Positions 1 through 64,000 of a stretch of 64,000 bases of DNA are shown piece by piece; the first letter of the stretch is position 1, and every line of letters begins with the position of its first letter. Made by a program: the position numbers and the translations under genes. The stretch is from Heligmosomoides polygyrus polygyrus (lineage: Eukaryota > Nematoda > Chromadorea > Rhabditida > Heligmosomidae): positions 44,565,139 to 44,629,138 of the forward strand of contig OX377204.1 of NCBI GenBank assembly GCA_947396885.1, read 5' to 3'. The notes beneath the pieces are model-generated. The model was not told the DNA's origin, did no database searches, and saw nothing but the letters and a program-made list of their open reading frames with translations.

Positions 1-1080
1 AGCCTCCCTTCTGAATCCTTGCTTATAAGAGGCACATGTATGTGATATCGAAACTTCGCCTACTCGAAAAAAGATCTGTTTTTCACATGGGTTCGTTTGG
101 TTAGGTCTCTCCTTCTCGACTACGGTAGCATGATTACCCGCCACCGACTGTGGTAGGGTGGTCGGCCGCTAAGCCCGCCTCCGACGAGTTAACGCAGACG
201 AGCAGAGTAGAACTTGAGATGTAGAGCACGCTTTTGGGCTAAGCACCAAGTTTCGATTTTATTCGCTTGTTTTTACCCTTCTTTCTCTAATTTTCATGCA
301 TTTTAATAATTCCGTCAAGTGGTTCAACGGAGGATCACCTTATTAAACTCGTTAGTTACATGTATGTAAATCAAAATAACCAGAAGTAAACATTAGCAGA
401 GACCACGCATAAGCGAAAACAAACTAATAGAAAAGCTGGAGAAAGAACCTGGCATGGCTGCTGCTATCGTCAACAAAGAAAGGGTGGATCTTGCTTTACT
501 CCTTAAGGTTGCTGGAAGAATGTCGTTTTTCGAGCTTTCCTATCTCCTTTACTTCCATTGTAATTTGATAGAGTTGTTGCTGCGATGTTTGTCTTTAGCA
601 AACGTAATTTAACTTATAAACATATTAAACAGTTCTAGTTCATGTGAAAGCATCTTTTGTAAAGAAGCCACTGAGATGCTCCTAAAAACAGCATTTCTTT
701 CACATCAGACCCATGGATCCATCCGATGAACAGAGGACAAGTGCTTCAAGATTTCGCAGTAAGCTTGTACGATGCCAACAAAACTTTCATAATTTGCATA
801 ACCACGAGGCATTTGCAAGTACAGTTACATAACATCATTTTGCGCCTAATAGATCATCATCTTCATCGTACTAATATGTTGATGGTCCTGACCCCAGCAC
901 CATTGTTCTCCAAACTCGACTCACTCACTTTTATTGTAGTGTCTTCCGATAAGTAGTAATTATCTGCTTGATAACGTCTTTTGAGTGCAATTTGAATTAG
1001 AAATCACATTTTTAAAAACATCTTCAATTTAAAAGAAAGACATCAGATATCTATTTCTTGGTTACTTTGGGTTGTATCGT
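1..1080. other. No recognised feature
   Basis: I see no coding, RNA or repeat signature that I recognise here. The longest open frame (726-956, plus) is 76 codons, has no motif, and lies in AT-rich sequence where such frames occur by chance. Confidence 0.5.
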
Positions 1081-1260
1081 TTATTTATTTATTTGTTTAT
1101 TTATTCATATAGGCAAAGATGGAGGTCTAGCGTAAAGTTAGTTTAAAGAGAAAGAAAGCAAAGTCTATGAGATTATGTCACACACTTTCTCAGCAAATCC
1201 ATGTGCTGAGTTGAGATGTAGTTTAAACGCCATCATGGTAAAATGGTTTATACCCAGTAT
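1081..1260 (-). repeat. Possible 3' end of a minus-strand LINE with TTTA tail
   Basis: A run of TTTA-type units (1081-1113) reads as a TAAA-type tail on the minus strand, as at the 3' ends of the LINE fragments at 20820 and 47700. Upstream on the minus strand a short frame (about 1160-1230) resembles the extreme C-terminal stretch of such ORF2 proteins, but the match is weak. It could equally be a simple microsatellite. Confidence 0.3.
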
Positions 1261-1413
1261 CTCAAGCTCACTTCCTGATCCAGCTTCTGAAGGGTTCTGT
1301 AGTATATTCTTCTTCTACTGAGCCTGCAAACCCGAGTTGATCTACTCCTGGTATTGACTGTCACGGATTTACAAGCTTCTGCAACTGAGGAACTGAGACT
1401 TTCCTAAGCACTG

Positions 1414-1960
1414 ATGGATCAGGTGGAGACTATCACAAGATCGAGCAAAGTTCCGGTCTGTGTAAAGAAAGTTACTGATGCGATCACGACGGAGCGAAGT
1501 GCTTGTCTAGCTCAGAACGAGGAGCTTAAGAAGGAACTCGATGCTTTACGCAGTAAGGTTCCTTCTCATCCCCAGGACAGGTCCTCATTTTTCCTGAATA
1601 CTACTTCACAATCGGAGTCATCCCGTTGCGGTCACGTATCTGCTGACGAACTGGAGCGGCAACGTTCAATTGTAGTATTCGGAGTGCCTGAAAGCGACTC
1701 GCCAAAATGATTTTGTGAACGTCTGTAGTATTATCGATGTTCTTAATATCGATTGTAGTCCTGTACCACTTGCGAAATAAGAGTTCTCCTTCTCATAACA
1801 GAATCTAAAGGTTGTATTACCCGCTAGCGGTTTTCAACGCGTTGCGGTTACTCGTGCGCGTCGCTTGCGCTTCTTCTGTGATTTCCGCGTATTCTTTCGG
1901 ATATCGCTGCCACCAGAAGAGTTGAAGCGCCGGCGTGAAGAGAGGAAAACTACAAGTGTG
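1414..1960 (+). pseudogene. LINE ORF1-like protein remnant
   Basis: The frame from 1414 to 1710 starts with a charged, probably coiled-coil segment (residues about 25-50, rich in E, K and L) and ends with RQRSIVVFGVPESD, which is typical of ORF1 RNA-binding proteins of nematode CR1-type LINEs. After a stop and a frame change, 1790-1960 still reads a VVLPASGFQRVAV-like block and a RISLPPEELKRRREERKT-like block, both expected further along the same protein. In active elements this protein binds the LINE RNA to form the ribonucleoprotein particle. This copy cannot make a full product. Confidence 0.65.
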
Positions 1961-2088
1961 TCGTCGTTCGGCTTCTGGCTCTAACACTTTCAAGCACCTA
2001 TGACAAGCCAAGTCACAGCATCACTTCAATTCTAGGAAATATGATATCTAATTATGAAATTCAAAGATGTGACAGGCCTAAGAAATCT

Positions 2089-2257
2089 GGGGCCGAATTC
2101 ATTAACGACTTACAGCAATTTAACAGAAAAAATTGCAGCCAAAATCCCTGATAGCGCGGCTTACCAAGCGAAATGGTGAGCGATAAGTCGCTTATCTGAG
2201 TTTTCCGCTGTGAATTCTCTGTTAAAGTTATATAAGCCGTTGATGAATCCGATCCCT
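2089..2257. mobile_element. Palindromic MITE, copy A
   Basis: The ends read GGGGCCGAATTCATTAACG and, as reverse complement, GGGATCGGATTCATCAACG. The interior carries the GGTGAGCGATAAG block shared with copies at 25674-25852 and 27675-27854. This copy is the most diverged of the three and sits inside LINE RT sequence, so it inserted after the LINE. It has no coding capacity and was presumably moved by a transposase from elsewhere. Confidence 0.75.
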
Positions 2258-3159
2258 GGTAGAACGTTCCTGATCGAATAGGGCAAACCTTATCTGATTT
2301 CAAGCCTATCTTAAGTGGAGCTCCACAAGGTGGTGTTCTTTCACCTATCCTTTCAGTGTCTACGCAGCTGATTTATCTCTTATAGTCCGAAACCTTGACG
2401 TATCTATAAATATGTGATGGTGTTAAAATTTATAGCTTAATTATGAAGCCAGATGACTTAATAAACTTCAAACTACTATTGATTTATTACTCAAGTGGGC
2501 AAAAGGTTGGCAGTTACCTTTGTCTCCGCAGAAGACAAATGTTATGCTATTAAATGGCAATTTACAGGCTTGCACGCCTAGATACAAAGAAGGTGGCGTT
2601 ATGGTCTCACCCGCTGGTTCCGTTAGAGACCTAGGATTTTATTATAGTAGCGGTCTGTATTTTTGGAGCATATCAAAATTCAATTTAGGCAAGCAATTAT
2701 GCGAACGTATCGTATTTTCAAAGGACTTTGTAGCAAAAACAGGGCCATCCTTTTACGGCTTACAAAACTAACGTCCCTCCTGTAGTGGAATCTAGCACTA
2801 CAGTATTCAATCCTTGCAGGAAAAATATCTACTGCACTGAAAGGGTACAGAATAACTTTATGCGCAAACTGATGGTACGTACTGGTGATTTCTAGTAAGA
2901 AAGAATGGCAAATGCTCTAGCATGGAATAAACGCTTTGAATTGCCTTCGCTTGCATTTCGGCGCAACATAATTGATGTATGCATGGTTCATAAGATGTTG
3001 CTCTACAGATACAACGGCATGAAGTATCGTATGAAACAGCCGTTTCATGTTACGAGTTCGCGCACCAGAGGCTGTGCACCCAAAATAGCGTTAACTCGTC
3101 CTAAATCTACACTATACGCCAACTTCCTTACGAATGGAGCAGCATACTGCACACCTTAA
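2258..3159 (+). pseudogene. Reverse transcriptase C-terminal half (LINE ORF2 remnant)
   Basis: Immediately right of the MITE the plus strand reads VPDRIGQTLSDFKPILSGAPQGGVLSPI, split here by frame changes, which is the RT block that precedes the catalytic site. The YADD-type box itself is not readable. Then come WQLPLSPQKTNVM and VRDLGFYYSSGL (2500-2660), normal for the post-catalytic thumb region, and a C-terminal stretch (2905-3159) with LPSLAFRRNIIDVCMVHK and TSSRTRG. At least three frame changes are needed to read through, so this is a fossil. Confidence 0.7.
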
Positions 3160-3180
3160 GGTTACGAAGAGTGCCAAATG

Positions 3181-3968
3181 TGCTATACCTAGGCCAGTTT
3201 AAACGAATAGTCAACAAAAAATGATGATGGACTTGTTGGTGACCAATCGTAACGTATTCCAAGGCGCTTCATCTCCTCTAATTTTTGACGGGTAAGTCAC
3301 CTGGCCACTCCATTCTACGCTCACAGCGGAACAAGCTAATATGGGCCTCTAACAGCTAACTCTAGAACATCTTTGCCTTTTCTCAAAATAACTCGTCACT
3401 GTAACTAACCTGCACACACGCTTCCATCTAAAGAATCCGTGAATCTGACGATGTAAACCGGGAAGATAAAGACGATGCCATCGGACTGAACGAGACGAGA
3501 AGGCACCACACCGTACGGCGAAAAATTGTGCCTAGTAAACCCACTTCGTGTTAAAACGGAGTGGAGGCTACCGAGTTAACCCGTGTGCTAAAGAAATCAG
3601 GCCCACACTTGGGTTAAAACCGAAAAGCTTAAATGAGCCACCGGGAAGGTGTTATAACAAAAAGGTTCGTCTGAAGATAGGTGGCGAAACGAACCATTTT
3701 GAAAAAGGAAAATGTGTAATTTTATTCACTACGCTTTGAATTTTCTTTATTACGTGAATTTGGTGGTTTAAAGTGAGTGCTGCAAAATCACCACCACTAC
3801 ATAGTTGCAGTTGCGATCCATTGGATCAATCTGAGAAAGAGGAATGGAGACGATGCTGGCATCCCTTGAGCAACTCGATGATCAACGGGAAGACATGTGA
3901 TACTGAAGAACTAACCCGATTTATGATTACCCAAACATAAACGGAATTTTTGTGGCACCGCGTATGAA
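3181..3968. other. No recognised feature
   Basis: Only short frames (for example 3548-3739) are present and none carries a motif I recognise. Confidence 0.4.
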
Positions 3969-4400
3969 GTGGATGAAAGGGTCAAGCTTCTCGTTCCGCC
4001 ATCTCTTGCAACGGCTACGGGAGGGAGGCGTTCGTATCGGCTGGAACTAACGGTGGGGCGCCCGCGCGTCCAGAGTCAAGATTCACCAACCGCTTACCGG
4101 CCGGTAACGATATATCGGTTGCAGTGTCTGTATCTCTGTATCTGTGTATCTGTTTGTATCACGTACTACGTAGGCCGGTATTGTGAATCCGCGGTAAGGG
4201 CTATCAGCGGTATCGTTGATGAATCAGGTGGCCATACATGCGGCGTCAACCCCTGCTCGCCGTGGCCGTGACGGGAGCAGACATAATTCCAACGCCGCGC
4301 GAACTCCCCAGGATGTCGCGCCCGGGGCGCGGCGAAATTGAACAAGTTGTCGCGGTCCATATGCTTCCGGCAGGGAGGGCTAGTGCTTCCGGCAGGGGAG
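3969..4400. repeat. GC-rich dispersed repeat related to 15.9-16.0 kb
   Basis: The reverse complement of 4227-4273 (GGCGAGCAGGGGTTGACGCC and on) matches 15961-16008 with few differences. The neighbouring R-family copy at 4870-5095 matches the adjacent part of the same 15.9-kb copy. This suggests that 3969-5500 and 15.85-16.02 kb are pieces of one GC-rich dispersed element. Overlapping frames on both strands are a by-product of high GC. Confidence 0.5.
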
Positions 4401-4620
4401 AGATAAGCAAAAACATGAATACTCCACTCACACTCTCTAGATCTATAATTTATTATCTTTACCAGAAAGAAGGATCTGGTGAGGAAATTTCGAAACAAGA
4501 ACTGGGATGGGATCACTAACTAGAAGTTTCAGAAGCAAATGCTTAGTAAAGGGGGATAAGCAAAGCTTGAATCCTCCACTCACACTCTCTAGATTTATAA
4601 TTTATTATCTTTACAAGAAA
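4401..4620. repeat. Two direct repeat units, offset about 152 bp
   Basis: A block containing CTCCACTCACACTCTCTAGA followed by TATAATTTATTATCTTTAC occurs at 4421 and again at 4573, each preceded by GATAAGCAAA. The sequence between shows only partial similarity. This is a local duplication with no sign of coding. Confidence 0.7.
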
Positions 4621-4869
4621 AAAACCAGGGGCATATGTTCACCGTATGTTTCTAGATTGTATAAAACTCGACTACAACATGAACTAAGGAAAATTCGGAA
4701 GAATCGAGGAAAAAAGTGCGTTTACGTTACCGTTACCACTATCCAGATAAGATTTGGACTCACTAGGTGGAGAATAATCCTAAAAGGAGAAAACAGAATG
4801 AAATAGCGACCCTAGAGAGCCTGTAATGTTTAATGCGTCTCTTTCGTGTCACATCCCTTCGGCGGCTCT

Positions 4870-5500
4870 TTCTAGTTAAGAAGCTTGAACACTGGCAACA
4901 TTTCGTGCTCCGCGGCGAACCATGCGTCACCTAGCGCACGTCCGCGTTGCAGTGCTGCGACGTCGCCTGCCGCTAGCGCGCGGCGTCGCGTTGGAGTTAC
5001 GTCCCGGAGCCTCGCCGTGTCATCCGTCGCGCGCGCGGCGGACAAAGACCCGACGGAGGCCGTTGTTGGCGGCCTCACAGCAGCGGCCCGACTGACGAGC
5101 GGAGCACACAGATCGACCAGATTTGGTGCGACTGCAATCATTAACGTATTCAGAGGCTTACAAAACCAGTGTAAAGGTTCATGTTGGTGTAAAACCAACA
5201 TAGTTGTATATCAGAATTTCGAGCTCTGTCTAATGCACTCCACCTCAAACTTATCTATACCACCGTTGATGCAAATTTCTCCAAATGTAAAACCAAAAAA
5301 AATTCTTCGCAAGCCTGATACGACGCTGTAAAAGGAATATTTCCAGGCTAAAATTTCGCACAGAATTCAACTACATCGTTGAAATAGCTTCTAAAACTGG
5401 TCGTTTCTAGAAAAAATCTCCAAAATCTCCAAAAAAATCTTCTATGAAGAAAGTTTTACGCAGAACCTAATTACGAAGCTTAGCAATTATTGACTGTAGA
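4870..5500. repeat. Dispersed repeat R, copy 1
   Basis: The block GACGAGCGGAGCAC at about 5096, then AACCAGTGTAAAG, then a stretch to 5445, recurs at 10083-10436 in the same orientation and at 12629-12890 inverted. From about 5190 to 5445 the match to 10177-10436 is nearly perfect by eye. Its GC-rich left part (about 4930-5095, CGTCGCGCGCGCGGCGG) matches the inverted copy at 15860-16000. Two overlapping frames (4885-5331 plus, 4872-5201 minus) run through it but are not conserved as protein between copies. Confidence 0.7.
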
Positions 5501-6256
5501 ATGGAGACTTGGTGCTAGCTCGCTATACGGTCTATTTTCAGAGTAATGACTGCGGTAAGCAGGAACCGATTACTAAACATGACGTCGAGCCCTTAGAGCA
5601 GGGAGTGCGTAAATGAAATCCGAAGTTTCGTAAATCGTAAAGCGTAAATCGTAAGAGATGCCTGGCTTGCAGTGCATCTGAATTCCTAGAATATCTTTTA
5701 TTATATTATACCTAGTCGAGTATAATATATGTTTTATAGAGTCGGTTTCAGCTAGAGCTGCACACTTTTGTAAACAAGCTGCGAGTCACTAAAATCATCA
5801 GCTTCTTTCAAATCGAGCTGGACAAGTTTTAGGACAATCAAGATAACATGCTTGTTCAAAAACGCTATCTCAGAAGGGCACATATTCACGGTGCGTAAAC
5901 AAAAAGCTTGCACTGCTTGGACGATCGAAAAATGTGCATCATCCCAGCTACCCTTTAGCTTGCATATAAACTATGACTTTGAAAAAAAAACAACCACAAT
6001 AAGTCAGAGTCAACACCAATAAAAATCGTTCCATCCAAAACAAAAAAAAATCATTTCATCGCTGACCAACTCGACGAAAACAGTATTTGCACAAGGATTC
6101 CAACAAGCGTCCCCTACTGAGTGAGTACATGGCACTTTTAGATTAATTTTAGATTTTTAGCTCAAGACTACAAAATGAAGGTATCCTGTGAAGTAGAGTA
6201 GAGAAAAACAGTGTTGTTTGAATTGAAAACGGTTCAATTGATTGGTAGGTGCAAGG
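5501..6256. other. No recognised feature
   Basis: AT-rich sequence with no open frame or repeat I can assign. The left terminus of element E begins at its right edge. Confidence 0.4.
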
Positions 6257-6261
6257 TATAG

Positions 6262-6475
6262 TTGCGCCCGAATGAATATTCGAGCATTCGAATTCGAATA
6301 TTCGTATTCGAACGTTCGAAAAAACGCGATTTTCGAATGTATCCGAATTCGAATGCTCGAAAAAATGCAATTTTCGAGTGTATTCGAATTCGAATGCTCG
6401 AAACACTCGTGTTCGAATGCTCAAATTCGAATGCTTGAAACATTCAAATTCGAACGTTCGATTGCTACGAAATCT
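6262..6475. repeat. TTCGAA-rich subterminal array of element E
   Basis: The block is made of imperfect units around the palindromes TTCGAA and GAATTC (for example GAGCATTCGAATTCGAA) separated by short A- or T-rich spacers such as CGAAAAAACGC. The same composition lies at both ends of the right copy (55850-56002 and 60662-60815). Frames rich in phenylalanine, serine, isoleucine and arginine on both strands come from the repeat and are not genes. Confidence 0.8.
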
Positions 6476-6689
6476 GCGATCTAACAAAATAATCTATCTT
6501 TCCTGCTTCAAGTATCCCAGAAGCAAACAATTTACGCTCCAATCAGAAAAGTGCGCGCCCTCATCGGGGACTCAGGGGCCGTATGTTCTTCGAGCGCAGA
6601 ACCAGGCTAAGGAAGGGTGGGTGCCATCCAAGCTGCTCGTGTGGGAACTGTTTTCGTCGCCCAGGGGAGACCGCAGCTGGGTTCTGCGC

Positions 6690-6850
6690 TCTCGATCGCG
6701 GAAACGCATACAGCTGGAAAACGCCAGCGGATAATGTAGACGTCAAACACCTCAAATCTCAACCACTCCGTTGAAATGCAAAAATCTCGCAACGCAAGAG
6801 ACCTCATCGCATGAATCAACGCCACTGTGCCCCACAACCTACCCAAACGT
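6690..6850 (-). repeat. tRNA-like SINE-type unit (type A)
   Basis: On the minus strand a degenerate A-box region (GGGGCACAGTGGCG) is followed by TTTGCATTT, TGGTTGAGATTTGA and GACGTCTACATTAT. This is the same order as at 60276-60410 (its mirror copy), 13355-13500, 9470-9610 and 14450-14600. The 3' part is better conserved than the tRNA-like head. Confidence 0.55.
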
Positions 6851-7804
6851 CTTCTGGTTCCGCAGGCACGTTATCAACATCGGCCGCACTTCTCCAGGAG
6901 CGGTTTTCTTTTATCGCTGCGGGCGATTTTCTTTTATCGCTCAGAATATGAACACCAATGTTAAACTGGACACTTTTCAAATCAAAATGGACATATTTCA
7001 CGACAAATTGGACACTCTTCTCAACAAGTGTAACTCTATTGGAATCAACGGAACAAATCAAAACGAGATTTTTTCGGGCTAGAATAATGATTAAATGAAA
7101 GAATAATTCGTGACTAGTTAGAACAGTTTGTTACTAGCCAAGACAACCCTCTTAGTTTGTCGAAAGGTGCATTTAAAACCTTCATCAGGAGAAATGTCAC
7201 CTTCGATCCGCCTTGATATTGCGTTTTTCTAAATTTTATTTCGTTCCTGATATATGTATGCATTGTATAATGTATCATTGGGTGTTCAATGCATGCCTTA
7301 TATAAAAAAAAATGTTGTTCAAGGAAATTTAGCATAACTTTTTGAAATTTCATTTCACTACTCAATACGTTGACACATGGTTGAAATTTTATAAAGCTTC
7401 TTTTTTGGCGAGGGAGAATAATGTTGGGCTGTCGCAAAATTAATTTCCGTTTCGAGGTATGTATAGATAAATAAGTTTTTTTTACCCCAAAGCATCCCAT
7501 CTCAGGGAAAGTCACATATACCGTTCGGTAGGTTTTTTCCTGCTCTTCCAAACAATATATAGATTTCGTTCTAATTTTCTAGCCGACTTTCTCCATAGCC
7601 CCGTAAAATCATGAACGGACGCGACTATCGAGACATCATGCTTTACGAATTCAAATTGGGACATTCTGCGACAAAGGCATCCCGTAAACCAGGAGACCAG
7701 ATTCCGATGCCGATTCGCCTATGTACAGAAGCGGGATCGTTTGGATCCGCTCCCAAAAGAAGCTTTGAAGAGTCGAGTTTGACCGGTTTTGATGAATTTT
7801 TACT

Positions 7805-8190
7805 TACCAAGGAAAGATCTCAGGCGTAGGTCTGAACGGAGAAAATGGATAGTACTGCAAAAGTTTCCACCCTTCATGCAGTAGAAAAGCATGTTTCGTT
7901 CAGTTCCTGAACCAGAAGAGCTACGGGTCCTCGAAGGTGGGGTACACTATCGCATTGTCAGTGAGTGCCCGTGTGCATACGTGTGCGCGCTGACGTATGG
8001 GCTATGCGACGAGCGAGTCGGTGGCTCAGCAGGGTGCCACGCTGATTCACAAGTGCTAGCCCAGATGCTCGACTCCGGTGCTGCGCACCAATTTTGCATT
8101 TTTTCATGACCGCTGCCTCCCTTACCCCTTTGCTTCCTACACATCTCCTACACATTTATTTCACTATAAATTGTCAAATAAGATTACATT
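7805..8190 (+). repeat. tRNA-like SINE-type unit (type B), plus orientation
   Basis: The unit begins with TCTCAGGCGTAGGTCTGAACG (7816 onward). About 195 bases later it carries a good pol III A box, TGGCTCAGCAG (8022-8032), and about 44 bases on a B-box-like TGCTCGACTCC (8066-8076). It ends with CTACACATTTATTTCAC. The unit at 8470-8890 is an inverted copy, so the two form a foldback pair. No intact tRNA cloverleaf is present. A tRNA-derived SINE head is the natural reading, unproven. Confidence 0.6.
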
Positions 8191-8469
8191 TTGAGCTCTG
8201 CTTCACCCACATCTCTCACTTTTTGTATTATGCAAGGTAATGTGTTTTCAGCGTAAACAGTGACCTCACAGCAGGTACTGGTGACTTGGACTGTCAAGTC
8301 ATAACCACCGATTTCGCCCAAACTTCTCCCAAGAGGGTTATTTGGGTGCTGATCACGAATCGTTTTTGGTATTACGCTGGAGTACGGGAAGATACAGTAG
8401 GCATGTGTGACTAATGGTAAGGTCATGGTCACCGTTTTCGTCCAAACTTTGTCTATAGGGCTTATCTGG

Positions 8470-8890
8470 GGTGTGGATCGCAAATCTGACCCTTTTGACA
8501 ATTTAGGGTGAAATAAATGTGTAGAAGATGTGTAGGAAGCAAATTGTTGAAGGAGGCAGCAGACATGGAAAAATGCAAGAATAGTGTATAGCACGGGAAT
8601 CGATCATCTGGCCTAGCACCTGTGAGGCAGCATCACACCCTGCTGAGCCACCGATTCGCTCGCCGCACCGCCTTTGCCACTTCCCATACGTCGACGCGCG
8701 CACGTATGCACGTGGGCACGCGCTGACGGTGCGTTACTGTACCCCACTTTCGAGGGTCCGTAGCTCTTTTCGTTCAAGGACTCAGCAATAAGGAAACATG
8801 TTTTTCTACTAAAAGAAGGGTGGACATTCTCGCAGTACTATCCATTTCTCCCGCTCGCCTGAGACCCTTCCCTGGTTAGTTGGTTTTGAT
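8470..8890 (-). repeat. tRNA-like SINE-type unit (type B), minus orientation
   Basis: Read on the minus strand: GGGTCTCAGGCG near 8880, A box TGGCTCAGCAG (8640-8650 complement), B-box-like TGATCGATTCCC (about 8594-8605 complement), then the CTACACATTTATTTCACC tail. It matches 58690-59070 closely and is an inverted partner of 7805-8190. Confidence 0.65.
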
Positions 8891-9469
8891 GCATTATCAC
8901 TTCCGAAAGAAGAGTTGAAGCTGAAAACTGAAATGGAGTTGGGCTTTTGACACCTTTTTCATTTCGAAAACAGATCCACTTCCAAAAGAAGCTTAGAATA
9001 CGCTTCGGTTAGTTTTCTTTTATCGCTCAGTATGTGGAAACCAACCTGATAAAACACATCTGGGATTATAAGCGGTAAGGGTTATGGCAGGTTTTAACGG
9101 CCGTTAATTTTAAATAAGGGTTAGAGAGGTGGCGAAAGGCGGGGTGTGTTATTCCCTCAATGTTTCGTATAAGACTGCTCACCGGACTGTTAATTTACAG
9201 TATAAATGAGAGGAAAGCAAGTGGAGGGGAGATGAGAAAGCTGTCACTTATGGAAGAGACCTGATGATGTGACGATCGCATTGAGAAGTCTATTTGCCCA
9301 AAGTTTGAAATTTGTAATCTTTACAACGGGCTCGAACGAACCCAAACCAAAAAGAGCTTCATGGATTGCACGATACAATTAGTGTTGGTGATCTTACGCT
9401 CAGTAATAAACGAGTGTCAAGAAATTTCTTCTCGGCGTACAACTGGAAAGTTAGGCAAAAACATCTGAA

Positions 9470-9800
9470 AATGATATAGATGTCAGAATCGTTCAACTCT
9501 CAACCAAACATATGAAATGCAAAAACGCGGCAGAGCAGGAAAATCGATCCCCCGATCTCCCACCCATGTAACAACGTCTCTATCCACTGCGCTCCGAGCC
9601 ACTTGCCGGGCGTAAAATACCTACGAATTCTATTGTAACAGACTCCCTACTCCTTGTGTTTAACGACTTGTCAAAAATAAACCCATTTTCACGCTTATTG
9701 AGGGGTGGGGATTCTCCCTATATGACTCGCTCTCCCCTTTCAGGCATACGCTCCAGGCCGTTCCCTTGTCAGATTGCATACACACAATTCGGCCACTTTG
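9470..9800 (-). repeat. tRNA-like SINE-type unit (type A) inside the left arm
   Basis: On the minus strand the unit reads GAGCGCAGTGG (A-box match at 10 of 11 positions) and GGGGATCGATTTTCC (B-box-like), followed by TTTTGCATTTCAT and TGGTTGAGAGTTGA. The upstream part reads GGGAGAGCGAGTCATATAGG. The mirrored copy is in 13200-13500, and a diverged copy is at 14440-14800. Confidence 0.6.
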
Positions 9801-9904
9801 AGTGACACGGGAAACAAAACATCGTTCTTATCAAAAGGTCACTATTTCCTGGTTTTCGAAGGGGAGTGCCATCAGCTTGTTAAGAGATTGATTAAGAATA
9901 TTTG

Positions 9905-10062
9905 AAATCGATTATTCGAAATTCGAAGCCTTCGAATATTCGAATAAACGATCACTCGAATATTGGACTTTCTCGAATATTCGAATAAACGAATAATTCG
10001 AATATTGGATTTTCTTCGAATATTCGAATATTCGAATATTCGAAATTCGACTATTTGAAAAG
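9905..10062. repeat. TTCGAA/ATTCGAAT array joined to repeat R
   Basis: This array has a short period (ATTCGAATATTCGAAT with spacers such as AAACGAATA). It joins repeat R through AAGGACAAAGGTATACC, the same joint seen at 12873-12890 (inverted) and 15841-15860. Confidence 0.8.
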
Positions 10063-10183
10063 GACAAAGGTATACCCCACGGACGAGCGGAGCACGCAGA
10101 TCGACCAGATTTGTTTCGACTGCAATAATCAACGTATTCAGGGGTTCACAAAACCAGTGTAAAGATTCATGTTGGTGTAAAAC

Positions 10184-10436
10184 CAACATAGTTGTATATC
10201 AGAATTTCGAGCTCTGTCTAATGCGCTCCACCTCAAACTTATCTATACCACCGTTGATGCAAATTTCTCCAAATGTAAAACCAAAAAAAAATTCTTCGCA
10301 AGCCTGATACGACGCTGTAAAAGGTATATTTCCAGGCTAAAATTTCGCACAGAATTCAACTACATCGTTGAAATAGCTTCTAAAACTGGTCGTTTCTAGA
10401 AAAAATCTCCAAAATCTCCAAAAAAATCTTCTATGA
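10184..10436. repeat. Dispersed repeat R, copy 2 (3' part)
   Basis: Nearly identical to 5190-5445 in direct orientation. I count only single-base differences, such as GCACTCC/GCGCTCC and GGAATATT/GGTATATT. It ends abruptly at 10436 where RTE sequence begins. Confidence 0.8.
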
Positions 10437-10672
10437 GTGAACAGCTTGTAGACTACGGACAGCAGGCAGATCGGGCGATAGTTGCCAATGTCGTGCACGT
10501 CTCCCTTCTTGTACAGCAAGACGGTTCTGCTGGTCTTCCACTGAGATGGAACTTTGCACTCCGACAGGTAACGTGTGAAGAGCCGCGCCAAGGTGTTGAT
10601 GAGCGCTGGCGGGAGGTTCTTCAGGTGTTCAGCTCTGATCCTGTCAGAACCGGGTGCTGTACGTTTCTTCAC
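10437..10672 (-). pseudogene. RTE reverse transcriptase fragment (blocks 0-2)
   Basis: The frame continues the endonuclease ORF after a frameshift. It reads VKKRTAPGSDRIRAEHLKN and then VLLYKKGDVHDIGNYRPI, the fingers region of RTE reverse transcriptases that binds template and nucleotide. It is cut at CLLSVVYKLFT by the junction at 10437, so the catalytic palm is absent. Codons below 10437 read repeat R and are not RT. Confidence 0.8.
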
Positions 10673-12075
10673 CGACGAGATGGCGTGTCGGATCTCGGAA
10701 GGGAGAACAGAGGGGACGACGTATCCATCCTGCGGAAGATGGCATGGGGCAGGTGGACGTGGCTATCGAAGAGATCGGAGTAGAAGTCGTGGATGACCCT
10801 CTCAATGGTCCTTCTGGAAGAGGTGACGGTTCCGTCGGGACGTCGGAGAGCTGTCATCTTGGTCTTGAAGTTGGCGAAGTTCCGGCGGGCATTGCGGATG
10901 CTCAACCCTGCCTCTGCAGCTTCAGCCAACACTTTCGCCCTTCTCTCCTTCAGATCATCCTTTATCGCCGCTCTGCATAGCTTCGCAAGCTCGGACGTCA
11001 GTTGGTAGTTGCCTGACGCTCGTGCTGCTCCACGCTGGCGTATCAGCTCGAGAGTTTCCGGAGACAGACGTCTCTTGGTGGTCTTCAAGCTCTCGGCTCC
11101 CTTAGCACTATCGTGGAGATGGTGCACGAAGCGATCGTATTCCTCGTCGACGTTGTCCATGACGGCATCTTCCCAAAGGCCGACAAGAGAGGTGTAGAGA
11201 TCCCAGTTGATGGTCGTTCTGGGACTCCTCTTCTTGAACTTCGCGGCCTTCTCTCCTTGACGCGAAAAGCGGAACCTTGCGCGAAGGAGGCGGTGGTCCG
11301 ATCCCGTGTAGAACTTGGGGACAACGGAGACGTCGGTCAGGCAATATTTGCGGTTGAAGATTATGTGGTCGATCTCGTTGTGGAACTGGCCACCGGGTGA
11401 TTCCCAGGTCCGTCGTAGGGAGGGAGGCTTCTGGAACTGCGAGTTTCCATGGATGGTCTTGGTCGACATGATAAACTCAGACAGCCTTTCACCTTGCTCG
11501 TTCCACTCCAAACCGTGGGTTCCGATGTGGAGTTCTTCCGGCGACCTTCGCGGTCCGATTTTGGCGTTGAAGTCGCCGACGATCACCTTGTAGAAGGTGT
11601 GATCTTCCTTATAGAACTTCTCCAGCTCCACGTAGAAGGCCTCGCCGTCTTCGTCGTCGTAGTCGGATGTTGGGGCATACGCGACGAACACAGTCAAGGC
11701 TGGCACGGAGCCACATCGCTTCAGTCGCAGACGTCCGATTCGGCTTGTCAGAGACTCGTACGAATCGATGTTCATGGCCAAGTGCGTGTTGACGAGGACA
11801 CCAACGCCGCCTACTCCCCTGCTGTCGCATGTTCCGAGGAACAGTTCTTCTCCGGAGTCGTAGGCGGCGTGTAGGGGGTGGTGTCTTCTCGTCTCGGTCA
11901 GTCCGATGACGTCGTACTTGATCTTCCTGGCTTGCATCATCAGGTCCTCGACGGATGCTTCCGACGCAAGCGTGCGGGCGTTGTAAGTACAGATCGTCAT
12001 CCTAGTCCTTCTCAGTTTGCGCAGCCTGGTTAGACCTTGAGATTTTAGCAGCCTCTCCGTACTCGTCCTTCCCAT
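10669..12075 (-). pseudogene. RTE endonuclease and N-terminal RT region
   Basis: This frame encodes 468 residues, the longest in the window. It has the exonuclease-endonuclease-phosphatase fold motifs in order: TYNARTL (N32), GLTETRR (E61), VAYAPTS (about 132), GDFNAKIG (D168, N170) and GSDHRLL (about 260). These residues make the metal site that nicks target DNA for target-primed reverse transcription. A basic linker follows, then RRNFANFKTKMTALRRPDG, the start of the RT region. The frame is lost by a single-base change near 10745 relative to the copy at 44450. The endonuclease looks intact; the element as a whole is not. Confidence 0.85.
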
Positions 12076-12528
12076 CGCTGCAGAAATGGGGGCTCTTTCG
12101 TGGTCAGGGGAATGAGGCCCTTTAGTGCTGCTGTGTTTGACTAGAATACAACGCGGGTAGCTAGTCAGGCTCTGTCGTGCGGGCGGGGTACTCCGGGCAG
12201 CCAGCCAGACTGCCCGAAGGGACGGGGCGAGACTTAAGGCGGCTTCGAATCGCCTTACATGTACTCCCAGTCTACCGAGTGCAAGCTTTTGGCCGAGTCG
12301 ACACAGTTACAATCCGCACAGTCACGGACACATCCACGCACACTGTGCACGAACATGCCGCTCCCACGCACAAGGAACGCGTCGACCCGACACAGCAGGA
12401 GCAAGGAGTCCATCCCCTGCATCCCACCTGCGTCTCTGGGCAGTACACGGTCGCATTTGGTTCGCATTTAATTCCCCTATCCACCACCCGGGGACGCGCC
12501 ACCTGGCCCTGCGACTAGCGGCCCGAGA

Positions 12529-12569
12529 TCCCTCTTAACAAGAGAGCCCGAAGGCTCTCTATCGAGGGA
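12529..12569 (-). promoter_or_regulatory. Stem-loop with UUCG tetraloop in the RTE 5' UTR
   Basis: On the RNA-sense minus strand AGAGAGCC and GGCUCUCU (12553-12560 and 12541-12548) form an 8-bp stem closed by UUCG with a C-G closing pair, an unusually stable hairpin. An outer UCCCUC/GAGGGA stem (12564-12569 with 12529-12534) encloses it. Its role is unknown; a structured 5' UTR motif of the element is the simplest view. I could not fold it into an HDV-like ribozyme. Confidence 0.5.
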
Positions 12570-12628
12570 GATCCGTCGATAATAATATAATATATATAAT
12601 ATATAGAAATAATAAATAAATATATATC

Positions 12629-12767
12629 TTGCACAGCTTCCTAACAAGTTTGCGAAGAACTCTTATTTGGATTCAAATTTCAAGAATGTCGCATCAACAG
12701 TGGCAGTGACGATCTGGAGTTGGAGGTCGTTAGATAAGGCTCGAAATTCTGAGGTACAGCTGTGCCT
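12629..12767. repeat. Dispersed repeat R, inverted diverged copy
   Basis: The reverse complement of this stretch aligns with 10184-10330 (for example TCAGAATTTCGAGC and CACTGTTGATGC against CACCGTTGATGC), but far less closely than the outer arms match each other. Confidence 0.6.
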
Positions 12768-13554
12768 GTTTTACACCAACATGAATCTTTACACTGGTTT
12801 TGTGAACCCCTGAATACGTTGATTATTGCAGTCGAAACAAATCTGGTCGATCTGCGTGCTCCGCTCGTCCGTGGGGTATACCTTTGTCCTTTTCAAATAG
12901 TCGAATATTCGAATATTCGAATATTCGAATATTCGAAGAAAATCCAATATTCGAATTATTCGTTTATTCGAATATTCGAGAAAGTCCAATATTCGAGTGA
13001 TCGTTTATTCGAATATTCGAAGGCTTCGAATTTCGAATAATCGATTTCAAATATTCTTAATCAATCTCTTAACAAGCTGATGGCACTCCCCTTCGAAAAC
13101 CAGGAAATTGTGACCTTTTGATAAGAACGATGTTTTGTTTCCCGTGTCACTCAAAGTGGCCGAATTGTGTGTATGCAATCTGACAAGGGAACGGCCTGGA
13201 GCGTATGCCTGAAAGGGGAGAGCGAGTCATATAGGGAGAATCCCCACCCCTCAATAAGCGTGAAAATGGGTTTATTTTTGACAAGTCGTTAAACACAAGG
13301 AGTAGGGAGTCTGTTACAATAGAATTCGTAGGTATTTTACGCCCGGCAAGTGGCTCGGAGCGCAGTGGATAGAGACGTTGTTACATGGGTGGGAGATCGG
13401 GGGATCGATTTTCCTGCTCTGCCGCGTTTTTGCATTTCATATGTTTGGTTGAGAGTTGAACGATTCTGACATCTATATCATTTTCAGATGTTTTTGCCTA
13501 ACTTTCCAGTTGTACGCCGAGAAGAAATTTCTTGACACTCGTTTATTACTGAGC
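12768..13554. repeat. Right arm of a 786/787-bp inverted repeat
   Basis: Mirror image of 9398-10183, including the TTCGAA array (12897-13035) and the SINE-like unit with A-box-like GAGCGCAGTGG (about 13364) and B-box-like GGATCGATTTTCC (about 13402). Confidence 0.85.
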
Positions 13555-13579
13555 GGGTTTTTAACCACAAGGCAATGAG

Positions 13580-14415
13580 AAAGCTACTCAACGATGTATA
13601 AACGTTCAACCAGTGATGCACAGGCCCAAAGTGCATGAAACAGAAGCACTGGTCACAATCGGACAGCGTATAAAAGCTACAGGCTCCCCACAGTTATACC
13701 AGCGACACCACCTTCAGTGTCATTATAACAAATCCGTTCTCCTTCAGCTACCCGCAGCTTCGACATCTAATGTTGTCCCTTGTTGCAGGTCAAAAGCAAG
13801 ATCGAGCACAATGACGTGGGAGTGAAACCATTCCACTCGAAAACGTTATCATATGTCCACTGCTTACTTGCCTCTCCACGTCTATCAGTTCATCTTGCGG
13901 ATCTCAATCTTCTTCTTCCACCACATCCAGCTGTTCGTCTTCGTCAACTTCAAGTTGACGTGCTTCGAAGTCCTTGAGTATGCTGGCCATCCGTTCGGCC
14001 AGCTTGATTTCTTCCCTCGAAGGCTCCTTGACTAAAGGTGGGCCACATTTCAGCGTGGTGGGTTATCACTCGAGCATTGGCGGACATTGTTGGTGTTAGG
14101 TTTTAGGAAACCTCCAGCAGATCTCTGATTTCCAAGTGACAGGAAGACATGAGGGAAAGAGTGTATCGATACCGTTTAGCTTAATTTGCGGGATCCGCAC
14201 ACCTCGTTTCTCACTTGAACCACCTCACAACGTGGCCTCCTTTGAAAATCCGAGCAGGATGGTTTCTCCCGAGGTCATCGGTCCATCTAGGGAAACAAAC
14301 TGTGAGAAGCCTGTAGCCTTTATACGCCGTCCGTACTGTGACCAGTGCTTCTTCTTCATGCACGTTGTGCCTGTGTATCATTGATGTTGAACGTTTGTAC
14401 ATCTTTATGTTGAAT
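13580..14415. mobile_element. Small inverted-repeat element
   Basis: The reverse complement of about 13590-13700 (AGCCTGTAGCTTTTATACG, GACCAGTGCTTCTG, GTTGAACGTTTATACATC) matches 14300-14410 (AGCCTGTAGCCTTTATACG, GACCAGTGCTTCTT, GTTGAACGTTTGTACATC). This gives arms of roughly 110 bp around a 600-bp interior holding a short acidic open frame. Exact ends and target duplication are not clear. Confidence 0.5.
13904..14031 (-). CDS. Short acidic open frame, possible exon
   Basis: After an acceptor-like CACCTTTAG on the minus strand, a frame of about 42 codons reads KEPSREEIKLAERMAS, then LEVDEDEQLDVVEEED, and stops at 13904. The charge pattern and lack of low-complexity DNA look more like protein than chance. 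It sits inside the inverted-repeat element at 13580-14415, so it may be a transposon-encoded fragment. I do not recognise the family. It begins without ATG, so it would need an upstream exon. Confidence 0.3.
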
Positions 14416-14439
14416 ACCACAGCATGCAACTGGAAAAAT

Positions 14440-14800
14440 TAGTAGAAAACCTCTGAAATGGTATAGACGTCAGAATCCATCAAATCTCAACAATCAGTTG
14501 AAATGCACAAGTGCAGCAGCGGGAGACACCTGGTACCCTCGATCTCCCTCGCATGAAGCAACGTCTCTATCCACTGCGCTGCGACTCGCTTGCGGCAGAG
14601 GCATCGCTGGCACACAAGACCGCCGAAATCGTGAGGCACCGATTACACTGTAACTACAACAACCCCCTACTCCTTGGCTTTAGCGACTTGGCAAAAAATA
14701 AACACATTTTATACTAATTGAGGGGTGGGGTTCTCCTTATATGACTCGCTCTTCCCGTTCAGACCTACGCCTCAGACACTTCCCTTGTTAGTCGACGCGA
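14440..14800 (-). repeat. tRNA-like SINE-type unit (type A), diverged
   Basis: On the minus strand it starts with GGCGTAGGTCTGAACGGG (about 14775), reads GAGTCATATAAGGAGAACCCC, then the A-box-like GCAGCGCAGTGG (about 14580), then TGCATTTCAACTG, TTGAGATTTGA and CTGACGTCTATACC. The same order of blocks occurs at 9470-9800, so both are members of one family. Confidence 0.55.
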
Positions 14801-15367
14801 GGTAAGGGCGGGCAAACGCGGACCTCCGCAACGTCCCTGCTTTCTTCGAACGCCATCGAGCGTCCTGCGGCTAGTCACGTGAGTCGGTGAATAACAAGTG
14901 AATCAGGTTATGGCTGTTCAATGACGCTTTTGCCTTCGGTATACTACGGGAGGATCTCCGTTTTGTATTTCTACCCCAGGTACAACGACAGAACCATTAA
15001 AGCCGGAAGGAGCCTCGGTAGGGAGGTAGCACTTTCTGGAGCCTGGGAAGCTCCTGCTTTCTACCAGCAAAGACGTTAAACAAGAGAGGCAGAGCAATGG
15101 CTATGGAGTACAAGAGCCAGTGATACTCCGTTTCCTATGAAAGCGAGTCATCCACATTTTCGCAATAACCCTACGCAACTCATAGTGTCTTATCAGATTA
15201 GGTTACAACCATGGACTTCGGGTCCGTTTGCTTACAAGTGAAGCGAAGCTCTTCAACGGAGCCAGGACACAGGCTGAACCATTCGTGAGCCTCCAATGTG
15301 CCTTTTCCGCACCAGGTCGCTTTTGTGTTATTTCTTCGTCTGTGCTAGCCATCCTTTTACCATCTAG
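14801..15367. other. No recognised feature
   Basis: Short frames only. Nothing matches a repeat elsewhere in the window as far as I can see. Confidence 0.4.
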
Positions 15368-15712
15368 AAGCTTCGGTATAACCCAAAGAAAGACAGTAAC
15401 CTATGGAGCAAGATCTATAACAATCTAGCTCAGCCTATCCAAGGTGTTTCTCTCTTCTCGGGGCACGAATTCTTAGGGAAGCAAGGGTGTTTCATTATAG
15501 CTTTGTCACCGTCTTTTGATCTCGTGAAGGAAATGGATGGAGCAGCCTTCGCGGCGCTTGAACAACTGAGCCTGGGCACCGACTTCCACAGCCTCGGTTC
15601 GGTCCTCCGATCCTTTTCGCAATTAACCAACTGGTATAAGAGTAACGACAATCTGAAGCCTTCGTACATGAAGCTCTGTCGAACGCAGTTTACAGTGGGT
15701 AATAAAAAATAA
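15368..15712 (+). CDS. Unrecognised open frame, possible terminal exon
   Basis: A stop-free frame of 114 codons begins just after an acceptor-like CCATCTAG and ends with TAA at 15710. AATAAA motifs follow within a few bases. The predicted peptide is not low-complexity (it includes FSGHEFLGKQGC, LVKEMDGAAFAALEQ and LKPSYMKLCRTQFTV), with no motif I can name. There is no ATG at its start, so it would be a last exon. A long minus-strand frame covers the same bases, which weakens the case. It could also be the end of a decayed LINE. Confidence 0.3.
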   Translation, partial: KLRYNPKKDSNLWSKIYNNLAQPIQGVSLFSGHEFLGKQGCFIIALSPSFDLVKEMDGAAFAALEQLSLGTDFHSLGSVLRSFSQLTNWYKSNDNLKPSYMKLCRTQFTVGNKK

Positions 15713-15744
15713 ATAAATATCAATCATTGGGTGACCACAATAAG

Positions 15745-16020
15745 TGAGGTGTTCATTTGATTATTCGAATATTCGACTATTCGAAATTCGAAATTTTGAA
15801 AATCGAATATTATTCGATCATTCGAAATTCGAAATTTTTTCCAAGGACAAAGGTATACCGTCGGTCCGCTGCCGTGGGGCCGTCGCCTTTGCGCGGCCGG
15901 CGACGACGGCCTCCGCCGGGTCGTCTCCCGCCGCGCGCGCGACGGGTGTCACAGCGCCAGTGGAGAAGGCGAGCAGGGGATTCACGCCGCAGGTATGGCC
16001 ACCTGGACGCGCGGCCGCGG
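15745..16020. repeat. TTCGAA array joined to GC-rich repeat R (inverted)
   Basis: A TTCGAA-rich stretch (15765-15838) is followed by AAGGACAAAGGTATACC and then a GC-rich block. The reverse complement of that block (CCCGTCGCGCGCGCGGCGG and on) matches 4985-5095. This links the arrays and repeat R as one composite family. The overlapping 152-codon and 90-codon frames here are GC artefacts. Confidence 0.65.
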
Positions 16021-19000
16021 GGCCTATGACCAGTCGATACGAACGCTACGCATCCAACAGCGCTGGCTTCTTTGGAACCTGGAGAAGTCGGAGTGAAAAT
16101 CTCGGGCAATTGGCCGACATATTAACAGGACACCCTTTGTTCAGAGGTTATAGGTTGTGTAACCCCTCCCCAATGCCTCTTTGCAATCTGATAATCAGGT
16201 AGGAACCTTAATGAGGTCTGTGACAAACACCTGCTGCCTTTCCTGTGATGAATTTACTGATGAAAGAAATTCGAAAGCGAAGAGCTATGTCGACCTACCT
16301 TAAGATAGGCTTCAGTGCTGAACTCGGTCAGGAACGTGTCTCTATCAAGAATCTCCGACGGTGCGCCAGTAACGGGTCTCATCTGGAACAAGAAGGGTGT
16401 ATGTTGATGCAAGAACCATGTAAGAAGCTCGAGAAACGATGACGAGCGACTCGGTGGCGAAATTTCAGACGGGGTGCTCCACTCGAGAACGAAAGGGGAC
16501 GTTCGAATTGAGTTGCGATATCTGGCTTCCGCCCTGCACCGGCCTGTGTAAAGAGCCAGTCCGAGTGACAGCGAAAAAGACCCACGGGTTGGACTCGGCA
16601 GGGCGTTCCCTATGTCGTGAACGTGCGCCACTTGCCACGGAGCCCGAGTGTACTGCTCCAGAGTGCGCGTCGAAGCACACCTTTCGATCCACAACACGTG
16701 CAGCTTCGGCTGACGTCACTATCGGCATCGATCGCCGAACAGAACTTGAGACATGGCGAGCTCGACTTCTTCCTCCTTCGCCTCAATGCGCCCACCCTCT
16801 CGATAACGCGTGACAAGATGAACAACGTCGTTGTCCATTCAGGACGCTCGCTGAATGATGCACTCAAAGATGCACACTTTCGTAACCACAGAGATCAATT
16901 CTGGAAGGACACTGATCATACGTGAATTACCAGGGTGAGTCATAGTTGAGTAACAGGCTTAATACAAACGATTGTGCACCTTTATCCAAATCGGTGTGTG
17001 GAAGCCCTAAACACACGTACCTTCAAGCTTCCAATGAGTAGCCTTGTCGAAGCAGTGGACGACGAAACGAGACGAGGTATGCTAAGAAATCTGTCAACAT
17101 TGGCTCCGGATGCTTCATGGAAGCACCTGCAGCCCTAAAAAGCTCCGCTGAAGGCCCTCACAGCCAGCAGATTTCAACCGTCACCATGACCGTCTTCCCG
17201 AAGGTGTATCATAGGTTGGTACGCACCAAGCTGAGTGGAGATGTCATGAACCAAACAAATCATTTGCCCGACGTTATGATCACATGCGAAACTGTTGTAC
17301 GGGAAAGGTTGGTGAAGGCGTACCGTTGAGTTGCTTGCCAGTAAGTTTGAACTTCTCTTGGTAGCTACGTGGGTAGACTATGAAGACAAGGATAGTTACA
17401 CTGAGCTAGTCACAGGAGGATCAGAAGTTCCATCCTTTTACACAATACCCGAAACTCCATTTCTTTCCGAAGAAGGTGGCAGTATTGTGCTCGAAACACG
17501 ACTAACTTTGAGACCCTGAGTTACGGTACTGCTGAGATGAAGTCCTTATGGTGGTTTGATTGTCGCCAAATCCAAGGCGGGAATGTTTTATTCGGCTAAT
17601 GTTTCAGCTTCTCGTCTTGGTCAGCGCCTGGGAAATTAAAGACCAAAGTGATACAATGATTCGATGAATTGATTAATGATTGATGATTTGCCACTTTGCC
17701 TTGCATTGAGCCTCAATAGGCAATTGGGACCGGATGGATCACTTTGGTCCTTGCTTTTCCAGGCTCTAACGAAGGCGAAAAGCCGAAACATCAGCCGAAT
17801 AAAGCATTACCGTCTAGATTTGGCACCAGTCAAACCAGCACAAAGAGTTTAACTTACTATCCCAGGACTCACAGACAGTCGAACCTGGTCAATACTGTTG
17901 AGATACTTGCAAAACCCAGGTGCTCGTATTTGCCCAGCAACTCGCGCAGTTACGATCATCAACGGAACGTCCTGCTTTATTGCAACGAGTGACTATATGT
18001 CACGAATATGACAGCTCCTTGACGAAGTCCACTTCCTTTTACAGGTCTCTGTCAATTTTCGAAGCTGTTTCGTCTGAAATTTGCCTTCAGCCGCCCGCGT
18101 CGGTGCAAGATACACGCGTACGATGTGGAAGGTTGGTTGGGGAGGGTGAAACTAGTGGCAACTCAAAAACCGAGCGTAAAGAACGAGCGCTCTTCCTTAC
18201 GCGCGTGAAGAACAATGCAGTCACGGCAACCAGTTAACACTCCCATCACGCTTATCGGACGGTTTGTGGATGGTTATGTAGTTGACCCTTCTACTGGATG
18301 GGCAATGAAAAGTGTCGGATGGATGAAACGACGTCTGACGTAAACAATTTCAGGAGATCCTTTAGGGTCTAAGAAGAGAATTCCAGTGAAGTACCCTCAA
18401 ACCTCAAGAATCTCGGAGGTCACTAAATCATACCTGCTACAAGTTGACTGCAAGCCTTTCGTTCATTTGTCTTTCCTGAAGTGTTGAAGTTTGAGTTTCA
18501 TTTCTAACACTCCGAAACAAACTTGCAACCATTTTGTGTGGATGCAAGCTGCCATTCTTTTCCAGTTAGATCAAGAGTAGTTGCTGAAGGAGTTCGCTTT
18601 GAATAATGGGATTGAATGCAACTTCGCCAGGAAAAACCGGAACTTTTCCATTTTTCCCCTTTCCACACCATTTCCCCTTTTTCCTGCGCAAAGCTAAATA
18701 CGCCAGCACATTTCGGAGGAGCATCGAATAGGAGAAGCACGCAGCTGGACTGTCAAGGGGTGGCGGGCAAGAATGTCCTTTCAGCGAAACCATTTGAATT
18801 CTCCAATAGCCGCTCTGTGTTAGTTGTACCGGACGGTAGTAAGTACAGTTCGTGAACAGGAATTGGCTTATTGGTAAAGGGACTCTCAAACGGCACCTCC
18901 AAACGCTCGTTTTCATTGAGGGAGACCCGTCAAACGCAAGCAGATTTGAGCTCGAGGTTCATACAAGAATCAAGGCGACCGCATTTCCTCGTCAATGCAC

Positions 19001-20815
19001 AAGATCACAGTTGATGAGGTGCATGAATGACTCTTCCACCACTTGGCTGGCCTTCGCTGAAGAACAACAAAAGCGGCAGCTATTGAATAAACCGGGCAGG
19101 GACCTCCCGCCTAATACACGTGGAAGGAGGTTTCTAAGTTCGATGGCGAAAACCACCGAACAAGCAGATATGCTGTAATTGTAGACACCATCAACACAGC
19201 TCATGCATGGGTGCCATACACTAAACGCGACCTCTGAAGCTCTTAGCGGCAACGGCTCGCTAAAGGTTTCAACCTTGCCCATTGAAGCACAATGTGATGC
19301 GCAAAAAGTTATGACATGAATTCCATTCGGACATAGATGGGAAGGAACCGTCTGCCTAAGCAAAACTGTGTCAGCCAATCGACCCTTTGCTGATGAGAGT
19401 GCAAAGGCTCCGTCGTTTAAGAGTGAGATCTGCAACAGTGCACTTTGCGGATCGTTTTCCGTGCGGAGGAGAGAAGCATTCTGTTTGCGATACGGGTGGG
19501 GTGCTCAAGGACATCTTTGCCCCTCGCAGTACCGACGTGCAATCCAGGCGAAGTCGGGCGGCGCGAGCAAGAGCTTGCCCTATCCTCGCGGTGACGTCAA
19601 CGAGACGTCGTTGATCAGCTGCTCAATCGCTCTCGAACATCCAGCGTCTACGTTCCTGCTGTTCCAGCCGCCGTCTGATAGCTGCGTCCTTCGGATTTGT
19701 GTACGTGTTTTCGTCGCTGTTGATCCACTACTCGAAAATACGACGCTTGGCAGGCGGCCGGCGATTAGCTTCGAGGAGGCACACGTCGTCATGCGGTGTT
19801 CAGCGATGAAAAAGCACGGCGACCACTGCTCCATGCTCGTTGGGGTCATCAATTACCGCGCAGGATGAAGGACGCAAGAAGCTGTTGTGCAGCGATGCGG
19901 GGGCAGGCAGCACCCGGTGCAGTTCTTCGGGCTTCGGCTCACAACCACCCCTGTATGCACGCAGCGCGTTCATAGGACGACTGCCGACACAGCGGGAGGT
20001 CAGTCTGCGTCGGCTCCTTCTATACCACGGAGGTCTATGCACCTTTTGAGCTCGAGAAAACCCGCAAACAACGGAAGCGCTCCTCTAGAGCCCTTCTCCT
20101 TTTCGGCAGCAGAGATATATGTATGTAGCGGTTGTACGTACGAGCCGGTCTGCTCAACATTTGCCATCTGCCATATAAAAATCCAAGCAAGCAGTGAGAG
20201 TCGATGAAGCTCAGCAGAACGCAGCCGTTATTTGGGTCTCCAGCAGTACATATTTGCCAGTGACGGACGGAATTCCTGTTTTCCGTTTTCTAGTTTCTGA
20301 AATAAGCAACGTTGCCCAGAAAATAGAAAAATAACCCTGCACTGGCAAATTCACTCCAAACATCTACCCAAGAGGGTGGACTTTATCATAAAATCATGTT
20401 CTCCACGGCAATATTTTGAAGTATATAAAGTTGCAAGTCCGCTGTTTATGAGCATCCGATGTAGAATTGCACTACATCTGGAGACGTGGAGTATATCGCT
20501 TGGCTACTTTGAATAATTATATAAACATGTAGCCACTTCTCGAAATCGAATTCGATTTTCGTAATGACACTTACGTGGAGCGTTATCGGAGGAGGCGCCG
20601 GCTGCCGCGTGAACCCCGTTCGCAGTTCCCGCTCAGTGCAACCAAGCTTTCCATCCCTTCGGCGGAATTGGTAGCAGACCTAACTGGGAACGTCATTCTA
20701 TAAATAAAATACACATTCAAATCGCTTCCATGACCTCCCGTAGAAGAAGAATGCGTGGCGCGTCTCTTGTTAGAAGGGACTGAGTAACGTCATCCTTTAT
20801 AATTTCATAATACTT
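16021..20815. other. Long stretch without recognisable features
   Basis: Several moderately long plus-strand frames occur (16439-16813, 16617-16925, 17331-17519, 18852-19178, 19368-19868 of 166 codons). Similar-length frames lie on the opposite strand and none shows a domain, signal peptide or splice pattern I can defend. The sequence has few repeats in common with the rest of the window, so an old gene remnant or an unrecognised gene is possible. Confidence 0.35.
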
Positions 20816-20819
20816 GTGG

Positions 20820-21330
20820 AAGTTTACTTATTTTTTATTTATTTATTTTATGTATTTAAGGCATAGACAATAGTCTAGCATACAACAGCGTTACAACTCA
20901 TCGTCAGTACGCTATAGCAGTTCATCATGAGCGAGTCGACAGAAACAACAATATTAAATCATATCTCCTTTTCTCTAACTCGTTATAAACAAATCACAAG
21001 CATCCGCAGAGAGCCTCGTCAGGTCTTCATACTTTCCAATTAGCAAGTTGAACTCCTTCAAAAACCTATAGGTTAGGAAGTCACACCTTATCCGCGATTT
21101 AGCAACCGAGACGCGGAGTTTGAGCTTTCCTGTCATGGATCTTGTCAGTACTCTATCAAAGAAACCTGTTGGATTGAAAGATGATTTACTAGCGAAATTC
21201 TATACAACATAATGAAATCTGCTACTTCCCTACTATTTTCCAGCGGATAGAGAGAAAAGTTCAGTTTAAGACAGCAAGTCGCCTACATAGTTTTCAGGCT
21301 GGAAATCAACTGTGCCAGAGATCGCAGTTA
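20820..21330 (-). mobile_element. 3' end of a CR1/jockey-type LINE
   Basis: On the minus strand a frame reads LNFSLYPLENSREVADFIMLYR and then, after a frame change, FFDRVLTRSMTGKLKLRVSVAKSR to a stop near 20990, matching the order of the ORF2 C-terminus in this LINE class. A 3' UTR follows and ends in AAATAAATAAATAAA-type units (20820-20865). Everything upstream of the C-terminus is missing, the usual 5' truncation of LINE insertions. Confidence 0.6.
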
Positions 21331-23919
21331 AGTCAGTCTGCCTTAAGATATATTGCGTGCTTCCGAACGTTCAAGCGGACAAGGTAAATTTCCAAATAAT
21401 TTTTTTCTCGGCAGTGGAGTAAAATAAGTGAGCACGAAACTAGGCTGTCTTCGCCACCTTCGGCGCTTGTGAGAGCTCTCCAAACCTCAACTGTTCCTGT
21501 GCGGTTCCGCCACATTGCTCTTTCTTGATAAATTAACCTCGGTGAGGAAACAGTGCTACTTCACTATCACAAATTTCACTCCAAGGGTCAGCGTCCACAG
21601 AGGCACCTTGGCTTCTATGAGTGGCAGACGTTGAGAAGGATCACGTGGTGCAACACATGGGAGAAAGCATACGAGAGAGCGCTGAGAGAACACCATATGG
21701 TGGAAAGGCGACAAAGGATGTGCTCAGTTCATTCTATGGTGTCCTCCGAAAAATGCACAGAACTGGAAGGTGAAAAGGCATCAGAAGTGAATCTATCGGA
21801 GAGCAGAAAAGTTGCAGGTTCCTCAACTGTGAGAAGAGGTTTTTGCGTTGATTCGTCACACACTAGGTCGTGACGAGTTAGCGAACTTTTCGTGCACTCT
21901 GCAGGACGAGGAGCAATGAGCTTGATAGGTTCGGGTTAGCTGCTCCCTACGGTCTTGCACCTCTCATAAATGTGTTTTCGCTCAAACATTGTTTGCCTTG
22001 CAGGTTTATCAGAATTATCAGCCAGAATGTCCTGCTGTTCTGTGAGCAAGCTACTACAGAACATGTTTGGGCTGCTAACGATCTGCTACATGCACTTCCT
22101 AAACCTTTTCAAAAGTATTTGCGACTCTGGAAATCTGATTCTCTAAAAACCATGATCTGTCTGCTGAGGAAGCCATACTATCGAAAAGCAGTTCGGATTA
22201 GGCACACAGATTCTGGCGGCCATTCTTCGGAAATTTCTCCACTGCATTAGATCACATTGTAAAAGCGTCCTTTCAAAACTTACACAGTTTAGTAGGACAG
22301 ATTGTTGGAAAACCACAACAATTGTGTACATTGCGCTTGTCTGTTTTCCAAGAACTAATTCGCTCATTTTTGACGCCAGACTCGTAGACAGATAAAACCA
22401 CTGCGGTATCATGTTTCTAGGAGTACGAAAGAACTAGAAATACATCCTTAAATACGGCGTATGTAAATTAAATAATTTAATGTTAATAAATATAAATAAA
22501 TAAATGAGATAAATATAATAGTAAATGCAATTTTGTAATTTTTTGTCTTGTTCTCTAAGGCTACTTTCTGTCTCATAAATTAATTGCAAAATTCCCTGCT
22601 GTGTGTTCCAGCACACTCGCTGAAGCGGTGCTAATGGTAGGCACGGCATAACAACGTTTGATGCGCCTGAAGACAAACATTTGGATGAAGTTGCCTGCTC
22701 CACGTCTTCATCGCTTGGGCGTTAGTGGAAAACTTCACAAACCTCTTCGATCTCTTCGCATACCAAAATCAGTTGTAGAAGGGGGATTGACACTAATGTG
22801 AATTCCCCATTCCCCCTCTTAAAGTTGAACGCCTCTAACTCACTTGCCTTTCTTTCTCCAGGAGTTCAAGTCGCGTTTCAGAGCACGAAAAGTGGCATCG
22901 CGGTCTAATCAGTGATCGCCAATCGTCTTTGTCGTGCCCCGGATGAGTCCACTCCACAGGTGGAAGAACTCGTGCGGCCTTCAACCCGACGCCACGTGTA
23001 AGGCACAATCAGAGTCGAGGTCTTACCCATGCGCGCTAGCTCTTATTTTACCTGCCACATTAGGGTCCCTGTTGGCCGTCTAAGCACACCTCATACCAAT
23101 GCGGATGTTATTTAGGATCTCCCGCGGACTGCACCTGCGCTGGCACCCGGACGACCCTCGTCCATCTCCACATTGCTCGCGTACAACTAATTGAACCAGT
23201 CGACATTATACAGTATTTACAACTGCGCTCGGAATAAATCTTTTCCCACTTTCGAGTCGCATAACAGTGCGCAATAGATATTAGACCTCATAGCAACTTC
23301 AATACACACAATATACCAATAGAGGAATACAACATCCTACGAGTTAAGGCTGAGCTCCGCCACGTTACCTACGGGTCAGCCCAAGCGCAACCCGCAGATC
23401 CTCCCTGGCTCCTACCCTGGAGCCTGCGCTCACGAGGGCGGTGGCTCGGTCGGTCTCTGCGGTTAACTCTGAGTGAAGTCTCTGCAGTCCTGACCTGGTC
23501 GTCCATGAGCCCTGCACGGCTGGTCGAGTCGACGTCCCGATTGAGTGGAGACTGCGCTGACGATGGAGTACCGGAGTGCAAAGCGGGACCGACCGCTCGG
23601 TGCGACGCAGGGTCAAGCGTGGGGTTCGATTTTTGTTGGAAATTTACGACTCCCCCTCCCCCCCCCCCCACAGGAGCGGAATTCGTACGACTCCCTCTCT
23701 CTCCTCCACTGTTTTATTCTTGTATTTCTTGATTTTTTCAAGATTTCTGGTGCATTTTGAACTCTTCAATAGATTCTTCTTTTCAGGTGCGGCTTCGGCA
23801 CTGAAGAGAACAATGAAGCGAGTTCACTGAACAATACATGTTTTCAAAACACAAATTCCTTGAAATTTTGAATGCTATTTTCGACACTTCAAAATAAAGA
23901 TTTTCTGGTAGCAGTCTTC
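21331..23919. other. No recognised feature
   Basis: Open frames at 21553-21873 and 21972-22250 (plus) are free of low-complexity sequence. The second begins next to an acceptor-like GCCTTGCAG (about 22001) and could be an exon, but I do not recognise it. Around 22480-22510 lies a TAAA-rich tract. A run of C (about 23652-23670) may be an assembly-sensitive site. Confidence 0.35.
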
Positions 23920-23929
23920 CAATCATCGC

Positions 23930-26345
23930 TGTTCAATGTATGCAGTTTTTTCAGGACGTCATGGACACGGAACATTCTTCTACCTGAAGGAGCGACGTTT
24001 GCATCTGAAATTGTGCTCTGAAATTGTGTTATACAAAATATTGAGTATTACTTCCTGACGACGACTTAAGTCCTTTCCTTATAAATTTTTTGAAGCGTTC
24101 ATCGAATCGATTATGGAACGGAAAAGCGAAGGATGGACGATGGACTTCCCTATGGAAATAATGTTCTCCAATCCTAAGGAAACGTCATAAAAAAACGAAA
24201 ATGAAGCTCTTCGCTCTTCGCACAATACAGCAAAAAACATGATTCTCCGCAGCGATGACGGAACTGCGATGACGTTATGATTGGGATGGATCGTAAGCAA
24301 AATTCTCGTTTTTCATGAAAAAAAAATATTTTTTAGCCGAAGCAGACCACCCATACAAATAAAATTCTGCCACCAAAACTTCCCATTCTTGGTCAATGCG
24401 CAGTGAAAAAATCATGATTTTCTGGATCGAACAGGATAAATCGACCTCCCGTCGACTTTGCACCAACGTCATCGGAGCATAAACATGAGCATTCACAAAA
24501 AGGTTCATAACTCGGTAAGTTTTTTGAACTTCGGAGAATACTCTAGCTTTTTGAAAACAAGAAGAAAAACACTTTCCCATCGTGTAAAAACCATTTTCAA
24601 AGAAAGGGTTCTTCATGCGCGGCGAACGGTTCAATGTTTGAGCGAAAAAAATTGAAGTGACTACACAAAAATGCTCACAACTCGGTAAGTTTTTCGAAGT
24701 ATCAAAATCCCGTTAGCTTATCAGAAACTAAAACAAAAGTCCTTTTTCGCCATATAAGAATTAATTTCCAAAAAGGAGTCTTCATGCGCGGCCGGGGTTT
24801 CCAATTTCTGTTCCATTTCGCAAACATGCATACCGAAAAGCTAGCGGGATTTTCGACCTTCGAAAAATTTGTCAAGTTATGAATATTTTTGTGAGATCAC
24901 TTCGATGATGACGGTGAACGGTCGATCCGAGATTCAGTTCACGACTTCCGAAAACTGATCATATCTCGACTAGTTTTTCGAATATCAAAATTCCCGCTCG
25001 GCCATTAAAAAAATAAAGCAAATATGCTCTCTAGCCGTATAAGAACTGATTTCCAAGAAATGGGTCTTCATGCGGGGCGGGGGGGGGGGATTTTCGGTAC
25101 GTATTTCTGCGAAATGGACCAGAAAATGGACCCCTCTTGCCGCGCATGAAGACTCCTTTTTTGGAAATTGATTCTTATATGGCGAAAAATGACTTTTCCT
25201 CAAGTTTCTGATAAGCTAACGGGATTTTGATACTTCGAAAAACTTACCGAGTTGTGGGCATTTTTGTGTAGTCACTTCAATTTTTTCGCTCAAAAATAGA
25301 ACCATCCGCCGCGCATGAAGAACCCTTTCTTTGAAGATGGTTTTTACACGCGTTTTCTTCCTGTTTTCAAAAAGCTAGAGTAGTCTCCGAAATTCAAAAA
25401 ATTACCGAGTTATGAACCTTTTTGTGAACGCTAAAGTTTATGCTCCGATGACGTTGGTGCAAAGTCGACCGGAGGTCGATTTATCCTGTTCGATCCAGAA
25501 AATCATGATTTTTTCACTGTGCATTAACCAAGACTGGGAAGGTTTGGTGGCAGAATTTTATTTGTATGGGTGGTCTGCTTCGGCTAAAATTCCACTCTGT
25601 CGTTTTTTCCTTCAGAGGCAGAAAAGTTTTTTTCCGCGAAGAGTCCATATATCCTTCAATTGCGGTCGATCATGGGCCGAATTCATCAACGACTTGCCTA
25701 ATTTTAACGGAGAATTGTGAGCTTATCAAGCGATATGGTGAGCGATAAGCCGCGTTATCTGAGCTTTTAACGCTGCTTATCGCTCACCATATCGCTTGAT
25801 AAGCTCACAATTCTCCGTTAAAGTTACGTAAGTCGTTGATGAATCCGGCCCCATGTCAGAGAACGCAGTAGCCGCAAGCAAACTGCTGTAACTCGGAGAT
25901 CTTTGGGGCCTCTAAAAAGCTTTAATAAATGTGGGTTCTATGTGTCAAAACGCAGGCTTTAAAACTAACATCTTCCATATGATTAGAATATGTGATTATT
26001 CCACTGTGATTTGGGTCGATATTTTTTCGACAAATGACGCTAAATCAAGATCATATACAAGATCAGAAAAATATAGTTTTATCACTGTGGGTCAAACGGG
26101 CTTAAAATTCTATAAGGTACGATTTCACTTTCAGGCGCTGTTTCCTGCAGAAGAGAGAATATTCTTCTCGAGGCAAGTCCGTCTTTCGGTTGCCATTCCT
26201 TCGTCGATTCCAAGAGTGCTTCAAAAATCTTGGAGGGAAAGCTCTTAGATCGTCCTTAGTAATTAACATTTAAAATTAAAGAGTGCAATTTTGGAAGTAG
26301 ATGTCGCTCCTTCAGGTAGAAAACTCCATGTTTATGACCTCCTGG
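23930..26345. mobile_element. Large foldback element (about 2.4 kb)
   Basis: The core arms are 24340-24830 and, inverted, 25110-25595. They share AAGTTTTTCGAAGTATCAA, CTTCATGCGCGGC and the block CCAGAAAATCATGATTTT. Similarity resumes outside: 23945-24010 (TACCTGAAGGAGCGAC) matches the reverse complement of 26285-26345, and 24060-24190 matches 26100-26250 inverted. Both arms encode a similar frame (VYAPMTLVQSR, SCSIQKIMIFSL, AEFYLYGWSASAK). The right arm also carries a MITE (25674-25852), which accounts for part of the arm asymmetry. Confidence 0.65.
25674..25852. mobile_element. Palindromic MITE, copy B
   Basis: Almost perfect palindrome: GGGCCGAATTCATCAACGAC at the left and its counterpart GGGGCCGGATTCATCAACG at the right (reverse complement). 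Both arms contain GAGCTTATCAAGCGATATGG. The arms are about 80 bp with a short centre. It sits in the right arm of the foldback element. Confidence 0.85.
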
Positions 26346-26582
26346 CAAAATCTGAAAAAATGAAAGCCTCTCAATGACTGTAAGTCTGCGAAAGGAAACG
26401 TTTATTTTTCACTGTACAATATTTTTTTATATTCAATCCTATTTTTTTTACTCCAAGAAACGTGATGATTGTATGTATCCGCATGGTCGTAGCCCTTGGA
26501 AAAAATAACTTATTAAAGGATGCAATCATCTAAAAACCTGAAACTAGAGAGAATCCTCTGCCAAAACCGAGAGAGTACGACC

Positions 26583-26808
26583 TCCCCCCCCCAGACGACG
26601 TAACACTACGACCCCCCCCCCTCGATTCCCGAAGCTTGACCGTGGTGGCGCGGGAAGGCGTTTATAATGCGTCGCGGCGCGTGCGCGCGACCGTATGTCC
26701 TCCGCGTCGGGACCTGGGCGCCTCCCAGCGTTTGACCTGGGCGCCTCCCAGCGTCGGGACCTGGGTGCCTCCCAGCGTCGGGACCTGGGCGCCTCCTAGC
26801 GCCTCCCA
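26583..26808. repeat. C-runs and a 23-24 bp minisatellite
   Basis: Two runs of C (about 26583-26592 and 26611-26621) precede four copies of a 23-24 bp unit, GCGTCGGGACCTGGGCGCCT plus CCCA, at 26704-26808. The second copy lacks one base. The frame 26636-26839 is only this repeat translated. Confidence 0.8.
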
Positions 26809-27674
26809 GCGCACGCGACCAGTAGAACGGGCCATCTAATTAGGCCAGAAACCAGACCAGTCCATCTCAATGATTCGGCAAACCGCAACATTGTTTCTTA
26901 ATATTTATTTTCCTCAAAAGGATCTGTTTCTGCCGTTCTGGCGTACATTTCAAACACTGCCTACTAAGAGCGTACAGCAGAAAGCGCACTAATATTTTCT
27001 GAACCAAATGTTGGAATACACTGCTAAATATTTCTTCATGAATCACGATTTTCACTTCATAATCAACATTCCCCACTTCGCAAAGAAAGCAGCTTCATAT
27101 GCGCTCCTATAATGCACCCATGTTCCTGTAGATGTTGGCTGCCAACTGCTCCGGCATCCATCACATTTTTAAAATGTTAAATTCCAATCAATTACGAGTT
27201 TTGCGACAAAGAGGGATCACCTGTACTGGGGGCTACATATATGCTACAGAGTAGCAGTGCAAGGCATTAAACTAATTGAACGGATGAAAGACAAACGATA
27301 GATGATGGCCTTACGCAACCCCTTTTGTGATGCGCCACGCACTTACAACATGCCTTGTGGTGTACATCAGATGGGCAAGTCAGTGTTTGATCCTTCCAAG
27401 AAACGTCTGGTACCAATTTACCGACCTCAAAGGAATGGAAGGCTTGGTTGGCGGGGCTGCAAATCCGAAACAGGAGCCTCGTATGGGTGCACGCGACAAC
27501 CGGCACCTCCTGCGTTCTGCGCACCCAATTTCCATCTTACATGGTCATAAATCTTTTCAGCTTCTGATATTCCAAAATAGGCTTCTCGTCAAGTTCATCA
27601 CTTGGCAGTCTGTACAAAAATCTCTTGAAATGGTGCTGTTCCACGGAGAAATTCCTTAGATTGTTGTAGCACCA
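26809..27674. other. No recognised feature
   Basis: Frames of about 80-110 codons on both strands around 27267-27659 overlap one another and carry no motif I recognise. Confidence 0.35.
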
Positions 27675-27854
27675 GGGACCGGATTCATCAACAGCTTGCG
27701 TAATTTTAGCGGAGAATTGTAAGCTTATCAAGCGATACGGTGAGCGATAAGCCGCGTTGAAAGCTCAGATAACGCGGCTTATCGCTTACCATATCGTTTG
27801 ATAAGCTTACAACTCTCCGTTAAAGTTACGTAAGTCGTTGATGAATCCGGCCCC
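27675..27854. mobile_element. Palindromic MITE, copy C
   Basis: Same ends and centre as copy B: GGATTCATCAAC at the left, GATGAATCCGGCCCC at the right, with GCGATAAGCCGCGTT on both arms. The centre differs slightly, reading TTGAAAGCTCAGATAACG. Confidence 0.85.
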
Positions 27855-28642
27855 AGGTGTTGATGTTATGAACTCTTCAGTTTCAATACTGTTGCATTAT
27901 GCGGTTGTAAAAGGGAAATGAATTATGAAGTGCAAGTATGAGGTGAGGACTATTTCAAACAATGTCTTCTTACTTCCCAATCAATCGTACTAGCACTATA
28001 GCAGCAAATCTTTCGTTCAGCCAATCTTGAGCAGGGGAGAACTAGTACATTAGAGCAGATATATCTAACTACTTCATATGACAAGAGCCTTGCTAGTTTA
28101 GGAAGGTCCTGCTGATGAAATGTGATTGATTATATTGCAAGCATCCAATGTATCCCGTATAAATGATCCCTATCATCCCTCACTTACAATTGAAGATCCA
28201 CATATTCTCGATAGCTCCAACCTCTTGTTACGAGCACCAGCCACGACCCTATTGCTCATTCAATTTCTCAACTTCGCGAAAAAGGAAGGCGTGACATCCT
28301 GCTTGAGGAAGCGAGTCGAGCTTGTCAGCTGAGCTCCTTGATGCGTTAATGGATGACCCAGACAGCCTCGGAAACAACAGGCAGCAGCACAATAGCACTG
28401 ACGGAAAATCTGTTTCCAAGGCGGCAAAAGCACGGTGAAGCCAAATGCTGAATGCTTTGCTTTGAGCACGCAGAGAACACAAAATAAAAGTGGAAACCTT
28501 TGGTTTCCTTCGGGAGTAATCCCTTGAAACATGTAGAACTTCCTACTTTTAGCTTCCCTATAGGCATTTAAAACACTTCTGCTCATAAACTTTAAACAAT
28601 TCTAACTTGTTGGACTGTATAAATAAATAAATAAATAAATAA
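27855..28642. other. No gene recognised; TAAA tract at the end
   Basis: Frames at 28126-28332 (plus) and 28260-28586 (minus) have no recognisable motif. A (TAAA)n tract at 28617-28642 resembles the tails of the LINE fragments in this window, but I could not read LINE protein before it. Confidence 0.35.
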
Positions 28643-28929
28643 AAGCTAATAGTAACTATGGGGAGGTGATGCAAGTGACATTTCTTCTGCTGCACAGTGA
28701 TGTACCTCCGTCGCATCGCTGCGATAAGAAATCTTTTTTCTCCTGATTTCGTTAAGAAAAGTTTCAGGAGCGTATTACGTGTGAGTTGTGAGTTGAAATG
28801 ACCTATCATCTTCTTTTACCGGACACCTTTTCGCAAGTTCTCTGATCGCTTTCCCAAGTAGCACGCTAGCCTCGTTATTATCTCTCAAAAGTATGGATTT
28901 CGCGCAAGGCTTGCTTTCTTATGGACCGA

Positions 28930-29300
28930 CTACAAAAAAGGATTAAGGCAATGGCGTGATTATTTTGAGGGAATCTCTAAAGTAGAACTTTCCCATCAAG
29001 CCATCCATTCAGCTGGTCCAACGAACGGTTCGTCCACCGTGGAGGAAACTGAAATGGATTTGATGAGGATGAGGCCAAGCAAAGCGGCTGGGTCTGACAT
29101 CGCAAGCAAATTGACGTGGTCTGCGAAAATCAAAGTTTTGGCAGATTGCTAAGTTTTTGTCAAAGTTCTTATCCAAGTCGTGGCGGAGAGGAAAATACCT
29201 GAATGCTGCCGTGAACGTACGACGATTCCTATTTGGAAAGAGGAAGGGCAGCTCTGCGGATTGCTCCAATTAACGTCCGATTCGTTTTTGTCGATGGACT
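28930..29300 (+). mobile_element. Fragment of LINE lineage B (RT N-terminal region)
   Basis: The plus strand reads LRQWRDYFEGISK, then STVEETEMDLMRMRPSKAAGSDIASK, then VVAERKIPECCRERTTIPIWKEEG. This aligns block by block with 32800-33130 of the long LINE at 31310-34332 (KRWRDYFEEF, VEETEAALKKMKPGKATGPDD, KKVPECWHNSMTIPIWKKKG). A stop and frame changes interrupt it. Confidence 0.7.
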
Positions 29301-29565
29301 TTTTGTCGACGAGATCCTAAAGAAGTCATCTCAGCGAGTACGTATACTCTACTCTTCCAATCTGTGCTCATCAGCAAGGGAAGGAAATGAGTTATCTACG
29401 GTCTAGGAATAGAAAGTGTAACTCCCCTGCAAGACGCTTGTTGTTGGGTACCTTCAGGTGGGAATGTTTGTGAAGAGGATAGTTAAGAGAATAGGGAGGC
29501 AATGGAAGAAACCCCATATTGATAAGACTCAAAGAAACCAGTGATGACCAAAATTACCTTTCCGA

Positions 29566-29922
29566 AATTACACAGACTTATGCGGCGTTGCCGCTGCCCT
29601 ACCCTTCATCATAGGGCAGGGAAGCAGAGCTCGCCGCCAGCGGCGAGCCCATCGGCGCCGCTGGAGAAAATGATTTGAATCATACGAGACGGCGCCACTC
29701 CAGCGGCGCCGGGAGAGTCTGTCTGCGCTCTGCCCTTTCGCGGCGGGGATCCAGAGCGGAAACGGGCGCGTCACCAGTTGGTCCCGACTGGAAAGACTAC
29801 AGTACCTCGCCGCCGCCACTGAGCGGCGCCACTGGCCGGCCGCAGCCGCCGTTGAGCGGCTTGACTCATCGACTTCGCCGTCCGCCGCTGGCCGCAGAAG
29901 TCTGCGGGAGCCTTAAGGATCC
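29566..29922. mobile_element. GC-rich foldback element, family G, copy 1
   Basis: The left end reads CAGACTTATGCGGCGTTGCCG. The right end, as reverse complement, reads CCTTAAGGCTCCCGCAGACTTCTGCGGCC. The interior has further GGCGCCGCTGG-type palindromes. The same ends occur at 51108-51268, a shorter copy. Confidence 0.65.
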
Positions 29923-30248
29923 AATCTAAAATATCCGGTGACCGTTTAGTGTGTAAACTAATTTGAGGAGCAATGACTGGTGTAAAGGCATGCGTATGTG
30001 AGAGAAGAGCTATAAAATAGGTGGCTGTATTAGGTTGCATTCATTCACCTACATTCATTCACCTAAGAAATCATGAATTGGCATTAGAAAGTTAATAAAA
30101 CATATTGGGAATTCCATGTGGCAACCTTATACCAAATAAGACAGTTTAAATTCAAGGTCACTTGCCCTCGTGTACCGTACCCCTGTTTCGCTGGCCTAAA
30201 AACGACATTCTTAATTGGTTAACATTATTAAATATTATTTTTTTTATT

Positions 30249-30405
30249 TAGGTACTTATGAAGCAGAGGGCCCGTGATGCCGTGGGCTGCCGGGAAACAC
30301 GTTAATGCGGCAGCCCACGGCACCCAAGGACGGGTACTTCATAAGTACCGGCCTTGTCGTGCCGTGGATTTGCCGCGTTAACACGTTTCCCGGCAACCCC
30401 TTTTT
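30249..30405. mobile_element. GC-rich foldback element, family H, copy 1
   Basis: It begins GGTACTTATGAAGCAGAGGG and contains GCCGGGAAACACGTTAATGCGGC and the mirrored GCCGCGTTAACACGTTTCCCGG. An internal GGTACTTCATAAGTACC palindrome marks the centre. A longer copy is at 62547-62746; this one appears to lack the outer right end. Confidence 0.65.
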
Positions 30406-30584
30406 GTGTATTTTCATAATTTTTTAATAATATGATATTTATGTGTGGATTGTGCGGAGTGCATGTGGGTTGTTGTTTGTCTTTGAACGTTATGCTATAG
30501 TAGGTGCTTGAGTATGCGTGTGTCTGTGTATACTGTGTATATATGTGAAACTTGTATATATTGTATATTTGTCTTGTGTGAATA

Positions 30585-30690
30585 TGGCCTATGTTATACT
30601 TTGGCGACGCGTCGCCGACGCTGCGACCCGTCGCCTTCGCCTTTTGTCGAGGAGTCTGGGACAGCAGCGACGGCAGGAGTGCATCGGGTG
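30585..30690. repeat. GC-rich repeat, inverted partner of 35440-35545
   Basis: GGCCTATGTTATACTTTGGCGACGCGTCG here resembles the reverse complement of 35505-35540, GGCCTATGTTATACCTCAGCGACGAGTCG. The pair brackets the LINE at 31310-34332, which may be coincidence. Confidence 0.45.
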
Positions 30691-30699
30691 CCTTCTAGA

Positions 30700-31309
30700 A
30701 TCGGAGCGCGTTTTCAATGTTATCATTTGATAACCAGTCTGCGGATAGAAACGTTAGGCGATCACATCTGCCTCAAATTTGCTTACATTTTGGGCGTTTA
30801 GGGGTCGAAAATTAGGTTAGGCATCTATCTATATCTTCTTTGAAGTGAGCAGTGCATTTGTCCATCGAATTGTCTTAAAACAGTACGATTCAATACTGCT
30901 CGAACGTGAATCTAATCTACCCAGTCTACGATGGATCTGGTCTCCAAACGGGGCATATATGTAGTGTTATCCGCTCAAGCTACGAACCACAGAACATTAT
31001 AGGAGCACCATTCGGACAAGAAATTCCCTCTACGGCGGCATGATGTTCGAGTGCTAGACTCTCGAGAAGTCATGTATCAACGCAGTGTTTCAGAAGTTTT
31101 GCATCGATCATAGCATCAATGTATGAAGGCGAGCTATCTCCGAACTTATCATAATGTTGGTGTGCAACTGCAAGCATAGCCTCCTGGGAGAGATTTAAAC
31201 TCCGTCTGGATACCTCGAAGCAATTTCCATTTCCGGTTCTGACCCTGAGGGTGGCGATGTCCGTTCCTCCACGTGGTGCCACTGGAAACTGTTCGCTCTG
31301 CGAGCTAAG
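30700..31309. other. No gene recognised
   Basis: A minus-strand frame at 31070-31282 (70 codons, including FEVSRRSLNLSQEAMLAVAH) has ordinary protein composition and might be a fragment of a real or transposon gene. I cannot assign it. Confidence 0.3.
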
Positions 31310-31556
31310 CTAATCACGGACATTCGAACGCAGGCGGCAGGCCCTTGTGACAGGCCGGCCTACGAAGACCCATGTCACATCACATGGTGTATGATAAGTC
31401 AAGTTTCTCGAGATAGTGCTACGGCGTCCGCGGGAGCCGACGCTCACTCGCAGAGCCCGGTGAGTGTGAGAAGTACGCGAGGGTCCCTGACGCGAGGACG
31501 GCATCGGGGGCAACTGAGTTTTAGTCCGAAAGTCCCGAAACGTAAGCAGGACCCGC

Positions 31557-32701
31557 GTGGCTACGCTGAATGTGGGTACGTTGACGGGCCGCTCGTGCGA
31601 GTTGGTTGAAGCACTGGAGCGAAGAAGAGTTGCTTTCTGTGCGGTGCAGGAGACGAGGTGGTTCTGCCGCAAGTCAAGGGATATAGGACGTGGCTTTAAG
31701 GCCGTTCTATGTGGAAGTCCCAGGACCAGCAGTGGTGTCGGAATAATCGTCTCCGAACGATTTCGTGACTCGATTGTAAGCGTCAAGCGCTTCATCATCG
31801 ATTGATGAAGATCGTTGTCGCCGCTAAAGAGCGACTCTATCATTTCTTCTCTGCGTATGCTCCGCAGACTGGCTGCTCCGATCAAGCCAAGGATGAGTTT
31901 TGGAATCTGCTTGATGAGAAGACAGCAGAGGTACCGTCGAAAGATGTCATCATAGTCGCTGGTGACCTTAATGGGCACGTAGGTGCTGCGAAGGACGGGT
32001 ACAGCTGTCATGGTGGTTTCGGATACGGGTCTCGTAACCCCGATGGTGAGCGTATTCTTGAGTATGCGGAATCGCATAGCCTCACCATTGTGAACACCGT
32101 TTTCCGAAAACGCGACTCCCACCTCATCTCATATTATAGTGGGAGCTCCATGTCTCAGATAGACTTTGTGCTTGTAAAGGATCGCGACCGGAGCCTTGTC
32201 ACAGACGCGAAGGTCGTGCCGTATGAGACGGTCGCCCCACAGCACCGACCGCTGATCTGTACATTGAAGATCGCCTCTCCGAGGCTGAAGCAGGTCGAGC
32301 GATGCGGTGCTGCAAGAATCAAGTGGTGGCGAATGAAATGGAAGGAAGCAGCTGTGATTTCTCGCGTGCGGTTACCGACAGTTACGACTGTCGATGAAAC
32401 TTGGAAGAAAGCAACCGACGCGATACGCCAAGCTGCAAGGTTGGAACTCGGCACTACGAAGCCTGGACGACGCAAAGTCGACAAGCAGGCATGGCTGTGG
32501 ACAGACGATGTGAAAGCGAAGGTTCGAGAGAAGAACTCGCTGTATCATGTGTTTCTCGGCGACAAAACAGCCGACAACTGGCAGGAGTATCAGAAGGCGA
32601 AGAAGGCTGCAAAGAAAGCCGTGGCTGTTGCGAAAGCCTCTCATTACGGTGATGTCTACCGAAAGCTCGAATCGCGCGATGGTGAGCGGTATTTGTACTG
32701 A
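31557..32701 (+). pseudogene. Lineage B endonuclease domain
   Basis: Motifs in order: MATLNVGTLTG (N), AVQETRW (E), a stop after VKRFIID at 31803, then SAYAPQTGC, VAGDLNGHVG (D and N), and PQHRPLI where the usual SDHR has become PQHR. These are the metal-binding and catalytic positions of the apurinic-type endonuclease that nicks target DNA. A basic linker follows (KKAAKKAVAVAKASH) and a stop at 32699. The in-frame stop and the change at the SDH motif both argue against activity. The overlapping 270-codon minus-strand frame is a shadow. Confidence 0.8.
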
Positions 32702-32835
32702 CTTGCTAAGACCCGCCATCGCCAAACCGAGGACATTGAAAAGTTTGTTGGCATCAATGATGAGAGCGGCCACCTTCTGACAGACCGCAAAAAGGCGCTG
32801 AAGCGATGGCGTGATTACTTTGAGGAATTTCCACT

Positions 32836-34284
32836 ATGGGATTTCCTCATCCGGCCATCCCTTCTGTGGCTTCTGCTCACGGTCCTGTTCGCAAGATCAC
32901 CGTGGAGGAAACAGAAGCGGCTCTGAAGAAGATGAAGCCCGGTAAGGCGACAGGGCCGGATGATCTGGCAGCCGATGCTTGGAAGTCGAAGCTCTGGTAT
33001 CCTGCTGAGTGGTTGACTGAGCTTGGAGAAGGCTTCAACCAGGTAGTAAAGGAGAAGAAAGTACCGGAGTGTTGGCACAACAGTATGACGATTCCGATCT
33101 GGAAGAAGAAGGGCAGTCCTGCGGACTGCTTCAATTACCGTCCGATTCGCTTGCTTTCGCATAGCATGAAGATCTTCGAGCGAATCCTCGATAGAAGAAT
33201 CCGTGAAATCGTCAAGCTCTCCGTCAACCAGTGCGGTTTTGTGTGTGGTTGTGGGACCATTGATGCTATACACGCCGCCCGCCTCCTGGTGGAGAAGCAG
33301 ACAGAAACCGGTGCATATCGCCTTTCTCGACTTGAAGAAGGCTTTCGATCGCGTACCGCGTGAGGTTATATGGTACGCCTTGCGACGACACAACGTACCT
33401 GAGGAACTTATAGAGTGGGTGCGGATGCTCTATTCTTGCCCAAAGAGTAGAGTGCAAGCTGCAGCTGGAACCTCAATGGAGTTTCCCATCTCTGTTGGGG
33501 TGTACCAGGGTTCTGCGCTTTCTCCACTCCTCTTTGTTGTCGTCATGGATTCCATTACACGAGATCTTCAGCAGCCTGATCCATGGACGCTGCGAAAGAC
33601 GATCTCGAGCGGCAGGTGCAAGATTGGTGCGACCGTCAGGCGAGGTTCGGACTCAAATTGAACGTCAAGAAGACCGAGTACCTAACGACTGACGTGAACG
33701 AGTCCGGCTCCATTAAGATTAACGGTACTGAACTTGCACGCACTTCGGTGTTTAAATACCTGGGATCAGCAATAGCGTCTGACGGCGGTCTGATGGTTGA
33801 AGTGAACTCACGCGTGAGTGCAGCTTGGTCCAAGTGGCGTTCGCTAACTGGCGTGCTCTGTGATAGGAAGATCCTAGGGCACCTGAAGTCGAAGATTTAC
33901 AGAGCCGTCTTGCGGCCAGTAGCGATGTACGGCGCTTAGTGTTGGCCTGCGACTAAGGAAGTTGAAACGCGCCTCAGCGTCATGGAGACGAAGATGCTGC
34001 GCAGTACGGCTGGAGTCACCCGCATGGACCGCATCAAAAATGATGCTATTCGGCAGAAGTTCGGTGTCGCGCCGATAGCGGACAAGATGCGCGAAGCTCG
34101 CTTGCGATGGTACGGCCACGTTCTGCGTGGGAAAGAAGATAGCGTCCGCAAGACAGGCCTTGAGTTGGAAGTATCTGGAAAGCGGCCTAGAGGACGCCCG
34201 AAGCAGCGTTGGTCCGATACGTCACACAAGGACATGAAAGTAGCTGGAGTCCATCCTGATCAAGCGCAGGATCGGGAAAGGTAG
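32836..34284 (+). pseudogene. Lineage B reverse transcriptase, catalytic box deleted
   Basis: RT blocks are readable across three frames: MKPGKATGPDDLAADAWK, IWKKKGSPADCFNYRPIRLL, then HIAFLDLKKAFDRVP (catalytic block A), YQGSALSPLLFVVVMD (block B), and directly AAKDDLERQVQDW. The YADD-type block C expected between PWTL and KDDLERQ is missing, with the joint at about 33592. The thumb and C-terminal region follow (LKLNVKKTEYLTTDV, FKYLGSAIASDGGL, RWYGHVLRGKED). Block C holds two of the three catalytic aspartates, so this copy cannot polymerise. Confidence 0.85.
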
Positions 34285-34332
34285 CGTCGTAACACCAGAA
34301 GAGCGAACCCTGCGACGATGCGGGACAAACGT

Positions 34333-34348
34333 TGAAGAAGAAGAAGAA

Positions 34349-34395
<47 letters not shown>

Positions 34396-34478
34396 AGAAG
34401 AAGAAGAAGAAGAAGAAGAAGAAGAGGAAGGAGAAGAAGAAGAAGAAGAAGAAGAAGAAGAAGAAGAAGGAAGAAGAA

Positions 34479-34525
<47 letters not shown>

Positions 34526-34560
34526 AGAAGAAGAAGAAGATAATGAAGGAGAAGAAGAAG

Positions 34561-34591
<31 letters not shown>

Positions 34592-34592
34592 T
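34333..34592. repeat. GAA trinucleotide tract at the LINE 3' end
   Basis: About 260 bases of GAA/AAG with occasional AGG, GGAAGG and TAATGA interruptions begin directly after GACAAACGTT of the LINE tail. The poly-lysine, poly-glutamate and poly-serine/phenylalanine frames over it are artefacts. The tract probably grew from the LINE's own 3' repeat. Confidence 0.95.
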
Positions 34593-35142
34593 CTGACCCT
34601 GAGGCTCGGGGCTTTATCAGAACTCACGTGTCGTATTCTCTATCAGATAAAAGGATGGTATAGCCTTGTGGGCTGGATGACCAAACGACTTTTTGAGCTC
34701 ATAAAGGGCCAACTTCTTGTTTTGGCCTAAACCTGATGAAAACTAGATGTAGCGCGTTCAAAGAGTAGGACCAACTCTATACAGCATGGGCCCCTGGAGC
34801 CAATGGAGACATGCCTTACGATGGTAAGAAATGAAATGCTTACGGACTACTTGCAATCAAGTTTCCTCCTGCATATGAAGGATGATACCAAGCTTGATGC
34901 CTACTCTTCATGAGTAAGGGTCCGCAAGAAGCTGCTGCTGAAATAGCAACGTTCAGTCTAGAATTAAAGCTAGTCATAGGGCCAAGTACAGAGGACATTT
35001 ATTTGTACACCTTGTTTGGGAGCGACTGAAAAGTTTGTACGCAGTTCGGACCTTGAGATTTCCACGATGAATGAAACACAAAATAGAAGAGAAAATTAAA
35101 ATAGAAGAGAGTATAAAAATTTTTGAACCACATTTTTCCTAG
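34593..35142. other. No recognised feature
   Basis: No motif-bearing frame. The sequence directly before 35143 is pyrimidine-rich and ends TTTTTCCTAG, discussed with the next entry. Confidence 0.35.
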
Positions 35143-35347
35143 AGAAACTGAAGGAATAGTGAAGCAGGTCTGGGAGCGAGTACTCGATGAAATACTGATT
35201 GGGTGCCCGCAAGACGGGCCATTGTCTTTTGCACTTCTCGATTTCGTAATTCGAGGTCCGGTGGGGATGATGGCAGTGCCGGAAACGACAACCCAACCCA
35301 TGATCAAAATAGACCTTTGTAGTGCGTTTTCTGCCACACTTGGATGA
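35143..35347 (+). CDS. Unrecognised open frame, possible terminal exon
   Basis: After an acceptor-like TTTTTCCTAG the plus strand stays open for 68 codons (ETEGIVKQVWERVLDEILIG, then ALLDFVIRGPVGMMAVPETT, ending FSATLG) to a TGA. Composition is protein-like and free of repeats. There is no ATG, and I could not find an upstream exon with matching phase. The minus-strand frame over the same bases is longer, so this may be chance. Confidence 0.25.
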
Positions 35348-35379
35348 CATTGATAATGCGCAATGATGCGGCTCGACGG

Positions 35380-36001
35380 CTGTCACCTACGCTGTTGTAG
35401 GTGACGTCGTCGGTCGTCGACAGCGTCTGTGGCGGCATCGGCGATTCGGCGGTAGCGACGTCGGCGGCGGAATTATAACATCCCCTGCGAAGCTCTCGGC
35501 GACGTCCTCGACTCGTCGCTGAGGTATAACATAGGCCTATGTGCATGTGCATTGTGCGTCGCGATTGCCATCCTCCGCCGACGCGGTTCCCGCTTTTCCA
35601 GGCGGTCCTGCGGCACTGCTCACCCTCACTCGGACGGCCGTTAGTGCTGGCATAGAATACAGGATGTAGAGGTAGCGTCTCAATGTAAGAGACGAAGAAA
35701 GCCCGTAGTGGTAGAGAACAAGCGAGAATTCATTAACGCCATCAAAGGAATAGGCCTAGTTACCACTACGGACGATACACATCCACCGACCCAGGGCCGC
35801 CAGGTTCGCCAGGATTGACAAGAAGTCGAAGGTACTGTAGCAAACTCGAACATTATTTTAAGGCCAGATTTTGAATGGCGCTAGAGGAGCGATCACGAAA
35901 TCTTTATGTTTGCCGTTTGTTGTCAGTCTCTCGAACTCAGGATCTCTGGAAAAGATACTGTAGCTTACAAGGCTTTTGTACTGTGGTTGTGGTAACGAAC
36001 A
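35380..36001. repeat. GC-rich repeat and unassigned sequence up to the gap
   Basis: 35390-35545 is rich in GTCG and CGACG and its end is the inverted partner of 30585-30690. The remainder to 36001 shows nothing I recognise. Confidence 0.4.
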
Positions 36002-36201
36002 NNNNNNNNNNNNNNNNNNNNNNNNNNNNNNNNNNNNNNNNNNNNNNNNNNNNNNNNNNNNNNNNNNNNNNNNNNNNNNNNNNNNNNNNNNNNNNNNNNN
36101 NNNNNNNNNNNNNNNNNNNNNNNNNNNNNNNNNNNNNNNNNNNNNNNNNNNNNNNNNNNNNNNNNNNNNNNNNNNNNNNNNNNNNNNNNNNNNNNNNNNN
36201 N
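36002..36201. other. Assembly gap, 200 N
   Basis: Exactly 200 unknown bases. Frames crossing it have no meaning. True distance and orientation across this point are unknown. Confidence 0.99.
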
Positions 36202-37168
36202 AGAAGTTCCTCGTTTTTGCAATGAATCATTTTGGTCTGACGCAAAAGGTAAGGATGTACTATGTCTCCATTTATGAAGTGAAAACAGGCGCTATAACTA
36301 AAAAGAAGGGGCCAAGACTAGGGCTCCAAATAGTAGTGCTCTAGACACGTGCAGTCAGCCTGCAGTGCAGCCTTGCCACATGGCAAAGTCAACATGGACC
36401 ACCTCTGAAATGCGTAGAGCAAGAAACATGCTTTATGTCTACAATACAGTTCATGCATTTGCTTCCTGATGAAGAAGGGGAAAATAACCATTTAACACCT
36501 GTGACCTGACTGATGAGCTGAAGGATCAGTCGGTAGCACGAGAAATTCGCCCTCAGTTTGCTCAGCTGCTGGAGGAAAATTTTCAAATGTAATGTCTCCC
36601 TCGATAAGAATTTGACCTCTGCGACAATACAAAACGTTTTGTTGCACAGGTTGACCTGCATTCTCATGAGGTTTTTTCGAAGACGGATTTCCCCGTCGAA
36701 GTGGTTGTGACTACGGTTCATAGAATATTTCCTTCAGAACATTCAGGAATCCCGCACAACAGTGCAGAACATCCCGAGTCGTAGGCAACAGGTGCAAGAC
36801 CCGTTAGAAGTTTGATCGACAGGCGTGAAATGCCAACGTTAATGGGATATTTGAGCATATATCGGAAAACGACGAACCAGAAGCTAAAATGCTACCAGGG
36901 TTAAGCCTTGTGCATGTTTCATACTCCGCGCACTCGTCCCACTGAATTCATTTCATCAGATGTCTCTTTGATCTCTTAGCATTTTAAGCAATGAGCCTAT
37001 GATGAAACCAACACACGAGTTCATCGGCTCTAGAAGACTAGAGCTTCGCGATATTTAATTAATTGCTTAAATGTATGATCAACTAATGGTACGTGGATTA
37101 CGATAATGCTTATTTGGTCTGGCAGACCTGTACTTATGCGGATATATTTTAATTTCAATATGGTGCTT
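36202..37168. other. No gene recognised; upstream region of the SXP/RAL-2 gene
   Basis: No frame with a motif. It may hold distal regulatory sequence for the gene at 37988, but nothing specific is visible. Confidence 0.35.
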
Positions 37169-37352
37169 TAAATCCGATAATATTTTTGGAGCAACATAAT
37201 AAAGCTGTAGGTGCCTGAGTCAGTGCTAAGCGATTTGCAGACTTGTTTACTTCTCGCTCCTAAATCCGATAATATTTTTGGAGCAACATAATAAAGCTGT
37301 AGGTGCCTGAGTCAGTGCTACGCGATTTGCAGACTTGTTTACTTCTCGCTCC
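37169..37352. repeat. Tandem duplication, two 92-bp units
   Basis: TAAATCCGATAATATTTTTG and the following 72 bases occur at 37169 and again at 37261. I see one mismatch (CTAAGCG against CTACGCG), so the duplication is recent. It lies about 640 bp upstream of the SXP/RAL-2 start codon. Confidence 0.9.
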
Positions 37353-37977
37353 TCCTATCATCAGCAAACAGAAGTTAACCAGCGATAAGCTGATTCTACA
37401 AATTTCGACGCAGGTCTGCCTATAAGTAAGCTCTCGAGAAAGTGAACTACTAAGCGAGCATCACCCTCTCGTTCCTCTTAATTGTAACTTAGTTCATAAG
37501 TTATGAAAATTTATAATCACGCTCGTTTAGACTAGCACGCAGTCTAAATATTTTGCCCTTTCTGTCTTTCAATTTAGATTAAATATTGGGTTGTCCTAGA
37601 AAACACTTCGGCTCCAAACTCCAATTTGTAGTTCTCTGCTAGATGCTATTATATTGAGTCATAAGTACTAGAACGCTTCTTCGATTACCTCGTGGTACTC
37701 CATCAGCTCTTGACATTGTTACCATCTGCCAGTAGCACAATTCTTCAAGAAACTCCCGTTTCTCATGCCTTCATTTCTCAAGGCGTTATGATCTGGATCC
37801 GATTTGATGTTGTATTCGTGAATTAAAGATTTTCGCACTGGTAGAGAATCCCTGATAGGAGCTTTGTTTTAAAAATAGACCAGTGAACAGCAATTACTGA
37901 GTTATCTTCCGAAGATTGTACTGGCTATTCGGTCTAGTACAACATCCACTCTTATAGTAAGATGCTTATGGATAAGC

Positions 37978-37987
37978 TTTGTTTCAG
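37978..37987 (+). promoter_or_regulatory. Candidate spliced-leader trans-splice acceptor
   Basis: CTTTGTTTCAG ends immediately before the ATG of the SXP/RAL-2 gene. Nematode 3' splice sites follow TTTTCAG, and an acceptor with no intron donor upstream, abutting the start codon, is the usual sign of SL trans-splicing. Confidence 0.55.
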
Positions 37988-39485
37988 ATGAAATTTCCCC
38001 TGCTGGTTGTTCTAGGAGCCTTTGTTTTGAACGTGAATGGATGGCTGAGAGGCAAACGTTAGTTTCCTTCTCCATTGACTCGTGATGAATTAGCTGAAGA
38101 TCTCAAACGGTTTTCAGCGCTCAGCAAGCTGGATCTACCAACTGCCCAACTCGAACAACACTACCATCACAGGCTGCCTCCGTTCCTGAAGTGACTCACA
38201 TTTCAGTCTCGTAATGAACACTTGTATAATCATCAATCCAGCTTCCCTTATCTCCAAAGCAAACCGTTTCCGGTTCTGGCTTTTTAGCTATGTGACCACA
38301 CCTTTAATCAGCTTGAGTGAACCTTAAGTTAAGATATTATATTTCATTTTCTGAATGCTTCAGGAAGGCGGGAATTGGCAGCGGTACAATGTGACAGTCA
38401 TTCCTGCTTTTTTTGCAGGAAATCTCACCTTCGTCTTTCACAGATCATTGCTGAGAATACGGAACCGCATTTGCACACCCTCTCGAGTGGATGGTTGGCT
38501 GCGGCAAGCTTGCCTTATGCGACAGCACACTATAGATATCAAGCAATAAACGCCTAATGTGGAAACTAGGCAGTTTTAACGGGGAAGGGGGAGGGGGGGG
38601 GGGGGCACTGCCATTCAATTATAATCTTTCGAAGGCAAACGAAAACCCCACGAATAGAAGTAACATTGATCGGCACTGTAACTACGCAAGCAGCTGTACT
38701 TTCAAGGAACGTTACGGAGGATGCACGCTGGGAATTCTTCGGAATAGTGAGGGACTTGAGCACATCTATGAACGAAAAAGCGAAGGAAATCCAGGCTTGG
38801 GCCAAACGACAAGGGCCTTCAGTGGAGGTGAGTAATGGACTTCGTAAAAGGATAGTAATGATGAGAAACTGGAGGAAAGCTTGTAGGAGGGCGTGGCGAA
38901 GTACTTCAAGAAAATGGACAAGTTCTGGAATAAGGTAAACGACAACACCAAAAGAACCCTCAACGAGCTGCCCACTGTTTATCCAAAAGTGGGTTTTCTG
39001 TTTAGTTTCTTATTGCTCATTGGAAATTTCAACTTAATGGCATTTAACGACGTCTGTTTGCAGCTTTCAAACAGTTGCAAAGACGAGAGAATAAGTACGT
39101 GTAAAGATTGCATGAAGGTGGTGTGCCTCCTGGATCTCAGAAGCTAGAATCTTGCGAACAGGAGCGGAAAACCCTCAAACGTTAATTTCGATCAAGCAGA
39201 ACTTGAAAAAATGAATTTTACCCGCCAGCATTGCATACGTTGCAGGTTCACGAAATCATGTCCAACATGGATCTCACTCCGAGGGAGATCTACACCAAGA
39301 TTCGAGAGCTGAAACTCGATTCTGTTACGTCTCATTCGCTGCACGCCGTTGTGATGGCTGTAATTCATTCCGATGCCGACAGGGATTCGTATTTCATGAA
39401 CGCGGACACCTTCCTTGAAAGTGGGTTTGCCTCTGTTAACCAACCTGCTGTGGGATCTGAAGTATATGCCTGTCTGGGTTTCTAA
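37988..39485 (+). CDS. SXP/RAL-2 (DUF148) family secreted protein, six exons
   Basis: Proposed exons: 37988-38057, 38118-38190, 38707-38827, 38887-38992, 39064-39098, 39246-39485, totalling 645 nt and 214 residues with phases that agree. Residues 1-18 form a signal peptide (MKFPLLVVLGAFVLNVNG). Residues 44-48 are PPFLK, then VTEDARWEFFGIVRD and IQAWAKRQGP, the hallmark start of the SXP/RAL-2 domain. FKQLQRREN (125-133) and MDLTPREIYTKIREL (143-157) fit its second half. Members are small secreted helical proteins, found only in nematodes, often immunodominant antigens; some bind cations and the exact role is unknown. Exon 4's donor (GG/gttttc) is weak, and an alternative donor at 38934 would shift the frame. 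The C-terminal 50 residues are unlike typical members. No stop or frameshift is seen. Confidence 0.8.
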
Positions 39486-40200
39486 CCACAGCTCTGGTAG
39501 TATTCATGGATCTTGCTCATAGTTTTACATCTTCGGAAGACAATCGGCTTATATGAAAACAGGTCGCTCTCATAACAGAAGATGGAGAAACGTGATTCCT
39601 AAAGGTGTTTTAATTCCTCGTGGCTCGCGTAATCCTTTGCCGAACCGAAATGTTCTAAAAGGTGTTCAATCCAGAAAAAAAGCAGTTGTACTACAAACAC
39701 TTCTAAGCTGATCCGTTGCAAGGCTTTAAGCTCATATCGATGATATCTGGTCCAAAGCCGAAATATAAATGATGTTTTCAGGAGTCGCCGGCCCAAAGAT
39801 CAGGAAGCATTTCAGCCTTCCAGGGAGCAACAAACAGTGATCGCAGTTTAATTTTTGTCAAATAAACTCTGCACTTTATCCGTTGATGGCCAAGTTTTGT
39901 AACTCCAACAGTGGAGGCGACAAATTTTCATTCTGAGCTACCAGCGAGGCCTGTTTAGGTCCGACACGCCAGAACATTCAAGTAGGGTGTCACATGTAAC
40001 AGGATATCACTTCCGTCCACAACCAGAGCAGCCATGCCACCGCTTAATTGTATCAATATTCAGCTGTAGCTTCCTGTCCGAAATAAGATGAAGATATCCG
40101 TACTGTGCACTTGCAAAAGCGCTCAGCAAACCGCAAATCAACCCCCAGATTTGTACTTTTGACCACTATCCTACAACTCAGCATCGCTATCCACCTACTA
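39486..40200 (+). other. Probable 3' UTR and downstream sequence
   Basis: The first clear AATAAA after the stop is at 39861, which would give a 3' UTR near 390 bases, long for a gene of this kind. No other gene is visible to 40200. Confidence 0.4.
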
Positions 40201-40470
40201 GGGAAGGGTTTCGACCTCCCATGGAACTTCATTATGAGACCTAGATCATTAGAAAGAGCTCGGAATGCTGATTACGAATACGGGTGCGAAAATTGCAAAG
40301 TGAAACTCCTGAGCGAGTTATGGTCTGCCAAAATCGGGCGGCCTCACGACGGGCTGGCCGTGCGACACAGCTGGCGCGAAAGTGGTGAGCCATCGGGGCT
40401 CCGTAAGAATGGCCCGCCAGCTGTGGTGGTGGGGCAGAGGTTGTGCTTCCGCTCGTCATATGTGACATCG
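40201..40470 (+). repeat. Dispersed repeat D, plus copy
   Basis: GGGAAGGGTTTCGACC through GGTGGGGCAGAGG is matched inverted at 45365-45660. Both copies keep a stop-free frame (ERARNADYEYGC, LLSELWSAKIG, WRESGEPSGLR), but substitutions fall at all codon positions, so the frame is probably not selected. Confidence 0.75.
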
Positions 40471-40673
40471 CTTGTTCGTTCCCATTGATCTGGTTTTTTG
40501 CACACCAGTATTTCGAAATGACCTTTTGTTCTGAACTATGACCTGCGTTAGATTAAATAGCCGGGAAAACAACCATACACGTTTGTAAAAATGCTTGAAG
40601 GCAAAAACTGATACGGCGACATTTTTATTTACATTTTGCACAAATAGAGTCCAAATCATGTATTGAACAAGTA

Positions 40674-42550
40674 TCATACTATATAATAATCCGCTAAGCG
40701 ATGAGTCACACTATCGATCGACGCGATGAGTCATAAAATAGGGGAAATTACGGGGAAGTTACGGGGGCACAAATTAAGGCAAGAAAATGGCGGAAAATCC
40801 ATTTTCTTGCCTTAATTTGCGCCCTGTGTTCTACGTGCCTGGCGACTCAGTAGACGAGCTGAACACGTCGCCAAACGTCCCTGGCGACTCGGTAGACGTG
40901 CCGAACACGTCGGCGACCGTGCATGGCGAGCCGTAGACGTGCCGAACACGCCGCCAAATTCAGCCCTGGCGGTATTCGAGGTCGCTGAACATGATTATGA
41001 AGCTCGTTTTTGAAGTGTAGATCACCATCGATCGATATTGATCAAACTATCGATTATGTATGGATGTCGTCCAAACGGTCCGAAACTTCAGCCCTAGGGG
41101 TAATCGAGTATGGAGTTTGTTTTTGAAGTGTAGACCACCATCGATCGATATCGATCGAAGTATCGATTATGTATGAATGTCGTCCAAGCGGTCCGAAACT
41201 TCAGCCGTGAGGGTAATTGAGGTCGCTGAACATGATTATGAGGTCCGTTTTTGAAGTGTAGATCACCATCGATCGATATCGATCAAATTATCGATTTTTT
41301 ATGGATGTCGTCTAAACGGTCCGAAACATCAGCCCCAGAAGTAATCGAGGTCGCTGAACACGATTATGAAGTTCGTTTTTGAAGTGTCGATTGCCATCAA
41401 CTGATATTGAACAAATTACAGAAGACGTGCCGAACACGTCGCCCACGTGCCTGGGGTTCAGAAGGCGTGCCGAAGACGTTTTCCGACGTCCCTGGTGGTT
41501 CAGAAGACGTGCCGAACATGTCGTCCTCTAAGGAAGATCATTGAGGGGGACCAGTAGTAATGGGGAACGAGTTCTACTAAGGGGGAGTAAAGAGTGACCA
41601 CCAAATCGCCCTATGTATAAAAGAGGAAGGGTTTTTAGTCCAAAGTTAGTCCCTTGGACTTTGTGTGCTTCTTTCTGTAAGTTTGAGGGATATTTGGCAA
41701 TTGTCCAATACTGTTGTTTACCATCGACGTCTCACTGCCAGAAGGTTGGTGGCACCCATATGACATGGTCTCGAAGCACGTCTCTATTGTTTTTGGCTAT
41801 TTGCCAAGACCAAGGAACACCCGACGAGGTTGACGAGGTTTCGCAAGACGCGTCTGTGGGTCATACATCATTGTTCCTTCCCAGCTCTGCTGTATGGCGC
41901 ATTTGCGTTATTTTGCCTCATTATACTATATAATATCCGCTAAGCGATGAGTCACACTATCGATCGGCGATGAGTCATAAAATAGGGGAAATTAAGGGGC
42001 ACAAATTAATTCAAGAAATTAGCGGAAAATACTCAGACGGCTCCTGCGCGCGTGGCGACTCAGTAGACGAGCAGAACATGTCGGCGACGGTGCATGGCGA
42101 GCCGTAGACGTGGCGAGCACGTCGGCGACCGTGCATAGTGAGCCGTAGACGTGCCGAAGACGTCGGCAACCGTGCCTGGGCATTTAGATGATCATCGACG
42201 GAAGGCCTTCACAGCAGAGGAGACAATCAATATCGATCGATATTATCGATTTTTTGCGGATGTCGTTCAAGCGGCACGAAATTCAGAGCTGGGGCTAATC
42301 GAGGTCGCTGAGCACGAATCGGAAGTCGACCAATCGATATCGATCAATATTATCGGTTTTCTGTGGGTGTCGTTCAAGCGGCACGAAACTTCAGCCCTGG
42401 GGCTGATCGAGGTCCTGACTGGTGGTTTTCTCCCAGACTTAACCGATCGGGGTGAAGATGGGGGGGGGGGGGGGTGGGACACGCCGGTGGTTTTCTTCCA
42501 GATTTAACCGATCGGGGTGGGGAGGGGGTGGGAGACACGCGGGTACTATG
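40674..42550. mobile_element. Repeat island with Helitron-like 5' ends
   Basis: Two starts are alike: TCATACTATATAATAATCCGC (40674) and TCATTATACTATATAATATCCG (about 41919), both followed by TAAGCGATGAGTCACACTATCG and GATGAGTCATAAAATAGGGG. TC plus TATA-rich 5' ends resemble Helitron termini, but I found no CTRR end with hairpin, so this is tentative. Each start is followed by tandem units around GACGTGCCGAACACGTCG (40840-40960 and 42050-42180), then units with CGATCGATATCGATC. A duplicated 60-bp G-rich unit (42420-42545) closes it. Confidence 0.45.
40964..41420. repeat. Tandem repeat, period about 110-130 bp, four units
   Basis: Units start at about 40964, 41090, 41203 and 41331 with CTTCAGCC or CATCAGCC, then AATCGAGGTCGCTGAACA, GTTTTTGAAGTGTAGA and CATCGATCGATATCGATC. 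The second unit lacks a short stretch. Diverged members recur at 42200-42420, 49170-49370 and, inverted, 51000-51090. Confidence 0.75.
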
Positions 42551-42941
42551 GCCGAAGGAGTGCTCCACAAGGAGGACGAAAGCACTGATTAACGCAAATA
42601 AATTACGTTTCTGAACTGTCTGAAGATAATGCCGACGTTGAAGAGATGTTGAGGATGGAAGGAGGGAGAGCTGGACGGCTTCATATCGAAGAACTACTAA
42701 CCTGATCTTAAAGACGGTAGACCAAGGTTCGAAATTATTAAGGTTTTCAAATATCTCTTTTTACTGCTAAGGTGCCGAGAAGGCTGCACAAGCAGAGCAG
42801 CTGCTTGAAGTGAGTGATCTTGGCATAGTGACTCTCTAAGGTCGCGCGAAGCGCGCAAGTGCAAAACACGCCGACAGGCGTGTCGGAGCACTTGTAGATG
42901 TTTCGAATAACTTAACAGCATATAAAATGTCATTTCGAAGA

Positions 42942-45318
42942 TCACCTCTATCACCTGTCGTCCCGTTGATCATCGACTTGCTCGAAAGGGCGCCAACAGC
43001 GTCTCCATTCGTCCCTCTCGCGTGCCAGAGTGCTCCAATGAATTCTCCTCGCTCGAGAGACACGAAGAGCGTCATATCGGCCGTTCAGGGCTTTCATGAA
43101 GAAGTCCGACCAACGCGTTGGTGGGCGTCCTTGTGTTCTCTTGACATCCCGCGAAATCCAGTCGGTAACGGCTCTCGTTCATCGGGTGTCTGCGAAGCGA
43201 ATTACGTGGCCGGCACACCTAATTTTCGACAACCTGGCCCACGCGACAGCGTCTCCCATCTTCGAACTTCGGCAAAGCTCGGAACTCCGGAGGCTCTCAC
43301 TTGTGTGAGTCGTGTCACTCCGAGCATCCTCGTCCTCTCGATTCCACGCTGCGCGACGCTGATTGCGTGTTCATCCTGCTTTCGTATGGCCCAGGTCTCT
43401 GAGGCGTAGGTTAGGGCAGGAAGAACAGTGGAGTCGGATAGGCGGTTCAGCTCCGGCGTCAGGTCGTTGGCCACATTGACTCCACGACCCAGATACACGT
43501 AGCTGGAACATTCGGAGATGTTCGTTCCGTTGAGCGAGAATGGGGCATCACAGACTTGTCCGTTCCTTATGAACATCGTCTTCGTAAGATTCAGCTGCAG
43601 TCCAAGGTTCCCACATACACAATCGAAGTCGGCCAAGTCGGCCAGCATTCGCTCCGTCTGGCTGATCCTCGGTGTCATGAGCACGATGCCGTCAGCGAAG
43701 CGCAGATGGTGCAGTTGCCGGCCGTCGACTTTCACTCCCATGTCCTCCCATTCTAGTTCGCGCATGACGTTTTCGAGGATGGCGCTGAAGAGCTTCGGGG
43801 ATCCCCCTGCGGAACCCCTCTCTTCACGTCAATGACGACCTCGTTGTAGAATGGTGAGATCTTGGTCGTGAATCCCTGTACAGTTCTCGAAGGACTCTGA
43901 TGTACTGAGTAGGAACACCCTGAGTGAGCAGGGCGTCGATGACCGCTTCAGTCTCGACGGAGTCAAATGCCTTCTTCAGGTCGATGAACGTAAGGCACAG
44001 CGGCAGCTTGTACTCTCCGACACTTCGATGAGCCTCGTAATGGAGTGTAGGTGGTCGATCGTGCTGAATCCTCCCCGAAATCCTGCTTGTTCGCATGGAT
44101 ATCCTTCGTCCAGCGTTCTGCTTATCCTATTCAGGATCACACGTGTGGACAGCTTGTAGACTACGGACAGCAGGCAGATCGGGCGATAGTTGCCAATGTC
44201 GTGTACATCTCCCTTCTTGTACAGCAAGACGGTCTTGCTGGTCTTCCACTGAGATGGAACCTTGTACTCCGACAGGTAGCGTGTGAAGAGCCGCGCCAAG
44301 GTGTTGATGAGCGTTGGCGAGAGTTTCGTCAGGTGTTCAGGTCTGATCCTGTCGGGACCGGATGCTGTACGTTTCTTCACCGACGAGATGGCGTGTCGGA
44401 TTTCGGAAGGGAGAACAGAGGGAACGACGTATCCATCCTGCGGAAGAAAGCATAGGGGCAGGTGGACGTGGCTATCGAAGAGATCGGAGTCGTTCATGAT
44501 CTTCTCTATTGCTCTTCTGGAACAGAAAACTTTTCCGTCAGGACGTGGGAGAGCGGCCATTTTGGCCATGAAGTTGGTGAAGTTCCGGCGAGCGTTGCGC
44601 ATGCTCAAAGCTGCCACTGCAGCTTCAGCCAACACTTCCGCCTTTCTCTGCTTAAGATCCTCCTTTATCGCCTCTCTGCATAGCTTGCAAGCTCGACCGT
44701 CCGTCGGTAGTTGCCTGACGCTCGTGCTGCTCCACGCTGGCGTATAAGCTCGAGAGATTCCGGAGACAGGCTTCTCTTTGTGGTCTTCATGCTCTCGGCT
44801 CCCTTAGCACTATCGTGGAGATGGTGCACAAAGTGGTCGTATTCCTCGTCGATGTTGTCCATAACGGCATCTTCTCAAAGGCCGGCAAGAGAGGTGTAGA
44901 TGACCCAGTTGATGGTCGTTCTGGGTTTCCTCTTTCTGACGTGAAAAGGGCCTTCTCTCCCTAACGCGAAAAGCGGAACCTCACGCGAAGGAGGCGGTGT
45001 CCTATCCGTGTAGAACTTGGGGACAACGGAAACGTCGGTCAGGCAATACTTGCGATTGAAGATGTTGTGGTCGATCTCATTGTGGAACTGGCCACTGGGG
45101 GATTCCCAGGTCCATCGTAGAGAGGGAGGCTTTTGGCACTATGAGTTTCCATGGATGGTCTTGGTCGACTTGATAAACTCAGACAGCCGTTCACCTTGCT
45201 CGTTCCACTCCAAACCGTTCGCGATTTGGAGTGGAAGGAGGCCCGATCTTGACGTTGAAGTCGCCGACCATCACCTTGTAGAAGGTGGTGTCTTCCTTGA
45301 AGAACTTCTCCAGCTCCA
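42942..45318 (-). mobile_element. RTE-clade retrotransposon, 5'-truncated (RTE copy 2)
   Basis: Same family as the copy at 10437-12580: the minus strand holds half an endonuclease (45318-44870, heavily decayed), RT, and the C-terminal domain, ending at GGTGATAGAGGTGATC (about 42942), the short repeat 3' end typical of RTE elements. The 5' break falls in the endonuclease just before GDFN, next to inverted repeat D. No target duplication is clear. A single-base frame change near 43240 and several others remove coding capacity. Confidence 0.8.
43202..44635 (-). pseudogene. RTE reverse transcriptase with altered catalytic box
   Basis: The frame 44635-43976 reads RRNFTNFMAKMAALPRPDG, SSVKKRTASGPDRIRPEHL, NYRPICLLSVVYK and AGFRGGFSTIDHLH. 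The overlapping pieces give TFIDLKKAFDSVETE (block A) and then LRFADGIVLMTP (43765-43202 frame). The catalytic box is normally FADD; here the second aspartate codon is GGC, glycine, at 43688-43690. The thumb follows (LGLQLNLTKTMFIRNG, NISECSSYVYLGR). Together with frame changes this marks a non-functional copy. Confidence 0.8.
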
Positions 45319-45364
45319 CTCTTCTCCATTTCTAGGATAAATTATGATTTGCAAAAGAACCGGC

Positions 45365-45660
45365 AGCAATGCGAAACGAACTAACGACGTCGCACCTGAC
45401 GAGCAGGAGCACTACCTCTGCCCCACCGCCACAGCTGGCTGCCCTTTATTACGGAGCCCTGATGACTTATCACACTCGCGCCAGCTGTGTAGCACGGCCA
45501 ACCAGTGGTGAGCCCGCCCGATTTCGGCAGACCATAACTCGCTCAGGAATTTCATTTTACAATTTTGACACCCATATTCGTAATCAGCATTCCGAGCTCT
45601 TTCTATTGGTCCTGGTCTCAACTCGAAGTTCCATGGGGGGTCGAAACCCTTCCCTAGTAA
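45365..45660 (-). repeat. Dispersed repeat D, minus copy
   Basis: Reverse complement of the repeat at 40201-40470, differing at roughly one base in eight. It lies directly against the truncated 5' end of RTE copy 2. Confidence 0.75.
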
Positions 45661-46500
45661 GCGCTATTCTTAAAGGCACTATGTTTGGGACCATTGTTAC
45701 TGTTTCTGATGCGGCTCTCACCGCTATTGCCGTCCCTGCATAAGGTTTTAAGCATGATTCAACTGAAATCAGGAGTTCTATCCACAAAGATAAGCTGCAG
45801 AACCTGACAAAATAAGTCACGCACCTTCAATAAAATCCATTATTCTTGGAGCTTGCACCTAACATCACACACTGTAACACAGTGTCTTCAGCATGGAGAG
45901 TCAAGTGAGGAAAAGCACATGCGGCTCATAGGGACATAGTACACTACAGGATCTCTCGTGAGTACTGCAATGAAATTTCGAGACCTTGACAGTTGACATT
46001 GCTTTAAACTATATGTATAATAACCGCTATGTAACGCAGCCTTAGTATTGTAGTTCCTAGGAGCTATCAAATTTCTAAAAATTGGTGATTGAAACCCCGT
46101 ATCATGACAGCATGTAAAGCTCTTCACAGCTTTCCGAAAATGCGAGTACTCGGCTGTGCTACGGTTGAGCAACACTTCCACTTTACCGATTATCCGCTAC
46201 ATAGTAACGAGGTAAAGCAGGTCAGTGATATGCTATTCAGTGATATGCCTAACGTACCCTTATGCTGTCTAACTTGTGACAAATCGCATGGATCGTTCCT
46301 CAAGAAGGCAGATAAGATGGGGACTCAGCTCCGAGCAAAACATGCCTGCAAGAAAAACAAAATAGCGCTCATGAGTCGCTTGCACGATCTGAATAGCTAG
46401 CCACCGCTTTATTTGAAGAGCCTTTTCTCACAGTTTAATCTCTTTAGAATATTAGACGAAACAGTATATCAGAACCTACTATACTTGTGCTTTTTTAAAA
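45661..46500. other. No gene recognised
   Basis: A plus-strand frame at 46089-46400 (103 codons, with LCCLTCDKSHGSFLKKADK) is protein-like and cysteine-bearing, but it has no family match I can name and no clear splice context. Confidence 0.3.
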
Positions 46501-46502
46501 TT

Positions 46503-46612
46503 TTTCGAATGAACGAATAATCGAATAACCCCATTTTTCGAAAATTCGAATGAGCGAATAATCGAACAACCCCATTTTTGGTTATTCGAATTTCCGAATA
46601 ATCGAATAAACT
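46503..46612. repeat. Short TTCGAA-type array beside the Tc1-like element
   Basis: Two units of GAATAATCGAATAACCCCAT-like sequence with TTCGAA variants. It ends 16 bases from the transposon's left end. Confidence 0.7.
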
Positions 46613-46998
46613 TTATTAAAACTTAATACACCCGGTGCAAAATAGGTTCACCCCTGGCTTGTCCATTGGTACCCGAAGAACCGCGCTGCCGAGGTTCAGT
46701 AATGCTACCATCGTATTCCTCACGATGGAAAACTTCTATAGAATTCTAAGCAGTTTATCTTATCAGTGCAGAATACCACGAACTTTAACTGAAAATTAAA
46801 GAAATGGAGACCGGTGCAAAATATAAGTTCGCTTCATATAAAATCTGATTAATCACAAAAGTACCTACAAACAAGGTAAGATTAGTACTTCGTCACATCA
46901 CCTTTGTTGCAACCATATCGAAAATTCTATTTTGCACGCTACTGATTAGGTTATCAATAACAGTTCGCTCAAAATTGGCCCATGCAGTATGGCATTCT

Positions 46999-47406
46999 TC
47001 AGATCAGAAACCGATGTCTCAGCGGTTCCATTTTTGTACACTGTGTATAAAAATGTCCCACAAGCTTTCTAGTTTTCGGGTTGAGATCTGAAGAACAGCT
47101 AGGCCGCTTCAAATGTTGAGTTCTGTTGGAGTTGAGCCAACCTGTAGTTGACCGCGATACGTGTATGGATGCATTATCTTGTTGGAAAATAAGGTTGTGC
47201 CTACGAAATCTTCTGAAATATGGCAGAAGGTAATCTCCGAGCAATTTCTGGTAGTCTTCGCTGATCATCCTACGCGAGTCGAACTGCAAGGCAACAAGTT
47301 CGTATACAGAAAACGCAGCCGAAACCATGAGACTTCCACCGACAAAGTAGCACCTGTAGAATATTCGCTTCTCTCTCTCCTCAAATCTCTCGAATAGTGT
47401 CTGCAC
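46999..47406 (-). pseudogene. Tc1-like transposase C-terminal part
   Basis: The frame includes GGSLMVSAAFS, YQKLLGDYLLPYF, then IFQQDNASIHVS, the second catalytic aspartate of the DDE triad, and RPSCSSDLNPKTRKLVGHF, the region around the third acidic residue. Tc1 family members read SPDLNPIENLWG here, so the catalytic glutamate position is changed. The N-terminal DNA-binding domain is absent. An inverted partial copy runs at 47575-47695 (MNSEDYQKLLRDYLLSYF and QQDNASIHAS) and resumes at 48120-48290. Confidence 0.75.
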
Positions 47407-47699
47407 CCGTCGGGCCCATCAAGATTCCACTTCTTTTACACTACTGGAGAGATCTGAGAGAAGAGGTCGAGTATCCCCTAGGTGCAACTTTGACGGTGAA
47501 AGTATCATGGATGGGCTGCGTTTTCTGGATGCGGACTTGTCTCGTTCGTTTCGGAAGTTCGTCTCGTGTTGGATGAACAGTGAAGACTACCAGAAATTGC
47601 TCCGAGATTACCTTTTGTCATACTTCAGAAGATTTCGTAGGCACAATCTCATTTTCCAACAAGATAATGCATCCATACACGCATCGTAGTCAACTGCAG

Positions 47700-48112
47700 G
47701 TTTGTTTTTTTACTTACTTATTTATTTATTCAATACGCTCGCGATAAGCGCAAGCGCCAGAAAAAAGTATTACAACAACACAACAACATGAAGACACACC
47801 TAGAGCGAGCCAAACCAATGTCCTATGAGGAGAAAGGGCCACCTTCAGCTTACTCCTAGGTCGACTGATAGGAAGCTTCTCAGGCTCCTCTTCTGTTTGA
47901 GACGCACGCAGATCAAAGAATTTGGAGCCTACAAAGCGCGAAAAGTGGATTAACTTATAAACCCGACAAATATCAAAGAATTTCCTGCGGAAGCCAATGT
48001 GTGAAGACCCAGGTATTTGTTCCTTATCGCTGCTTTAGGTACATAGAGTAAAGGAACCCGCCAATGCGAATAAGAACCTTGTAGTTAGTTATTCTGTACC
48101 TTTTCCACAAGG
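47700..48112 (-). mobile_element. LINE 3' fragment inserted in the Tc1-like element
   Basis: The transposase copy in plus orientation breaks at AACTGCAGG and resumes at GAGAGGTTGGCTCAAC, so 47700-48112 is an insertion. Read on the minus strand it has C-terminal LINE-like blocks (IGGFLYSMYLK, LGLHTLASAGNS) and ends in an AAATAAATAAGTAAG tail (47708-47740), like the LINE tail at 20820. Target duplication is unclear, possibly AGGTTT. Confidence 0.6.
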
Positions 48113-48637
48113 TTTATGAGAGGTTGGCTCAACTTCAATACAATTCAACTTTTGCAGTGGTCTAGTTTTCCTCCAGATCTCACCGCTGATAGAGAACTTG
48201 TGGGGCATTCTTGTACACAAAGTGTACAAAAATGGAACCGCTGAGACATCGGTTTCTGATCTGAAGAACGCCATACTTCATGCATGAGCCAATGTTGAGG
48301 GAACTGTTATTGATAACTTAATTAGTAGTACGAAAAACAGAATTTTCGATATGGTTGCAACAAAGGTGATGAAGTACTAATCTTACTCTGTCTGTAGGGA
48401 CTTTTGTGATTAATCAGGTTTTTTATGAAGGGAACTTATATTTTGCACCGGTCTCCATTCGTTAAATTTTCAATAAAAGTTCGTGGTATCCTGCACTGAT
48501 GAGATAACCTGCTTAAAATTCTTCTATAGAGGCTTTCGATAGTGAGGAATACGACGGTAACCGCTGAGCATAGGCAGCGGACCCTTCGGGTACTAATGGA
48601 CAAATCGGGGGTATCTATAATTTTGCACCGGGATGTA

Positions 48638-49029
48638 GTAATAAGGACGATGCGATTTTTGTGTTGGCCAATTTCGTTTGATACCGTTTACTCACTCCAA
48701 AAGCGCATTGTGTAGGTTCAAGTAAATGTAGTAAAGTAAATTCAACGACAACATTGGCCAGAGACAAAATAAAAAATTTGAGTTCTTTAAAAAAAGCAAA
48801 TAATGAAGATATTCAATATCTTCTCAGAACCGTTGACAATACTCGTTAAATGGCAAGACATGAGAACTTTTTTTCTGCAAACAGAATCCTACAAAAAAAT
48901 TCCTACAGAAATACGGTGCAAAACATCTACGCACAAGTGCAAACCTTCTCGAAAAAAACCGTTCACTCCATTTGTTCATTTCATCATCTCACAGGAATTG
49001 TCAGTTAATCAAATTATAGAGTTATACGG
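48638..49029. other. No recognised feature
   Basis: AT-rich sequence. The 86-codon frame (48803-49063) carries no motif I recognise. Confidence 0.35.
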
Positions 49030-49143
49030 CATTTTCAGTCGAAATTCAACGTTTTTGAAATAAATTTCAACGTTCTTCTGGAATTTTCCCCGTGTAACAA
49101 CGTTGAATTTGATTTGAAAAACTTCGAATTTCAACTGAAAATG
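49030..49143. repeat. 114-bp hairpin element
   Basis: CATTTTCAGTCGAAATTCAA at the left pairs with TTGAATTTCAACTGAAAATG-type sequence at the right over roughly 45-50 bases per arm, with AACGTT near the centre on both sides. It is probably a very short MITE. Confidence 0.7.
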
Positions 49144-49169
49144 GTATATAGTCGTGTCATATATGCAAA

Positions 49170-49735
49170 CTGTGAGCTTCAGCCCCGAAGTAATCAAGGT
49201 CGCTAAACACGAATCTTAAGTTAGTTTTTGCAGTAACGGTTGCCATCAAGAGATATTAATCAAATTATCGATTTTTCGTAAATATCACTCAACAAGATCG
49301 AAACTTCAGGCCTGAGGTAATCGAGGTCAATGAACACGAATCTGAATTCACTTTTTAATTTTCCGTCGAAATTTGTGTTTGTTGTGCAAATTCCCTAGAG
49401 TATTCAAGTGTATGACATCGATGACAGTCGTGGTCGCAGAGAACGCAAATGTGAAGTTAGATTTTGAAAATATCGACGAAGACCGGTCATACCATTGATT
49501 CGCCTCAACGAATTCCCCATAGAAAATCAAAAGCTCGATCAACTTCTACCGATAATTTCAAAAACGAACTTCAAATTTGTGTTCAGCGAGATCGACTACC
49601 CCAACGGCTGAAGCTTCGGACCGCAGACGATCGCCATCAACTGCGGTCAGTATCGCCAATACGCCATTTCCCCACGATAATTGTGATGGACTGATGGAAA
49701 CACGCACGCACACACACACTACCCTTCTATGTATA
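49170..49735. repeat. Diverged members of the 41-kb tandem family
   Basis: GCTTCAGCCCCGAAGTAATC, AAGGTCGCTAAACACGAATC and AAATTATCGATTTTTCG at 49177-49275 repeat at 49305-49370, as in 40964-41420. The stretch ends with GATGGACTGATGGAAACACG, an ACGCAC run, and CTATGTATAGTAAG. That last piece mirrors the ACTATATA of the island's starts and might be the 3' end of the same element type. Confidence 0.5.
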
Positions 49736-49847
49736 GTAAGATATTGAATGCGTTTTCGTTAGGTGAGCTCCTCGACAGTGTGTTATCGAAAACAATCGTC
49801 AACGAAATGAACGCTGCTCACAAAAATCATCATCATGCCACATTCGA

Positions 49848-50095
49848 AGCAAACACGTATTCGAAATTCGAATATTATTCGAATTTTCGCACCTCGAATA
49901 ATCGAATTCGAATAATTATTCGAATTTTCAAACCTTGAATAATCGAATTCGAATAATTATTCAAAATTGCAAACCTCGAGTAATCGAATTCGAATAATTA
50001 TTCGAATTTACGAAACTCTAATAATCAAATAATCGAAAATCGAATTCGAATAAATTATTCGAATAATTATTCGAATTCGATTATTCGAGCACAAG
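49848..50095. repeat. TTCGAA tandem array, period about 45-50 bp
   Basis: Four units of CGAATAATCGAATTCGAATA plus ATTATTCGAATTT and spacer, then a final palindromic stretch. This is the most regular of the TTCGAA arrays here. Confidence 0.8.
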
Positions 50096-50999
50096 TATAG
50101 AACCTACTTTTAGGAAACCCGGTGGTGGCTCACGATATTGACTGCCTATAGTACTCCATCGTCCGAAACAGTTTCTTGAACAGCTGCCTCCATGTAGAGT
50201 TTTCATTGAGAAAGGGAGAAAGTTTATTTTAGCAGTTTTTCTTTTTATTGAGTGTAGAACGCACAGCAACAGTATGAAATCCGTTAGAACAATCTAATCG
50301 GTCAATCAGAATAGGTATAGATAGCAGAACTGCTGATGACGGGTTGCACCCAAAGAGACGGAAAGAATTTGTAGCCCAAGGTCGTAGCGCAATCGTACGC
50401 TGGCGCTTTCCTCTCCCTCATCGATGCACATGCATTGATCTTCTAATAGAGGCGAATGAGCAAAATAAATGTTCTGACGCCATCTAGGAATGCTATCGTA
50501 ATACCACATTACAAGGTTCTTGAATACGATGGTGTAAGTGTTCTGCCTAAGCGTACCTATTGGTATCCTCACTACCTCTAACAGTTGCAAGAAATATGGT
50601 TACCCTGTACAATAACATACATGCGTAGCAATGCAGTGTGGAAGAAATAGCAAAGTTGAAGATATTGCAATAGATTACAAACGATTGTATACAATGGTTG
50701 TATAATAGACAATACACAAAACTTGGTAAAGTGCACAAGAACTGAAGTGTTACGACTTTAGCAATACAAAAGCCTTTAGTAAGCATGATAAAAATCGAAA
50801 GACTTTTACATTATTACTACACCAGCCGTCAGAACGGCCTCTCGGCCGCACTAGTGGCTTCTCAACGGCTTCGCCGCGGTAATAACTTCACTTCATCAAT
50901 TAGCTGCCACCCGTGTCATGGTTTCCTTAGGAAAACATCTTAGCTACGTCGATTGGGGCAAGATAGAAAAAAGAACGGAAAAATGAACGACATCCACAG
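50096..50999. other. No gene recognised
   Basis: Minus-strand frames at 50306-50590 and 50547-50786 are protein-like (for example NTYTIVFKNLVMWYYDSIPRW) but unassigned. Around 50815-50880 lies a short GC-rich hairpin (GGCCTCTCGGCC). Confidence 0.3.
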
Positions 51000-51090
51000 A
51001 AAACAAGCTTCAGATTCGTGTTCAGCGATCTCGATTACCCAAGAGATAAAGTTTCGGATCTTTTGAACGACATCTACAGAAATTCGCTGA
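51000..51090 (-). repeat. Inverted single unit of the 41-kb family
   Basis: The reverse complement reads AAATCAGCGAATTTCTGTAG, ATGTCGTTCAAAAGATCCG and GTAATCGAGATCGCTGAAC, aligning with units at 41-42 kb and 49 kb. Confidence 0.6.
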
Positions 51091-51107
51091 TTTGATCAAC
51101 ATTGGCC

Positions 51108-51268
51108 TAAGGCCTTAAGGCCCCCACAGACTTCTGCGGCACCGCCGCTCGCCGCTGTGGTTAAGGATAGTGCAGGGACGCCGCTGGCGGCGAGCTCTGC
51201 GTCCCTGCCCTATGGTGAAGGATAAGGCAGCGGCAACGCCGCAGAAGTCTGGGAGGGCCTTTAGGCTT
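51108..51268. mobile_element. GC-rich foldback element, family G, copy 2
   Basis: The left end CCTTAAGGCCCCCACAGACT and the right end (reverse complement) CCTAAAGGCCCTCCCAGACT are inverted repeats. Inside are GCGGCGAGCTC-type palindromes shared with 29566-29922. Confidence 0.7.
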
Positions 51269-52690
51269 CTCTCGGGGTGAGCGATGGCATGACATAGACC
51301 ATAGGAAAAGTTGTCTGACGAACTAGAGTACTTCATAGCTGTCTTGAATTGTAGCTGTAATTTGAGGTTATTTGATGAGACAGTTAAAGGAATGTGCAAT
51401 GATTGTGATTTCGAGGAGAAGCAACGAAAACAAATCCATTAACCGAAAAGAATATTCCGGAAACTGTTTAGATCGCAGATCTCTCGTTATAGCTCACGAT
51501 GGGGGATGAAGTACACTTCCTTATAAAGGTCGCTCCGAAATACTATATATCAATGGAACTTATACGAGTTGCCCTGTGACAGCATCACAGCTCACTTCAA
51601 CACGTCGACAACAGTGCGCGCATTGTAGAGGTCAGTGTCTGGGACCAACTCTTTCAGTTGCACTGCTATAGCTCCCACCTAGATTCAGAATGTTACATGT
51701 TGTAGTGAATTCAGTGCTGGAGTGATCCTAAGCGAACTTGTTGGTACCCACTTGTTAATGTCTGCCACGCGGTCTATTCCTAAGTTTGATAATAAGACTC
51801 AGTTTAAGTATTCAAACTTATTAACAAGAAAAAATGATCAACCACAAAAGTTTCAGCCAACAAAATCGATCAACCTTTTCCTAAAGTCGAAACTTGTGGG
51901 AAGAGGAGCGGAACTTGTGGCTTCAGATGGCGACAGTGCAAAAGAACTGCGAGAGAGTCCCGCTCCTCCTCCTCACGACATTTAAGTACGGTCTGTACTG
52001 TAAGATGGAGAAGACAAAGCCGCCGAGGGGCGTTGTTCTCAAAATATTCTTGCTCGAAGTATGTGAAACAAATGCTATCGATTACAAATTACAGCTGAAA
52101 AGAATACTACAAGTCATACAATAATTCTACTCGAAAAATAGAGAGCATGAGTCAGTTTGACGACAATATTAATGTGGAAAAGAATCAACAGAACATCCAT
52201 AGATAAGCATCAATTCCAATAATTAAAAAAAGTTTAATGTTAATGTGAAAAAATCAAGGATATGGAACTAATATGCTCGTTTCGCCCCTATACCCTCGGA
52301 GGAGCACATTAAAAAGAAGCAGTAAACCTACAGACTCCTCAGTGAGAAAGAAGGTTTTTAAAAATATAAAAATCATAAGAGCTAAAATTAACCTGTAAGC
52401 CCAAAATACCGACGACAAAGCGGAAAAATATCGCAAATTCAACAAATTTCCACATAAATTAAAAACACTGCACCTGTGAAGGAACTACAGCTGAACACGA
52501 AGCTATCCCGACGACGCGTGTGAGTCGGATACGAAAAAATCGCGACGTGAACACCAAATAACGGAACGGTGCGAGCAAATCATGTCAACGGCACGGAATA
52601 AGGAACTAGCACGAGCGACACACATAGAAAATCGCGAAGGAAAGCCCCCTACGGTGAAATAAACGAAAAGAACTGCAACAGTGGGGGAAA
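51269..52690. other. No recognised feature
   Basis: The longest frame (51722-51985) has no recognisable motif. I see no repeat shared with the rest of the window. Confidence 0.35.
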
Positions 52691-52699
52691 CTGAGCCAC

Positions 52700-53030
52700 C
52701 TTATCCGAAGGAGCATATATATGCCCGACAAGAACATTCTAGAACACACTCACACCGCGAAGAGTGTGCGCAATTCATTCGCTCTATTTGCATATGAACC
52801 AGGATTGCGGAACCAGGACTCGCCGCAGGCCCATAGGCGCCCATATAGGGAGTCGAGTACACTTCCCGCGCTTGCCCGCGATCATATGGCACGAATCAAA
52901 AACGCCGTAGTCACACAGGGGTCTAGTTGGAAGGTGCATTGCTGTTTGGCAGAAGTGCAACAGAGTAAGAAGCATGTCGCAACTACTCAAACAGTATGCG
53001 AATATGTGAGCAACTTGTACCTCCGTTAGG
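52700..53030 (+). repeat. Dispersed repeat K, copy 1
   Basis: Similar to 63150-63480 in the same orientation over about 300 bases (CTAGAACACACTCACACCGC against CTAGAACGCACTCAAACCGC, and GAAGTGCAACAGAGTAAGAA against GAAATGCAGCAAAGTAGGAA). Both keep an open frame (LAEVQQSKKHV / LAEMQQSRKRV, TVCEYV). It may be an old duplicated exon or a repeat; I lean to a repeat. Confidence 0.5.
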
Positions 53031-53499
53031 CTCTGGCTTAAAATCTATTTTGTACTATTGTTAAATAACACCGAGGTTTGGGAGAGGTTTATTGCATTGT
53101 TGGTAAGTGTTGTATCATGTGTTGAGCACTTTAAGACAGCATGCAGTCCTCTGTCATTAGGTGCCAGGTGTTGTTGTCGATCTGGTTGACATCGGTCTTA
53201 AGTAGGTTGGAAGCCTCGCTTATTCTTAACAACACTTTAAATTGGAATAGCGCTAGCGCTGCTGCCTACAATATTTTGAAATCGCAGTTCCCGATCCCCA
53301 AATGCACGAGCCTGTTCATTTCGTACGGCTTCATTTTGGCCCTAGTCACAGGAGGAAGGCGGACTCGTCTCCCCTTCTAATAGAGAGGATTGAAGTTCTC
53401 TAGGCGCTCCTTGGAGATTCCCCTTGAAGTAATTCAGTGCGGCTACGACGGTCAGCATTAATTTCTGCCTTCCATCTGCGGAAAGTTTAGCGAGATATA
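53031..53499. other. No gene recognised
   Basis: A frame at 53141-53380 has two hydrophobic stretches but no other support. Confidence 0.3.
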
Positions 53500-54475
53500 T
53501 TAGGTTGTTCGAAAATTCTAGCAACACTAGCATAACAATATTAGAATACAATACAATATAATGCAATATACAAAAACTCAGTCCACGATTTACTCCCCAT
53601 CCAAGTCTAAGATCCTGCCCCATCTTTCAGGCAGTCTTTTAATTCCTTTCCGCCAGAATTCTGATGGCTGTAAGGAAAAGAATTCAGAAACCTCCATTTC
53701 CAGTTGACGTCGATCATCGAGCACTCCACCTCGAAGATACTGCTTCAGAGCTCTGAACAGGTGGTAGTCAGAAGGAGCGAGGTCTGGAGAGTACGGTGGA
53801 TGGGGCAGAACTTCCTCGCCTAACTTTTGGATTTTCTCACGACTCACTTTTGCGACATGAGCACGCGCGTTGTCGTGGAGCAAGTAGACATTTTCCCGCT
53901 CTGGACGTTTTTGGCGCATGGCGTCGGCCAAGCTCTGGAGCTGGGTAGCGTAGACAGATGCAGTGACTGTGATCTCGTAGACAGATGCAGTGACTGTGAT
54001 CTCACTACCCAGCAACTCCCAGGAAAGCATGCCTTCTGTCCCACCAGAAACACAGAAGAACCTTCTTTTCGTGGTGTCCACGTTTCTGTTGTCTTGGAGC
54101 CGATTCTCCGCGTGGGAGCCATTGGCTCTTGCCGGTGTGGTTGACATTTAAAGACCAGTTGTCATCACCAGTAACAATGCCCTTCAGAAAGTTCTTTCTG
54201 TGCGGACGAAGAAGCTGCGACTCAGCAACACTGATTGGGCATGCCTTGTTAAGGTCCCGCAACTCATGTGGTACCCAGGACAACAAATCTTTGCGATACC
54301 CAAGGATCTCCCGTTGCCTCAAGACGGTGCTTTGCGTACATCCATGTGTCGCCGCCAATTCGCGAGTGGTTGAATTTGGCTTCACCTTGAAGGCTTCGCG
54401 CAAGCTGTCTTCGTCCACAACAGAGGGTCGTCCGGAACGAGGTTGATCTTCGTGAGAGATATCTTAAGCTTTGAT
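53500..54475 (-). mobile_element. mariner transposon, 5'-truncated
   Basis: The minus-strand transposase is followed by TTAGGTTGTTCGAAAATTC (53500), which as a terminal inverted repeat fits mariner ends and abuts TATA. The other end and the first helix-turn-helix are missing beyond about 54475. Confidence 0.75.
53590..54450 (-). pseudogene. mariner transposase (DD34D), frameshifted
   Basis: Blocks in order on the minus strand: DISHEDQPRSGRPSVVDED, the second helix-turn-helix STTRELAATHGCTQSTV, SWVPHEL, then IVTGDDNW (first catalytic aspartate), a frameshift, HDNARAH (second) and YSPDLAPSDYHLF (third). The spacing between the second and third aspartates is 34 residues, the mariner signature. 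The C-terminus is complete to LPERWGRILDLDGE. A 27-bp tandem duplication (53950-53976 and 53977-54003) adds EITVTASVY a second time without shifting frame. The missing N-terminus and the frameshift make it inactive, though the triad survives. Confidence 0.85.
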
Positions 54476-54779
54476 AGGTCGATGTTGCTGCTTATCGTTA
54501 ACATTGTCGCTGTATTCGTATTCGTCTTATATAGTATGCTTGAGGAAGCTTCAGGAATGTACTCTGACGTCACCATACAAGATCAATACTGTAAGAGCTT
54601 TAACAAATTCAACAGGCAGTAGCGTAATGTGCTGCAAGACGTTTCGATCAACCCCATAGATTCCGAGCTTGAGAAAGTGGCATGGTACGCACGTATCGAT
54701 CATTCCTTCATATTTGAAACTTCTTCATTTCCGTTGTATACGAATTGATCGTTGTTGGTGTTCTGTCACAGTAAACCGC

Positions 54780-55814
54780 CTCGAAAATAGCTCGCGTGAC
54801 GCTATTTGAAGCCATATCATTATTATTTATTTTATGAAGAATTTCATGTGTCACAACAATATCACTCCTAAGAGAAAGAAATGCAGAAAACAAACAAACA
54901 ACAGAAACATCATAAGATAAAGAGTTTAGAAAAAATAAAAACAAAAGAAACACGGGGAAGCAAATATAGGCCAAATTTTTCTATTTGAGATCGTGACCAC
55001 ATGCATCGAGGTGTGTTGACCATGCATCTTAAAATATTTAGAGAAATCGGTAAAACCCGGTTTTTGGAAATTTTTATATAAGCTGCAGTAGCTCCATTCA
55101 CGAAGAACTGAATCCTACATGCAAGCTTGGCTCTGGGTATGAACATTTTTATTGTGGCACCACGAGTTGAAGATGGTCTGAGATTAAGGAAACCCTCCGC
55201 GGCAAATGCGCAAGCATCACTTATTATTTTGTGAACCATTAGAAGATCAAGCATTTCCCTGCAATCGGTCAGCGTCTGCAACCCTAGCTGGATGTTTCTT
55301 GAATTCCGGGACGGAAATTCGAGATAAGAGAACCCTAACTTCCTAATGAATACTTTCTGGTGAAACTGTTTTAGAAGTTCTCCAAGCTTTCAACAATTTT
55401 AATTTTACGAGGATTGAAAACGACTGTGATATTCCAGAAGGAGTATGTCTTGTTAGCTCGAAGAAGCATTGCAGGGTCATCCGTAGCAAGGGCTCAAAAC
55501 AGGTGATGCACCAGTGAGAGCGCTTTAATTGCTAGGTGTTCAAAGTGAGCATCAAAACTTAAATTCTGAGTTATAAGAAAGCCTAGATCCTTCACTTCTG
55601 TGATAGGTGCTCCTTCAAAATAGTAGGTCATTGAACTTTTTTCTCCTAGCAATGCTAATGTTTAACAGAGATGTCTTTTTTTTCGAGAGAGAGGTAAATC
55701 CCATTCATTTGTCCAATCGTATGGCTAGGGTCGTCAGCAGCGCTCTGGAGCACATACTAGCATCAAGGCTTTGATAGAGTTTAGGGTCGTCAGCAAACGC
55801 AACCCATTTGACAC
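54780..55814 (-). mobile_element. LINE C, 3' half (RT palm to C-terminus)
   Basis: The minus strand starts at the right edge with VKWVAFADDPKLYQSLDAS (FADD catalytic box at about 55790), then ITEVKDLGFLITQNLSFD, FIRKLGFS, LDLLMVHKIISDACAF and SSTRGATIK, ending in a short A/T tail near 54825. This is the second half of the RT whose first half is at 60822-61480. The element E insertion separates them. Stops and frame changes are present. Confidence 0.75.
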
Positions 55815-55849
55815 TATAGTTGTGCTCTCCCAAAAATTTGGAATAACCG

Positions 55850-56002
55850 AATATATTCGAAAAGCGACGATTCTCGAGCATTCGAATTCGAATAACATTC
55901 GAAAATCGCGTTTTTTCGAGCAATCGAACTCGAATACGTTCGAAAATAGCTTTTTTCGAGCATTCTAATCAAAGTATTCGAATTCGAATGTTCGAATAAT
56001 CA
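55850..56002. repeat. TTCGAA array at the left end of element E
   Basis: Units such as GAGCATTCGAATTCGAATAA separated by CGAAAATCGCGTTTTTT, mirrored at the other end of the element. Confidence 0.8.
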
Positions 56003-56014
56003 TTCTGGCTCAAC

Positions 56015-58040
56015 CAGGGTTTTGGGAGAGAGGATCATTTCATCAAGGCAAATACGGGGTATACACTGTTTAAAAGGTGATAACGTTGCTCAAGGTAAGG
56101 GTACTGAAGAAGTTAAGGTCTCATATGAAAGTTAACAAAATAAAAATTTTCTGACATACAAGCGGTGTGGACTGCGCAATACACTCATCTGAATTCTCAT
56201 CATTTTACATTCGATTGATTGTGTTTCACTTGAATCACCTGTATCACCTGTCGTCCCGTTGATCATCGACTTGCTCGAGCGGGCGCCAGCAGCGTCTCCA
56301 TTCGTCCCTGTCGCGTGCCAGAGTGGTCCAATGGATCCTCCTCGCTCGAGGGACACGAAGAGCATCATATCGGTCGTTCAGGGCTTTCACGAAGAAGTTC
56401 GACCAACGCGTTGGTGGGCGTCCTGGTGTTCTCTTGACATCCCGCGGAATCCAGTCTGTGATGGCTCTCGTCCAGCGGGTGTCTACGAATCGCATTACGC
56501 GGCCGGCCCACCTAATTTTCGACAACTTGGCCCACGCGACAGCGTCTCTGATCTTCGAACGTCGGCGAAGCTCGGAACTCCGGAGGCCTTCTCTCACTTG
56601 CGTGAGTCGTGTCACTCCGTGCATCGTCCTCTCGATTCCACGCTGCGCGACGCTGATCGCGTGTTCATCCTGCTTTTATAGCCCAGGTCTCTGAGGCGTA
56701 TGTTAGGGCAGGAAGAACAGTGGAGTCGAATAGGTGGGCACGGAGTCGGACGTTCTTCGTCTTCTTCGCGACTTCTTCGACGCTCTTGAAAGCTTCCTAA
56801 GCCGCTCGTTTCGTCCTGCTCAGCTCTGGTGCTAGGTCGTTGGCCATGTTGACTTCGCGACCCAGATACACATAGCTGGAGCATTCGGAGATGTTCGTTC
56901 CGTTGAGCGAGAATGGGGCATCAGAAACCCATCCGTTCTTCATGAACATCGTCTTCGTAAGATTCAGCTGCAGTCCGACGCTTCCGCATACACGATCGAA
57001 GTCGGCCAGCATTCGTTCCGCCTGCCCGATGCTCGGTGTTATGAGCATAACACCGAGCATCACTTGAATACCTGTTGTAATTTCTCCTTAAAGAAACCGT
57101 GTCATTTAATTTGGGCTTCTTTCAATGTTTAAAACTTTAAAACACACTATGGCTTGCGAAAAATGCAGAGTACCCTAAAAATGCAAGTACTAAATGAAAG
57201 GTTCCAACATTGCTTCTAGTAAAGCTTTTGGAGCTGTTTGAGACTCATACTAAAGCACATTGTAACAAGGTTTCTGTGGCGTGGAAATAGTCATATTGTT
57301 CCATACCCTGCCAGAAACCTTGCATTCCAGACTTGATTGACTGTGTATGGGTCAACTGCTCTTTAGAGTAGTCGCTAAATCGCCTCTGCACTCCGACGAT
57401 GTTTTCGATTTTCCAGAAGCACTTCAGGATAAACTTTTTCTCCTCGAAAGAAACCCTAGGGCCGGCATGACTCTTGTTATGGGACCAGACGTGTAGAAAG
57501 CGTTATTAGAGCAATAGCGAGAACGGAAAATTTTGGAATCAATAAAACAATCAACAGCTTGTTTTGGATTTTGTCGGATCTTGATCTCCTCATTTTTTGC
57601 TGATGGAATAAGTCGACAGGTGACCCGTTGGAAACAAAAGTGTGGTGATTCGAACGGTGCTTATTTCGACTAAATCCGATAAGATTTGAGAAAGTCATGG
57701 TAGCTCAAAGTGAAGCACTCAACACGCTGAGAACTTTCCCTACAACCTAACAGTTCCATTTTTCGCAAGCCGTGGTGTGTTTTTAAATTTTGAACTTTAA
57801 AGAAGCACAAATTAATCAACGCGGCCCCTTTAAAGAGAAATTACAATTATTTAAGTGAAACACAATCAATCAAGTCCAAATTTAAGAAATTAGACGAGTG
57901 CTTGGCGCAATCCACACCACTCATATGTGAAAAATTTATATTTTTAAAGCATTCATTCTTGTCCTTAATCTCTTGAGAACCTTCACTGTGAGCGAGGTTA
58001 TCACCTTTCAAACAGCGTACACATTTTTTCAGAAACCCTG
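56015..58040. mobile_element. Transposon with roughly 300-bp inverted ends, nested in element E
   Basis: The left end CAGGGTTTTGGGAGAG and the right end (reverse complement) CAGGGTTTCTGAAAAAATG continue as inverted repeats through AAAGGTGATAAC, GGTGTGGA and GATTGATTGTGTTTCACTT to GGCTTGCGAAAAATG (57165 and 57755). RTE copy 3 interrupts the left arm. The interior (57170-57750) reads weak transposase-like blocks on the minus strand (FEEKKFILKCFWK, IKIRQNPKQA) in an unexpected order, so the coding part is decayed or rearranged. A TA follows the right end; the left flank does not show one. Confidence 0.65.
56236..57059 (-). mobile_element. RTE-clade fragment (RTE copy 3) with 10-bp target duplication
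   Basis: The minus strand begins just after the catalytic box (MLITPSIGQAERML), continues [40 protein letters not shown] and the C-terminal [20 protein letters not shown] and [17 protein letters not shown], and ends with GGTGATACAGGTG. TCACTTGAAT flanks it at 56226-56235 and 57060-57069. It is a classic 5'-truncated insertion. The C-terminal frame (56244-56624) is uninterrupted; the part before it has frame changes. The same family occurs at 10437 and 42942. Confidence 0.85.
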
Positions 58041-58689
58041 TATATTGACGACAAGTGCCCCTCCCAATCTGTACGTGGGCTTCGCACTTGTTCGCCTAGC
58101 TTGATGTCCGTCGCTAATACATGTATAAGATAAACATATTACACTGGGATAAATTAATCGCTAATATGTGGGTAAGATCACATACACTAATTGTATTGTG
58201 CAATCCATGAAGTTCTTTTTGGTTTGGGTTCGTTCGAACCCGTTGTAAAGATTACAAATTTCAAAGTTTGGGCAAATAGACTTCTCCATGCGATCGTCAC
58301 ATCATCAGATCTTTTCCATAAATGGCAGCTTCCTCATCTCCCCTCCTCTTGCTTTCCTCTCATTTATACTGTAAATTAACAGTCCGGTGAGCAATCTTAT
58401 ACGAAACATTGAGGGAATAACACACCTCGCCTTTCGCTACCCTAACCCTTATTTAAAATTAACGGCCGTTAAGACCTGCCATAACCCTTACCGCTTATAA
58501 TCCCAGATGTGTTTTATTAGGTTAGTTTCCACATAGTGAGCGATAAAAGAAAACTACCCGCAGCGTATTCTAAGCTTCCTTTGAAAGCGGATCTGTTTTA
58601 GAAATGAAAAAGGTGTCAAAAGCACAACTCCATTTCAGTTTTCACCTTCAACTCGTCTTTCGGAAGTGATAATGCATCAAAACCAACTA

Positions 58690-59070
58690 ACCAGGGAAGG
58701 GTCTCAGGCGTAGGTCTGAGCGGGGGGAATGGATAGTACTGCGAGAATCTCCACCCTTCGTTTAGTAGAAAAACATGTTTCCTTTTTGCTGAGTTCTTGA
58801 ATCAAAGGAGCTACGGACCCTGGTGGGGTACAGTAACGCACCGTCAGCGCGTGCCCACGTGCATACGTGCGCGCGTCGACGTATGGGAAATGGCAAAAAG
58901 AGGTGCGGCGAGCGAATCGGTGGCTCAGCAGAGTGTGACGCTGCCTCACAGGTGCTAGGCCAGATGATCGATTTCCGTGCTATGCACTTTTTTGACATTT
59001 TTTCATGTCTGCTGCTTCCTTCAACAATTTGCTTCCTACACATCTTCTACACATTTATTTCACCCTAAAT
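58690..59070 (+). repeat. tRNA-like SINE-type unit (type B) in element E
   Basis: GGGTCTCAGGCGTAGGTCTG (58697), then A box TGGCTCAGCAG (58921-58931), B-box-like TGATCGATTTCC (58965-58976), and a CTACACATTTATTTCACC tail. This is the clearest copy of the unit. Confidence 0.65.
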
Positions 59071-60275
59071 TGTCAAAAGGGTCAGATTTGTGTTCAACAC
59101 CCCAGATAAGCCCTATAGACAAAGTTTGGACGAAAACGGTGACCATGACCTCAGGAACTGAACGAAACATGTTTTTCTACTGCATGAAGTTTGGAAACTC
59201 TTGCAGTACTATCCAATTTCCCCGTTCAGACCTACGCCCGAGATCCTTCCTTGGTAAGTAAAAATTCATCAAAACCGGTAAAAGTCGACCCTTCGAAGCT
59301 TGTTTTGGGGCGGATCCAAACGATCCCGCTTCTGTACATAAGCGAATCGGCGTCGGGATCTGGTCTCCTGTTTACGAATGCCTTTGTCGCAGAATGTCCC
59401 AATTTGAATTCGTAAAGCATGATGACTCGATAGCCGCGTCGGTTCATGATTTTACGGGGCTATGGAGAAAACCGGCTAGAAAAATTAGAGCGAAAGTTAC
59501 AAATATTTTTTGAAAGAGCAGGAGAAAAACCTACCGAACATTTGTGACTTTCCCTGAGATGGGATGCTTTGGGGTAAAAAACTTATTTATCTATACCTAC
59601 CTCGAAACCAAGATTAATTTTGCGACAGCCTAACATTATTCTCCCTCGCCAAAAAAACAGCTTTATAAAATTTCAACCAATATGTCAACGTGTTGAGTAG
59701 TGAAATGAAATTTCAAAAAGTTATGCCAAATTTCCTTGAACCAAAATTATTTATTTATTTATATAAGGCATGCATTGTAAACCCAATGATACATTATACA
59801 ATGCTTATACAATGCATACATATATCAGGAACGAAATAAAATTTAGAAAAACGCCGACAAGATCAAGGCGGATCGAAGGTGACACTTCTCCAGATGAAGG
59901 TTTTGAATGCACCTTTCGACAAACTAAGAAGGTCGTCTTGGCCAGTAACGAACTATTCTAACTAGTCACAAATTATTATTTTATTTAATCAATATTCTAA
60001 CCGTTTTGGAGAGCCTCTAGTTTATGCGAAAAAAACTCGTTTTGATTTGGAAGATGTTCAGTTGATTCCAATAGAGTTACACTTGTTGAGAAGAGTGTCC
60101 AATTTGTCGTGAAATATGTCCATTTTGATTTGAAAAGTGTCCAGTTTAACATTGGTTTTCACATTCTGAGCGATAAAAGAAAATCGCCCGCGGCGATAAA
60201 AGAAAACCACTCCTGGAGAAGTGCCGCCGATGTTGATAACGTGCCTGCGGAACCAGAAGACGTTTGGGCAGGTTG

Positions 60276-60410
60276 TGGGGCACAGTGGCGTTGATTCATG
60301 CGATGAGGTCTCTTGCGTTGCGAGATTTTTGCATTTTAACGGAGTGGTTGAGATTTGAGGTGTTTGACGTCTACATTATTCGCTGGCGTTTTCTGTGCAT
60401 TTTCCAGCTG
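60276..60410 (+). repeat. tRNA-like SINE-type unit (type A) in element E
   Basis: The A-box-like GGGGCACAGTGG is followed by TTTTTGCATTTTAACGG, GTGGTTGAGATTTGAGG and GACGTCTACATTATTCG, matching 13355-13500 in order and partly in sequence. The B box is decayed. Confidence 0.55.
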
Positions 60411-60661
60411 TATGCGCTTCCGCGCTCGAGAGCGCAGAACCCAGCTGCGGACTCCTCTGGGCGACCAAAGCAGTTCCCACACGAACAGTTTGGATGGCAT
60501 ACACCATGGAGTGCCTTCCTTAGCCTGGTTCTGCGCTCGAAGAACATCGGCCCCTGAGTCCCCGATGAGGGCGCGCACTTTTCTGATTGGAGCGTAAATT
60601 ATTTGCTTCTGGGATGCTTGAAGCAGGAAAGATAGATTATTTTGTTAGATCGCAGATTTTG

Positions 60662-60815
60662 TAGCAATCGAACGTTCGAATTCGAATACATTCGAAAATC
60701 GCGTTTTTTTTTCGAGCATTCGAATTCGACTAGATTCGAAAATTGCGTTTTTTCGAGCATTCGAATTCGAATAATTCTATTCGAATTCGAATGCTCGAAC
60801 ATTCATTTGGACGCA
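60662..60815. repeat. TTCGAA array at the right end of element E
   Basis: Mirrors 55850-56002 and corresponds to 6262-6475 of the left copy. Confidence 0.8.
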
Positions 60816-60821
60816 ACTATA

Positions 60822-61480
60822 TTTGACACCAGTTTCTTCCACAAGCCTGGAAAGCTCGTGCGTGTATATAATGAATAAAACCGGGGAAAGAACTCCACCT
60901 TGTAGGACGCCGCTTGTAACTGGTTTAGTTCCGTTTTGTTTACTTTAACTCTACTCGATCTTCCGGAAAGAAATTCCTTTATCCATTCGTGGATGAATTC
61001 CCAATTGCTGCAAGTTTCAGTGTAAGCTTCCTGTGACATACCCTATCAAACGCGCTGGAAAAGTCTAAATAAACCACATCTGTACCTACACCCTATCCAA
61101 TCATTTAGAGCCTGAAGCATGGCAGTGACTGCTGACCGTCCTTTCATGGAAACCGTTCTGGTGCGGGGAAATAATCGAAAACTCATTTAAATGCCTTATA
61201 ATTTGTCTTTCAGAATTTTTTCAAAAAGCCTCGCAAATAATGAGGTGGTACTGATAAGTCTATAATTGAACGGAGAGTCAAGAGGTGGCTTTTTAGGAAT
61301 AGGAGTAATAAGAGAGATCTTTAATATTTCCGAAACTTTTGATATCAAGTGGGTTCTGTGTGACACTCAACTAGGTAATACATATGAAGCGCCCTGTACC
61401 AAATCCTTCATTTCTGCAGTTTGGCAAGTTTTTGCGCCTTCAATGTAATTTTCCATGCATCGCCACTCGGAACAGCCTAA
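60822..61480 (-). mobile_element. LINE C, 5' half (RT fingers to palm)
   Basis: The minus strand reads ISLITPIPKKPPLDSPFNYR, LFARLFEKIL, PHQNGFHERT, VVYLDFSSAFDRVCHRKL (block A) and SGVLQGGVLSPVLFIIYT (block B), ending at ETGVK where element E begins. The next expected residues, ending in FADD, resume at 55814. Frame changes are needed throughout. Confidence 0.75.
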
Positions 61481-62546
61481 CGTTTACCCCTTTCCCCTAC
61501 TCTGTTCGATCAGGAAACGTCCAAATCAAAGTTTTATGTTCTCTAAGAAAGTCTGCTATTACCTCGTCAATCCTCAGGCTGGCTCGAGCTCAAGTCTACT
61601 CTAATGGTAAGACCTAGACGAGCTACATACAACAACCGGCGAGCACTGCTGATCGTGTTGTAGCACAAGAGCCTATTTAGTCTCACGACTCAGAGAATAG
61701 GTGGATACTTCACAGGAGCCACGACGTAGCGTAAATACGACGACGTGAGTACTGTCGGCAGTGAATAATCGCACCAAAATGGATTAGAAGACTTCATTTC
61801 AAAGGAGCTAGAAGGGTGAGACAATAGTATAGAGGAGCTCATTGCCCAGGAATGAACCGCAAAGGATAGTGGGGATCGCACGCAGAGCGACAAGGTGGGA
61901 CCAGTACAGCTCATGGATATTTGAAAGCACCGTAGCTCTGAGCACGCACTGCAAGGTTGGCAGAATAAAGAAGGAAATCCGCAAAAGATCGCAGGTGGGC
62001 TAGTAAGTTGGACAGCGCTCAAACTTTGTATGTTTATGTTTCAAATTTTATCTTGTTTGGAATCGAGCTGCTGCTCTAGGCGAGAGTATATGGAGCATTC
62101 GGAGGAAGCCACGACACCCGTCTGCTCTCACAAGTCAGAGTCAACGTTTAAGGTTTGACTCGCGGCCAGACAAGCCGAGATTTTCACCCTTACGAGACTG
62201 CTGAGCTGAAATCACATGTGCTTTTCTGGAAATTAAAAATCGCTGAATCGCTGGCCACTGTTTAAAGGAAACCTGAAGTTTGCTTGCGTTCATCCTTCTG
62301 CGGCCCGAAGAGCTTTTGGCCCCGTTACAAGTCATGAAACTGCAAGAAGTTTCTGTAGCTCAAGCTCTTGAACACTTCGCTTGTGAGCAAGTGGGCGCAC
62401 CGCTCATTTCTAGCGCTGTTCCATCAGGAGTAAGAACTGAACAACAGCTTCTGATAAAGGGATGTCAAAGTGCTGTACAAACCAGAAGATCATCAATCAG
62501 GTCGGTCAGTCGTTTCGTTTGAAATTGTGGAAAATACAAATAAAGG
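61481..62546. other. No gene recognised
   Basis: A minus-strand frame at 61690-62022 and a plus-strand frame at 62280-62522 have ordinary composition but no recognisable motif or splice context. Confidence 0.3.
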
Positions 62547-62746
62547 TACTTATGAACCAGAGGGTCCGTGGTGCCGTGTGGTTGCCGGGAAACATGTTAA
62601 CGCGGCAACAGCAACGGAAACGCGGCAACCCCACGGCACCCGGGAGCGGTGCTTGATAAGTACCGCCCCCGTGGTGTCGTGGGGTTGCCGCGTTAACATG
62701 TTTCTCGGCAACCCCACGGCACCACGGACCCTCTGGTTCATAAGTA
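62547..62746. mobile_element. GC-rich foldback element, family H, copy 2
   Basis: GGTACTTATGAACCAGAGGG at the left and its mirror at the right enclose GTCCGTGGTGCCGTG, GTTGCCGGGAAACATGTTAA and the mirrored CGCGTTAACATGTTTCTCGG. The arms are close to 70 bp and nearly identical. An inner GGTGCTTGATAAGTACC resembles the core of copy 1. Confidence 0.8.
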
Positions 62747-63149
62747 CCCAAATAAGCTAAACGCTACGCTAAAATTCTCCTATTATTTGGTTAAATATAT
62801 CTTCTAAAGAAGTTCGAAGGTGTACAAACATTTCACGGAACTGCAGGATAGTGATTGCATGATCTTACTCAGGCACCTTGCCAGCATTCGTCCGATCTTT
62901 TCTTTTCCTTTTCCACTTTCTGTGCTCTTTGAACTAACGGCTTGTGAAACCCTGCTGAGCATTTTGAAGCTGATTCAATATATTTCCAGCAACATAATGC
63001 ACCATTTTTAGCTGGATAGAAACGAGTAATGGAATCTCTTGTCGTGTCGTGTCCTCAGGTTCGAATAATCCTTCCAAGCATTAGTGGTAAAACGTCAACT
63101 AAGGGGCATGTTCGTGATTGCACTCCCGACACCTAATTTGACGGCGCCA
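62747..63149. other. No recognised feature
   Basis: The 63-codon frame at 62820 has one hydrophobic stretch and nothing else to support it. Confidence 0.35.
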
Positions 63150-63480
63150 ATGGATGCGTTTGGACGAAAAAAGTCTTGCCTAGAACGCACTCAAACCGCG
63201 ACAAGCGCGTGCAATCTGTCTGCTCTATTTACACATATTGTTGTAGAAGTAGGACCCGCCGCAAATACACCGCAAGCCCATAGGTGCCCATATAAGGAGA
63301 AGCCGAGAACAACATCCACGCCGCGTGTTCTCGTTTATATGACACTCATCAGATACGCCGTAATACGTGCTGGTGCAAATGGAAAGTGCGCCGCTGCATT
63401 AGCAGAAATGCAGCAAAGTAGGAAACGAGTCGTACATACTAAAACAGTATGTGAATATGTCAATAAAGCGACTTATGCAT
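63150..63480 (+). repeat. Dispersed repeat K, copy 2
   Basis: Partner of 52700-53030. A 132-codon frame (63084-63482) spans it, ending TVCEYVNKATYA. The two copies differ at first, second and third codon positions alike. Confidence 0.5.
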
Positions 63481-64000
63481 GAAGAAAATGGCCGAGAGTT
63501 GCAATTCTAGCTAATGTCAACTAGCATAACTAAAATACAGAGTCTAAAGTATTACCCAATACTAGGAACAAGCTCTAGCTTAAGCACATCTTCTGATCAA
63601 TTCTCTTCTCCTCCACATTGAGAACTGAGACAATATTTATATGTTACAAAGTTATTCTTATTAATGCGCTTGAGCAGGGATCTGTTAAGTAGTCCTTACT
63701 GTATCCACTATTAACCAACAGGGTTCGTAACTGTACCATTCTGTTCATGAAGTCGCTTAATAGACTACATACACGACCAGTTCTTAATATCTCTATATAA
63801 ATAATAGCCTTTTTGATATTGTCACTAGCCTACGAATCAGCTGCTGGAAATCTAATAACCTTGAAGCTAAAGTCGTCAGTTTTGTTATAAATTTTGGCGT
63901 ATCTTGTCGTTTTCAATCCATATACTGAGATCCAGGTATTGACACCTCTTATCATTTTCATGTGTGATTTCAATCTTGAGAATTCTCTCATAAACAGTAT
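63481..64000. other. No recognised feature
   Basis: AT-rich sequence with no frame of note. Confidence 0.4.

Follow-up and report, generated by a model that had tools for sequence, protein, structure and literature searches.

Element E, a 5007-bp segment at 55815..60821 (+), is a real insertion with precise bounds and is probably a complete non-autonomous cut-and-paste DNA transposon. Together with two further elements, F and G, in the same window (the whole 64-kb stretch of Heligmosomoides polygyrus polygyrus DNA that was analysed), it would make up one class of three families that share their ends and not their interiors, with hAT as the most likely superfamily. The bounds of E were set from its tips, its target duplication and the reading frame of its empty site. 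The left tip (TATAGTTGTGCTC, 55815..55827, +) and the right tip (TATAGTTGCGTCC, 60809..60821, -) are imperfect 13-bp inverted repeats that agree at 10 of 13 positions, and they are flanked by a perfect 8-bp duplication (8/8) of TTTGACAC, at 55807..55814 (+) and 60822..60829 (+). The terminal TATAGTTG occurs three times in the 64 kb: at 55815 (+), at 60814-60821 (-) and at the tip of a second, partial copy at 6257. These termini, the 8-bp duplication and TTCGAA arrays internal to both tips had all been proposed in a sequence-only reading of this DNA, and all were recovered.

The host site of E is the reverse-transcriptase region of a decayed minus-strand LINE. When the flanks of E were rejoined with one copy of TTTGACAC, a 74-residue open stretch resulted, which takes in GGVLSPVLFI and leads from SGVLQGGVLSPVLFIIYTHEL over the junction to WVAFADD; the frame did not survive with zero or two copies. 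The Pfam model RVT_1 matched the joined stretch at residues 3-48 of the 71 typed, spanning the junction, with an E-value of 7.9e-8; by itself, the first flank piece gave 1.8e-4 and the second did not match. Stops flank the open stretch on both sides, and the LINE copy is therefore old. The tips, the perfect duplication, an empty-site frame that appears with one target copy only, and the lack of a transposase domain in the stretches scanned (see below) support the earlier identification of E as a non-autonomous DNA transposon.

The window was also scanned for pairs of tips beginning with TATA, with an inverted match of at least 8/13, an 8-bp duplication with at most 2 mismatches and a spacing of 80-8000 bp; the TATA condition was chosen post hoc, once E and F were known. 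This yielded 10 pairs, the top three being those of G (13/13, 2 mismatches), F (12/13, 0) and E (10/13, 0). Among 20 dinucleotide shuffles there were no pairs with at least 10/13 and at most 1 mismatch, and one pair with 11/13 and 2 mismatches; the scan thus supports the G pair less than those of E and F. With the TATA condition replaced by a start in TA or CA, and with 10/13 or better and no more than 1 mismatch required, 9 pairs were found, including E and F, and the best other pair (CA, 13/13, 46914-48353) lay in the arms of a palindrome nested in F. The tip pattern shared by the elements, allowing at most 2 mismatches, occurred 40 times in comparison with 40.3 expected, neither rarer nor commoner than chance, so that the tip alone is not diagnostic.

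F (46480..50099, +; 3620 bp) has tips TATACTTGTGCTT and TATACTTGTGCTC, which agree at 12/13, and a perfect 8-bp duplication (8/8) of GAACCTAC at 46472..46479 (+) and 50100..50107 (+). It carries arrays of period 41 at both ends and the nested palindrome at about 46597-48660. G (12877..15857, +; 2981 bp) has identical 13-bp tips, TATACCTTTGTCC (13/13), and arrays with periods of 42 and 41; its flanking 8-mers, CCGTGGGG and CCGTCGGT, agree at 6/8, as in a decayed duplication. A related LINE sequence that lacks G is present at 5013..5340 (+), similar to the right flank of G over 67 bp (80.6%) and to the left flank over 255 bp (78.8%), and contains the 8-bp site once, as CCCGACTG at 5087-5094. In the orientation of this LINE the G flanks read ACCGACGG and CCCCACGG. 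Since these two and CCCGACTG are each one base away from CCCGACGG, an 8-bp duplication of CCCGACGG is the simplest reading of the G target. A site with one target copy is thus available for E, through the restored frame, and for G, through the related LINE sequence; joining the flanks of F gave no informative translation.

F and G are not additional copies of E but separate families, each with two ends and an 8-bp duplication of its own. In a whole-window self-comparison the interior of F had no match of more than 80 bases to that of E or to that of G, and a single 39-base match connected E with G. Within the 64-kb window, one complete copy was seen per family. The Repbase rule, as worded in a passage of PMC4455052, assigns elements to one superfamily when their duplications are of equal length and the first 11 bases have at most 1 mismatch. 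The left tip of E falls within this rule, with 1 mismatch to either F tip in these 11 bases; the right tip of E has 3 mismatches to either F tip. The G tips, with 3 mismatches to F and 4 to E, fall outside it.

The feature that the three elements have most clearly in common is the TTCGAA array. When the whole window was scanned for TTCGA/TCGAA at a density of at least 8 per 200 bp, 8 dense clusters were found, and all 8 adjoin a tip; because the clusters helped to locate F and G, this figure describes the window and is no independent test. In E the left array lies at 55856..56014 (+), with a best period of 42, and the right array at 60668..60808 (+), with a best period of 44. The best period in the range of 25-60 bp (25-55 bp for the shortest array) was 42, 44, 41, 41, 41, 42 and 41, so that all 7 non-duplicated arrays fall at 41-44 bp. 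Of 1000 shuffles per array, 12.4-16.6% had a best period of 40-44, and 0-4 reached the observed period strength. Over a range of 8-79 bp, a period of 8 bp beats 41-42 in the left array of G and ties with 41 in the right one. Of the 8 ends, 7 have a TCGA box at bp 24-26 from the tip, and one of these is a duplicate; the exception is the left end of E, where the first box is at bp 43. The right end of F has additional boxes at bp 12 and 20. Between-family similarity of the arrays was equalled by 0 of 200 shuffles in five of six tests and by 2 of 200 in the sixth, and common descent therefore appears likelier than convergence for the arrays of E, F and G. A length of 41-42 bp corresponds to four turns of B-DNA, which would place the repeated sites on one face of the DNA. 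The shared period and first-box position strengthen the arrays as candidate docking sites for a transposase. When three of the arrays were folded as single strands, the z-scores were -7.6, -3.4 and -6.8, as expected of any array of palindromes.

The arrays of E had been described from the letters as mirrored, which the alignments contradict. The two arrays score 178 in the same orientation and 100 in the opposite one, and they are direct copies of each other on the same strand (82% over 141-152 bases). Asymmetric markers of the repeat unit fall mostly on one strand (2:0 and 2:0 in the left array of E, 2:1 and 2:0 in the right, 3:0 and 1:0 in the left and right arrays of F). The mirrored appearance arises because palindromic boxes read alike both ways. 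For F the alignment is undecided (77:75), with its few markers in agreement with one direction; G (93:77) leans as E does. Given this common direction of its arrays, E would have two non-equivalent ends. The subterminal repeats of Hermes are described, in a passage of PMC10368747, as having antisense orientation at one end and sense orientation at the opposite end, and their equivalence to the one-direction arrays of E depends on those authors' counting convention.

Part of the interior of E consists of later arrivals. A palindromic insert, delimited by arm alignment to approximate bounds of 56022..58067, lies beside the left array and is interrupted by a 5'-truncated LINE fragment (56227..57075, -; 91% and 84% to 42941-43683) with its own duplication, CACTTGAAT(C)ACCTGT, of 16 nt at 56227-56242 and 15 nt at 57061-57075. 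Both the LINE fragment and the palindromic insert entered E after it was formed. A second palindrome is found near 58653-59288, and a Mos1-type HTH match of 20 residues at 59235-59459 (-) has an E-value of 1.2e-4, under the Pfam cut-off. The "tRNA-like units" that had been read into the body of E found no support: ARAGORN, run with the bacterial code, predicted no tRNA genes in the window, and Rfam gave no matches there at gathering scores.

The other claim made for E, that an inverted second copy without a left end lies at 6257-9397, holds. This copy (6257..9397, -) corresponds to the right part of E, 58172..60821 (+), in two BLAST pieces, one of 988 aligned bases (93.0% identity) and one of 1653 (88.4%). 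Its right tip is TATAGTTGCGCCC; the flank past this tip, CCTTGCAC, is unlike that of E, and the right part of E is thus present at two sites, ending at both in the same sharp tip. The other limit of the copy, 9397, is the edge of a 934-bp inverted duplication: 9397..10329 (-) repeats 12622-13555, the left end of G with its flank, at 95.3% over 934 bp, with a tip at 10074. Loss at the inverted-duplication rearrangement, and not a property of the element, is therefore the best explanation for the missing left end.

Pfam was run on 57 of the 95 stop-to-stop stretches that were listed for the cores of the three elements; the other 38, and the inserts nested in E and F, lay outside the scan. No transposase domain was found in these 57. 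The weak scraps were HTH_48 (1.2e-4) and Tc5_C (0.007), both under their cut-offs, and three weaker ones (0.03-0.08). A transposase coding relic in E, F or G was rejected as a candidate, given only such scraps in these 57 of 95 stretches. A stretch of F at 46999-47406, Tc1-like by eye, gave nothing in Pfam at 1e-3.

With no transposase found in the stretches scanned, the superfamily can be assigned only tentatively. A hAT-like enzyme acting in trans is our best guess, drawn from the 8-bp duplications and the subterminal repeats only, since hAT elements combine such duplications with subterminal binding repeats. The tips begin with TATA, and in all 8 of them the third base is T, which is unusual for hAT, where the tip consensus has a purine at this position. 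For Hermes, a hAT element, duplications of 8 bp, BED-bound subterminal repeats close to the tip and a target preference of nTnnnnAn are reported (passages of PMC10368747). Of four sites here, that of E fits this motif, and those of F, the flank of copy 2 and the inferred G site do not; the motif is a preference and no rule.

We consider it probable that a transposase encoded elsewhere, or a few related ones, would recognize the 13-bp tips and dock on the TTCGAA boxes, the first of which lies about 25 bp inside the tip, with the others following at intervals of 41-44 bp. The bound subunits would be aligned along one face of the DNA, and the enzyme, most likely of the hAT superfamily, would pair the ends, cut, and insert with an 8-bp stagger. 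Several observations count against this explanation: the start of the left array of E at bp 43, the 8-bp period in G, the differences of the G tips, and the misfit to the hAT target and third base.

The same class could have been moved by another enzyme that makes 8-bp duplications (P, Merlin, KDZ/Zisupton, MULE-like, or an undescribed lineage), a possibility of some substance that we nevertheless regard as doubtful. The TATA tips with their T at the third base and the three of four sites that miss nTnnnnAn are in its favour; Merlin and P tips, which begin with GG and CA, are unlike TATA. The length of the duplication is not decisive here, P elements also having 8-bp sites (in a passage of PMC3878927); the description of subterminal repeats near the tip for hAT (in PMC10368747) speaks against such a mover. 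A more specific proposal, rather unlikely in our estimation, is a nematode class with an undescribed transposase lineage, in which the families would have kept mainly a helically phased TTCGAA docking platform, about 25 bp from the tip and repeated every four turns, in one direction at both ends of E and F, while tips drifted and interiors were replaced.

Two other readings concern the integrity of E and the role of its arrays. E might be composite, a left element of about 200 bp and the right part of a longer one that moved together through their outermost tips. The segment made up of the left array and its inner edge (55874-56014) does match the right end as a direct copy at 82%, stopping at GCAAC, four bases before the tip is reached, and copy 2 contains 58172-60821 only. 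The inner edge reads CAACCAGG and not CAACTATA, no second duplication is found there, and the limit of copy 2 is accounted for by the inverted-duplication junction at 9397, so we judge a composite origin unlikely. That the arrays are ordinary minisatellites with no role in movement appears quite improbable; TTCGAA runs are low-complexity and G has 8-bp sub-periods, but the dense clusters are all at tips with none elsewhere in the window, and period and start position are common to three families.

The favoured reading of E, F and G as hAT-moved elements can be set beside known systems. They resemble hAT elements (Hermes, Ac/Ds, Tol2 and their non-autonomous derivatives) in their 8-bp duplications, short imperfect tips and subterminal repeats near the tip; they differ in their palindromic TTCGAA arrays with a period of 41-44 bp, in their TATA tips and in three of four target sites that miss nTnnnnAn, and no transposase was found for them in the stretches scanned. 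CACTA/En-Spm elements also have subterminal repeats clustered at both ends, but with 3-bp duplications and CACTA tips in place of 8 bp and TATA. Foldback/Galileo elements have terminal tandem sub-repeats and large internal inverted repeats; in these the sub-repeats constitute the inverted repeats, whereas the arrays of E run in one direction and only its 13-bp tips are inverted.

Searches with the unit and tip patterns gave no matches in viral contig and genome contig collections, and the right end had none in a phage collection. The 3 matches to a looser pattern lay in bacterial assemblies; the whole stretches held 1-3 TTCGAA and no array, and the matches were taken as chance. Such collections are ill suited to finding a nematode element, and these results are therefore uninformative on novelty. 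No published description of these ends was recognized in the literature searched, which lay mostly outside the subscription papers. Many non-autonomous families in nematode repeat libraries lack a known mover. Curated Heligmosomoides repeat libraries are available in a Zenodo deposit, according to a passage of PMC10682056.

If the class holds genome-wide, three families sharing little but their end arrays would allow a test of whether the transposase needs tip, box or spacing, and would be a natural test of a one-face requirement for subterminal sites. The shared phased array would also help to sort "Unknown" nematode repeats and to find the enzyme. The window also holds LINE and mariner-type coding remains. 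The LINE ORF at 10669-12075 matched proteins of strongylid nematodes, which gives a lead on the host, perhaps Heligmosomoides, more than an identification. It had 522 matches at an E-value of at most 0.001 among 7979 scored candidates. In the best 120 of these 522, the closest by identity came from Heligmosomoides polygyrus, with 97% over 67% of the query; among the matches listed, Ancylostoma, Necator and Haemonchus came next, and shrew (Sorex) records were present too. LINEs can move between species.

Large nested palindromes, with arms that match at about 75-85%, are present in each of the putative non-autonomous DNA transposons E (56022-58067 and 58653-59288), F (46597-48660) and G (13079-14857). 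At exactly the truncated 5' edge of the LINE fragment nested in E lies a 16-nt perfect hairpin (57028-57061), which resembles the product of snap-back during insertion.

In the second copy of E's right part, one unit is found twice in inverted orientation (7802-8851), the copies being about 79% alike; E retains most of one of them. The left end of G, together with its LINE flank, is duplicated in inverted orientation (9397-13555; 934 bp, 95.3%), with LINE sequence separating the two arms. Elsewhere in the window are a long low-complexity run with purine/pyrimidine bias (34187-34730), which translates as Lys/Glu or Ser/Phe, and an assembly gap of 200 N (36002-36201).
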